In this document: piece by piece, positions 1-64,000 of the stretch
How the letters are laid out: the number at the start of each line of letters is the position of its first letter
How positions within the stretch are numbered: position 1 is the first letter of the stretch
NCBI RefSeq assembly: GCF_002865645.1
Contig: NW_020194563.1
Span: 392,152-456,151 of the forward strand
Reading direction: 5' to 3'
Length of the DNA: 64,000 nucleotides
DNA from: Hyaloscypha bicolor E
Taxonomy: Eukaryota > Ascomycota > Leotiomycetes > Helotiales > Hyaloscyphaceae
Program-made: the position numbers and the translations under genes
Notes under the pieces: model-generated
The model's input: only the letters and a program-made list of their open reading frames with translations
What the model was told of the DNA's origin: nothing
Databases searched by the model: none

Positions 1-1654
1 GATGCTATGTTATTCAGCGTTAATATCGTTGTCTCGACATATGCAGTCTTGTGTGATGCGTTGTGTCATGCTTTCATAGATATGGAGTCACTCGCTCGGA
101 TTGTATTGGATGAAGGCTAGCTACTCCCTATTAAGAAAATCATTTTCTTACCCGCTAGCACATAACTGAGCCAACAAGAGCCCAGGAAGCAACCTGCAAG
201 AGCCGCCGCAAACAGAAAATGGATCTATCCCTGCATGTGAAACCACCAATCATGGTGCAAATCTCTTTTGATGGGAATGGGTCTATCGCGAATGACTCAC
301 ATGATTCTGGTCAAGTTAATCTGTTTTAATTCATTATCCGGCAAGTTAGCATAGCAAATGTTAGCGTTGATAGAGTAATTGGGAGATTTGGCAATGAGCA
401 GTGTGATAAATTTGTGAGGTCAAAGGGGCCACTGTTGTACGGAGTACACATGCCTTGTCCACTTCTTAGACTCCCAGCCCTCTACGCTCTTCAAATCACC
501 AAATCCGCATCTGCGTGGGCATATTTGCTAAATGGCTCAACACGGAGTGTGATGAAGCATTCCTGGGGCAGGCTTCATGCCCCAGGCGTGTTCCATTATT
601 TCGAATTGATATTCGTGTTTTCAGAGTTGGCTCCAACCATTTCATTGGAGGTCGGAGTCGCACTGTTTACTCTACTGCACAGTACTTTATCCGTGACTCG
701 TTTAAATATGTTGCATAACGTTACTGCTATGTTTTTAAAGATTGCCATCTCCCAGCGCCAATGAGGAACAATAACTTGGCATGCATCCACCTTCCTCTCC
801 GCTTTGAGTTCGGTCCTTTGCCGCACAGACGCCCGTGTATTCATTTGACAAATTTCCCGAGGAGAGTGAAGAGGAAAGAAAGGATGCGAAAATATTGGAT
901 GCGTTCGAGATCAGCAACCCCCGTGTTGGCCTCAGCACTCACGTGTTTTAAGCGGATCTATTACCCCGCCCCCTTTTCCTCTTTCCTCGGTCCGCCTCTC
1001 GCCCAGACGACCCCCCCTCATGACGACAACCACGAATTCGTTCTTTTCACTTGGAGTGGCAGGACTAGTACGACTTTGCTAAGACAGGGGGCTTATAATC
1101 CTAGCATTGATGTGGTGGCCCGAGGTTACAAACGACTAACTCTCTGACGTGAAATCAGTCCAAGAGTAAAGCTTGACCCACGGCCCTATAAATGACCTGA
1201 TTATTTTCAATTATGAATGTATTCTGCATGATCTAAGTAGCTCCCGGCAAGTGAGAGACGGCAGATCATTATGGATGCATGTCATGTAGTACGAAAGCTA
1301 GTTGAGTAGCTTGCGTATTCATTCGGTTCTGCGGATCTACCCCGCACTCAAGCAAACAACTAAAGTCTGCTAGATCGTCTCTCCTTTCCAAGGCGCCTTT
1401 TATAACCACTCGTATGCTAGCAAATGTGGCTCTCGACTGAAGATGGCTTCATCAGACACCCTTTTACTTTCGTGTGATTGGTCACTTTCCGGAAGGCAAG
1501 GTTTCCAACCGACTATCGAATGCTACCCAAGTGCGGGGATTACTAGGACCATCTTAATGCGGAGTAGCAAACTTTCACTGGTAAGTATAAATTATGTAGT
1601 TCCTTCATCCATCGAGCTGTTCATTAATCTCCAAATCAGGATTCGCCCTTCATC
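1..1654. other. Intergenic region upstream of the alcohol dehydrogenase
   Basis: No reading frame here has convincing protein character. The longest frames (414-764 and 761-1147) overlap each other and have no domain-like sequence. A TATAAA-like element lies near 1185-1191, and pyrimidine-rich stretches lie at 965-1010 and 1375-1400. The last few hundred bases are probably the promoter and 5' leader of the gene starting at 1655, but no specific regulator site can be named. Confidence 0.4.
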
Positions 1655-3078
1655 ATGTCTTACACAGCAACCGAGACCGCAACGCACACTCTTCCGTCCT
1701 TCCATGTCCCGAAGCAATGCAAGGCTGGAGTTGTTGTGAATGAGGGACCTGACTTCCGCGTTGTATGCCTTGGCCTCGCCCAGACTCCATCCGTTCTTCC
1801 TTGTACAATGATTGACTTCACTCCAGGAGGTTCAAGATGTCCCTGTCCCAACCCCGGGTCCTGAGGATGTCCTGATCAAGCTTAATGCAACCGGACTCTG
1901 CATGAGCGACATCCATTTCATGATGAATGACTGGGCATTACCACCAATGTCTCAATTTGGAACTCGATGTGCAGGCCACGAAGGCGCTGGTGTGATTGTT
2001 CAGGTGGGAGAGCGAGTGAAGCACTTGAAGGTTGGCCAGAGAGCTGGCTTCAAGCCCATTGTCGATGTTTGCCATACTTGCGACGCCTGCAGAGGAGGAA
2101 AGGAGACTTATTGCCAGGGTGTTATTTTCACTGGATTGATGGCTGATGGTATGTGTTTAGTCTCCGATCAGAAAACGCTCCGAGCTGAAAAAGAACAGGT
2201 TCATACAAGGAGTACGTTGTCTCTCCTGAGAGGTACACTTCCTTGATTCCAGATGGAGTTTCAGACTATGTTGCCGGTCCGATTATGTGTTCTGCGTCCA
2301 CAGCTTACAGCTCGATCAAAGAGTCAGGGTTGAGGCCCGGACAGTGGGCAGTGTTCCCTGGTGGAGGGGGAGGAGTCGGAATTCAGGGAGTTCAGTTGGC
2401 TGTAGCCATGGGATTGAGAGTAGCTATTGTTGACACCGGAGCTGAGAGGAAGGCTTTGGGTGAAAAGTACGGCGCTGAGCATTTTGTTGACTTTAAAGAA
2501 ACCAAAGACACAGCTGCAGAGGTCGTCAGGTTGACGAATGGAGGAGCGCATGCCGTTTTTGTCACGGGTGGGGTTTTCTCCTAGTTCGAACACAGTTAGC
2601 TGACGAAATCTAGCTGTCCAGTCGTACCCAGCAGCTCTGGGGTATCTTGGTGGCCGGATTGGGGGTCAAGTCATGTGGTCAGTCGATGAGAAATCAATTT
2701 AGGCAGTTGTTGACTCTTGCAAGTATCGGTCTTCCACCAGCCGGCAGATTTAACCTTGATGTTAATCCTTCTGCTCTGGTATTCAAAAATCAGTCTGTGA
2801 AAGGAACTTTAGTTGCAGGATTGGGTGATGTTGATGAGACCTTGGACTTTGCAAGGAGAGGTCAGTCGCGGAACGAAGATTACAAGTGAGATATAGCTGA
2901 CATGTTATCCAGGACTCTTGAAGCTTGAGCCGACCGTTGTTGGACTCTCCCAATTCAATGAGTCTGTTCAGAAACTAAGGAATGGCCAAGTTGCGGGGTA
3001 GGTCTCTTGCTGGTATTGTACCACAAATTGGCTAATTTCTACTACAGTCGTATTGTTGTTGATTTCAACAGGCCATAA
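1655..3078 (+). CDS. Zinc-containing alcohol dehydrogenase (MDR superfamily), seven exons
   Basis: Exons by splice reading: 1655-1762, 1827-2148, 2199-2567, 2614-2677, 2724-2860, 2913-2997, 3048-3078. All introns are GT-AG and 46-64 bp, and they join to 371 residues, close to the usual 350 for this family. Seen: GLCMSDIH with the first catalytic-zinc ligand (Cys61), GHEGAG (His87), four structural-zinc cysteines in CHTCDACRGGKETYC (118, 121, 124, 132), MCSAST with Cys174 as the third catalytic ligand, and the glycine-rich nucleotide loop GGGGGVG. These are hallmarks of yeast-type NAD-dependent alcohol dehydrogenases that interconvert primary alcohols and aldehydes in the cytosol. The exact substrate cannot be read. 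ATG 1655 is chosen because it opens the frame just before the N-terminal beta strand. The gene looks intact although AT-rich DNA starts right after the stop. Confidence 0.93.
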
Positions 3079-3582
3079 TATCCCGAAATTCGGGGAGTGC
3101 ATTGAATTGGAAGGATTTTGTAAGCATGAAATTATAAATTAATTTAGTTTTCAAGTACTTTTTATCTTTAATTCTTAATAATTTGGCTTATATGAGACCG
3201 GTCTTAATAAAAATAGCTTTAAAATCGGCCTAAACTAGTTCTTTATAAAAAGCATTTAATAAAACTTGAATACTTTATAGATATTTCGATTTTCTTAAAT
3301 ACTTTTAATAAAAACTTATAAAGTATTTAGAGGTCTTCAAGAAGTATATATATAAAGCATTATGAAGGGATTTAAGAATTAAAGAAATTATATTCTTAAA
3401 AGGCAAGACTATTATTATACTTAATTAAACTCATAAAAGAATAGCAACCAATTACAGGCCTATTGCAAGCGCCGGGGCTAGAGCATAGCAACCCTGCTTT
3501 CCGGGGAGCAGGTACCAAGAAGTATATACATAGAGAATCGAATAAAATTAAATTAAGGGCCCGCCCCATTTCATCGTCATGT
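3079..3582. other. AT-rich intergenic block between convergent genes
   Basis: From about 3115 the sequence becomes strongly AT-rich, with frequent TTAATA/TATAAA words like the RIP-mutated repeats elsewhere in the window. A short GC-rich palindrome (CTGCTTTCCGGGGAGCAG) lies near 3493-3510. No coding content is seen. It must hold the 3' ends of both flanking genes. Confidence 0.5.
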
Positions 3583-6500
3583 TCACATAACCAAACTCGC
3601 TTGTAAACTCCCTAAGCTCAACGTCGCAAACGCAACGATATACCCTGCCACCGAAAAGGCGTCCTGAATACTACGCTGCATCACCGCCCAAGTTATGCCA
3701 AATACCAGACTCCCTAACCCGAAGACGAGCAAAGCTGGCAGCCACAGTCGACTCATATCCCAATATTCAACGAACTGCAAGCCCCAGCCTGGATTGATGC
3801 CGCCATTGCAGAGGAGTTTCTCTTTTAGCTTCTTCGGGAAACGTGGGAGGTATATGGGGTTATTTGCTGCGCAGGTTGGATTGTGGAAGAAGTGCATGAG
3901 GTGGTTGTCGCCGACAGGTGGTATTACATCGATAGGAACTGGAGCGTATCTGTACTGCTCGTTCTCTGGAGGTGGGATATCGTCAACCTTTCTCACATCG
4001 ACGGTTTCTGGCTCGCTAGGATACATTTCGAAGTTCACAAATTTGATTGAAGCGAGCGTTCGGATTGAGAACTTGGAAAGCCATCGTCCGCGCATGGAGT
4101 AGTAGTTGTCCTGGAGGATCTGGAATAATGCCCGGTCAGATGTCGCATTCAACGTTGCCAAGTCCAGCTGCATGAGTCTAGTTGCGTAGCGGCCTTCGCT
4201 GTAGCAGAGGAGGAGGAACAGGAGCTCTCGCGGTGGCCCAGCTGGCGTGGCCGTCTGGGTAGCTGCTTCGACGTCGAAGGCTCGCGGCTGTCGTTCAAGA
4301 TCGATACTTGTGGATCTGGGTGAGCCGAATGAACTGAATGACAGCGCGCTTTTGATGCTCCCCAGGCCGCTTGATAGGGACCGGGTGAGTTTTCCAAAGG
4401 TCGCGGTGCTGCTTGTCCAAGCCTTCCTGCCTAAAGCTGATACGACAATAGGCAATCGAATTGGGGTTTTAGTCCATGCGCATAGAATACCCAAAATCGC
4501 AACTAGTCCATAGACGGTAATCATCAGATTAAGCCACATTTTGACAGCTCGCAGGACCAGTTCGTTCTGTGGTGTGATGTAGCCTCGCCCGAGGTCAAAG
4601 CCCAAGGTCATCCACAGCTGGCATACTGTAACCAACACCGGGAATAGCGAAATCAAGACTCCGCATAAACCGAGGCCAAAAAATAGCCATGCTGCTACAT
4701 CTTCTCTTGTGGTCTTTTTCGGGGGCTGAGCTGTGGCCAAAGTCGAAGAGCATTCATTCAAAAGCTCCTGTGGTTCACTCTTGACACCGGCGGGATGTTC
4801 CAGAACCTCGCCACGACTACTCGGGACTCTCCTCCGCTCCAGGAAGCAGAACCAGAAAAGCAGCACCATTGGGGCGCAGTCGAGAAGCAACATGGTGAAT
4901 ATCGCGTTAAGGGACCACTGCGCCTTCCTTGCCTTTGCAAACTCGCCACCGTGACTAGTCAACCAGGAGAGGCCAGTACATACTATTAATACCGCTGTCT
5001 GTGCAGCGAAGGGCAAGTCGCCACTCCAGGTCTGTAGAGACAACCGGGGCCCTCGTTTATGGTTCCTCGCGGGCTTGCCGCTGTCGAGCAGGTTCCGGTA
5101 TTGCTGAGCAGCTCCAGGAACGATTTCTTTGAAGTCATCCCAAACTTCATGGCCGCATTGCTACAACTTTCAGCCCCATTCTACGAGTCAAGCAGTGGAA
5201 CTTACACATGTCCATTCAATTCTCTTTTTCCCCTTGGGAATTGTTGTCTTGTTCAGCACGAAGAATTTGCCAATCACGATTTGGAACGACTCGACCCAGG
5301 TCCAGGACTTTTGCGGACTTTTCGCAGGACTGAACTCTGAGGTGTCTTCAGTCTGTTCTCTGGATTCATTTTCTGATAACAAGTGCTCGCCATCACTATC
5401 AGATTCGCCGTTGCCCAGTTCGATCATCTCGTCATCATCATCAGCTGTTGCACCCGTGGTGTGCCCAGAGCGCGCGATCGATCCTCTCGCCTCCGAGAAT
5501 GTACTGTCAGCAACGGAGCCCAATGATGAAGATCTCGAAATTGCCTTTCTAGAGTGGTCCTCAAGTTCAGACACTTCGTGGTTCGATTGACCTTGCGAAT
5601 TCGCAAATCTGTCTTCAACCTGGTTCGTCATATTTTCTATTTGAGCTGCTACTCTTTCTTCTGTGCCTTGGGGACTAACTTCATCTCTAAGATCACCTTC
5701 GACGGACAGATCGCCAACCTTTGAGCTGAACTTTGCGTCTAGGCTACTATGTTCAATCAATCTTTGGTGGTCGGCTTGGGAGTCTCTCTTTTCTTCGGAC
5801 GACTCAAGTTTGATTTGCTCTAGACCAACTTCTTTCTCCCTCGTTCGTTGCTCCTGTTCTGCTTGGTGGTCAAGTGGATGAATAAAGTTTCGGAGGTTTT
5901 CCCGCAGTTGTGAAATCGACTCTGACGTTTTAATAAACAGTTCAAGTGGGCGCATATCGTCCAGATCATCATCATTGTCATCTGAATCTGTCTCTTCTGA
6001 GTCTTCCTGCTCCACCACAATTTTCGGTCTCGGCTTTCCCTGTTTGAAGATACTGTTGCAAATCATATATGCCGAGTTTCTCGCCCGAAGGCGAACAAAC
6101 TGGGCCGCCTGTCGTTGCGATGCTGTTCCCGCTTCTTTTCGCAGTTCACTTGCAAAATCCTTTAACAACCGCCGCAGGTTGCGCTCGAACTTATCACGGT
6201 CAAAGACCTCCAGCGCTTCAGCAAACATGTCTTTCAAGATGCTATCGGCCAGAAGGAGCGCGACAAGACGCTCACTCGTTGCTTGAGATCCAGCTACTGA
6301 CGACATGGACGAACCCGTCATCGAAGACCAGAGGCTGTCGGCGATGGAATCAATTGAAGAGCATCGGGAAACCGGCTTGGGGATGTGTTTGCTCATAAAG
6401 TGCTCATAATGGGCTCCGCACTCTTGGCAGAGGGTACGATTACCGTCTGGACCTCGTCTCCATTCAAAACTTTCCTGGCGATTGCAGCTGTGACAACCGC

Positions 6501-7656
6501 CCGGGGGCGCTGCTCGACCTCTGACGCCCACAGATACATCTTCACTGTACATGGCATCTTCACCTACATCTTCGGCAGTGTGTTCCTCGATGCCTTGAGT
6601 TTCCCACGGCGACGTGAACTCCGGTAGTGGCCCATCTAGCTCTGAAGACATCTCCTCAAACTCAAACCGATCTCCCAAATTGGCTCCTTGGACCACAGGA
6701 GCATCTGATGTCCCGCCAATTTGACCATCAACATTTGATCGGTATATCTTTGGCGTTGGTGATATTGGAAAGGCGAATGGCAAGGGCGTATTTGTTTTCT
6801 TTCTGCCTTTTCTTATTTCAGTATCCTCCAGCTCTGGGGTCCACTCCTCTGGCTGGAAATCGGGATTGTTATAATGAGCTGTATTGTAGTACACATTTCT
6901 GAACGTGCTCGTCTGCATGTCGACCAGTGAGTCAGTCTCTACTGCAGCGTCCCATTCCCATTTACTTGGACGAAAGGAGGTTGATGAGATGGGTGTAGGT
7001 CCTTGGCTGTGCTCGGCAATCTCGTTGTCTGGTCCCAAAGTTTCTGGATTGTCTCCATCTGCTCCCCACCAGTTCGTGCTGTTAGGACCGTACCCCCCAC
7101 AGACACGCCCATACTTGACGCATCTCAAACCTGTTACAGGTTATCTTCTTGAAGAGGAACTTTCTTGATGATGCGACTTACACTTGGGCAAAGTCTGGTC
7201 ACACCTGTGTTTTAGTCGCACGCAATTCTTACACGAAGTTCTTGCCTGCATTTCGGTGGCTCCTTCGTCTGGAATTGCCTGACTGATATCGTATGAGTCT
7301 GTCGTATTGGTGGAATGGTCCGTAACTCTCAGCGAAATCTTCTTGGCCTTGCTATAATCCAATTTCCTATCTTCCGTATTGAAGGAAGCTTGTGCTGAGG
7401 CTTCCATTGAGGCTAGTTTTGAGTCTTGTATTGACTTCAATTCCTCGTCGAATTCGATGGAATTTCCAGGCTCATCTCCTGCGTCGCGTGCAATATCAGA
7501 ATGTTCACCACCGGGCATGAATTGCACCAACACAGCATCGCCATGGTTGGGCCGATACTTTGTCCTGGTGACCGAAGCAAGATGGGTTTCATGAGCATTA
7601 AGATGGCGCCTGCTCAGCTCGGCTAGTTGCTTCGCTTGGCTCGCTGTGAAACCCAT
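3583..7656 (-). CDS. Zn2Cys6 + GATA-type zinc finger protein fused to a multi-pass membrane domain
   Basis: Three exons on the minus strand: 7656-7182, 7130-5206 and 5160-3583, with introns of 51 and 45 bp (donors GTAAGT). They give one 1325-residue frame. Intron 1 splits a canonical fungal Zn(II)2Cys6 cluster, and splicing restores C142-X2-C-X6-C-X6-C-X2-C-X6-C169. A GATA-type finger follows at 371-400 (C-X2-C-X18-C-X2-C, with FEWRR and LCQECG). Next comes a helical fungal domain at about 440-510 (ERNLRRLLKDF), then acidic, Ser/Glu-rich low-complexity sequence. Intron 2 sits inside WTC|QCGHEVWDDF; removing it restores a CXCG/DDF motif at about 798-810. From about 850 to the end there are about six hydrophobic helices (for example NAIFTMLLLDCAPMVLLFW). 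The helical, CXCG and membrane parts recur together in uncharacterised fungal proteins; the DNA-binding clusters in front are unusual. Inference: a membrane-tethered regulator. Alternative: two genes annotated separately, but both splice junctions rebuild conserved motifs, which argues for one. Confidence 0.82.
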
Positions 7657-8777
7657 GTTCGCGCACGAGTAATTGCAATATCTAGTGATGGAATGAATAT
7701 AAATGATCTTTGGGTGAAATCAGGCAGTGAGAGAACGTTGGGGTATTTGAGGTTCACCGAAGCAAATGAGGCTGAGCAAGCCACCTTTTCAAGGCAAAGT
7801 GCAAGGCTTTCGCAACCTTCAGTGCCAATTCAGGGGCCAATTGGAGTGCTAAGCGAGTATGCATAAGCCACATAGATACCGTTTTCAAGCTTTGGGAGTC
7901 GCCAGGCTTGTTGATTTGGTATTTCGACGGGAGAAACTCATTGTCTGGCGAGAAACCGCATGCTTTAATAAACTACGAGACATGCCTACTGTTTTCTCCT
8001 AGCCATCATGAGCTATGTTGGTCTGTAAACAGAAAGAGACATGCTAGGTAGTATTTATGCCGACACGCAATATTCATTACTATACAATAGCAGTTGCCCG
8101 ATGACAAATGAAAACGTGGTAGACTTGAGCTGGGTGGGAGAACTATGTTTCAACATTAATGGCTGCCTGGTAGACACGTGACGGTCATGTGATATGACTC
8201 CTCCCTGTCCGTTCTGGACCTGCTGTAGAGGACATATAAACTGCAACCCAGCACTAAATTCAGAAGTTCTACGAATAGGAACAAATTTGAAGACACTATC
8301 TTCCTTCTTGCCAAATCTCAATCGAGAAGAAATGAAAAAGTCACGTGTCAATTTCTGGCTCTTTGCCAGGTTTCCTCCTAACTTGTACCAGTCACCGGAA
8401 GATTTCGAGAGCTTGGAGTTCAATTTCTTTATACTGTATTTCATCCCCTTCGAATCCTCTAAAAAATCTTGTTTTTCGGACCTGTTTGAAGGGTGCCTAG
8501 TGTGGGACTGACACGTCTTGGCGCGCCACCATTGAATAATGGCTGTCTCATCCCGAGGGTCAAGCTTTTTACAATGGAGTTTTTTCTTAATGAGCCACTC
8601 AGACGATCAGATTGCGAAGGTAATGTTCCTTGGCACCATCAATTTAGTATTACTTTTATGCATGGCCTGATGATTGCGGTGGGAATGAAACGGCACATTC
8701 ATTCCGAAAATAAACGCTGCCAGGACGCAGCGTTTTTTTCTGCCGGTGCACGTGACCTGCATGTGCCACACGCGAAT
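7657..8777. other. Intergenic region
   Basis: No recognisable gene. Frames at 8055-8444 (-) and 8194-8511 (+) overlap antisense to each other and show no domain. A CACGTGAC E-box-like site lies near 8174-8181, and the stretch just upstream of 7656 should hold the promoter of the zinc-finger gene. A perfect 9-bp inverted repeat (AAACGCTGC / GCAGCGTTT) is at about 8709-8733 and is listed separately. Confidence 0.4.
8709..8736. repeat. Palindromic hairpin AAACGCTGCC...GCAGCGTTT
   Basis: Two perfectly complementary 9-base arms are separated by six bases and followed by a T-run. Related palindromes occur on the other side of the minisatellite and retrotransposon at 17396-17423 and 17467-17497, so this is probably one member of a small repeat family that brackets the island. 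Confidence 0.6.
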
Positions 8778-8941
8778 AGCTATATTCCTCACTGGCATAG
8801 GCCATTTGGGAATGGCCATATATTCCCCACTGGCATAGCTTATTTGAAGAATGGCCATATTCCCCACTGGCATAGCTTATTTGGAGAATGGCCATATTCC
8901 TTACTGGTATAGGCTATTTGGGAATGGCTATATTCCCCACT
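8778..8941. repeat. 37-bp minisatellite, left part
   Basis: Four tandem copies of a 37-38 bp unit, each containing ACTGGCATAGCTTATTTG and then GAATGGCCATATTCC. ACTGG starts fall near 8791, 8829, 8866 and 8903. The array stops abruptly at the 5' LTR and resumes at 16923, so the retrotransposon split it. The left copies keep most of their C/G, while the right copies are RIP-like (ACTAGTATAGC). Confidence 0.85.
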
Positions 8942-9146
8942 TGTGACGGCTGGCGTAAGGGCATGATCTGCCAAGGATAGGATATCGGAAACAGGCACAA
9001 AACGAAGCTAAGCCAGAATTACTTGGACGGAATAATACTAAAGGTCGAGGCATTCTCCCTACTTTGTTCCATAGCTTAGTATTTTCTAATATATAAGATT
9101 CTTTAAACTTTGAGCCTTTGACTATTATATTAATCCCGCCATTACA
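8942..9146 (+). repeat. 5' LTR (205 bp)
   Basis: Starts TGTGACGGCTGGCG and ends CCGCCATTACA. It matches the 3' LTR at 16718-16922 along its length, with mostly C/T and G/A differences, and matches the solo LTR at 23021-23225 in inverse orientation. It is the best-preserved part of the element. Confidence 0.9.
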
Positions 9147-9599
9147 TAATACTAAGCTTACTTGACTCGGCCTATAGAGGCAATATAATACTACTAGCAA
9201 AGGACCCGTATTTATTCTTAGAAAGCAAAGACAGAATACCGCTTTTAATATTTAATAATCTCCTTGAACTATAAAGAACTAGAGAGCTTAACTAGAAGTA
9301 TAATATCCTCTATAACCTAGTTAATTTTGGAGCCTGACCCTTAACTAGAGTAAATAATATTTCTCTCCTAGTAATTAGTCCTTTACTAATATAAAAGAAG
9401 AAAGATATTGTCTTTTATAACCCGGTTAATCTCGGAGCCTAATTCTTAACTAGAGTAGATAATATTTCCTTAATACTAATAAGAGTAAAAGAACTAGCCC
9501 TTTTCCCTAATATAGGAAGAATTAGTAATAGTCTACTAATTTAAAATAAGAAAAGATAATAGTTAGTTTTAGTCTACTAACTTAAAACTAGATAAGATA

Positions 9600-11400
9600 A
9601 TAATCGGTTATAGTTTACTAATATTAAATAAGAAGAACTTACTTAGTATTTACCTCTATAGCTAATATCTTTTCTAAAGCTATTATAAATAGCCCGGAGC
9701 TAAGTACTACTACTATAGGTATATTAGATAAGAGGCCCTAATATAATAAAATAGAGAAGCCAAACTTTAATATTATAAACCTATATTACTAGAAAAGCTA
9801 TTATAATACTATTTCGGAAAAAGATATTAAGAAATAACTAGCTAACTTGAAACTCAAAATTAATATAAATATTCCGAAAATAAATAAGGTCTAGTAAAGA
9901 TTACTTATATGGGATAACCTTATTAATAAATACTATTTTATAGCTAATAAATAAGCAAAATACTACTAGAAATTCTACTTATATATTAACTAACTTACTA
10001 AGAAAGTTAATAAGCTAAAGGTAATTACTAGTTAACTTTATATAAGAAAAAAACTAATATAAGAAAAAATAATAAAATAAAGATTTAAGTAAGTAAATAT
10101 TTAGGAATATTATAGATCCCTATTAGAAGAACTATTTAGGAGCTAATACTAAGGCTTTCTCTCGCTTTCTATTTATAGTAATTAATTATAGCTTATTAGA
10201 ATTAAGGATTCTGCCTTATTTATAAATAAGAATAATTACTAGATTAATAACTAGATATTTAATATAAGAAATAAACTAATATAGAACTCCTCTGAATTTA
10301 ATAGTAAATTATTAAAGATTACTTATATAATATAACTAGTTACCGGAAATACTCGTAACTTTATTTATAATTAACTAGAACCTGGATTAGTTAGACAGAT
10401 TTTAATTACTAAATAGATTTTTAAGATTTTCTAGTAAGCTTATAGTAAAAGTAAAGAAATAAAATACTAGAAAATAAAAGAAGTATACTAGTACCTGAAA
10501 TAAGGAAATAAGTTATTCCTAGTATTCTAAGTAAAGTTTACTTACTTAATAATAAAACTAGAGAAGTTACTAGATAACTAATATAATAACTTAATAGATA
10601 AAATAAACCTCGAATTACTTAAGAGCTTAAGTAATAAGAAGTTTAATATTTCTAGAAACCTTACTAAGTAATATATAGAATAAGAGAATAAGTTTCTCTT
10701 AATTAAAAATTAGTAATTCTAGAAGAAATAACTAGTAGAAATTACTTATTACTAAATATTACCTTGGGCTAGAAAGCCTATTGGAATCTAAGAAGCTATA
10801 GTAATCCTATATCTAATAAATTAATTTTAGTAGCTAGTATTTTTATAACTAAAGAAAGTAATTTACTAAGAATTTGAGAAGAAATTAGACTAGCTAGAGA
10901 GCCTTTATTATTATAGTTATAAAAAGCCTAAATATATAAAAAGTATTTATTCTAATTTTAATAAGATTATATTTATTAAAGAGAATTATTTAGAGAGAGC
11001 TAATTATTTAAAGATAAATAATAAAAATACCGACTTCTATTTATTATTTAATAAGAAATATAATATTAATAAGTTAGGAAAAGTTTAGCTCTAGATATAA
11101 AAGTAGCTTTTCTAAAATAAAAACTTTATTAAGAACTTATAGATCTTATTTAGCTAATTAGTAGGAACTAGTTCCTTATTAATTATTAAATATACTAGAA
11201 AGGTAAAACTATAACTTTCTAGTATTTAGTAAATACTAGAATAAATATATATATTCTAATTAATTAAAAGTATATTTGCCTCTTAATAAAAGTATTATAA
11301 ATACCCTTATATAAACTTAAAACCTCTATTTCCTTATAAGGTTTTAATAAATAATCTAGTAAAGCTATTTAATATTTAGTTATTATAGATCTAGCTATTA
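9600..11400 (+). pseudogene. Probable gag region relic
   Basis: The region between the 5' LTR and pol, where gag is expected. It is so altered that no zinc knuckle or capsid motif can be read; the plus-strand frames are interrupted every few codons by TAA/TAG. The assignment rests on position only. Confidence 0.35.
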
Positions 11401-11499
11401 ATTAGTACTTTTAAACTTAATAATACCTGCTTATTACTAACCTCGGCTCTTATAATATAATTCTAGAAAGGAAATAACTAGTAAAATATAATATTTTAT

Positions 11500-14400
11500 T
11501 AGACTATTAATAGAATTAACTTTATTAGTTAGAGAATTATAAGACAAATTAGCTAGATCTTATTTAGAAAATCTAATATTTTAATAAGAAATATTAAAAA
11601 GATAACTATTCCGAAAATATTCTAATTAGAATTCTAAAAAGAACTAGTAAAACTAGACTCAAAAAGTAAAAGAATATACTTCTTATTTTTTTATAAGACC
11701 TTTTTATAAGGAAAGCCGAATACTAAATAAGAAAAGAAAAGCTAGACCTTAATATTCTCAAAATAGTTAAGTTACTAGACTATTTTTACTATTTTATTAA
11801 AATGGCTGCTTTCTAATTAAATACTAAAAACTCTAGTAACTTAATTAGATTAGTTATTATTAATGAGATTAATTATATATTTAAGAAATAGAATTATAAA
11901 TTAAAGAAATATCTATTATTACCCGTAATAATTAAATAACTAATACTATAGCTCGCTAGATATTATACTTAAATTAGTAATCTAATATATTCCCTAGATA
12001 TAAATGAACCTAATACCCTTAGTAATATACTATTTTTTAATTCTAAAGAACTTTAAGAGCTCCGGATATTTCTTCCTATATAACTATATAATATAGTTAA
12101 GATATTTTTTAAAAAAGTAATAAATAAGCTTCCCTAGTCTTAATCTTTTAATTATAAGCTTTACTTTAATAAACCAGATTCCTTAATAAGAATAGCCTAT
12201 TTCTATAAGATAAGCTTTAGTAAATTCGAAAAAATAAAAAAGTATTTTATTAAGCTATTCGAATTTCTCTTTTTATTACTAGTTTTATTTATTAAAAAGA
12301 AAGATAATAGCCTATAATTTTATATTAACTATTAATAGCTAAATACTATAATAAAAAAGAATTACTATCTTTTATTATTTATTATTAAGACTTTTAATTA
12401 ATTAATTAAATTATTAGTATTTACTAAATTAGATATTTAATATATTTTTAATCGAATTTATATAGAACTAGCTTCTATAATATAAGTAGTTTTTAGAATA
12501 AGATATAGATTCTTTAAACTAGTAGTTCTATTATTTGAATTCTATAATAAACTAGTAACTTTCTAGTAATATATTAATACTATTCTAATAAACTATTTAG
12601 ATGACTTTTATTTAGCCTATATTAATAATATACTAATATTTTCTAAAAATAAGAAAAAGTATTAATAGTATATTAGAATAGTCCTATAAAAGCTCTGGAA
12701 TACCGGATTATAAATTAATATTTATAAATACGAATTTGAAATTTCTAAGATAATATTCTTAGGATTTATTATTTCGGATTAGAATATATAAATAGATTTT
12801 ACTAAAATCTTTATTATCCAAAACTAGTATTAATTTATAATAAAAAAGAAAATATAGTTATTTTTAGGCTTCTATAACTTCTATTATAAATTTATTTAAG
12901 TCTATAGATATATTTCCTATTTCCTAAACTATCTAATCAAAAAAAATATTTTACTAAAATTTATATTTAATAAAATCTAGCTAGATGCTTTTAATTAGCT
13001 TAAGAATTTATTTTTCTTTACCTTTATACTTTTTTATTTTAAATATAATAGGAAAACTCGCCTAGAAACTAATTATTTAAACCTAGCTATTATAGGTATA
13101 TTTTCTTAAAAAAGTTTAGAGAATAAATAATAATACCTAGTTTTATTCTATTCTAAAGCTTTTTAAAGAGCCGAAAACTATTACGAAATTCATAATAAGG
13201 AACTTCTTATTATTATCTAAAAATTCCGGAAATAATAAATAGAACTAATTAGCTTACCTAATTTTCTAATTATTACTAACTATAAAGCTCTCGAATATTT
13301 TAGTATTAAGAGGCCCTTAAATAAATAATAAATCTAATAAATGAATTTCTTATTATAATTTTATTACTAGATTACCTATTAGCTAGATAAAGATAATATT
13401 ATTACTAATATTTTATTCCGAAAAAACAAGCTTATATTAACCCAGAAATAGACTAAGAAAGTTAAGAGAACTAGATAAGTTATTTTATTAGATCTAATTC
13501 TTGCTTTTACTAAAATAAAAGATATAGTTTATATTTTTATTAAGATAAAAGAAATAAATAAGCTATTAGTTATAGTTAAAGTCCTATAAGCTAATTAGAT
13601 AAATCTAGCTCTAGAAAATAAATATAAGAAAGTCCGGAAGAATATAGATTTATAGGAAATATTAAATAGCTATATATTTTATAATAAAAAACTTATTATA
13701 TTAGATAAATATAATAATTTATAAACTAGGCTCTTATAATAAATTTATAATATAATAACTATTATATATCCCGGTTAAAATAAAATAAAAATCCTAGTTT
13801 AGAGACTTTACTAGTAATCTATTCTCTCTATAAATACTAATTACTTTATAGTAAACTATTATAAATATTAAAGATCTTATAAGCTAAGAAATAAAATACT
13901 AGGCCTATTATATCTATTACTAGTTCTTTTAAGAATATGGGATAATTTATTTATAGACTTTTATATTTCCGGTTTTATAAGTAAAAAATATAATAATATA
14001 TTTATTATAATTAATTAATTATCTAAATAATATATAAGCTTACTAATAACTAAAAATACTATAGCTAGAATTATTACTAGCCTATTTTATTATTATATCT
14101 AGTAATTCCGAGAATCTTCCCTTATTATTATAAGTAACTAAAAATCCTAATTCATTTCAGACTTTATAAATAAATTATTAAGATTAACTAAAACTAAGCT
14201 AAAGCTCTTAACTATAGAATATATTTAAACTAATAAATAAATAGAAATTATTAACTAGATTATTAATATTTAACTTTACTTCTTTATTAATTATTTCTAG
14301 GATAATTAAGTAAATTTATTTCTAGTATTTAATATTATAGGTACTACCTACTTATATAAATTAACTGGCTTTTTTCCCTTAATAATTAATTATAAATATA

Positions 14401-15060
14401 AATTTAGGCTAAACTTTAATTAAATACTATTAATAATAGAGTTTAAAATACTAAAAAAGAAACTTAATTAGAAAGAAGTATAATAGTAGGCTAAAAGAAT
14501 TAATATTACTATTAATTATACCCGAGAATATATAATAATAATTCAGGAATATTAAGCCAAGTAAGCTAATAAGAAATAGTAAGAACTAGACTTTAATCTA
14601 GGAAATATAGTTTATATAATTAAAAAGATATAGAAAATAGACTATTTATTTAATAAATTGGATTATTTTTTTACTAGACTATTTAAGATTAATAAAATAA
14701 TTAGCTATTTATATTAATTAGACTTTTTCCTATTATATAGGATTTAACTAATTTTCTATATAAATAGGCTTTATAAGAATTCTACTAATCTATTATCCGG
14801 CTAAACTAATAAAGAGCCTAGTTCTACTAAAGTTAATAATAAACTTAAATAGGAAATTAAAAAGATTCTTTTTTCCAAGGTACTTTATAATAAGCTTTAT
14901 TATAAAATTAAATAGAAGAAATAAGATATAAATAATAAATAGTACCTTATATTAAACTTTAAGAACTTAGTACTTAAACTATATAAATTCTATAAATAGA
15001 ATCCCGGTAAAGCAGGATCTTTTATTTAGCTAAATAAATAGATTTAATATACTAAAGAAA
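11500..15060 (+). pseudogene. pol relic: reverse transcriptase, RNase H, integrase, chromodomain
   Basis: Decayed but ordered motifs are readable on the plus strand. At about 12603-12650 DFYLAYINNILIFS corresponds to the reverse transcriptase catalytic loop, with the Asp pair changed to Asn, as G-to-A would do. Near 12745-12775 there is a FLGFIIS block. At about 13940-14310 an integrase core shows LFIDFYIS and later Ile/Leu-rich blocks. At about 14870-15045 KLYYKIK and NPGKAG mark the integrase-linked chromodomain, which in this group targets insertion to heterochromatin. Dozens of TAA/TAG at former Gln and Trp positions show RIP. Non-functional. Confidence 0.85.
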
Positions 15061-15349
15061 ATAAGTTTAATAAAAATTACTTAGATAATAATAAACCTTA
15101 ATAATAAAGTCTTTATAACTAGAGAAAAAAAAGAAAAACCTAGATATTTCCCGGGTTTTATCTAAATTCTAATATATTTTCTTTATTTTATTATATTAGT
15201 ATCTATTTTCTTTTCTAGAAATCTAGGCAAAATATCTTCTTTTACTATACTAGATTATATTCTATTATCTAAGCAAATTATAAAAAATAAAAAAAGTAAA
15301 TTCTTAAAGCTAAGCTAAAGATAAATACTTGCCTATATTAGTTCGAAAT

Positions 15350-16660
15350 CTTCTTAATTACTTTAACCTTTATAACCTTAACTATTTATATTACTATTAC
15401 TACCTTAATAGAACCATTAATAAAGACGAAATAGATAAGAAATTCCGGTAATATATTATCTATAGCCGGACTAAATAAGGTAGCTTACTAGATCCTAAAT
15501 AATTTAAGTAATAGTAATAGTATCTTAAGTTTAGTAGCTATTACTATTATTAATATAATTACTAGCTAAATTACTTTTATAAACGAAAATAGTAATTTCC
15601 TTACCTAAGAATAGGTTAATATATAGAATATAGCCTATATTATTCTTAAAAATATACCTGAAATTACTATAGAGAATATCTTAGTAAAAGATTCTAAGAA
15701 TAATAAAATAAAAGTTTTAGTTACTAGTAATAATAAGCCTAATAATTTAATAAACGGAATAAATAGTACTAATAAGGGCTTTCTTATTAACCTTATAAAG
15801 CTAAATACTAAGAAAGTTAAAAAGAGTAAGGCTAGCTTATCTAAGAAGTATAAGGTATTAGATAATAATAAGAATTCCAATAATAAAAAAACTAAGAATA
15901 AAGAGACTTCTAGTAATAAAGAAGACTTTAACTATAATAAAGGTAACTAAACTAGTATTAAGATACCTATTATAACTAGAAAATACGCGGTACTAAATAC
16001 TAGTTATTATATAAAGTACTAGTCTAAAACCAAGAGCTAGAAAATAATCCTAAATACTAAATTAAAGAAGTAATATCCTATAGATATTAATAAATTAGTA
16101 AATAATACTATTTAAGAAGTCGGAAAACCCTTTAGAAGCTTTTATAAAACTAAAATTATATAGCTTAAGGCCCAAGGATTTAATAATAAAGTAGCTCAAG
16201 TAATTGCCCTTAATATATAAGTCTTTACTATAAAGAAATAACTTGAGGATATATATATTAAGCTTAAGAAGGCCTAGAAATTAATTAAATAGCTCAAAAA
16301 CGGTATAATTAAGCCAAATACCACTATCCTAACTAAAAAGAAAGGCAAGCAAGCTACTATATTAAAGCCTATATTAACGGATAGACTTAATCTATTACCC
16401 CTATTTAAAGACCGCCCGATAATAATAGTCCTAATATTAGCCATAGCCTATATGGTATTCCCAGACTATATTATTAATATAGGTATAGGCATAATACAAG
16501 TAATAGATACTAAGGACTAGCCAGAATATACTAGGAACTAGGTTATTCTAGCAGAGTTAAGACCATACTTTAATTATAAATAAGCTATGGGAATTAGACG
16601 GAATAGGATTAATAGCTATTATTTCCCTTTTTTTTCTTTCTTTTCTATATTATGGCTAAA
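15350..16660 (+). pseudogene. Additional 3' reading frame of the retrotransposon (relic)
   Basis: After the chromodomain about 1.3 kb remains before the polypurine tract, with protein-like sequence on the plus strand in long stretches between TAA/TAG: a lysine-rich part near 15650-15900 (for example KLNTKKVKKSKASLSKKYK) and a later part near 16300-16600. It reads as a third frame downstream of pol, or a long C-terminal extension. I do not recognise it. Stops at likely Gln/Trp positions again suggest RIP. Confidence 0.5.
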
Positions 16661-16696
16661 TAATTCCCTAAATGAGGGCATTTAGACTTCTCTTTA

Positions 16697-16714
16697 GGGG
16701 GGGGGAGGAGGGGG
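16697..16714 (+). other. Polypurine tract
   Basis: A run of G with two single A interruptions ends three bases before the 3' LTR. This is the position expected for the plus-strand primer of an LTR retrotransposon, and it fixes the element orientation as plus. Confidence 0.8.
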
Positions 16715-16717
16715 TAA

Positions 16718-16922
16718 TATAATGGCTGACGTAAGGGCATAATCTGCCAAGGATAGGATATTAGAAATAGGTACAAAATAAAGCTAAGCCAGAATTACTT
16801 AGACGGAATAATACTAAAGGTCAAGGCATTCTCCCTACTTTATTCCATAGCTTAGTATTTTCTAATACATGAGATTCTTTAAACTTTAAGCCTTTAACTA
16901 TTATATTAATCCCGCCATTATA
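16718..16922 (+). repeat. 3' LTR (205 bp)
   Basis: Begins TATAATGGCTGACG, aligned base for base with TGTGACGGCTGGCG of the 5' LTR with G-to-A changes, and ends CCGCCATTATA. Equal length to the 5' LTR. It is more strongly RIP-altered than the 5' copy. Confidence 0.88.
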
Positions 16923-17240
16923 TTACTAGCATATCCTATTTAGGAATAGCCATATATTTCCCACTAGTATAGGCTATTTGGGAATAGCTATATATTTCCC
17001 ATTAGTATAGCTTATTTAAAGAATAGCCATATTTCTCACTAGTATAGCTTATTTAGAGAATGGCCATATTCCTTACTAGTATAGGCTATTTGGGAATAGC
17101 TATATATTTCCCACTAGCATAGCTTATTTAAAAAATGGTCATATATTTCCTACTAGTATAGGCTATTTGGGAATGGCCATATATTCCTTACTAGGAGATA
17201 CTATACGCGAATAGCCATATTCTTTACTAGGTAAAAGAAT
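16923..17240. repeat. 37-bp minisatellite, right part
   Basis: About eight units of the same repeat as 8778-8941, in RIP-like form (CTAGTATAGCTTATTT, GAATAGCCATA). The outermost partial unit TACGCGAATAGCCATATTC mirrors CACGCGAATAGCTATATTC at the left edge (about 8769-8787), so both true array ends are present. Confidence 0.82.
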
Positions 17241-17875
17241 ATATTTAGAAAGGCTATATAAAGATTACTAGTAACGGAAGTAAGGAAGCTACTTAATAAG
17301 TAATTAATTAGTAAGTAATTAATTAAGTATACGGGATTCTTATTAGTTAGCCCTTTCCTACTACCCAAATTTTCTAAATAAGGGGTAATTTTCTTGAAAA
17401 CGCTGCCGCAAGCGGTAGTGTTTATTTTACCTCGCGAATATTAAAAGTTCGGTCTTTATAGGGCAAAAAAAACGCTACCGCTAGCGGTAATGTTTTTAAT
17501 AGCGGGGTAAGTAGTAGTTTATTATTATTATTTGAGATAGCTTGCCTGTAACGAGGTATTTCCTTGAACGGAGAACGAGAAGCTACTATTAGTATATTAT
17601 ACTATAACTCTACTAATTTTTTCTATAAGACAAATGCTCGTTATTATCATAATAATTAATTAAAGGGGCCTTGCGATCGGGCGCACGCTTTACTCGGGCG
17701 GTGAGGGATGTGCGCGCTAGCCGCATCTGGGGCGCAGGTGCGGCAGCGTTTTTTTTGGGGTGATAATCTTACATTCTCCTATAAGTGTGTGAGTAATCCG
17801 TTTTCCGTCCTGTCAAACATTTCACTCTTGATTTCTCAATTCGTGCCGGTCACTACCTTCACTAATAAACTCACT
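17241..17875. other. Boundary from RIP island to gene-bearing DNA
   Basis: AT-rich to about 17660, then a sharp rise in GC content at 17665-17760, which contains a short GCCGCA/TGCGGC inverted repeat. A frame open from 17708 runs into the LPMO-like gene, but its first 56 codons do not look coding. The segment from about 17760 to 17875 is the likely leader of that gene. Confidence 0.45.
17396..17497. repeat. Two related palindromes (AAACGCTRCCGC / GCGGTARTGTTT)
   Basis: Near-perfect inverted repeats at 17396-17423 and 17467-17497. The second contains the exact palindrome ACCGCTAGCGGT. Arm mismatches are C/T or G/A, fitting RIP of one ancestral palindrome. Similar GGCAGCGTTT occurs at 17742-17751, within the 5' flank of the next gene. 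Confidence 0.6.
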
Positions 17876-18555
17876 ATGCTCTCCTTTTATGCTCTTCTCT
17901 TTGCCAGCACCGTCCTCGGGCACGGAATAATCACTTCACCCCCAGTTCGTGCTGTTGGACCGGCTATGATATCCGCATGTGGCTCCTCAGTTGCCGCCCT
18001 TGTTACTGCCGACAACACAAGTCATGTCGAAGGAATGCCGGAAACAGCGGCGGCAATTCCAAATTTCAACAGCACGGCCTGCAATGTTTTCATGTGCAAA
18101 GGCCTGCAGTTTGCTGACAACACCGCGAATGTCCAAACTTTCCAGCCTGGACAGGTTGTCAACATGCTTGCGAGCATTCCAATCCCTCACGAGGGGCCGA
18201 TGAACGTCAGTGTCGTCGATACAAAAACGAATACTGCCATTGGAAATCCGTTGATCAGCTTCGTCAGCTACGCCGATGAGTCTTTGCCAGCCCTGCCTGC
18301 GAATAACACTAATTTCAATGTTACTATTCCCACGACTTTGGGAAGCACCTGTTCGGTTGCTGGAACTTGTGTGAGTGTCTCTGGATCTTCTGAGGAGCTC
18401 TGCTGATAATTTAGGTATTGCAATGGTTTTGGTTCGGGACAGCGGCTGACCAGACTTATGAGAGTTGTGTTGATATGGTTATTCCGGGGTCCCCAAGTGC
18501 TGTCGTGAGTGCTGCAGCTGTAAATTCTGCATTAGTAGCAAAATCGAGAATTTGA
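17876..18555 (+). CDS. Secreted LPMO-like protein with predicted N-terminal histidine
   Basis: Two exons, 17876-18370 and 18415-18555; the 44-bp GT-AG intron restores GTC|VLQWFWFG. Total 211 residues. The signal peptide MLSFYALLFASTVLG would be cut just before His16, leaving HGIITSPPVR at the mature N-terminus. That is the hallmark of a copper histidine brace; His105 (PIPHEG) is a candidate second ligand. Paired cysteines (35, 69, 74, 159, 165, 183) and many N-glycosylation sites fit an extracellular protein. Fungal homologues are often labelled chitin-binding type-4-like or LPMO-like; catalytic activity is not shown for this subgroup as far as I know. It lies under 1 kb from the RIP island. 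ATG 17876 is chosen because it begins the signal peptide. Confidence 0.85.
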
Positions 18556-19791
18556 AGGGGGAATAATGCGTTAGAGTAGTTGATTAATCTTGCAAAGGGA
18601 AGCTTGAAGCTGTCGTATATTGTGACTGGCGGTTCAACCTGACGATATTCGAGTACGTGACAACCAAACTGAACAGATCTTATATCGGAGTTTCTTTCTT
18701 ATTGCGCTAGCCGTTGAATTTTCTTTCTGTTCTACTTTTGGATCGTCTCGTTATCCCACTTGCAGCTTACCGTCTTGAAAGCCTTTCCAAGGTTCTGTAT
18801 GCAACTTATAGTCGCATCAAGTTCAATGTAGCTGAAGTCACAGGATTCCAGTGTTCTCTCTTCACCATCCACTTGACTTCGATGTGGACCTTTACTGTGA
18901 AAACTGTCGATCGTTCTCGATCTGCATTGCACACCATCCAGTCCACAAGCGCAGCAACTTTCTCAACGCTCGTACTTTCAAGGCTTGTCTCCGGCTCGAA
19001 ATTCGAGTTGGGACCAGGATGGGGGCATGACATTCTAGCTTTTCCCTCCCACATCCTCCTGGAATCAAATTTAGTGGTGTAACTGTGTACGGTGGCATCT
19101 AGTTTCTTCATCATTGGATGTTGAGAGCTATTTCACACTGAAGCCCGAGTGGAGGCGCTGTGCCAGGGCCTATTCTCAAACCCAGTCAATGGCTGTAGTA
19201 GGGAAGGATTACTACCCCCCTTTATTACTTCTAACAGTGGGTCCACAGAGCACAGACATTCTACCATACAAAACACTCCGGTCAAGAGGACCCACAATTG
19301 CAAGTAATCAGGGTGGGAGTACCGGTTAGCTGGTCAGATCGTCCAAAATCGTGCATGTCAGAAGTTACTAGATCTGGTAACATGCATGATGTCGCTCAGA
19401 TGGCGTTTCATTTACCCGAGAGAGGCAGAATCCGGCTCCGGGGGCTGATCAAACGGTGATAACACCGGCAGAATCTGCCGAGAAGTGAATCAAGTGATCG
19501 CCGAAATTATCTGACACCAGGACTTCCTTCCCGTTTCCAACGCCGAAAATCTGTCAATGGTCTGAAGATTGACGTTTGATGTTATGGAAGTAATGCTTGA
19601 ATGAAACAGGTTGGGGTCATAGTCAGATGAGAGGTGCAGAAGATGCGTATTTAAGAGCCTCCCAGATCCGGGAGTTTATCGAACATCCTCTACCAAATCA
19701 TCATCTTCTGTCATTACCAGGCGACCCGGAGTCGTCTTATACTATCATTTTTAATATACATTCGTTCATTCATTCCCTCACAACCGTAGTT
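18556..19791. other. Intergenic region
   Basis: Several short frames on both strands between 18714 and 19329 overlap one another and show no domain, signal peptide or codon pattern that I trust. The last 200 bp before 19792 contain a CT-rich leader typical of fungal promoters. Confidence 0.4.
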
Positions 19792-20141
19792 ATGGTTCGC
19801 ATTTCTATCCTCACTGCGCTTGCTTGTAAGTCCGGTCTCTATTATCATTACTGCTGTACTGACTTGCGCACCCAGTTGCGTTGACCGCATTCGCCGTCAC
19901 CCCGAACAATGCTGGTGCAAAGAACGTGGGCCAAGCCAATGGTCAACAATTCATCACCGGAGGGTGCACCTCAAATGCAGATTGCAGCTCCGCCTGCTGC
20001 GCCGGCAACCCAACTGTCGGTGTATGCTCTGCTGAGGCCGCCGCCCTACAAGCCGGCAAGACTGGATGTGGATTTGTTGACCCCAATGCCGCTGCAACCA
20101 TCGCTGCCGCCAAGGCGCAGGTGAAGAAGCAAGGTTTTTAA
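19792..20141 (+). CDS. Small secreted cysteine-rich protein, BAS2-like
   Basis: Two exons, 19792-19825 and 19876-20141, with a 50-bp intron (GTAAGT donor, CCCAG acceptor). The product is 99 residues. The signal peptide is MVRISILTALAFALTAFA. The mature part has six cysteines (42, 48, 52, 53, 62, 76) in NGQQFITGGCTSNADC, ACC, VC, GCGF. This pattern resembles the biotrophy-associated secreted protein 2 (BAS2) family first described in the rice blast fungus, which is expressed in plant tissue and also occurs in non-pathogens. The name rests on remembered motif similarity, not a search. The role is unknown beyond being small, secreted and probably disulfide-bonded. Confidence 0.85.
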
Positions 20142-20667
20142 ATTCGAAAAGATGCATGGGGGAGGCGGGATGGAGTTTGGGGATTAAAGACGGTTGTGTT
20201 GTTGGGAAGCTTGGAGGATAACTGGCTCCTGTTTTTAGATGGGCGAGAGGATCATCTGCAATCCAAATGACCTTCCACAAATAATGTCCTCTTTACCAAA
20301 TGAGCTAACGTGGGGGTTGTTGTAGGTGCTCTCTAGTTGTTGCACTCCAAGCCAAAAGCCGAGATGGACATGGTCGAGAATCAGAGAATTTGCCAAGTTG
20401 TGCACAGCGGAGAATTGACTAGGGCAGAATGAGAAAATTGATCGAGCTGTTGCACTGCAGCCTCAACAACACACTCTCTTTTAGGAAGAATAATGCTTCG
20501 AAGGGAACCGTATCGAGGAGCCGACAAAATACTACACCGACGTTCATTTGCGGGCGGTGGCATATACTTGGATGACTGAGATTTTTTAAGCAGGACTCGT
20601 TTAGACCAAAGTTGTCCCCAGCTACCAGCGATTCTGACTTGAACAATCATCTCCAAGCTAGATTATC
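20142..20667. other. Intergenic, between convergent genes
   Basis: No supported gene; the frames at 20381-20656 (-) are short and undistinguished. The region must contain the 3' ends of the BAS2-like gene and of the lactonase-like gene. Confidence 0.4.
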
Positions 20668-21522
20668 TCAAATTGCCGTTGGCTTATAGGCAACCCTCTC
20701 TTGCAATCGCTTGGGACTGTTCTTATCATGTGCCGGAAGAATGACGAGTGGCATTTGCCTCGCAAGCTCCTTGATCTTCTTGAGTGTCTCGATAGCCTGC
20801 ATCGGAGTCTCATTTACACCATCGGTAAGCTCGTTATCCAGATATTCTTGGCTATACGTCGCATCGCCAGTCAGGAAGTATGTCGCATCCTCGGCGAAAA
20901 CCACGAGCGAACAGTGGCTAGGTACATGTCCTGGAGTTTGAACAGCTACTACTCTCCCATCAGCAGTGATAGGGTAGCTTTGCTCGAACGGCCCGATATG
21001 TGAATTGCTTTCTTTTAGGAAAGAAGGGTGGAAGTTCTTTGGCCATTGACGCGGGGTTGCTCCTTCGAACGTGGCGTGAACTGGCTCTTTGAATGCTTCG
21101 TAATCGCCTTCGAGCAAGAAAATCGGGGCGTCGATGAGATCAGGAAGGCCTCCGCTGTGGTCGTAATGGAGATGTGATATAACGACTGCTTTCAAATCTT
21201 TTGGTTCGATGCCCTTTTCCTGCAGCTGAACGCCGATCCCCTGGCTTTCATTGATATCGAATTTGCTCGTGAGATGAAATGTGGGCATCCATGAGGGAAA
21301 GTAATCTCTGTCTTTGGTGTGAGGAGATAATCCGGTATCGAAAAGAATGTAGCCTTCAGGGTGGGAGATAAGGAAGACTTGGACTGGGATGGGTTCAGCC
21401 CAGGACCGGTCTGTGAGGACGTGCAGGCGACGAAGCCAGATTGGTCGGTCTGCTGGTTGCTGGAGCATTGAGGGGCGACACTTTATCTTGCCTGTCTGGA
21501 TAATGCTGATGGAGATAGGCAT
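20668..21522 (-). CDS. Metallo-beta-lactamase-fold hydrolase, N-acyl homoserine lactonase-like
   Basis: A single exon of 284 residues with complete zinc ligands: HLHYDH (His117, His119, Asp121, His122), His199 in TPGHVPSH, Asp220 in LTGDATY and His265 in LPAHD. The N-terminal half has VFLISHPEGYILFDTG, typical of the AttM/AiiA lactonase subgroup. Those enzymes open the lactone ring of bacterial acyl-homoserine lactones or related lactones. No signal peptide is seen, so it is probably cytosolic. Intronless and compact, so ancient bacterial origin is conceivable but cannot be decided here. The frame is clean and ATG 21522 gives the expected beta-strand start. Confidence 0.88.
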   Translation of the reverse strand: MPISISIIQTGKIKCRPSMLQQPADRPIWLRRLHVLTDRSWAEPIPVQVFLISHPEGYILFDTGLSPHTKDRDYFPSWMPTFHLTSKFDINESQGIGVQLQEKGIEPKDLKAVVISHLHYDHSGGLPDLIDAPIFLLEGDYEAFKEPVHATFEGATPRQWPKNFHPSFLKESNSHIGPFEQSYPITADGRVVAVQTPGHVPSHCSLVVFAEDATYFLTGDATYSQEYLDNELTDGVNETPMQAIETLKKIKELARQMPLVILPAHDKNSPKRLQERVAYKPTAI

Positions 21523-23015
21523 GATTGATGGTATTGAGATCGTTGATGAAGGATGATGAGGGAGTTGAGAAGAAGTTTCTTTGGCCGAGGTGAGGCTTTG
21601 ATTCAGCTCGCACGTGCCGATGCCTTCACGTTCAGGCCTAATATCGACGCTAAATTAAGCGATCCACCCCCCCGAATTAAATCCACTGCTTACAACCAGG
21701 GACCAGTGCATGTGGCCAGTTGTTAATAACAGAGTCAAGAAGGAAGTGCCATACCAACAGTCTCTCGTCCCTTTCCCGTGGAATTACATCTCACTAAATC
21801 GAAAGCAGCTTACTTGTCTCTGCGTTCGCGCCAGGCCGGTCCTTATATCCCATGGCAACAATTGAATATTCCACTGGGGGGTGAGATCAGAGTGCATGGT
21901 TAATAAGTAACAAGAATAGTACCCCTCGGTCCAATACTCATGATTACTATAGCTTGGAACTTGTGTTGTCTGTCACTAGTTCTGATTAGTGATCCGACTA
22001 TTCGGGACCGATAGGATCCTTATCCGTGAAATCAAGAGAACGTCAAATTTAATTAGAAACACGCAGAAAGATCAACGAGTATATATTCCTTGACTTTGCA
22101 AGTTGCAAAAAACATCGCTTGATTTTTGGAACAGTCGAAGTTTAAAGGAGGAAGATCCTGGGCTCAGGCTCTATGACCACCCAACTTTGTATCGTTGTAT
22201 CTTGGCAGGTATACACAGTCAAATATGAATGGGAACATCCGGAAAAGAATTTGCATTGTCTGTACCTCATCTCTTCTCTCAGACATCTCGACATCATTTT
22301 AAGTACTTCGCAATGCCTGCTACAGAGTCTGGGATGAAATAGTGAGGATATGTTTAGCCGCTGCCGGAGGGAGAGTATGAAGTTAGGTTGGATATGTTAA
22401 TGCCTGAGAGTGAGGAAGGAGGTAGGGGAGAGAGGAGTTTTGTTTTGAGGGGTGTGTGGATTTAAATTAGTCGGAGGGAAGTAGCCTATGGCGGGCTGAT
22501 CTTAAAACGGTCTACTAGCAGTTCTCTTCGTTCGTTAGCACACAAATGGAAATTTCTTCATCTATGCAACAAGAATAGAAGAGCCAATATATTTTAGATT
22601 CTTTCTAAACCCGAGACAATTACAAGCCATGTAATTAGTCACGTGTATCTCTTTAAGTGAGACAACTAGGCTGTTCAACTTCGGTTACTATACTGAAGAA
22701 GTCGAACAAGGATAAAGTATCATGCAACTTCGTATTTATATCAATGAGATAATATTGGCCCTACTTAAATGCCATGCCTTGTGAGTCTTGTTGTAGTTGA
22801 AGTAGAATTTAATAGGAAGTAATAGCCGAATTTTTGAAGCGTCAATAGCGCGTGGGCAAAATAATAGAGTTATATTATAACTTTTAGTATAGTCGGAAGA
22901 AGTTCCGGGAATTCGGGACTAGAGGTTAGGGAGTTAGTAAATAGAGGAATTAAGAAATAAAATCTTTTCGTTTCTTGGAATTACTAAAAGAAGAATAATA
23001 GAATAAATATAAGAA
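21523..23015. other. Intergenic region, gene-poor
   Basis: No open frame with protein character. From about 22500 composition becomes AT-rich, with RIP-like words increasing towards the solo LTR. A purine-rich stretch (about 22345-22480) is present. Confidence 0.4.
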
Positions 23016-23230
23016 AGTAGTGTGACGGCGGGATCAATGCAATAGTCGGAGGCTCAAAGTTCAAAGAATCTCATGTATTGGAAAATACTAAGCTGTAGAA
23101 CAAAGTAGGGAGGATGCCTCGACCTTTAGTATTGTTCCGCCCAAGCAATTCCGGCTTAGCTTCGTTTTGTGCCTGTTTCCGATATCCTGTCCTTGGCAGA
23201 TCATGCCCTTACGCCAGCCGTCACAAGTAG
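23016..23230 (-). repeat. Solo LTR with intact 5-bp target duplication
   Basis: LTR 23021-23225 (205 bp, TGTGACGGCGGG...CAGCCGTCACA) is bounded by AGTAG at 23016-23020 and 23226-23230. It is the reverse complement of the LTR of the element at 8942. It is far less RIP-altered than those copies, so it gives the best view of the ancestral LTR and was probably left by LTR-LTR recombination. Confidence 0.93.
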
Positions 23231-23369
23231 AATAGAAATCAAATTCTGGCTTTGAAAATGGTTGCATTGCTTGAAAGGTTAATATTATAGTTATATATTG
23301 CCCCATAATTACTTTTCGCTATATAGTCTCTCCGAAATAAACAGAAAATACGTCGATATTCAAAGGTCC

Positions 23370-24350
23370 TTATTTTTCTCCATCTGTAGGTGTGTTTCCT
23401 TGTTGATTTTGGCCCGGATCCTCTTTTATTACTCGCTCAATTCGCGATCTTAACCCCCTATCAATTTTTTTGAGCTTGTCTTTCAAGTTCTTGGGATCCT
23501 CAGCAGGGCCGCGATCTCCTGGCATCTTTTCAAAAACCACCTTAGAATTCTGGTTGCTGGTAGTACCCCTTGTCCTCCTCGGCCTATTCCTCTCTTTCGC
23601 AGCCTTCTCGACATTTAACAGCCCCCAAACCGCAACCAACATAACACTCGTCGCAGCTGCAACCGTAAGTGCCATAATCTCATACCACCTCAACTTATGT
23701 CCCTTCAACTTCTTCCACGGCGGATCTCTCGCTTCTTCAAACGAACTCCCCATCAACGCATTATTCGCCACTTCTATAGTAACACTGCACTGCTCCGCAA
23801 ACCAGCTCGCCACTTTACCACCGGGACCATTATCTGCAACAGCTTTGCATTTCCGATCGCATCCGTACAGCGAGCCGTGCGTACAGAAACAGTTCTTCGT
23901 ATGCGTGATACAGCCGTAGTCAAAACTACTCTGCCATATACAGTCTTTCGCGCACGGTGGGAGAGCGTCGAAAGTGATATTCGGTGCAGAGGCGCAAACA
24001 TCGGGACGCGCAAACCAGTCTTCTGCAAGGAGCCAGTTCCACCAGCTACACGACCAGGCGCAGGCTAAGGGAATTGTCTGTTTGCAGTAACAGTCCTGTG
24101 GGTAGGTCACGCAAGTTGTGTTCGTTGCGTCTGAGGGACAGGGTGCTGGAACTGTTGGGCAGTTTATTGGTTTCGCAGATGGGCTGATACAGCTTCCTTG
24201 GACGCAGGCGGGCATTAAAGAGAGGTCTATTGTGGGAGTTGGTGCTGCTCCGATTTTTCGTTCGAAGGAAGGGGAGCGTTTGGCTTGGAGGTCTGATGAA
24301 GTGAGCCCGAGCAAGCTGCTGATGATCCAGAGCTTAAAATATGCTGCCAT
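23370..24350 (-). CDS. CFEM-like cysteine-rich single-pass membrane protein
   Basis: 326 residues in one exon. N-terminal signal peptide (KLWIISSLLGLTSSDL), then two cysteine-rich segments. The second (133-188: C133, 137, 147, 154, 156, 164, 168, 188) has the eight-cysteine layout of a CFEM domain, including the C-X-C pair (NCFC). The first (49-119) looks like a diverged copy. The conserved CFEM aspartate before C-X-C is not evident, so haem binding is uncertain. A transmembrane helix lies at about 224-245 (MALTVAAATSVMLVAVWGLL), followed by a basic cytoplasmic tail (RNRPRRTRG) of about 80 residues. Predicted type I plasma-membrane protein; similar fungal proteins act in adhesion, iron uptake or surface sensing. 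Divergent from the membrane-protein gene at 25766. Confidence 0.75.
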   Translation of the reverse strand: MAAYFKLWIISSLLGLTSSDLQAKRSPSFERKIGAAPTPTIDLSLMPACVQGSCISPSAKPINCPTVPAPCPSDATNTTCVTYPQDCYCKQTIPLACAWSCSWWNWLLAEDWFARPDVCASAPNITFDALPPCAKDCIWQSSFDYGCITHTKNCFCTHGSLYGCDRKCKAVADNGPGGKVASWFAEQCSVTIEVANNALMGSSFEEARDPPWKKLKGHKLRWYEIMALTVAAATSVMLVAVWGLLNVEKAAKERNRPRRTRGTTSNQNSKVVFEKMPGDRGPAEDPKNLKDKLKKIDRGLRSRIERVIKEDPGQNQQGNTPTDGEK

Positions 24351-25139
24351 GGTTGAAATATTTTACAAGAGGGAGAATTGGCCGTAACCTTTTGCTATTT
24401 TGGAAAGGAGAGGGAGAGACAAATTATTTGCGGGTAGAGATAGATTGGGGTTTGGACGCCTTCTCAAAGGCTTCGCGGTGTCTGATAAAGCTGTCACGTC
24501 AATTTACTATCGCTTGTCGCTCCGCGAATCGGACTTTGAACTGTCTCCGTGACATTTCCGCCTCAAAAGCTTATATTCCGGACACCGTACCCAAGCCAAT
24601 AATATCGAGCAGAGTGCCATTGGCAGATCCATTATCCCCATAAATGCGTGAACAGCACATTAAATACGGGACTTTCTAAGCACGCTCAGTACGCCGAGTT
24701 GCTGCTTTTACCCTCGAACCGCAATGAGGCGCTCTTCGCTTGGTCTTCCTCCCCCAAGGGGCTCGCTTAAGTTCAGCTGTGGGCTAGACCACCCCACAAT
24801 TGCATGGCGCGGGCCGCTCCTCCCTTGTCAATACAGCCTTGTGGCGTCGGTCAACAGTGCGCGGGATCCCCATTTGGCAGGTATCGGCAATCTTCCCCAA
24901 ACCCATGTCTATATCCGTTCAGCTGCTGCCAGGTGCGCCCTGCCTGTGCACGTTTAGGCGAGCTCTATCTACAAATCATATTGTTAGAATTGTTAATTTA
25001 AAGCCTCTAATTAGCTACAATTTTGCGGTACATTTGATCACGGAAAGACGCACCTGCTGATGTTGATATTTTGGGCCGAGGTGGCTGCTGTGTCTGAATG
25101 ACACGCACATGAGGCGTTTTTGGTTGGTGAAGATATCAG
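24351..25139. other. Intergenic, part of a divergent promoter region
   Basis: No supported gene. Frames at 24724-25060 overlap in several phases. It contains the upstream region of the CFEM-like gene, and the MITE listed next begins at its right edge. Confidence 0.4.
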
Positions 25140-25317
25140 TACAGTGAAACCTCGCTATAAGGATACTCAATATAAGGATATCCTCGACATAAGGATACAT
25201 CTGCTGGCCCCGCAGGGATTAATTTTGCTGTGTGCCACACCTCGTTATAAGGATACCTCGGTATATCCTTAGTTTTTGGGAACAATTTCGGTATCCTTAT
25301 ATCGAGGTTTCACTGTA
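25140..25317. mobile_element. pogo/Tc1-type MITE with TA target duplication
   Basis: Element 25142-25315 (174 bp) with terminal inverted repeats CAGTGAAACCTCGCTATAAG and its complement ending GGTTTCACTG, flanked by TA (25140-25141 and 25316-25317). CAGTGAAACCTCG ends are characteristic of pogo/Tigger-like elements. Internal sequence repeats the motif ATAAGGATA several times. Too short to code, so non-autonomous. Confidence 0.9.
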
Positions 25318-25765
25318 ATCACTTGCAATCTGTTCAGCTGCGGCTAGGTGGGCACTTCCATGATAAATTGTACCGCAAAATTTGAGCGAATCAGAAGTCT
25401 TAGATCGAGAATTGGAATGTATGATTCGCTGCAAAACCTCGCTCAAGCATGCACGGACGGGCCGAAGCCGCAGGCATTCTCTTGCCATTCTTATTGTTCA
25501 AGTGGTGTCTTGCAATTTGTTCCAGTGCCTCCTGTCGCAGTGTTGAGGTAATTTTGCTGGGAGGGAAAGGGAGTTCCGCTCTGATGGTGGCAGAATGAGC
25601 TGAAAAGGGAGAGGGGATGATAGAGATAGTTCCGGTCTCGGAGAGCGATGTCTGCATTGGGCGCTAGAGTTGGGGTTGAGGTGTGCTGGGTATATCGTTA
25701 CGAACACGTCTCTCATCATCACAAATTGTCTTAATGTTACATTTTAGCTCGAGCTACTACTAACG
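25318..25765. other. 5' region of the polytopic membrane protein
   Basis: No gene. It includes the probable promoter and leader, with CTACTAAC just before ATG 25766. Confidence 0.4.
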
Positions 25766-28135
25766 ATGACAGAAGTTGCTCCAAATCAAGTGGGCGAGGC
25801 ACTTAAGCCTGATACCGATGACTCAACAGCTCCTTCCCGCATATTTCCCACATCCTCAATATCAATTTTGATTCGACATCTCACTAGGCCAACGATCATC
25901 GCGAGCCTCGTCTCTCCCGCTCATGCCTTCAACGCAGCAACTTGTTGCATGACACGCGCTCGGCAGTTCATCGTGGAGTACGATGATTCACCATGGACTG
26001 TCTGTGCAGCCGGTGTTTCTGAACCATGGAATCATGATCCTCCCTTTCCCCGCGTGCAGGCGAACTTGGCATGGTGTCTGGAGCATTGTCCTGGCTTTGC
26101 AGAAAATGGGTTGGAAGAATGGCTACATCCGTTGGCACAATGATTCGTGCCATATGCTACGCTTCTTTTCCTCTGTCCCATTGGCGACAGTGAAGAGGAA
26201 GCTGTTGAAATGGGCATTCTACAAATGGTGCTGGATTACGTTTCGAAGAAGATATTTGTTGGAGCTGGGGAGGATGGGGCTATTCCCGAAGACAGGGCAG
26301 ATGACCTTCTCAAGCAGCATGACTTCACTAAGAGGTTACTTGAATGGTTGAACATTCTCGGAGATCCTGCGAGCGCTGTCTGGGGCTCCATTGCACAGCT
26401 GAATATGGATTGGTGGATTATCCAGCGATTGACGAACCTAGGCACCACAGGGGTCGATAAACACTCTACAGGTGACGAGGTCGCTGACTGGTATGACAAG
26501 GAAATGCTGGGTGTGGTGGTCATGGCTGGCCAGACAGCAATGAACAAGTATTTGGGAACTGCGCTGACGAAGCAACTCATCATCGAGGCTCTCATGACAG
26601 CTGTCGATGTTTTGACCTCAAGAGATGGAAACTCAGCTCCATCTCCAAGTCCTCTTGATCGCACGCTGGTTGATCTGAAGAAGGCTTTGTTAGAATCAAA
26701 AGACAACATGCAATTTCTAGACCATGTCGATGACGAAGCAACACTGCGAGAGCTTTCGCTTCTTGCCAGATATCTCATGCAAGGGAATATCGATCCTTTG
26801 AACTTCTTGTACACGGCTTCTGGAAGGATCAGAATATCAGGATCTCATACGACTTTGGGCAATGCCATAGAGACCGCTTTTCAGGCTCTCGAAGGTATAA
26901 ATAGAGACTCAACTATGTCTAGCCGAGCGCCAACACCTTCTACGTACTTTGATAGCTCCTTTTCAGTAAAGATCCGTAAAGCGATCCGTACGATCTTGGA
27001 AGCACGACGGACATTCATCACCGCCATCGCACTACCCGTTGTCGTCCATTTTGCCACGACTGCCCAGATTTTCTACGAGTCTTATCAGAAGATGGGAGAT
27101 TCCTCGACTGCACACGGTCTGGCATACGGTGCAATGTTCTCTTGGCTTCTCCTTATTGCAGTGATCGGCAATTGTGCAGTTGCCAGTGCAAACGCAGGTC
27201 TAATTACGCAGCAAATCAAGGGTGTCTTCAGGCTCTCGCGAATTCGAGTCCCATTGCGAGAGCGTTATTCTAATGCCCTGGAGTGGGAGTGCTGGCTCAC
27301 TGATATCGGGCTCGATACTGGGCTCAAGGATAGAGTAGTGGTAGCGCGCAGCCATCAGCCTACTCTTGATACCAGGACTATTGCGTTCAAGTGGTTCTAT
27401 GCCAAATATCTGGTTGGGCAGTTGGTGGGATGGGTGACGGTGGCTTTCTTTTGCGGATGTGCTGCTATAATTTCGTATACAACGCCGACTGTAGGATGGG
27501 GCTGCCGTTCTTTCAATCATTTGATGTACGCAGTTCTGTCTCTGGTCGTTGCGTTACTGCAGGTTGCGAAACACAAGGCCCGGAAGAGGGATGAGCAGAA
27601 CCATCTTAATACCCCGAAGACTACCGGAAAGTCAGCCGAAGAAGGTGGAGCTATTGTGGAAGTTTCGAAAGTCTCCGGAGATACTCACCCGAGTGAGAAA
27701 CTCCAAGCAGAGATCACTCAGGTAGTTAATCCAGTTCCCGAAGCAAACGCCAACCCAACTCCTCCTTCAAGAACCTCACCCCCTCACTGGCGTACTCGAC
27801 GGCAGTATCCCAAACCGGCACGCAGTCTCCTTACCAAAATCATCCGCGCCCTCTACATCATCTTCACAATCCTTAATTTCGCCCTCCTGATTGTCGGCAC
27901 AATTCTCAACTGGGCAGGCGTCTACAACAGCTGCCGCTGCAAACACATTTTCGGTCCCTCAGACCACCCATTGGAATTAGGAAGCAACACACAGCTGGCA
28001 CTGGATATGGCGAGGAAGTATTGGAATAGCACGGGATATGTGGCATATCTGGTTGCGTGGTGTGTTTGTGCTATTGCGGTGGTGGCGAGGAAGGTGCTGC
28101 AGGGACGGATGGCTTTAGAGTTTATGGAGGAGTGA
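25766..28135 (+). CDS. Polytopic membrane protein of unknown function, interrupted by one in-frame TGA
   Basis: A 790-codon stretch in one frame, open except for codon 126 (TGA at 26141-26143). The first part has a conserved-looking LAWCLEHCPGFAENGLEEWL. Just past the stop the same frame is hydrophobic (FVPYATLLFLCPIG). The remainder has a long soluble domain, then about six membrane helices from about residue 415 (for example TFITAIALPVVVHFATTA and FSWLLLIAVIGNCAVA) and a C-terminal YNSCRCKHIF. It resembles large uncharacterised fungal integral membrane families. A 60-bp GT-AG segment (26131-26190, donor GTTGGC) could be removed in frame and would delete the stop, but its donor is poor. A nonsense mutation, a real intron or a sequencing error are all possible. 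Confidence 0.68.
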
Positions 28136-29072
28136 GTTGTTCTGTTCTTTTGTACCTCTTCTAACTCCGGAAGTGTCTTTTAGAGTAAAGAAGACTGTGA
28201 CTAATTTTTTTGCGCCTAGGGATGAAATCTCGGAAATAAATAATTATCTTCCAGTTGAAGAAGGAGATTCAGGGACTAGAAAGAACCAAGGACATTTGCA
28301 GCAGGGGTGGGCCCCTGGACCTAGAGACGATTTGGAGCAGTCCAGGACTCTGGAGGAATGATGTGATGATTATTTTCAGTTTAGTAAAGGTCTGAAGAGG
28401 AAATGACTCAGATAAGTCGGCTTATATATTCTTCTTTGTTCGTCACTTTCTAAAACGTATATCAGCTTCAAGTCACGCCCGAGTGTATGTGTGCAGGGTA
28501 CGATGTTCTCAACTTCCTATGGGGTTTTCTCATCTCTCCGACTTTCGGACTCCTCTCATGCCATGCCTTTTGGATATATGGATTTGAGGACCCTGAACGC
28601 CATCTTCTTTGTCCCCAACAAGACTCGCGGAGAGTTTTCCAAAACCCGTTGGCATTATTTACCTCGAAGGCATTCCTTGTGTACCATAGATATAAGGCGT
28701 TCTATCTGTTTCCTGACCCTAACAATGTACTTCTTCCCGAAATGAGCCCTCAAGTCACACTTGCCATTCTGGAATATGAAGTTATAGCAGCCTTTCAGAC
28801 AAAACTTGACAATATTTCCGAGCCATCCCTTATCTGCTTTACGAGTTAACGATGGCGTTTCGTGCTCCTCGTTACTTTTTAGCCCAATTGTCCTTATATG
28901 TGCAGGTCGAGAACCAATTTGAAGCTTGTAGACCCCCGCTCTATCTCGTCCCTAATCAAAAATTTCCCGCTTCAGACCATGCCTTCTCGAATCCCCCTCA
29001 ATGATCTAGCCCCAAAGTGGCCATATCCACCCCCATTTAGCCATTCAGACATAAGTTCACAAGCCTTGTCCC
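28136..29072. other. Intergenic, with one dispersed repeat fragment
   Basis: Short overlapping frames only. Positions 28851-28933 resemble 57045-57126 (shared TTCGTGCTCCTC and later GAGAA..AATTT.AAGC), the second copy being C-to-T altered. This marks a dispersed repeat of unknown type. Confidence 0.4.
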
Positions 29073-29792
29073 TTATTCAGCCTCCTGCTTCATCTCCATC
29101 TTCAGGTTGTCTACCAGAGTCTCCAATAAAAAGCAACGCAACCTCAAACTGTGAACTTGATCCTGCAAGTCTTCCTTCTCCTCCCTCGTGTATTCTAATT
29201 CTTCTCCTATCTCGTCTGCATTTTGCCAACTTTCAAGCAGACCAAAGTGACACATAACCAAGTTCTTCTTCAGCAGGCTCAAATTCCTGGAATTCAGAGG
29301 TGTGCTCATAGCCTGAAGCGGAGTGGCAGATCTAGTAACCTTATGCTCAAAGTCGCCCAAGGATCCGGGGAAATTGTCTGAGCTGCCAAGCGATTTTAGG
29401 GTTACCAACAGAGTACCGGCGCGATCCACATGAACCAATGCATTGCCAATGTGTCCATGTGCCCTGTGGACCACCATGCGCCCATGGCGTGTGTTGATAT
29501 CATCGTCAATGCTCCGAACGAATTCATCCATCTGGTCCCGCTGGCCTATGGCTTGTACAATGATCTGCTTAAGCAAGGTAATGCATCCATCGCGCTGAAA
29601 TACTCCATCCATATTTCGTCCCTCAACAAGCTCAGCCAGTCTTTCCATATAGTACTCGAAGATGCGCGCCTCGCGGAGTACGAGGTCTGCATGGACCACA
29701 TACTTTGGATTGCCCAGGATATTGGTCGTAGCATTTGATTGAGACAATCCGTCGACCAGACCACTCAGTTGAAGCGACTTGCGTTTGCACAC
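29073..29792 (-). CDS. Hypothetical protein with C-terminal coiled coil, 5' end uncertain
   Basis: A 239-codon open frame that I do not recognise. The last 60 residues are charged and heptad-like (EEKEDLQDQVHSLRLRCFLL), suggesting a coiled coil. The frame opens at a GTG, not ATG, so an upstream exon is likely. About 130 bp upstream, ATG 29924 starts MATDQGPTGNTER followed by a GTAAGT donor, but no acceptor that joins cleanly to this frame could be fixed. The gene model is therefore provisional. Confidence 0.35.
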   Translation of the reverse strand: MCKRKSLQLSGLVDGLSQSNATTNILGNPKYVVHADLVLREARIFEYYMERLAELVEGRNMDGVFQRDGCITLLKQIIVQAIGQRDQMDEFVRSIDDDINTRHGRMVVHRAHGHIGNALVHVDRAGTLLVTLKSLGSSDNFPGSLGDFEHKVTRSATPLQAMSTPLNSRNLSLLKKNLVMCHFGLLESWQNADEIGEELEYTREEKEDLQDQVHSLRLRCFLLETLVDNLKMEMKQEAE

Positions 29793-32100
29793 CTCCGATC
29801 GCGTCGATCATATTGAAGAATGTTTGTTCCTTACCCTCACCTATTGATGCTTCAGCTGCGGGTCTCCATTGTAATGAATGAAACTTACGCTCTGTATTTC
29901 CTGTCGGACCTTGATCAGTCGCCATTCTCGCTGTGCGATGAGACAGATGTTTCTGGCTGAAAGAAGGACAGAATTGGCAATCTGTCGAGAAAGGAGTCTT
30001 GTGAATACTCGACAGCCTCGCCTTCACAATGTTGCATTCGCTTTGTGGCGCCCTTGAGTCAAACTTTGTGGATCGCACCCGCTCTCGGTGGATTTTATGG
30101 TTGCGACATTGACAGGTTGAAAACGCAAGGTTTTCGTGGGAAGGAAGGTAAGCTGCTTAAGTATAGTTGGAAAGATTCCTGTTCTCGCTTACCATTGCGG
30201 AACAAAGGTGAGGAAAACCATGGGATTTTTAGGATGTCATTATTCACTCTTAACTTCACTGAGATTTTGCCTTTGCTACATTTTTATGCAGCCAGGAGCT
30301 GGTCCGAACGAGCCACCTACAATACATAATACCGCAACTTCCCATTTGCCCGATAACTCCTCCACCCACTTGCTCTCAACTTATATCAACAAAAGCCCGG
30401 CTGTAGATCCGCAAATTGCATGGCAGAGCGGACCAGATGATTAGAGGTTGTCTTATAATGAATTGATAATACCTGTCTAATTGAAGGGTGATTGTAACTC
30501 AATTGCTCATTTTAAGCAACTACTCTCACCCACGAAGTGAGTTCCGAGACAGTGATCTAGAAATATAGACAGGAAGATGGTGGGTGCATTAGATTGCAAT
30601 ACGTGCGAGCAGATGCATTAGATTCTGAGATCAAACTGCAATCGCTCTTCGGAAGCCCGCCTGCGAAGCAGGCACTTGTAGATCCAGCTGCAATGATAGA
30701 GTTTAGCGACCCATATGGAAGGTTTTAAATCAACGTCATTCATTGCAGGGTATAGTGTTTCAGCAACGAGGAGGGGACATTTGACTGAAAGGGGCTAGGG
30801 AAGAACACAGAAAGTGGTATTATTGGGAGCAAGCCTGCTTAGATCTCAATACAATAGGGTAAAATCCTTTGAGTGTGTGTTTGAAGGAAGTATTTGGAAT
30901 TGCCTCGCTTCGAAATAGAGCAGTACAAGTGCACTTGATCCTATTAGAAAAGAAAATAATTAATACGACACATAGACGCCCTATAGCGGTTTGCAGAAAG
31001 ACTTGCGATTAAGGCAAGGTCGAGGTTTACGCTAAAGATCTAACGAAGCATGATCTGAAGAAGATGTATTAATTGAGTTAATATTTGTAGGGTATATTTA
31101 GCAAGCAAATAAGCGTGACTCTATATTATTATACCAGGAAAGGGCAAAATTTTGTTCTAATAGCCTCATATATAGGGATACTTTTAGTATATAAAATAGT
31201 ATAATACGGTACTATAATATTCTATAGAATATTATTCCCTTCTTCTTTCCCGGAAAGTATAAGAAATACTTAACCTCTATATACTTTCGCTATTACTACC
31301 GGTAGTTCTTACTATCTATTCTTAATTAGTATTCTTAAGAATAACTCCCAAGATCCTATAGCTAATATAATCTATTTCTGAAAATATTAAACTATACCTA
31401 ATATTATATTATTTATATTACTAGACTCTTAATATAATTTTCTTAAAATATCTCAATTAGTAATAAAAACTATATAAGTTAGTATTTAAATAAGGCTATC
31501 TGAATATATCTAATATTATAATTCCAAGTAAGAATTAATATACTTTCCTTTATAAATTTCTTTATCTAGCTAGTATTCTTATATTTAGTATTATACTAGT
31601 AGTCCGGATAGTATTAGAAATCCCTCTCTTAATATATATAGTCTTTACTATACTTCTTTTCTTTATATATATAACCTGTAAAGTTATTCTTAATCTTTCT
31701 TATTATATTATTAACTTTCTCTAAATTACTATTCTTTACTTTATATAATTTTGGCTTTCTCTCTATATCCCTATAAATCTATTTTAAAATCTTATCTAAC
31801 TAGTTTAGAGACTCTTTATTTATTATTATATCTCGGTTCTTTGAGAAGAAAACCTAATTAGGTAATATTTTTTATAATAAATGCCTTTCTTAACTACCCT
31901 ATACTACTATATATATAGTAATCTATTAAAGTAACTAGTAAGTATATTATTCTATTTGGTATAATTAGGGTATATCCTGGCCATAGGAATATTACCCGAA
32001 TCTAATCCGGATTTGGTTGCCAGTTATTACCGTATCTGCCAAATTCCTTTAGTATACGGAACTTCTCCTCGCCCGACAAATAATCTAGAACGACCACCGC
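29793..32100. other. Gene-poor region grading into an AT-rich RIP block
   Basis: 29793-31050 has no convincing frame. From about 31080 to 31980 the sequence is strongly AT-rich with TAA/TAG in all frames. The JmjC relic on the minus strand reads into the right end of this block, so part of it is probably the RIP-mutated 3' end of that gene or of a repeat containing it. Confidence 0.5.
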
Positions 32101-33137
32101 CTAATGCTTTAGAGAGAGCGGCCTGGGTTCTCCGTTATTGAACTCCCTAGCTCCTTTAAGAGTAACCCATATTATAACTGCCGAATTATCCACATGCCAT
32201 CCGGTAAAGCTTCCTGCCTGTCCTAGCAGAGCCCACGTCAAGCAATCCTCCAGACCGCACTTTCTTTTCTCTGATATAGCCTTCTTTACCATCTTACTCC
32301 GAATCTCTGCAGTTTTTCCTTCCCTGAGAGCCAGGCATATGGCAGAAAGCAAGTCGAATCTTTTGGCGAAACCAGGGGGAGTAATGCCTTCCGCGGGGTC
32401 GGATATGCTAAGTAGATTTAGCGGTTTTATTACGAGACCACCGCGGGCAGCCTCGAAACTCGTAGCGAGTTCTCTAGCCATTGTTATCCGAGGAGAGACT
32501 ATTGACTGGACCAGGTCCATATACTGAATATTGATCGTATTATTTCCGCCCCCCTTATAAGCATTTAGTATATCTTGCGTAGTCTGAACTGGTCGACTTT
32601 CCTTCCATTCTTCGTCGACTAGAAGAATCAAACCCGGCAACTTTATCTTCTCTAGAAGTTCGACTAGCCCCTTTTGATCCACAAGTGTAAATGTTTTGTT
32701 TGGCCCATGGCATGTGGCTGGAGTTCCCTTGTAGAGGTGCTCTAATCTTTTCAGACCTTTATTTGGTCGATTTGCCCCGGAACTCGACCTGACTAGCTTC
32801 AGGAGGTTGTATCTCGAAGGATCGCCGAAAAGGATCGCCTGTTCGGCGTCGAATGCCTTCCCCCCCCCCCTGCCTTTCCCTTCTCCTCTTCGCCCCGCTG
32901 CCGTTTCAACCTTTTTTTGTCTCGAATCTTCTGCTGTCGATCGGCATCTTGTTCTCTCTTTCTCGCATCCCGCGCCTCTTCCTCTAATCTCTTCCTAAAG
33001 CCGCGCGGTCAGTTTCATACTTCCATTATCTGCGAGACGAGAGCTTACGCATCAGCCTTTTTCCTGGCCCTGTAGTTTGCCTTGCGATCTGTCTCGAACT
33101 TCTTCTTCTCCGATGTCGGCATCTCTTTTCGGGCCAT
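32101..33137 (-). pseudogene. JmjC-domain protein, broken by a G11 tract and RIP-type stops
   Basis: Exon 1 is 33137-33049 (MARKEMPTSEKKKFETDRK, very basic). A 54-bp intron (GTAAGC...TTTAG) ends at 32995. Exon 2 from 32994 continues a Lys/Arg/Glu-rich coiled segment to a run of eleven G on the minus strand (plus 32860-32870). Beyond it the sensible frame (ILFGDPSRYNLLKLV and onward) is out of phase; a run of nine or twelve would restore it. That frame then runs to TAG at 32103-32101 and includes SFTGWHVDNSA, the Fe(II)-binding HxD of JmjC dioxygenases. After the TAG the same frame stays protein-like (VVVLDYLSGEEKF) to a second TAG near 32015, then decays into AT-rich sequence. Both TAGs could be RIP-mutated CAG. 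The family demethylates histone lysines or has related roles; this copy is probably dead. Confidence 0.72.
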
Positions 33138-34014
33138 TTCTTATCAGTGTCAGTGCCTGTGAGTTCCGTGGTGCCTCGTTGTCTAGTATGGATGGATGCT
33201 TCCGTCGTTGTGCTCGTTGAGGGATTTTGTGGGATTTGTTCCTTCTAAATTTCGCGTTTCTGCTGAGATCGTTCTGGCGAGCTCACCACACAACCACGAC
33301 ACCACTCACATCAAATCCGATCCAACCTTGCCGGAGGCCTTCACCGTCAAGCCCTGGCCGCGCCGCCATCCTCCCGCGCACCACAATACAATGGGAAGCA
33401 GCGGGGAGACGCGCATTTCCTCTCATCAATCTCCATCTTCATATTCAATACCTCGAGTCACGGCCAATGATCATCTGCGATAACCTGAAGCCACTGCTAT
33501 AACATGAAGGACTTTTCCTCTCCTTTAAGTTTTAGCATCTGTTCTCTACGATGCCGTCCATATTAGCAGTCGCACAGCCGAATCATAAAAATGAACTCTA
33601 CAATCAAACAGATCAAGTCCTTCCACTGTGTGTGCTTCCCATGGCCGGGGCAATGAACTTGGATAGGTTGTTTGTAATTCAAATAGATACCGCGACCGCG
33701 AAAATCTAAAATCTGAATTTAGCATACCTTTTACTTAATCATACATTACTATCGTTGACCATAATAAATTCAAGGGGTAATCGTTCTCAACACTGCGCCT
33801 ACTCACCGCCGCCCTGTGACTGTCAATGGTATCAGTCCACGGAAGCCATAACGAAATCTATACGTTCACAATAAAGTAGCCCAAATCAATCACCCTTGAA
33901 TTCGGTCAGCAAGAAAAGTCCCTATTTTGTTCTTGTACAGTAGAATTAGTCTACTATTTCCATGAGCTAAAACTTGCCTGTTACGATTACATGCTTTCTG
34001 ATTTCATCGCAATC
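33138..34014. other. Intergenic region
   Basis: No supported gene; the frames at 33196-33502 overlap and lack protein features. It separates the JmjC relic promoter from the start of the box array. Confidence 0.4.
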
Positions 34015-37000
34015 TGAGCATGGCGCATGGTGTACGCTTATAGAGTTCTCGTTTGATGAGTGGATAACGCAATGAGACAGGTTATGCAGTGCGCCAGTCT
34101 CGAAGGCTCTCAGAATATCGAATCGTAATCTGCTTCACCCTCCTCTTAACACTTCAAAAGTTCAATGCCACTCAAGCGTTTCATTGCCCCTACACGTCAT
34201 ATCCAGTCTGTGTTATCCACCTAAGATAGAATTTTGCCGTGGCACTAAGTTATTACTCGTCGACTTTTGATTTGTAACTAAAGTTATCCCGCTAATCCCA
34301 ACCTGCACGTCTACACTCATAGAACACCGAATCAAGACTTGCGCACTTCCTCTATAGTGCCAATTCATTCTAATTACAAGAATGAACATCTCGGTGTCGT
34401 AGCTTGGCGCGCAAATTCCTTAAACCCGAGTAATCGCTGTTTCGCGAAACCCACCCAACGTATATTATAGCCTTTTTCTTGTACTATCATAGATTTAGCT
34501 CTAAATATTTATCTCAATCGACAATAGCTTATACAAAGGACACGTTCTCTAGAAAATAAAAACAGTTTCTATTAATTACCGTGGAGAAATTTTAATAACT
34601 ACTTTATAACGGCGTACTATTTTTATTCTAAACCAAGAGCATGAGATTCGCGCAGCATCTCATATATGCAATACCGTTTTCTGTAATATATAGGGTGTTT
34701 TTAATTAACTAGATCTATGCGCTAATCTGAATTCTTTCCAATTTTAAGTAATATCAAAAACTACGAGTACTATATCAACTCTATCTATAATCTATAGTTT
34801 ACAATTATATATTCTCCCAAATATGTCACCGCAGCTCAAAAGACGTCAATTATCATATTCTGAGAAGTAAGTAATACGAACTATGCATTCTTCGCGTCTA
34901 ATTCCAGGCTATATTACTTAATGCAAACCACTATAGTTTTCCGTTATTTGATCATATTTAGAGACCGGCGCATTGAGCTGTTACGTGACACTGGCTCCCG
35001 AAGCCCAAGAAGCACTTTGGATATAGGTAGAGCGTGCGCTTGTCTAAACTTAAGTGTTTTGTCTCTTAGCTATGGCTCGCGCAATACAAACACTCCCGAC
35101 GTGATTCCCATCCATTTAAAGACCAGCGCATTGAGAAATTCAAACTAAAAGCTTTTGAGTATATGTACTACAGTTTCTACAAAATAAGAACGTGCGCCAG
35201 TCCCGCGTGGGCCGTGAAATTTTCATCAGCCCATACATTACCAGCCTCGTCCTATATATTCCCATCGATCCAGACATCCGCGCATCATAAAATTCAAACG
35301 TTCGATTACCCAAACTCCCAGATACACATTCCAGATACTCGGAACATGCGCCGGTCTCTTACTCGCGTTTACCATTCCGCAGCACTTAACCCAATTAATG
35401 ATCACCTGAAATTTCTCTTGACCCAGAGACCCGCGCATTATAAAATTCAGACAACTAATCATTCAAACTCGCAGGTATGTATTCCGGCTATTAGGGACAT
35501 GCGCTAGTCTCTTGCTCGCGTTAACTATTTCGCAGCATATGACTCAAGAAACTACCACCCAGAATTTCCATTAATCCAGAGACCGGCGCATTACGCAATT
35601 TTATCATTCCACCTTCCAAACTCCTGGCTATCTTCGACATATACTAGGAACTTGCGCTAATTCTTGGTCGTTGAATAATATTCATCAGACGGATCTTCAT
35701 TTGTCCCTACCCCAAATTTATATTAATCTACGGCTCCTCGCATCGTGAAACCCCATTATTTTACCCTCTAAGACCCTGGTTGTATATTATGCAAGCTGAA
35801 AACGTGCGCTCGTCTCTTATTCGTTGTAGAGTATTTCGCACCGTAGAGCGCTGCTTACACTTGCCTGAAATTCCTACTGATCTAGAGACAGGCGCATCGT
35901 AAGAAGCTGTCGGCTGATCACCCAACCCCTTATTCATGTATTTAAAATGCTGGTAACGTGCGCCGGTTTCTCGTTGCACTGATAGTACTCGGTCATCTGG
36001 CGGCGCTGCAGATTTGATGACATATATTTCCACCCCTTCCACGCATCCGCGCATTGAAATATGGCAAGACCGTAATTGCCGTGATCCCGGCAATCAGCCA
36101 TCAGTGCGAGAGGGCGCGCAAGTGCAGCATTGTTAGCTTTTTGCCTCTCATTGCAAGCAATAGCACCCACGAACATTTCTTTGTATTTCTATCGAACGCA
36201 AGCCTCGCGCATCGAGATATCCCATTAAATAAACTATTACTATCTATGGTATCGGTCATTTTACTGGGAGCATGCGCTAGTTTAATATTGCTGACTTTTT
36301 GCGTCTTGGTCTACGCTGTGATATATACGATTTCTTTTACATTTCTATCCAATGCGAGCCTCGCGCATTGAGTTCTCTCGTTAAATGAACTATTACTATC
36401 CATTATATCGGCCGTTTTAATAAGAGCATGCGCTGGTTTAATATTAATAGCTTTTTGTGTCTTGTTTCATACTATTGCATTTACGAACATTTCTTTATAT
36501 TTCTGTTAAATGCGGGCCCCGTGCGTCAAAATATCTAATCAAATGCTTCTTTATTATCTATAATATTGGCCAGTTCATTGGAGGCATGCGCTAGCCTAAT
36601 GTTATTAGCCTTTTTATTTCCTAATGTAATAACAAGCATATATTAATACTTTTTTATATTTTTATTTACTACGAGCCCCGCGCATTGTAATATCCCGCTA
36701 TATTTACTATTGCTATCTAATATGCAGACCTTTCTCCATGAGAGCATGCGCCGGTCTCTCGTAACCCACTAGTCTACATATATGGGTTTATAGCAACCAA
36801 TCTTCACTCAGGCATTCCAATCAAATACAAGACCTGCCCACCGAGATACTTGTTGAAAAAGATATGCAAGCCCAAATTACAGTTTCCATATACTAAGAGC
36901 GTGGGCCAGTCCGCTTTACCTTACTGCTCTACCTTAATCTGCCCTTACCCACCCACCACCATCGTTCAAATTCCCAGCGACCACGACATCCGCGCATTTG

Positions 37001-38950
37001 AAAATTTCACTGGATAAACCTTTGCTATATGAATTATATATACGCACAGCGAGAAGGTGCGCCTGGCAGTTGTTGTCAATTTCCGTATATAGCTATTATA
37101 GTACCCGTTATACTTCATTTGCCGATTATATAATAGGTTAGCATTTGCGCATTGAGATATTTTATTATAAGAATGCTTGAGTCATAAGCTATACTCACGC
37201 ATAGGGAGAAAGTGCGCTGGTTAGTTATTCGATCGATTTCCTTATATGTCAGTTATAGTACCCGTTATACTTCACTTGCCAATTATATAATAGGTTAGCA
37301 TTTGCGCATTAAGATATATTATTATAAGAATGCTTGAGTTATAAGCTATATTCAGGTATAGGGAGAAAGTGCGCTGGTTAGTTATTCGATCGATTTTTGT
37401 ATATAGCTGTTTTAGTACCAATTATACTTCACTTGCCGATTTCACAATGCATTGGGATTTTCGCATTGAAATATTTTAATGCAAGAATGCTTAAGCTATA
37501 AGATATACTTATATATAAAGAGAAGGTGCGCCAGTGAGTTATCATTGATTTTTGTATATAGCTATTTTAGTACCCGCCACACTTCACTTGCCGATTCTAT
37601 AATGTATTGGCATTTGCGCATTAAAATATTTTAAAGCAAGAATACTTAAGCTATAAGCTATACTCATATATAAAGAGAAGGTGCGCTAGTGAGTTATTAC
37701 CGATTTTTGTATATAGCTATTTTAGTACCCGCCATACTTCACTTGCCGATTTTATAATGCATTGGCATTTGCGCATTAAAATATTTTAATGCAAGAATGC
37801 TTAAGCTATAAGCTATACATATGTATAAATAGAAGGTGCGCTAGTGAGTTATTATTGATTTTTATACATAGCTATTTTAGTACTTATTATATTGTATTTA
37901 CCGATTTTATAATGCATTGGGATTTGCGTATTAAGATGTTTTAATATAAGAATACTTAGGTCATAAGCTATACTCACGTATAGGGAGAAGGTGCGCTGGC
38001 TTGCCGTTATTGGCTTCCTCATATATATATATATATGTATATATTATAATATACGCTATACCTTACCTGCCGATTTAATAGCGCGGCGAGATCCGCACCT
38101 TGCGAACTTTTATTCCATAAACCCTTGCTTAATAAGCCATCCCTATACGTAGCGAGAAGGTGCGCTGGCTTGCCGCTATCGACTTATTTATATATATATT
38201 ATAACACACACCACACTTCACTTGCCGATTTAGCAGCGCTGCGACATTAGCGCATTGCAAATTTCCCTCCCACAAACCCTTGCTTGATAAGCTATACTGA
38301 CGCATATGGAGAAGGTGCGTCGGCTTACCGTTATCAAATTTTTTAAGTACACGCTACCATGCGTACTATGCAACACTTGCTAATTTAATAACTCCCCGAC
38401 ATTTGCGCATTGGCATATTCCACTATTGAAACTCTTACATTATGAGCTATATTCAGTTATAAGGATGGCGTGCGCTAGTCCCTCGCTTACAACTTTCCCA
38501 ACTAGCCGTGTAAGGTACGCCATACCACACATTGCTATTCAACTGGATTTTCACACCCGCGCATGTCTATCTTTTATTACGTGATCCAGTACCCCTTAAA
38601 AAACATTTGCTACATAACGGGAAGGTGCGCTAGTCAGTGGTTGATGATTTTCCCAACTATATTATTACTCACGCCACACTTCACTTGTTCGTCTCGCGGG
38701 ACTTTGAAGTCCGCGCATTGTAAAACCTCTTTAGAACAAGTCTTTAATGTCTAAAGAGTCATTAGAATATAGTGGGAGGGTGCGCTAGCCCATCGTTGAT
38801 AACTTCCCCCAATCTATATTCTATTGCATATTATCCCCACTAGTGTATTTCAGCGGGGTTTGAGACCCGCCATCGAACCGTCCTCACAGATTCCTTATTA
38901 ATACCCACCGTATAATCTTTTTAAAGTGGGGGAGGGGGGGTGCGCCAGAA
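34015..38950 (+). repeat. GCGCAT-box array, block A (about 32 periods of 153-160 bp)
   Basis: A short GC-cored box alternates in direct (GACCNGCGCATTNA, later TTTGCGCATT) and inverted (GTGCGCYAGTCTC) orientation. Inverted-box TGCGC starts fall at 35035, 35193, 35347, 35500, 35653, 35805, 35959, about 36115, 36273, 36429, 36587, 36747, about 36902, 37058, 37213, 37370, 37527, 37682, 37837, 37992, 38161, 38316, 38471, 38626, 38781 and 38941: steps of 152-160 with one of 169. Direct boxes lie about 67 bp before each inverted box. Sequence between boxes is AT-rich and mostly diverged left of 37 kb; at 37.0-38.3 kb whole units are similar (ACTTGCCGATT and ATTTTAGTACC recur). Recognisable start is at about 34020-34091. 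No coding content. Confidence 0.88.
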
Positions 38951-41679
38951 CGCTCTTAATCATCTTTCCTGTCCAAGCACTCTTGCAGATGCTGCCGCTT
39001 GCCCTTTGATTTTAGGAGTTTACGAGCCTCGCACGTAGAGAGACTAAAACATCTGATTCATAATAATTCAGAATACGCATCTCATTTGGCTAGAACACGC
39101 TCCAATCTAGACTCAGTCGCAGAGATGTGCTAGAAATTCCCACTCTAATATCAGCAGCTTGAAGACTCCCCGATATTTTGACCTTACTTCTTGAATCTCT
39201 AACAGATGACCATATGACAATAGCCGATCCGCAAAAAAGAATTGAGGAGTTCTTTGTTCTGTCCACTCAAAGGGAAACGCCACCCCATTCCAAGCGATGC
39301 AAACAATCCCCAGGCCTCATAATCGAGTGAAATAGATTGAAATCGCTCGTCCATCGACCTCCAGCATCAATTCCCCCCTCTTGAAATAAACTGCTGGGTG
39401 ATCGCTTGCGACAGGCCAAAATCAAGGCCACAGACGTCTTGGGTCACATACTGGTGTGTTTTCACTGTGATACCCTCGAAAACGACGTCTGTACGAAATC
39501 CAAACCTTGAGAAGTAAGGTCTCCAATTGAAGAGTACACTCTCCTTTCACGGCAGCTGGGCAACGGCTTTCTCCTCAGTTTAAAATGAGGCTAACTCTAC
39601 TCATAGACACCTGACGGAATTTCATACTTGAATAGATTAAAGACTAGGAGATTAGCGATTAAACTGTCTTAACTCTCGGAAATACAACAGGCATCCTCAA
39701 AGTCTTCAATTATCTAACCTCGAAGCAATTTAAAAAGGAGCGCGGGCATTAACACCCTCGCATCGACTTCACCTCATTCCCGAACGAAATCCATTGGAAG
39801 TAATTACAGCCCCCCACCAACTTCAATTTTGTTCTAACCCTTGGGTCATTCAACCCCTCACACTGATTCAATCCTCAATAGACAGAATCCCATCTTTCAA
39901 GGCCAGCCCTCCACCTCGATACTTCACAGGCCCATTTGCTGCATTTATGAAATCCACGAATCTGCCATTTCAATCACAATAAGATGCACCCAACTCCTCA
40001 ATAAGATAGTTTGGCTCTATTTCTGTTATGATTTAGTAGTCAAGTATAAGTTATAAGCAGCCAATAATAAGGGAAAATCTCATATAGTCGACGGAGACGT
40101 AAGTGGCACGTTTACTGTAATGCTAATTAGCATCTTGTGGCCTTAGAGAGTCCTTGTTCATAATAGATCCTGCCAGTCCGTCGTTTGCCGCGGCGTTCTC
40201 TCATGTTTTAATCTCAGAGCCTGCATCACCGTCACTACCTGCCAAGTTCTCCGCGAGTGGATTGTAGTCTCTAGCAAAGTCACGGACGTTAGCTGTACCA
40301 AGCGGACAGCTGCATGCAATGATCCAGGTAGCGCAGACATACTTGCATTGATTCATAGCTGGCTAGTGAGCGTCGGAACCGCATAATGCCCTGAGCATTC
40401 ATAACCATACAGTAAGGATTTATGGCTGTCTAGGCTATACGTGGGTTTGGTTCCTTGCCCTCAATGAATTCTCCTCTCGTGTAGACCAGAAGTCTAGCTG
40501 TGACAGCGAGGGTGTATTTAGGCACAAAATATTAGATAAATCGGGAATAGTTAACGAACGTTTTGCCATCGTCGGGCTTCGATTTCTTGTATTTTTAAAA
40601 TCGAGGAATGGCCTAAATGAGTGCATACTAAAGTTATAGATGCAGTGTAGTTGCTTGGCCTATCAAATATCAAGTCCTTACTAGATGTTCTAGCCGAATT
40701 GTTTGTTTAAAATTTGAAAGATCTGTGGAAGTTTCATTATTAATTAAAAGGAATCGAAGAGGCTTATAGAGGTCTAATAAAGTCTTTGGGTACAACTATC
40801 GAGCGCAAGCAGGTATTATTAAGGAAAGAGTTATGAGAACGTTTCCCTATTATTTTGATCTTAGCCTACTAAACAACGAACGCTCGAAGAGTGTAGTTCT
40901 CAATGTGGTATATTGGAGAGAACCGCGTCATGAGGGCATGTACCACAGACCTTGACATTATAGCGGCTAAAACCTCAATACCCGGGGCTCCATTTGGGAT
41001 GGCCAAGCCTAAAGTGGTGGAAGGCCTTGAACAAAACGTGGCAGCCAGCGTACCGCTCTTGGCTGTGTAGGGTTGATAATTTGGGAGTAGTTCCGGGAAG
41101 ATGGAAATTTCGAGAATCTGTTGAGACGGAGACAGGGACATACTAAAGTCCACTATACGTATTTTATGAATGTTTTAATTTACATTTTCAATCGCCTAAT
41201 AATGGATATAACGTCGGCGTATGCGCACTTACCCCCCCTCTGGGTTATTACCAAAATCGAATATTGAAATTTAGATCGGAAAATTGTAAGATAATAACTT
41301 CACATTCTGTTCCTTAGGACAATTTTAATACGATTTCTATATAGCTTTATAGAGATGCTGCGAATATATATTTAAGGTTGCGGGAACGGACGCGCCTACA
41401 CACTATATAGCGGGATAAAGCTAATCGACTTTATAATCGTGGCGAGATATTCTTTATATTAAAGAGAAATACGAGTTCAGATAAACACTTGACAGGATAT
41501 CGAAGAAGTTCATTCTCTCTTCTTTCTATGAAGTATTAAGCACAGATACATTTATTAGCGATTTATCTGTATATGCATTACGTTTTCAGTCCTGATTAGC
41601 CCACAGTGAAGCGCGCTTGGCGAAGTTTCTCACACTCGAGGCTGTGTCTAAAACCGAAGCACTCGATCTGCATGTCTCA
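38951..41679. other. Spacer between box-array blocks
   Basis: No clear box phase survives; isolated weak matches (about 39124, 41219, 41611) may be decayed copies. Open frames (39794-40056, 40869-41153) are short and without recognisable features. GC content is somewhat higher at 39000-39600. No gene can be supported. Confidence 0.4.
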
Positions 41680-44600
41680 GAATCGCGCATTTGATGAGAT
41701 TGCAATTTATATAATACAGGAAATCCAAATAAAATCTGTAATTGCTCCAAGAATTAGCAAAGACAAGGAAGCCAGTATATAAAGCATAAATAGCAGGACT
41801 GGCCTAAGAACTTGCATTTGAGAATAAAGAATAATATCTGCAACGGTTCGAGCATAGGGATATAAATATCAATAGTATCCGAGTACCAAGAACCTTCACT
41901 CTAAGTTTGCTCCACAACAGCGGACTTGCGCATCCACTCCTCTCAAAGGAAGATTCTTTTAACCCCAAAACCCCATTTTTGAGTGTGTGGCCGATGCGCG
42001 CGTCTCGCATCCGAAATTTGAAGGCTAGAATAACCAACCCAACACTTGATGACTACAAAAGAACCAGGCTCTTGCGCATTAATCTCCCTTACAGAATCTT
42101 CTGCGAGGATTCAGTAAAGGACCTGGTAATACTAATTCGATGTCCGAGTCTCATTTCAGAGCTGTATTATATTCCTTTTATCAACTACTAGCGAGACCTC
42201 CACTCACTAATTATACGCGAACCAGAGACTTGCGCATCTATTCCTTTTACAGAATAAACAATTAGTATAAAGGGCAACACTTAATAACACTTATTCGATG
42301 CGGTTGTCTCATTTAAGATCTATACCCACCTTTCAATTAACTGCTAGCGGACCCTTCACTTATTAATTATACGAGAACTAGAGACTTGCGCACCTATTCC
42401 TTTTAAAGAATGAACAATTAGTATAAGGGGCGTCACTTAATAACATTTATTTAATGCGCGAGTCTTATTTTATAACTATATTATATATCTTTTACTAATT
42501 ACTAGCAAGACCTTTACTTATTAATTATACGAGAACTAGAGACTTGCGCACCTATTCCTCTTATAAAATGAATAATTAATATAAGGGGCGTCACTTAATA
42601 ATATTTATTCGATGCGCGAGTCAAAAATAAGGAAACTGTTATTCTCAGCTACTAGCGATATACACGTTATATTCGTTGAGTATTACGCAACAAATATAGA
42701 CTTGCGCATCGATTCCTCTTGCAGAATGCATAAGTAACTTCTATTCTACTGCTTTATGGCCCCAATTTCGTGCTCAAGTCTGGTTCGAAGCCAGATTCTT
42801 TCTCTGATTGCTACTAGCACAAACCTTACTTTATCCCCCGTATATACAACAACTAGATACTGGCGCATCGATTCCTCTGGCAGAATGCATAAGTGACTTG
42901 TATTTTACTATTATATGGCCCCCATTTCGTGCGCAAGTCTCATTCAAAGGCAGATTCGTTCTCTGATTACTACTAGTACAAACCTTATTTCATTCCCCGA
43001 ATATGAAATACCCAGAGACTAGCGCATTGATTTCTCTTGCAAAATGCATAAATGACTTGTAGTCTATTGCTACATAGTCCTCGTTTCGTGCGCAAGTCTC
43101 ATTTAAAGGCGGATTCGTTCTCCGATTGCTACCCGTATAAGGCTTACTTTATTTCCGGAGTATATAATAACCGGAGCCCAGCGCATCGATTCCTATTAAA
43201 TGACGAATGACTGACCCTTTTTATACCTAATTCCAATACCTGTTTAGTGCGCTAGTTTATTATAGGAATAGAGGATATTGCAGCGGACTGTGTATTATAT
43301 TCTATTTCATCCACGCCCATATCAGAAGAAGAGAGTAGCGCATCGATTCCTCTTACCGAATGCTTTGCCAGCTTATTAAGAGTCCCCGTTAGGCATCTAA
43401 ACAATGCGCGAGTCTCGGGTAGTAATACCAAAATCCCGTTTTACATTCCTATGGACTTTTACTCCACTTCTCAAATCCCCGACAACCAGAGCCTAGCGCA
43501 TTAATTCATCTTACAGAACATATTATTCATTTGTTATAAGTGTCTTCATAACACACATTTAATGCGCGGGCCTCATATAATATCAGGGAAGTGCCTTGTT
43601 CCTCAGTAAAAGACTTCACTTCATTTACCAATTGCTCACGAAGTCCAGACTAGCGCATTGATTCCTTATATTGACTATATTCCATTATTAGTTAAAGTCA
43701 TTTGGAGGCGTTCTTTCAATGCGCGGGTCTCCAACAAAATCGGGAGGCGTGCCACTACTCACGACCCCCACGAGGAGCAGCCCCCACAATATTACCCAAC
43801 CCTTGTAATTGCTCTCCTATCTCATTAATCTAAATGTATATCCCAGTCTATTTCAATGTCCCATGCCACATCTCAGACCATCAAACCCTCCTTTTCTTAC
43901 TCGAGAGCCATCTTTGACTATAACACCTATGCTGCCCAAACCCTGCAATTATGCATGAACCCTTGACTTGCGCATCGATTACTTTTAGGATCAACTCCTC
44001 TTAGACACTGTGAGCAGTTATATCGTATTCATTAAATGCGCCAATATCGGAAACACCCATTATAATTCCACTCTCTCATGGTATAAAATCGTTTACTTAC
44101 ACCTATAATTCATCGAAGAACATTAGATATACTCAATCCCTAATATCGTAAACCTTTTTTGATCAGCATTCCTATCTCCATAACATTTTTAAGGTCCAAA
44201 AGTGGGTAGTTTGCCGCTGAATAAAGAATGAGTTTTGCTCTTATATAGCACCACACAATTCATTATTATTCAGTGCTAGTAGATCTGCGCATAAATCCCT
44301 CTTATAAAACCTTTCTTTGGACTATTATTAAGAGATTTGTTACTATAGTTCAATGCGGTATTCTCAAATGAATATTTCAAAGGTCCCATTCGTCCCACGT
44401 GGCAAACCCTACCCTTCCCGTATTTATACCACTCTCCGAGATTAGCGCATCAATCCCATCAATCCCTCTTGCAAAACCTTTCTTTAGAGTATTGTTAAGC
44501 GATCTGTTACCATAATCTAATGCGCAAGTCTCAAATGAATATTTCAAAGGTCCCATTCGTCCCACGTGGCAAACCCTACCCTTCCCGTATTTATACCACT

Positions 44601-46200
44601 CTCCGAGATTAGTGCATCAATCCCTCTTGCAAAACCTTTCTTTAGAGTATTGTTAAGCGATCTGTTACCATAATCTAATGCGCAAGTCTCAAATAAATAT
44701 TTCAAAAGTCCCGTTCGCACTCCCTAGCAAACTATACCCTTTCTGTATTTATACCACAGTCTGAGATTAGCGCATGAAACCCGCCTGTAAACACATTCTT
44801 TTTATTGCCGTCAATACCTTTATAATACTCATTTAGTGCGCAAGTCTCAAACGTAAGTTATAATAGTTTGCAAAGGTTACCACACTGCCTCTACCCTATT
44901 ATTACAGCATATCTGGACACTTGATTACTAATTATTCTTGCCAAAATCGCAAGTTATCCATAATTAGCACTTTGCTATAGTACTGCCTCGTGGCAATTCA
45001 GAAATTCCGCAGAAAATAATGCACTAGTCGGCAATACATACCTTCACTTAACAATCACCTCTGAAAACGAGACAAGCGCATCAATTCCTCTAACAAGATT
45101 CACAATCTGACTAATATTAATCATCTAATACTAGTGAGACGATGCGCTAATCTAATACTCGGCTTAAAAATTACATGTGGCATTTACAAGCTATACCCTC
45201 ATCCTTTTTAAGTTTAGTAGGAAGTATTACTCCCTTAGGATCAAATACTTATTTATTTTGGTTAAAACAAACCCGAAGACAAAGTATATATACCCAAAAT
45301 TGGTTCAGAGAAGGCAGAAACTAAGTTGTGCTGCAAGGAAGTGAAGTTATATTATAGTTAGTTATGGCCAGTTTTCTATGACATTTTAAGCCTGGCGCAT
45401 GGGGAATATGTACTGAAAGTCTTTGATTCTGATTTCAGAACAGCCCTCTGTGCCTCAACTAGTGCGCTTTCGTCGAACTCTCTCACATCTCAAGCCAACA
45501 AACGAAAATCATATATATCGTACCATCAAGTACTAACGCAATGGGCAAACAAGATCGGCGCATCTTATCCGTTCGAGAAATCATTCTTCTCATTGGTTTA
45601 ACTAATAGCACATGCTTGATTCGATGCGCTTGTCTCATTTGAGTGTTCCTCTAACCTACAAAGATCTGCGCATAAAAGGCGCAGTAAGATATTGTCGGAC
45701 GGGGAGACTCGCGCACCTTATATGCACTTGGAAATTGTTCATACGATTATTTAGGACAAATGCTGCGTGCGGGAATCATGCGCTTATGTCCTGATCGATC
45801 AATATTCTCCAATATCAAAATTCGGTTACTGCCTGCGCTTCCCTTCCCTACGTTTCAATCGTAGACAAGCGCACGTTCTCAGATGCTTAAAATCCATCAA
45901 AAATGGCCAAAGAGACCACATGGCCATGCAATCGATGCGCAAACTCAATTTGCAATAGCTATCACGAGTCCAAGTACCGGCAAACACGGAACGTATTCCT
46001 CTAGCTTATCTAGCCCAAACTGAGCAAGTCAGTGGGAATGCAGTAAACCAATTAGCTTATCTCGATCTTTACATTGCACTTCAAACGTTAATTTCGTTGG
46101 TAAACCTATAATTCATGGGGAATGTGGACTTGCCTACAAAGTCTCGCAGACAACTGTTCACATTTACAAAGCAATCGAGCACCGCGCATAGACATCTCCA
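41680..46200 (+). repeat. GCGCAT-box array, block B (about 28 periods of 156-159 bp)
   Basis: Best-preserved block. The direct box is about GAGACTTGCGCATYRATTCC and the inverted box about ATGCGCGAGTCTCATTT. Direct-box cores start at 41927, 42073, 42231, 42387, 42545, 42703, 42862, 43021, 43180, 43337, 43495, 43652, then 43969, 44286, 44454, 44611, 44769, 45075, 45394, 45558, 45710, 45868 and 46183. Gaps of about 317 mark a lost box with phase kept. Inverted boxes lie 66-70 bp downstream of direct ones (41995, 42141, 42769, 42929 and others). The arms GAGACTYGCGCATC and GATGCGCRAGTCTC are complementary over 14 bases. One unit (44363-44529) is freshly duplicated at 44530-44686. Weak traces extend to an inverted box near 46830. 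Confidence 0.9.
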
Positions 46201-47555
46201 AGAAATACGTTATGCATCATCGCTCCATGCCCGTCATAGCACACTTCGTGTGCGCGGACCTCTCCTTCTTCAATAATTAGCAAAGTTCGTTTCATACGCA
46301 TAATCTTTCCAAAAGCGATGATTCCGCAAGGGCTTCATTTACACACCTTGAATTGAGGTTTGCATAACTCCAACAGGTATTCGTGAAAATTAGTAAGCCA
46401 GGAATACTCTCCACCAGTGCTCTCTCTAGCGAAATCATGTCCAATAGCTGGAGACTTAGCTATGACATTTTTCAAGTCCACACAGTTACCTCGACCTGCT
46501 CATACTGTTAATTCTCCGAAAGCATATACGCAGGAGTACATAGCGCTTCTAAAACTACGAATCAATTTCGAATTTACTTGTCAGCGTTGTGTAGCTAACG
46601 ATCCGCCCCCGCTTCTCGTCTTGCATTCCCTTGTTCCTCCCACCTTGCAAGGAAAGATTTCCAACAACTTGTCACACCTCCACAGTTTCTCTTTAATTAG
46701 GCGATAGCATGAGCCTCGGGCTTCAGACCTGTTAACTAATTGACCGTATACCCTTACCACCTTGGGTAGATAGCATAATGCGGTGCATCATCTCATCACA
46801 CAAGTGCAACTGGTCTTCTCGATTATCAGATGCGCGGGTGTTTTAATACATTCGCTCTATTGGTAGATTTTCTTCTCTTCTCTACATTGCCCATACTCTG
46901 CTAACGCCTTTCTCCCCATCAGACTATTGTGTGTCGAATCGCAATAGGGGCCGTAGCTAGTGAGGGACTAATTTTGTATCGTGAAAAAGGGTGGGTCACA
47001 CGGACCGCCGAAATCTGACCGGGACTCAGTGCTTGTTACTAGTAGCAAAACTCGCGCTGAGAGAAGAAAGTGGTATGTTCCTGGCTTGATCAATAACCGG
47101 CGGCGTTCCCGTCAGCCCACCCAGATCCCCTCTCCCTTATGTTGAACTAGCTAAATAATAAAGCTAGGGTCACGTGCTTGCAATGTAAACCAAGTAAAAC
47201 GTACTGAATTAACTGTTGTTCTACAGTGGTAAGTAGCCCGTATATATAGCCCTGAACCCCCTAAGTCACATGCACTAAACCCCTAAACCAGAGAGCCTTA
47301 TACTGAACCATTCAACCTCAGCTGAACCGATTTAGCCTCACAGGGCATAATCTACTCAGTAATAAGCCTATGGCTTAAGCCCCATTAGTGCACAGCCCCT
47401 TAAGGCTCTGTTCCATTTGTACACAGCCCCTAATTTCAACACCTTAGCAAGCCCGTGAACAACGCACCGAGTCTGAAACTGGATCAAGAATGATGCTGAA
47501 GCCGACCGTCTATACACTAAGTTAACACAGTAAGCCTCCGAAAAGTGGGGAGCTC
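46201..47555. other. Decayed array edge and left flank of the TIR transposon
   Basis: One inverted box remains near 46830. From 46900 to 47555 there is unique sequence with short local repeats (GCACAGCCCCTTA, TACACAGCCCCTAA). No gene is supported. Confidence 0.4.
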
Positions 47556-47559
47556 GGTC

Positions 47560-47642
47560 TGTTCCACCCGGTTCGCCAATGCGAGCGATTTCCCAATCGG
47601 GGCCCCGATTTCCCAATCGGGTAATATTTCGGTATCGGGAAC
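47560..47642 (+). repeat. Left TIR of the Ginger-like element
   Basis: About 80 bp matching the reverse complement of 50060-50142 with few differences (GTTCGCCAATG versus GTTCACCAATG). It contains the palindromic core ATCGGGGCCCCGAT. Confidence 0.88.
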
Positions 47643-47683
47643 AAAATGAGGATATATTAAAGACACTTCACCTATACTAAGCT

Positions 47684-49721
47684 TTACTGTCCATGCCTCC
47701 CACTACGTCTAGGTGCTCTCATAGCTACCTTAGCCCTTTTTGGTGCCCTCCCCTCCACTTGATCACCTGATTCTCCTCCTTCTCTAGCTCCATTCTCACG
47801 TGCTTGCTCCTCAGCTACTCTCTTCTTTGCTCTCTCAGATGCTCTTCCAGCCTTCTGAACTGACGCAATTGAACCACGATTATTCTCCTTTGCCACTGCT
47901 TTAGGGAGGGTGATTTTGTCTTTCTTGTGGGTTACACCAGTGGTAGGTAATTCAGGATAAGTCGATTGGGAGGTGATTTTGTTAAGGGCACTGTACGGCC
48001 AGAGAGTAGTAAGCTCGCCATACTTAGTAGCCAAACGGTAGCCCTATTTTTGATTAGCTTTTATTCAAAGTAAGGCTTATAAATCACATACCTTTGGAGT
48101 CTTTTCCAGAACTCTTACTGGAATTCTAGCCATTTCTGTACCGAATCTGTATTGCTTTGGGATCTGGAGGATTGCAATCTCTTGAATATCATATTTAAGA
48201 GCTTTGGAATTCGCCCTCTTTACCATATTCTCCTTCTATTTTCTCATATACTCTGCAACCCTCCTAGTTAGCTCAGATAAAATCATCTCCTTAGCTACTT
48301 CCTCCTATTCTGCTTCCTCGTTAACGAATAAGCTATCCTCTCTACCCTCAGAACTACTATTCTCATTACTCTCAATCTCTCCCCCTATATCTCCCAGGGC
48401 CGTATATATACGGCGAGCGCTTTCCTTGTGGTCCAGGAAATTAGTAGGTGGCTTTCGTCCAAACCAGACCTCGTATAGTGTATTTCCCTTAGGAAGGGCT
48501 GGTATAGCTGTGATATTAACTACCCATGTAATTAAAGGAAGTAACTATATCTACGATTGGATACTAGTATCTGCTCTTACGGCCCGTAATCGTTTCTTGA
48601 AGATTCGATTAGCTACCTTAATAGAGCCCTGAGATTAAGGATAATAAGCTCGTCCGCAAATAATCTTTATTCCTCTCTTCTTATAAATCTTAATTACTTT
48701 CCCCTTAAACTTCCCCCTATTATTACAGGCTAAAATGGAAATATATCTATTATTATTTAGCTATTTAATAAGCTTGTCCGCAGCTTTATCCGCAGTCTTA
48801 GCCTTAAGCCTACAGATCCAGACGAACTTGGAAAAGTGGCATTTCAATTACCAGATCTATATATATTCTCCGTCCGGATCATACTATAATAGTATTAATA
48901 ATAGTATTAATAAAGTATAGATAAAAAGGTTCGGAATTTACGAAAATTGCAAAAATCGCAGGAATCGCGAAAATCGTAGGAAAAGCTTAAAAACATACGA
49001 AATACAGGAAATACAGGAATATAGAAGTAAATCACATAACTTAGGGGACACTTATATGAAAATCTATTAAATTCAGAACCATACGCTCGCCTGGATAATG
49101 AGATTAGATAGGCTATACTTCCTTGTTATTCTTTTAAACCTTCTCTTTATTATAGTAAGCGTATCGTATATTAATCTATATATAATCGTTACGGGACGGG
49201 CTATACCAAATTTTCCGTATATACTCAAATATAGTATTAGAGCCTATTTTTTAATTAGTATAAAAATTAGTAGCTTTTAGAGGGTACTAACCAGGGTATA
49301 TTAATTTCTTATAGACAGTAGTAAGAATCTCAAAAGCGTCGTTATAGCAAACGGTATATCGGGCGGGAACAAGCTCTCTATATTAATTATTATAGTATTC
49401 CTTGCGATATATCTGGCCGTCCTGAAGCTTATAGAGAGCGGAATCGTACTTGATATTAGCCTGGTAGCGTTTCTCTGCCTTGTTTTCACCAGGAAGCGGA
49501 GCCTTCGGATTTTGCAACTACTATCTAATATCTATACGTTTCCTAGCGGTAAGAATTTTCTTACTACCCCCTTTAGCAAGCCTCTCATCCCATGCAGCTT
49601 CGTCTTTAGCAGACCAATTATCAGTAGGCTCTTTAGTAATAGGGGAGGGTAAAAACTGGGTGCCAGAAGAACGAGCCCCTGCAGTAGTAATATCAAAATA
49701 TTGCTCTGCTCGCCCATACAT
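47684..49721 (-). pseudogene. Integrase-type transposase relic (HHCC, DDE core, basic tail)
   Basis: Starts MYGRAEQYFDITTAG at 49721. Then come an HHCC-like zinc region with its His codons changed to Tyr (TVYKKLIYPG, about 49300) and an integrase core at about 48440-48860 (HFSKFVWICRLK, then GKFKGKVIKIYKKRGIK, then SQGSIKVANRIFKKRLRA). It ends in a basic tail (RAPKRAKVAMRAPRRSGRHG) at 47684. The expected second Asp reads Asn and the final Glu reads Lys, both possible by G-to-A, and several TAG/TAA/TGA interrupt the frame. Inactive. The family resemblance is to Ty3-type integrases and their domesticated relatives. Confidence 0.78.
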
Positions 49722-50059
49722 ACGCTGACGAGGCGTACATGGGGATAGAGATGAACGAAGGGTTTAAAGAGACATATTAGAAGTGAGGTGATTAATTAAG
49801 AGGTATATAGAATCAGTATTTGTGCTTGGAAAGTTGGTGCTTGTACTATGAACTGTGTCTAGGGAATAACGAGTAAGGGAGCAGAGGCCCTATACATATT
49901 TGGGAGCTCTAGAGAAGTGTCTTTACCCCTATTATTACCTCCTTTAATATCTTAAATTAATAAATTAAACTATAACCTATAGAATCAAAATATGAGGTGT
50001 AGTAAAGTGAAGAATACAGGGCTGAACGAGCTAGTAAATAGGGGGAATTCAGCTCCTTT

Positions 50060-50142
50060 AGCCCCGATACCGAAATATCGAGCGATTGGGAATCCGGGGC
50101 CCCGATTGGAAAATCGCTCGCATTGGTGAACCGGGTGGAACA
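50060..50142 (-). repeat. Right TIR of the Ginger-like element
   Basis: Reverse complement of the left TIR. Its outer end GGTGGAACA is followed directly by the GGTC target duplication. Confidence 0.88.
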
Positions 50143-50146
50143 GGTC

Positions 50147-50714
50147 AAATATTGCTTAGTATACTTTATTCACACAAGTTCTGTTGCCACGTTGCCCCTT
50201 AAAGATCATGCCTCATCACACCTGGTCCTGGGTAATTCCTGAAGTCACTCCCTAACACCCAATGCCTTTTTGTCTACTGTTAAGTCAAATATCCGAACAA
50301 AAATACTAAATCGCCAGGAAGAGCATCGTCTAATGTGGCAATTTTTGAAAGGATGAGTCATGAATGAACTCTGACTCTGAAATACAAGAAATCATATAAT
50401 ATCCGAGTCCGCCAACCGCCTCTAGTCGTAGAAGTACTTCCGGAATCAGCACTGAGTGGCTGAATATATTAAATTTGTGCGTTATTGTGGTCCCCTCACC
50501 TCTCTTTCCGTAATGAGCCCCCACCAAACCATAAAGCCAACTCATAGCCACATCTATTAACTAGAAGAGAGTGCATTTGCACTCTCTCCGCTAGTACGTT
50601 CATATGCAGTGTTTCGGCTACTGTTCCTGGAAACCAGGTTTCTGAAGCACTGAAGCGTTCAATTTGCAAAACTTGCCGTTCTCACTACCATTTTCCGGAT
50701 CCACATCGACCCCC
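50147..50714. other. Right flank of the transposon
   Basis: Unique sequence with no supported gene; frames at 50330-50551 and 50743-51018 are not convincing. The box array reappears at about 50718. Confidence 0.4.
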
Positions 50715-51670
50715 GGGTTGGCGCATACAGAAAATCATAGAAATGCTGTCTCTAGGTCCTTCTACATGTAATACAACCTTCATTCCAATGCGCAATTCTC
50801 AAAGTCGCCGGATATCATATTTTATCCAAGTACTACCCGTTGGGAAACATTCCGTATTGAGCTCAAACGCCCCTTTTGATCTTGAACAATCCCGGATCGT
50901 TTTCCATCATGATATGAGAGCGCTAAGAATCCTTCTTCCTTCCAATTCCATGATTGCAACTGAAGGAGGTTTGCAATGCCCATCCTATCTCAGAGACCAT
51001 CAGTTCAACGTTATTTAATAGAGATTTCCGCATCAAGCCAAACGTCTCAAAAATAGCCAGGCATCATTCTCGACGAGACTGTCAGTGTCCGCCGGCGCAC
51101 ATGCCTGAAAATCATGGTGTAGGGGGTGCCTGTGAGATTGCCGGAAAATACCTATTTGCTCACCTCACAGTCACTTATTTAGCCCCGCGCATCAATCCGT
51201 CTTATTAAATCGAAGAATTCGACTATTCTTGAGCTTTAATTCTCGCTTCATGATGCGCCGATCCACGGTCACCATTTTCACTCGGTGGCAATCAGAGTGA
51301 GACCTTCCGCCTATGACTTTGTCTCACTCAAGCAGAGGTCATTGACCATGGTGTATCTGACACATGTAAGCAAGTGCAAGTTACCGAATCAGAATGAGCA
51401 ACTATCAGCTGAGGCGAATACGACTTCCGGCAGCTTGATATCAGCAAGTGAAGTTGGTCCATGCTGGAGACCATGGGCGTGACATCATCGGTCTGAGACT
51501 GGCGCACGATCTCAATCCATTTAAAGCCGTCTCTGTGTGCAGTTGAATGGATATAGAAGCCTACCTTCTTGCGCTTTTTGCAAATACCTTGAGAACTAGT
51601 ATGGTTTCTGGATATGTGTACCGGTTTCGCCCCTCAGAAACTTCAACCGGAGGGTGCCGCACATACTTAT
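50715..51670 (+). repeat. GCGCAT-box array, block C (degenerate)
   Basis: Direct/inverted pairs at about 50720/50788, 51030/51095, 51188/51252 and 51503/51569 keep the 66-69 bp pair distance and 158-bp multiples of block B (51030 to 51188 is 158, 51188 to 51503 is about 2 x 158). Boxes are GGCGCATAC, CCGCATCAAG, CGCGCATCAATCC and GAGACTGGCGCACG. Loop sequence is unlike block B. Confidence 0.7.
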
Positions 51671-52490
51671 TTCACTCAGAAGTAGACCACACCAAACGGC
51701 AACTATCAAGCTATGCGTGAAATTCTGTCATTCTCGCAATGAAATTTGACAGTGCATATGACAATAGCTGAGTAGCAGATGGGCAAAAAAGAGGGCTGTC
51801 ACGCGGGCAATTTCCTGACGCAAAAGGTATCTCAGACCTGACAGTATTTGTGGAAAGTACTAAAGTCTCTGGTATCACCAAAAAAGAACGCTTAAAGCGA
51901 CCTCGAGAGGTGTGGAGGAAGTAGTGTTGCTTCTGCTACATTTCGTTGCTTGTATGTATCACCGCTTTGCTTTACGTTCGCTATGCAGAAAAAGAGTTGT
52001 TCATGGTTTAAATATAAGTGTGGCATTAACTAATAATCCAGCTTATGGTTCCCCACTCCCTGACTGCGTAAAATGCAGACAAATCCAAGCTCGAAGCACC
52101 CTTGAAGGAAGCAAATGACACATAAGAATTTTGCAAGCCAATGAAGAAGGATGTGGCTGCAGCCCAGAGATACAGAGAAATCGGAAAACTGGAGAACACG
52201 AGTAGCCAGGCATTTCTGGAAGTCTACAATATTTACATTCAGTATTAAGAAACGATTGTCAAGGTAACCGCTTTTTTGTATTGAGATGAGAAGCTCACTC
52301 TTCTCCATCCCAATTCTCAAACGAGCCAAGAAAGTTGTAATGACACGTCAGTATAGCCATGCAAGGTCGGGCCTTTCGACCCCTCCAAAGCCATCCTGCG
52401 GTCCACCTTTAGTTGATTTCATGGATGCCTCTCATTCCGGATTAATCTTCATCTCCCGTTCTTTATTAAAAGATATATAACTTGTAAATA
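51671..52490. other. Spacer between blocks C and D
   Basis: No box phase and no convincing gene. Overlapping frames at 51912-52118 (+) and 52030-52329 (-) lack domain or codon evidence. Confidence 0.4.
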
Positions 52491-54020
52491 AGAGTTGCAC
52501 ATTAAACTATTATTATTAATGGATAATTCTCATACTAGTGCATTATTGTATAAGAGGAATTAATGCGGAAATCTCTAGTTCTTAAATAATTTAAAAGTAG
52601 ATTTATATTAGTACTAATAATAAATTTAAATATTTATAAGTTATAAATAAGACTTTCGCATTAAAATATTATTAGTAATCGATAATTCCAATACTGGTGC
52701 CTTATTTTATAAGAGGAATTAATGCGGAAATCTCTGGTGCTTATATAATTCAAAAATATATTTATATTAGTACTAATTATTAATTTATATATTTATAACT
52801 TATAATTAAAACTTCTGCCTTAAACTAGTGTTTTTAATTAATAATTCTAATACTAGTATATTATTTTATAAGATGAATTAATGCGGAAATCTCTAGTTTT
52901 TATATAATTTAAATATTAACTTAAATTAATACAAGTAATTAAACTTAATAATTATAAGTTATAATTAACTCTTGCGCATTAAACTAGTGTTTTTAACTAA
53001 TAATTCTTATATTAATACGCGGTATTATAAGAGGAATTAATGCGGAAATCTCTAGGTTTTATATAATTTAAATATTAACTTAAATTAATACTAGTAATTA
53101 AATTTAATAATTACAAGTTATAATTAACTCTTATATATTAAACTAGTATTACTAATCGATAATTCCTATACTAATATGCAATATTATATGAGGAATTAGT
53201 GCGGAAATCTCTGGTTCTTAAATAATTTAAAAGTAGATTTATATTAGTACTAATAATATATTTAAATATTTATAAGTTATAAACACGACTTTCGCATTAA
53301 AATATTATTAGTAATTAATAATTCTAATACCAGTGCCTTATTTTATAAGAGGAATTAATGCGGAAATCTCTAGTTCTTATATAATTCAAATATGTATTTA
53401 TATATTTATAAGTTATAAATAAGACTTTCGCATTAAAATATTATTAGTAATCAATAATTCCAATACTAGTGCCTTATTTTGTAAGAGGAATTAATGCGGA
53501 AATCTCTAGTTCTTATATAATTCAAATATATATTTATATTAGTATAAATTATTAATTTAAATATTTATAAGTTATAAATAAGACTTCCGCATTAAACTAG
53601 TATTATTTATTAATAATCCTTATATTAATGCTTTCTTTTATAAGAGGAATTAATACAGAAGTTCATAGTTCTTATATAATTTAAAAGTAGATTTATCTTA
53701 GTACTAATTATTAATTTAAACATTTATAACTTATAAATAAGACTTGTGCATTAAACTAGTATTATTAATCGATAATTCTTATATTAATACTTTATTTCAT
53801 AAGAGGAATTAGTACGAAAATCTCTGGTTCTTATATAATTCAAATATAAACTTATATTTATTACAATATATAATTTTAATATTTATAAGTTATAAATAAG
53901 ACTTGCGCATTGAATTGGTGCTATTAATTGATAATTCTTATAATAATACGTTATATTATAAGAGGAATTAATGCGGAAGTCTCTAGTTCTCGTATAATTA
54001 AAAAGTAAGTTTATATTTAG
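52491..54020 (-). repeat. GCGCAT-box array, block D (inverted, AT-shifted, 159-bp period)
   Basis: Ten tandem units in which GAGGAATTAATGCGGAAATC recurs. The ATGCGG-type core starts at 52562, 52721, 52880, 53039, 53198, 53357, 53493, 53652, 53811 and 53970: exactly 159 except one step of 136. The partner box is AAGACTTTCGCATTAAA. Read on the minus strand the unit (ACTAGAGATTTCCGCATTAATTCC) is a C-to-T-shifted form of block B (ACTAGAGACTTGCGCACCTATTCC), so this block lies opposite to A, B and C. Whole units are alike here, unlike most of block A. Confidence 0.9.
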
Positions 54021-57000
54021 CTAGTGCCGCTCCCCAAATACAGGCCCGAATGTTGTCGTAATATCTGCATATCTCCTTCTGTTCCTAATTTCCTCTGTCA
54101 CCCTTTTAAACTTGATACGGGTCCGCTTAAATCAAGTCCACCAGAATCTGTCATTTATGCAGTTCATCTAGAAAGCCAAATTCAGCAGGCTTATCTATTT
54201 TATGTGAAGATCGGAGGAGGGGTTTCTTTTGCTGGCTGCATAGTTACATTTAGGCATCCAGAATTTGAAAGTACCTTCCTCTATAACTGTCCGCTTCGCT
54301 CCGGATCTATCCATTTGACGCTACTATTTCGTCAAGTCAAAGGCAGTGAGACCCTAGGCAAGCTCCCGGAATGCAAGTGACAAGGGTTATCTTTGAAGCT
54401 TATTTTGAAGCCAAACAACCTGTAGACACCAGAAACTTCCGATCCTCTTTCACCGTCCAATAGAAGGGCCGGTCCTATAAGCCTGTACTCCTCTCCGGGG
54501 TATTCTCAGCTCCCCAGCCGCAGCCATAGAGAGATTGAAGCCTTTTTGCTGCAGCCTTCGAGATTTCACGAGACGAAATGCCACCCAATACCTACACGAG
54601 AATATTTACATTAGAATAGTATACGGGGAGGGGCTTTAAATAAGAGAAAGGAACAAGGATATTCCTCTCTTTTATACTTGTCTAGGGAAATTTGGATTAT
54701 CTGGGGTATACTAAATATAATCTAGTATCTATGTCAAATAGTTAGAAAAGTTTGTGTTTATAAACCTTTTATATATTTGCTTTTACTAGAAATGCTTCTA
54801 TAAGGTTTATAGAAGTATTAAAACATTGCAGAATAAAGGGACCCGGGGCTATTTAGTAAAGGAAATATTTTTCCTATTATAGTTTTAATTACTTTATTAA
54901 AGAGAAGTCTGTTTTATAATTTCTAAAAGCTTAGTATATTATTATATCTCATAAGATGTTACAAGAAAGCTAGTTTCTTCTAGTTTTCCGCTGAATATAA
55001 ATAATAATAATGATATGAAAATAATAATTATTATTATTATAAGGGACATACTCTATATTCCTTCTGAGAAGCGCGGATTCCCGAATGCCAAGTCATAAGG
55101 CCATAAATAGAGAGAATTTCCTGCCAATACCAGCACTTAGAAAACTACTCAGAAAACTGAAAAGCTAACCCATGGCAGAAAAGGAGTCTAAGGAGTCCGA
55201 CTTGGAATCATTAAAAGAAATTGCGACCTTAGCGATTTGGCGCTTGGGTGGGATGAAAATCAAAGCGAGAAAGTCAAAGGCGACATAAAAGCACAGGCAG
55301 GAGCTGGTGTCAAAACATTCAAAAGGGTTGCTAGACGCACAGTTCCTGGGCTTGAGAGAAAAAGAAGAGGATCACCACGAGACGAGAGCGAGTTTTCTCC
55401 CCCGGAAATTGAACAACCTCTCTTTGCACAGTGCTGGAAACAGTGCTGGAACACATCTCTCGGACTTGGAAGATTCGACGTGCTATATATGGCGGAATTT
55501 GGGACCACTATATGGCAGATCTATCACACGGAGCAGGATAGAAGTCGGCTAATGGAGGTTGGGACGACGCTGATAGGGCCTCGACTACCTCTGTTTCTAT
55601 GACCTGAAGTGGAAGTGGTAGAGGCCGGAACAGTGATCTCCTATAGCGCATTGGGACGGAAACTCGGCTGGGAAATGATGATGAGAATTACACACATTTC
55701 GGATAATTTGAGATATCTCAGATCTGGCATACCCATCTTGTAGTTTGAGAATGCAGCTAAAGCATTCATAGTATACGACTTATCTTCATTATTGGAGTTT
55801 ATCGGTCCCCTAAACCCTCAATTGATCGTTCGATCCAGTACAGGAAAGAAACTTTCGCAGAAAACAGCAGTTCTATCATCTCCCAACATAGTTGCTCAAC
55901 TGCAGATATCTGCTCGAAGGAGATAAAAACAGATCCCGGAGATCCTAATCCCATACCTACCTACGTCTTGCCTTTGAGTTGAACCATTATATATGTCATT
56001 CTCAGTCGCTTTTGCATGGTAGTTTTCCGGAGAATATCTAGCTCCTATTTTTGAAGCGCTGGAAACAGAGAACCTTCCTCGATAGCCCAAAGATCAGTCT
56101 ATCCAATAGAAAAATGTTTCGACAATTTATCACGGCCGTTCGAGTTGAATGAAACTTCTTGGGAAGCTCAAATTCAAAATGGATGCACAGACAAAAAGAG
56201 CACTCTTCCTTGCTTCCTACCAATGCTTCAAAAGGGATTCGAAGTTTCCCTTCGCTTAAAGACACTCGGGTCTACTATTTCAACACGCCACAACGAGTTT
56301 TCTCATTATTAATGGGGAGCAAAGAGACCAGCGTCTTCGATGTTTGTCATGAAGGGGTCAGAACTAAAATAGAGTGGATAAGATACTCCTTGTGCCATAT
56401 CTAAGGTGTAGAGTTATTGTCCAGTAGTCAAGATAAAGACGAGGTAAACTAAGGAAGAAACATTGAACAATATCTTTTGAGCTAAGCAGACAGAAAAGGA
56501 GCATTTATGTCCTCGAAGCGACAACGACAATTCAATACGTGAGATTGCTGGTTATCGGTTGACATCTAGGGGAATCAACGACAGAAAGACATGAGGGACG
56601 CGTGTGCTATTGCTGAATTCGAATTTGGATGAGCAAAGCCTCGAGGTTAGTGGGGAGGAGGATATTGTTGCTTTCCTTTCCAACTTTGAAAGCAGGGCCA
56701 TTGAGATGCTGACCGGAGAGAACAGAAAGTGGAGAGTTGTGAGCTGAGTCTTCTTGCAGCAGTTATATAACGCTCTGCATCCCTGGCCCAGAACCTTGAA
56801 AGTGGCCAGGCTGTGAGTCGTTCACAGTGTTTCCTTGTTTCGCTTGTTGTAAGTGTCAATATTTATTGCCCACCCTGCCATTGAATTTCCATAACGACCT
56901 CTATACTGGCTACAGATTGAAACAATCCTTGAGGATATCAAATCTCGATCGCAGCATAACAACTATTTCCACTTCTCTGCCTTGGCCACATCCCCACTTT

Positions 57001-57300
57001 GAACTATACCGAATGTAATTCTGTTGCTTCTAATCACTGGGAAACATGGTAATTCGTGCTCCTCATTGTTTTCTAGCATAGTTATCCTTGTATTTCTAGG
57101 CCGAGAATTAATTTAAAGCATATAAGCTCTATTATTTTATTTTTCTTATCTTTAAATATCTTGAAACTAAGTTAAAAAGTATTAGTGTAATAGCTTTCGA
57201 GTATAGAAACTAGTATTACGAGTTGCCGCGCATTAATTATATTCAAAAATTACAAGAATTTAATTATTAATTATACTTCTCTAGCTAAATAGCTCTCTAA
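54021..57300. other. Gene-poor region, with AT-rich part at 54.6-55.1 kb
   Basis: No gene can be supported. The frames at 54024-54380 (+), 55237-55602 (+) and 56159-56404 (+) are isolated, have no domain or signal peptide and are overlapped by frames on the other strand. 54590-55070 is RIP-like, with an ATAATAATTATTATTATTAT palindrome near 55020. A dispersed repeat fragment at 57045-57126 pairs with 28851-28933. Confidence 0.4.
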
Positions 57301-57311
57301 AACTCTCTAGC

Positions 57312-57524
57312 TGTGAGGGCGGGATCAAGGCAATAGCCAAGGCTCAAAAATCCGAGAGAATCCCATGTATTGAGAATACTAAGCTAAAGAGAAGAAGGAG
57401 AGAGAGAGGGAGAAGGAGAGGATAAAAGGAGGGAATACTAGCTAAAACCACTGAAACGCCGGCTGGTTAGGTGAAACCAGTCATGTAACAGCCACCCCCC
57501 TTATGACCCTAGCCAGCGCCGTCA
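57312..57524 (+). repeat. Diverged LTR fragment of the solo-LTR family
   Basis: Begins TGTGAGGGCGGGATCAAGGC and keeps CCCATGTATTGAGAATACTA, matching the first third of the solo LTR at 23021 (TGTGACGGCGGGATCAATGC). It then diverges through a GA-rich stretch and ends near AGCCAGCGCCGTCA. No target duplication is seen, so it is either a truncated copy or a related LTR subfamily. Confidence 0.65.
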
Positions 57525-59282
57525 TAATAAGTAAAGAATAAATTCTTATTATCTAGAATATATTTGGGGAGTTTTTTCTTTTATATATATACTAGTACAG
57601 GCTAGTTAGTTTTGCTTGCAATTAGGCATATAATCTGTTACCTGACTATATTAGCACATTTATAGTAATTGAGGACGTGTTATTCATGGCATAAGGACCG
57701 CAGAGAATGAAACTTCCGGATTGAGTAATCTAACGGCCATCTTTGTTATTCAACACCCAGATCTGCACCTCCAAACCCCATTATCGTCACTTATCTTTCT
57801 ATTAATGATCCCTGGACCTCCAGCAATACTCATCTCTCTCTTGTACCCATTCATCCAGACCCGGTTAGCCTTGCTTGTCCATCCCTCGCCATCTTCTATT
57901 CCAGCTTTCGATCCACAGAATATGCACATTTGGGCATTTCCACAGCCTCTCTAGAGAGTGCCCATTCCACGTCCGCACCATTCGAATTGTTCCTTGATGG
58001 TCATCCGCTATATGCCCAGCACTCCGGAACAGGTATCAATCTGACGTCGTCCATCTTGACCCTCCCGGATATGCACTTTCTCGGACTCATCTATTGCAAG
58101 CTTATTGAAGCTTTAGTTTCCCTTCTTCGACAACTTGGTGTTGTCATAAATGATGGCCCAGAGCAAATCACAGGCAATACCACCCCCAGATGAAGCCTTG
58201 TACCGTTATTTGATCTATTCCATACGCCAAGACCGCCCAACATCGTTCCAAAGAAGCTCTTTCGCATAGGAGAACACCGTTTGCGCCCCTGTTAGAAGAT
58301 TGCTCTTAGTATGGGATGTTGTCAGCCGTTATCTAATAAATCGGCGATATAGTTCGTCGTGGTGTCAAAAGCGTATCATTTCGTTGTGCATGCCGGGAAG
58401 TAGCGCTCCGGGCGTGTCCCCACATAGGATTTGTGATGCCGGTGCCTATAGATCAAAGCACTTTGGACCCAAATCGGGATGTAGGCCCTCAAATAGACTA
58501 GATATCTGTGCATTTGTCCCATGGGATTCAGAAACGCTCTTTGAACTTCTTGGAGTATTAGCTTGAGGCAGTCGCATAACTGAATGATAAAAGTGTGTGT
58601 TCAAATCTCTTAGGGGAATGGTTGATATCTCGTGGGCAGGGTTCACCTACATCGCAGATCTTGCTATCTCAAGATGCATTTCGAATCCTTTGACAGTCCT
58701 ATTTTTCTATCTGACATTAGCAATTTACTACCCAAAGTAAAAAGGGAAATCTCACTTTCATCTGCTGGAATTGGGATCATTGCCAATGACGGCTTGGGTT
58801 TCTCTCCGAGGAATAACCAATGTCGTCATCCACTGGAATCTTGGCCATGTACGCAAATGCAGCGGCATGGTTGATGGCCCTCGGGGGCATGATGAATGGT
58901 TGCTGTTCTTCTTGCTTTGTTGAAGGCGACCACTCAACCATAAATTACTGCTGTCTTGCTTCTCCGTGACTTCCAAGACTCGTGGATCGTCGCTCAGGAC
59001 AGCATGTGGTGTTGAATTGTAAACCTGGTAGTTGCGATGTCCTGCTTCTCGATGTTGAGAACGAAATTTCTGCCGGGCAAGGTTGAATATCTCCTTTCTC
59101 TCAATTGAGCCTAACTATCCGGCGAGTTCGCTGGTCATCTTGTCAAATGTGTTATCGTGAACAGGATAACTGAGAGGGACTAGCCTTCAAGAAGGAAAAC
59201 AAGGCTGCGCCAATAGCAGCAGCTTGGCATCCAGAATTTCCAAGGAAGCCTGGGTGATACCAATCGCGCCAGCGTCAGCATC
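57525..59282. other. Region of short frames, possible unrecognised relic
   Basis: Frames 57721-57954, 57930-58193 and 58300-58566 (+) follow one another in different phases and may be pieces of a broken gene, but none shows a motif that I recognise. Nothing else can be supported. Confidence 0.3.
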
Positions 59283-59284
59283 CT

Positions 59285-59900
59285 ACTTAGGAGGAATTGG
59301 GTTCTCGCGTCTGACCATGGCGTGACCGATACTCTGACAATTAGAGCACTTAACGCGAGACCAATCTTTCAGCTCGAGGCACTCCAGGCACTGGTAAGCC
59401 GTGGACCCCTCCGCCATAGTTGCGGCAAACAATCTTGCGTGTGTTCGTACAGTCCTGCTTGCGATGACCTTCCTCGCCACGGTTTTAGTGAGCACTGGCA
59501 CTCCCGGCACTGGTGAGCCATGTACCCCTCCGCCATGGTTGCGGCAAACAATCTTGCGTGTGTTCGTACAGTCCTGCTTACGATGACCTTCTTTGCCATA
59601 GTTTTAGCGAGAACTGGCACCACTGGCACTACCTCGTTGAGGGCAGTCACGAGAGAAGTGACCAACTATTGCTATTAGCACAACTGGACGGAATTGGTTA
59701 GACTAACACAACATACTTTCACCGCACTTCCTGCACTCAACGCCCTTGGGCGAACGAGGTTCCGGTTTACGACCTTCAGGATCAGTATGTTTAGAGACCT
59801 ACGAGGAAATAAATCGAAATTAATATTACTCACATCCCTTTGACAAATAACCCGACGTCGTGCAATTGCTGCATGCAAACTTGTCAGGACATGGGTTTGA
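59285..59900 (-). pseudogene. CCHC zinc-knuckle protein, C-terminal relic (GIS2/Byr3-like)
   Basis: Minus-strand pieces spell zinc knuckles of the CNBP/GIS2/Byr3 type: CSNCTTSGYLSKGC (His changed to Tyr), then ECRKCGE and, after an intron-like gap, VGHFSRDC, then NYGKEGHRKQDC and finally DWSRVKCSNCQSIGHAMVR. Intron-like GT-AG segments survive, so this is a DNA-level copy and not retro-copied. A near-identical segment of about 119 bp is tandemly repeated (TGCGGCAAACAATCTTGCG at 59421 and 59540); 119 is not a multiple of three, so it breaks the frame. Upstream parts of the usual protein (about 450 residues) are missing. The functional family binds single-stranded nucleic acid. Confidence 0.7.
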
Positions 59901-61849
59901 GCCTTTTGAATTTTTGATTAGCATCTGTTCGAAGAGAATAGATTGTAGAGTCGAACTTACAGCCACCAATCTCATCCCAGCTATGGAACTGGTTGCGTCT
60001 GATGTAGGAGTTTGAGTATTGCGAATCTTGTCGACTCGGGACTGCGAATAAGGCAGGTAACGCAGTGACCATTTCCAACCTATCACTGCTGTTCTGTAGG
60101 CTGTGCTTTGTTGTTTGTGTAATGTGAGTTTATGTCGTGGATGATTGTAAGTCTTGAAAAATATGACATGAGGGATGGAGGGGGGTTTTACGTCGCAGAA
60201 CATGGGTGTCGATTATTTAAAATTAAAGGAATCTTTGGAGAATTGGATATATATAGGGGAAAGGAAGGAGAGAGGGGTTTGGAGATACTCAAATTAGCTC
60301 TGCTTTACTGAAGAGGTGTAATGACTGCAAAGGCGAATTACTATTGTGGCTATCTGTTTTGAAATATATATAAGAAATTAGTAGTTAGGCGTGAAAATTT
60401 GGAAATGAGATGAGGCAGTACTTATACTTCTTCTGTCTGATAAATGGGGTTGATGGACTTGGTGGGTAAGCAGCTTGCTTATTGTGATAGTTTGATAAGA
60501 TGTTCAAATCATGAGGTCTTTTGATGATGTGATTGTGTAGCACCAGCCAACAGGGGGTCCAGAGGACGGCGTCACTGCCTACGTTGAAATTGTTCCCTAT
60601 TAAGATACTGGAGTATCTGAGTTGATTGGCTTGATCTCGTGATGAATGGAAACCGCGGTTGATGGCCTGTTTGTTAGTCTAGCAAGCACGAGGATGTTTG
60701 GTCATGCTGGAAACAGGACATGGAGCTAATCATTTCGTCCACGTGATGACGAAGCAGTGCGATTGCTTAGAATTAAAGTGTGATCACCGGTGGTGGTGTG
60801 TCAAGTGGGCCATGCCATCTGATCTCTGGATTGCCACTTAGGATAGGACGAGTAATTCAGGCTTCGTGGATTTTGAAACACAGTCCCATGTATTGTTGCC
60901 ACCGCATGTTTCAAAAAGTTTATTAAACTTATTAGCATCATCGACTTGATTCAAGCTCAGGACGACAAAGCAATCATGTGCAGCTGTACGGACTAGTGTT
61001 GAGCTTAGTGGTCGTCCATATCCATTTCCTAGAGCATCACAAGCGGATTCTTTCTTACCACCTTGCTTGGCCAGGCGTCCAGGATGACCTCAATCTTTCA
61101 TCACCATCCGGGATCATCTTACACCAAGACCGCAAGAACTAATTATTAATTAGCTGACTGGATCAACATAATAATCTGCTGACTCCACAAGCGATCGCGT
61201 GGTTTAATCGCATCCGTTAGCCAGGATGCCCTTGCGATTAGAAACCGCACCCGGAGGCGGAATAGTAGAGTTTGAGTAATAAGGTAGATCTACCGAGAAT
61301 GCACACAAAGCAGAAGTCGGTAATAATGGTATAGTTATACTCAATAAAAATATATTGTCTGGCCATATTAACATTCTCGCCATTAGATCCCGTAGGGAGG
61401 ATCACCTGCTATTCTTCGAGATAAATACCCTTTAACATATGAATTTTAGCGTTAATATAGATGCCGAGGGTAATATAAATGCCGAGGATATAGACAATCG
61501 GGTAGAAGTCGAGGAGGATCGTAATCGAGTTATTAAGATTTTAGATTGCCTCTTCTCGTTTTAATATACTAATCCAGATCTATTTGCCCATGGGACAAGA
61601 ACCAAGCAAAAGCTAACCATGCCAGTAGATCCCAATAAGTTGATGAGATATTGCTCCTCGCGGTAATGTGAACCTGCATCTTGATCCACACATCGTTTCG
61701 TAGGGTCTCCGGAGACCTTGAAAGTGCTGAGATCGTGGTGAAAAGGGTAACAAGCGCAACTGACCTGGGCGACAAGTAATAAATAATGTCTTTCGGGAAT
61801 GCGGTCATGACGGCAATCGCTGGCTAGTTGCAAGTCTGCAAGACACCTC
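59901..61849. other. Intergenic region
   Basis: The frame 59826-60203 (-) overlaps the start of the zinc-knuckle relic but upstream of 59900 does not resemble that family. No other gene is supported. 61140-61560 is AT-richer, with a near-repeat of GCCGAGG.TAATATAAATG at about 61460-61490. Confidence 0.35.
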
Positions 61850-62190
61850 AACATTCCGCATGCGGGTCCCGAGCCAAAGCAGATGGAGCTCCACCCTTTT
61901 GCCGGCCATTTTAGCCCCTATCACATCATCTATATCTACTGGGAGATCATGTACCATGACACAGAGATATTGTGACGTTCAATGCTTAACCGGTCTCAGT
62001 CCCACATCATTAAAGTCATCCCCAAGCTGGATCGGTGCGCACTTTAGTCCCTTGAAGTCTATAAGAGAGGTACCTGGTTTAATCCGGTTGCATATCTTAA
62101 CGGAGTACTTCAGGGCTTCATCCTCTGCGATCTGCAATCTAAAATGATAGTTGTCAGCAGCCTGGTCATGTACAGCCCAGAATTCAATTC
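61850..62190 (-). pseudogene. Unidentified coding relic with one in-frame TGA
   Basis: About 110 codons on the minus strand read as ordinary protein (for example YHFRLQIAEDEALKYSVKI and KMAGKRVELHLLWLG), interrupted by a single TGA at 61981-61979 that could come from CGA by C-to-T. Neither end has a start or splice signal that I can fix. Family not recognised; possibly an exon of a larger broken gene. Confidence 0.35.
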
Positions 62191-63689
62191 AAGTATGTCC
62201 CTTCTGACCTGCTGTTGACCGCATGACTCTTGAAGCTGCGAGATTGACTGCTCCGAGTCGGTGGTCTGTATCTCGAGATTGGAGATTATGGGGTCCTTTG
62301 CTTGGCTTATCGATCGAGATTCGCTTGTTTCGGTCCACCTGGGCGCTGGTTTTTTTTCGTTGCTCGGGTGTCGATGGTAGCTTCTGCGGCGTCATGAGAT
62401 TGAGTGACTGCTGAGAGCAGCCTGGCTACCGGCAGTCGACCTTGTTTTCGGTGTCATTTTGCCTAGACCCTTTCACTATCTGATTGTCGAGTGCTGCAAC
62501 GCGCGATGAGTCTTCTTTGATGAGAGAGACAACTCCAATCCTGCCAATCTTCTCCTCCACTAACGTATCTCTTGCATACCGCAATCAGGAAGGCAGGAGG
62601 TGTGTGAGTCGTGGATGGAGGCGTAGTGGTCGCTACAGGGGATTTTTTCTACGGATTGCTTCTGCGTGGAGCGAATTGTCTTGATAATCTCTCCTGCTCT
62701 GCATAGATCGATGAGCTGGACGATTGCCCCGTGAGCTCCCTGCCGATGCCATATAAAAGTCCAGTAGCAAGCCTTTATTTGATGAGAGGGAGAGCAATCT
62801 GTTTGATCAATTTGAGGTTGATCTGGCTGTGCTGTGCGGTGATCCTTTGGGCTGCGGTGAATGCTTTCGTCTGACCATATACGAGCAGTTTGATTTCAAT
62901 GTGCCCTTGGCCATGTGAACGTGTACTCCGCTAGAGACGGCCAGCGAAGATCGTGGTGACAACGCTGTGTGAGGATAAAGACAAGAAGCTGGTTATGGCA
63001 GTTGAGACACGCTCCCCGGGTGGCGGCCAGGTGAGGATGTTGCGATGTGGGCACGTTGGATCGAAGGGGGGTTTCCGTTTTGGAACGGGCGATGGCTATG
63101 TAGCTCCAGCTCAGGCGACAGCATAACTGCATCCATCCAAAATATGCACACCCTCCACTCAAATCCACTTGCTTCCACAACTTTCTTTCTTACTAGATGA
63201 GGAGAAAGCGACCAATTGCTCCTCACAGTTGTGGAACTGTCTTTACACCCCGAGTTTGATGGTATATCTATTTTAACCTATCCAGATTTGATGTTGGTAG
63301 CTTCGCTCCTGTGCCCGCAATTTTCGGTCAATTGCCAGCTTGGACACAACTTGACCATGCCCCAAGAAGCTCCTCCGCCATGCGAATCTGAATCTGCAGA
63401 TATCCGCAGCAAACCATCATCCCTCAGGCTTGTAAACATCCTCTCTTTAAAAATCGCGCGCGGGAGGTGCTGGGCGTTCAGGAGAATCGAGATCGGCACA
63501 GACACGTTCTCCCTGTGTCGAAATGACAGACTTCGCCGCCGTGCTGGGGGAGAAGACATAAGTCGAACTGAGCGAAGAGAGAGACCGGATGTTGTTGCAC
63601 AACATACGGGGTCGCGGGAGGATAGCGACTGCGCCTCGAGGTTGGCGAACCAATTCACGAGATCGCGGAGGCCTTGACCTGCAAATGAT
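62191..63689. other. Region without a supported gene
   Basis: Frames on both strands between 63216 and 63869 overlap heavily. ATG 63358 begins a 106-codon stretch on the plus strand without recognisable motif, possibly a first exon of the reading frame at the right edge. Confidence 0.3.
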
Positions 63690-64000
63690 TGTAAAGAAAA
63701 TGTGCTTTTGGCGATTCTCAGTTTCTGTGAGCAGATGCAGGAGGGACAGCCTGAACAAAACGATAAGAGGCAGGCCAAATCCGAGAAGATGTCGATTATT
63801 CTGGATAGAGTAGAGAGCTAGCTGGCAGACAGCGACCGTCAAATTGAAGTGCTCAATGCGGAACTTCAAGCTCGAAAGGAGATTGTTTCGACAAGGGGTA
63901 AATTGATTGATGATGGGCAGAAGACGATTGCGGATTCCACAAAACTACTCCACAAACTCGACCAGGAGCATATTCGGCGAGAGAAGCAATCTTCCAGCCT
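63690..64000 (+). pseudogene. Coiled-coil protein fragment running off the right edge, with one in-frame TAG
   Basis: From about 63690 the plus-strand frame reads ENVLLAILSFCEQMQEG and, past a TAG at 63819-63821, continues as a charged helix (QIEVLNAELQARKEIV, DDGQKTIADSTKLL) to the window end. The pattern is a coiled coil. The stop could be a mutated codon or could mark an intron that I did not recognise. The product is unknown and the 3' end lies outside the window. Confidence 0.4.

Follow-up and report, generated by a model that had tools for sequence, protein, structure and literature searches.

A single-locus array of about sixty convergent box pairs, candidate sites for a DNA-binding protein, in Hyaloscypha bicolor E

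One locus of Hyaloscypha bicolor E carries about 60 convergent pairs of a short asymmetric box, and we give roughly even chances to the reading that it is a single-locus array of paired candidate sites for one sequence-specific DNA-binding protein. Judging from the design of the sequence, such an array probably serves as a chromosomal platform. The pairs occupy ~12 kb in all and lie within the window, that is, the whole 64,000-nucleotide stretch analysed here (positions 392152-456151 of a 971,482-base contig). The locus comprises the following features, in window coordinates:

34003..38801 (+): blocks 1 and 2, 26 convergent pairs with an inner spacing of 66-68 bp, including a younger tandem run
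37051..37999 (+): amplified run, period 155, 6.1 copies, 84% matches, boxes less variable than the remainder
39000..41900: box-poor segment separating blocks 2 and 3
41908..46295 (+): block 3, strongest boxes, period ~158, 22 pairs plus one 76-bp pair
42381..42393 (+): one upstream box as an example, its GCGCA core lying at 42388
42454..42466 (-): convergent partner of that box, 67 bp downstream of it, TGCGC core at 42455
44445..44525 (+): the sole pair whose inner distance shows a clear indel, a tandem duplication of 9 bp giving 76 bp
47560..50160: dispersed element separating block 3 from block 4, bounded by terminal inverted repeats about 80 bp long
50721..51702 (+): block 4, a weakly preserved remnant in which three pairs are recognised on combined score
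52465..54020 (-): block 5, AT-rich (19% GC), period 159, 9 pairs, RIP-like composition

One box in two orientations at a fixed inner spacing

A profile built from the locus yielded the consensus box rGAC(T/C)N-GCGCA(T/C), a motif of ~11 bp with an information content of roughly 14 bits, in which position -1 is free in both orientations. The two boxes of a pair follow this one consensus in opposite orientation. Since the position weight matrix was trained on the locus itself, shuffled sequence is the relevant control for box counts. At a score above 8, the matrix recognised 124 boxes in 34.0-54.02 kb against 15 in the other 44 kb of the window, and Markov shuffles of the 20-kb locus contained 6.5 on average and 12 at most (50 runs). 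At a score above 12, the locus kept 110 boxes and the rest of the window 2, with a shuffle mean of 1.1 and a maximum of 3 (50 runs). Furthermore, 103 of 122 neighbouring box pairs switched strand at a score above 9, and the other 19 kept it. The shared box in alternating orientation described in the initial annotation is thus borne out, both by its concentration at the locus and by the strand switching.

The spacing of neighbouring boxes (score above 9) depended on the direction of the switch. Plus-to-minus neighbours were almost all 66-68 bp apart (49 of 52), and 38 of 51 minus-to-plus neighbours were spaced by 86-93 bp; a further 8 of these 51 lay at 239-252 bp, which fits a single skipped slot with the register kept. 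The 60 convergent pairs (blocks 1-2, n=26; block 3, n=22; block 4, n=3; block 5, n=9) had inner distances of 66 bp (n=13), 67 bp (n=41) or 68 bp (n=6), and none at 66-68 bp arose in 20 shuffles of the sequence. Counting the 76-bp pair with its tandem duplication brings the total to 61. Spacing was particularly uniform in block 3, with 67 bp in 20 of its 22 pairs and 68 bp in the other 2; in block 4, the partner of the box at 51502 scored below threshold. Below 52 kb, the inner distance averaged 66.9 bp with a standard deviation of 0.6 (n=51), and the outer linker 89.5 bp with a standard deviation of 2.8 in the 36 of 50 gaps that measured 75-100 bp. The rigid quantity is the inner 66-68 bp of the convergent pair, and the remainder of the period is looser.

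Autocorrelation peaked at a lag of 155 in 34-39 kb, 158 in 41.7-46.2 kb and 159 in 52.5-54 kb, showed no clear peak in 50.7-51.7 kb, and gave only small, short lags outside the locus. The pair repeat is therefore ~155-159 bp, about 157 bp, and nucleosome-like by length. These values agree with the period of 153-160 bp proposed earlier; in place of the 75-80 repeats proposed with it we count 61 pairs and, from the gaps, about 13 further in-register slots without a recognised pair. Block 5 runs in the opposite orientation to block 3 (41.7-46 kb). When scored with a model derived from 35 units, the units of blocks 1-4 mostly favoured the plus strand, as built, and a few edge units the minus strand.

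Boxes vary less than the DNA between them in blocks 1-3

Conservation was compared at two distances. Among 210 pairs of 67-bp units lying 12 or more apart, with block 5 excluded, the plus box was 78.9% identical and the minus box 74.5% (ten positions each), against 31.2% between the boxes, where the null expectation is 27%. At a separation of at least 10 units, interior identity was 0.315 versus 0.272 in rotated controls, and purine/pyrimidine identity 0.570 versus 0.505. Interior identity being slightly above the controls, distant units are related, but near saturation. The inner length is almost unchanged despite this divergence, and the substitutions include many transversions.

Local duplicates gave a similar picture. 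Six runs in blocks 1-3 could be aligned locally; in these, counting the degraded slots, box columns differed in 0.151 of comparisons versus a mean of 0.363 when that column set was moved along the unit, and 0 of 134 shifts were as low. Set against the inner DNA only, a comparison immune to linker indels, the difference was 0.151 versus 0.314 and the box was lower in all six runs, although the advantage was small in the 42.4-kb run (0.100 versus 0.147). Because units were first recognised by their boxes, the sample is biased toward conserved boxes; leaving the degraded slots out gave 0.094 versus 0.305, so that restoring them shrank the difference but did not erase it. Moreover, CpG columns varied less inside boxes than elsewhere (0.129 versus 0.531), as did CpA/TpG columns (0.128 versus 0.565), and base composition therefore fails to explain box conservation. 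In the local duplicates of blocks 1-3, the boxes show about half the variation of the intervening DNA.

Block 5 behaved differently. Its boxes showed no constraint (0.238 versus 0.208 elsewhere), and 83 of 134 shifts were as low. The combination expected of a dyad array, namely, one motif in both orientations at a fixed spacing and with slower change in the boxes, is found in blocks 1-3 and not in block 5. The proposal that boxes and spacing are conserved over drifting intervening DNA consequently holds outside block 5 for distant units (75-79% versus 31%) and in blocks 1-3 for local duplicates (0.151 versus 0.314), and fails for the boxes of block 5.

Within the array, only block 5 has a RIP-like composition

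As expected for RIP, the ratio of CpA+TpG to ApC+GpT fell to 0.20 in the AT island at 9.2-17 kb. It was 1.11-1.47 in blocks 1-4, near the value of genic DNA (1.35), and 0.62 in block 5, the only array block that looks RIP-mutated. Inside the boxes of block 5 we counted 30 CpA/TpG in 320 bp, against 36 in 1250 bp outside them. The retention of CpA and CpG in the boxes had been taken as a sign of selection or of exemption from RIP. Selection on the boxes fits, but the argument from RIP is weaker than proposed: since blocks 1-4 lack the signature, any claim of resistance rests on block 5, where the boxes are unconstrained. We also considered a pure RIP or drift artefact and rejected it, as blocks 1-4 lack RIP composition and transversions are many. 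The AT-rich RIP-like island itself is flanked by similar 37-38 bp minisatellites, at 8780-8941 and 16925-17220.

These patterns bear on whether the locus is a relic, that is, a once-functional or selfish tandem repeat with formerly constrained boxes that is now decaying. The unconstrained, RIP-like block 5 would suit such a history, as would the slots without a recognised pair, the weak edge units and the dispersed element sitting inside the locus. The unconstrained block 5 and the about 13 slots without a recognised pair also count against the binding-site reading, since they indicate that some of the array can be, or once could be, done without. However, the non-box columns of duplicates differ by 27-42% in five runs and by 56% in the sixth, yet the boxes change less. 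Because diverged duplicates show fewer box changes, the constraint on boxes outlasted local duplications in blocks 1-3, and we regard a decaying satellite as an unlikely account of the locus.

The two boxes of a pair show no convincing covariation

Inverted boxes are able to pair, and a cluster of hairpin RNAs had been listed among the possible roles of the locus. If stems were maintained, the variable positions of the two boxes should match better within a unit than between units. Across 60 units, matching at positions -3, -2 and -1 was 0.40, 0.53 and 0.27 within units, against 0.51, 0.50 and 0.25 between blocks, no better within units than between them. Permutation of Watson-Crick pairing over the whole box gave p values of 0.19-0.30. 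When G-U pairs were allowed, same-unit pairing on the plus strand exceeded the permutations for the whole box (p 0.021 over all units, 0.062 within blocks) and for the core (p 0.016 over all units, 0.20 within blocks), a signal that weakened within blocks and was absent from the minus strand. When 10 of the 60 units were folded, z fell below -2 for 4 of 10 plus-strand sequences and 2 of 6 minus-strand sequences. The C-richness of the plus strand across much of the region also counts in favour of an RNA. Rfam returned 0 matches at the locus. Compensatory change between the two boxes of a pair is thus mostly absent, apart from the weak plus-strand G-U signal, which argues against a conserved hairpin. 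With no convincing covariation at the variable stem positions, the hairpin cluster is left unsupported, and we consider it, or a single structured non-coding RNA, scarcely probable.

The array is found at one locus of the assembly

Exact-pattern searches were performed over the 82-Mb assembly. The paired pattern GCGCAY-N60-62-RTGCGC had 36 matches, 28 at the locus and 8 single ones elsewhere, with 7 for the control. A looser pair pattern gave 87 matches versus 41 for its control, with no second cluster among the matches listed. The single box GAGACYNGCGCAY matched 42 times, 20 of them at the locus and the other 22 dispersed, against 9 for the control; none of the 10 dispersed copies examined had a partner at 67 bp. 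An extended box matched 10 times, 8 at the locus and 2 elsewhere, against 0 for the control. DNA queries from blocks 1, 2 and 3 matched the array locus only, and the box-poor segment at 39000..41900 matched only itself. Block 5 had short AT-rich matches on other contigs (67-89% identity over about 28-133 bp, best E 2.8e-9), which we take as AT-rich chance. Outside the assembly, the paired pattern had two matches on GC-rich viral contigs without arrays, about chance level by our own estimate, and a longer motif had 0 on viral contigs.

A second array was thus not found in the 82-Mb assembly by these exact-pattern searches, which strongly changed boxes may escape. Within that scope, the box cluster lies at the array locus, the 8 single paired matches elsewhere being comparable with the control. 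No description of such a paired-box array was found among the literature matches listed, and no tRNA matched at the locus. The initial interpretation is supported in part, with no second array found by these searches and no Rfam match. The multiple dispersed copies expected of a transposon or MITE family were lacking, the block 1-3 queries being single-locus, and this candidate was rejected. By comparison, the element at 47560..50160 had 93 matching pieces in the genome, its own included, with 40 of 89 candidates scored.

Coding capacity was low. No open reading frame of at least 150 aa from a start codon occurred in 34-54 kb, and the longest stop-to-stop frame there had 156 codons (50.5-51.0 kb). 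With no long open frames in this interval, a protein-coding repeat was rejected as well.

A proposed dyad-binding protein and comparison with known arrays

The asymmetric motif in both orientations, the independent variation of the two boxes and a spacing constant to about one base point to a dyad-binding protein. Such a protein would occupy each box, and two bound subunits, probably a dimer or two sides of one particle, would require the 67-bp geometry; the nucleosome-like repeat may then produce a regular nucleoprotein array. Because the array is long, has no long open frames and is apparently present once, its most likely role would be at the level of the chromosome, in anchoring, pairing, segregation or silencing of the region, rather than as a single-gene switch. 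The array may have grown by local tandem duplication, since neighbouring units are most alike, and may have decayed through the loss of boxes, through insertion and, in block 5, through RIP.

The Drosophila Responder satellite and the EBV oriP family of repeats are also single-locus arrays, of target sites or binding sites, and differ from the paired-box array in unit design and sequence. In kind, the array appears closest to CENP-B-box satellites and nematode pairing-centre repeats. The CENP-B-box alpha-satellite of primate centromeres is likewise a tandem repeat with a short protein-binding box, in the present array a putative one, and CENP-B dimers can bind two boxes simultaneously (PMC8997354). 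A nucleosome-length tandem repeat with a conserved short box is present here too (lags 155-159). In contrast to CENP-B arrays, the boxes are convergent pairs at 66-68 bp, their sequence differs, and beyond the boxes the unit shows little conservation. Furthermore, presence at several or all centromeres was not seen, only one ~12-kb locus being found by exact-pattern searches of the 82 Mb, which strongly changed boxes may escape. A box confined to a single locus could not define the centromere of every chromosome, and a review states that satellite centromeres have not been found in fungi (PMC8997354). The regional centromeres of Zymoseptoria tritici, 5.57-13.55 kb long and without a common motif, resemble the array in size and differ in that a motif dominates the array (PMC4589918).

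The pairing centres of Caenorhabditis elegans, recognised by the HIM-8/ZIM zinc-finger proteins through 12-bp repeats, also consist of many short sites in a defined chromosome region, and these repeats act on chromosome behaviour (PMC10291267). As far as the excerpt of that source goes, they are described without inverted pairing or a fixed period, unlike the array (PMC10291267). By analogy with such systems, the locus might be a fungal site of chromosome behaviour, a pairing, segregation or partition centre made of ~60 rigid 67-bp dyads with one reader protein, a tentative proposal that we consider rather unlikely in this specific form. If the boxes are bound, the locus would be a natural operator array uniting a protein, a motif, a spacing rule and a chromosomal effect in one place, and could show whether chromosome sites defined by their sequence, as CENP-B arrays and pairing centres are, exist in fungi.

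The convergent geometry could also suggest a cluster of replication origins, in which the boxes would be paired ORC sites, with an MCM double hexamer loaded in the interval. The ORC sites of budding yeast lack a GC core, unlike these boxes, and the sequence of the engineered yeast origin made of ORC elements differs from the array box. In addition, a single locus cannot be the origin rule of a genome, and the outer linker is also fairly constant. What recommends the idea is distance: in the excerpt of PMC12183775, two inverted ORC-site elements work best with a 70-bp spacer and footprints around 64 bp are mentioned, and the box cores of the array lie about 62 bp apart. The engineered origin shares with the array a convergent pair whose spacer is close to 60-70 bp (PMC12183775), and differs from it in that the array repeats the dyad about sixty times at one locus. 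We hold an origin cluster to be highly unlikely.

Surroundings of the array

Genes are present in the flanks of the array on the window, with Pfam matches to GATA, metallo-beta-lactamase, alcohol-dehydrogenase and zinc-knuckle families and a sub-threshold Zn2Cys6 match; by Pfam, none of the neighbouring predicted proteins is linked to the box. Such neighbours are relevant to a cis-regulatory or silencing array, in which the boxes would recruit a transcription or heterochromatin factor controlling the adjacent genes. With its roughly 14 bits and its free spacer position, the motif does resemble a transcription-factor site. However, usual enhancers are smaller than sixty pairs in ~12 kb, and there is no clear use of the exact motif elsewhere, its 22 copies outside the locus comparing with 9 for the control and the 67-bp partner missing from all 10 examined. 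Control of neighbouring genes is therefore quite an unlikely purpose for the locus.

The contig ends are AT-rich and showed no telomere repeats in the 600 and 400 bases examined of the terminal 3-kb pieces. Upstream of the array, a 662-aa open frame at 26147-28135 has 16 relatives, two of them at 93% and 73% identity and one in Glonium stellatum at 40%; neither this protein nor its 790-aa relative has a Pfam match. Downstream, an open frame at 59286-59620 weakly matches a zinc knuckle over a 119-bp unit that is duplicated. From 31500 to 48500, C mostly exceeds G on the plus strand (skew about -0.1 to -0.3), a bias that is reversed at 37-38 kb and about 40-41.5 kb.
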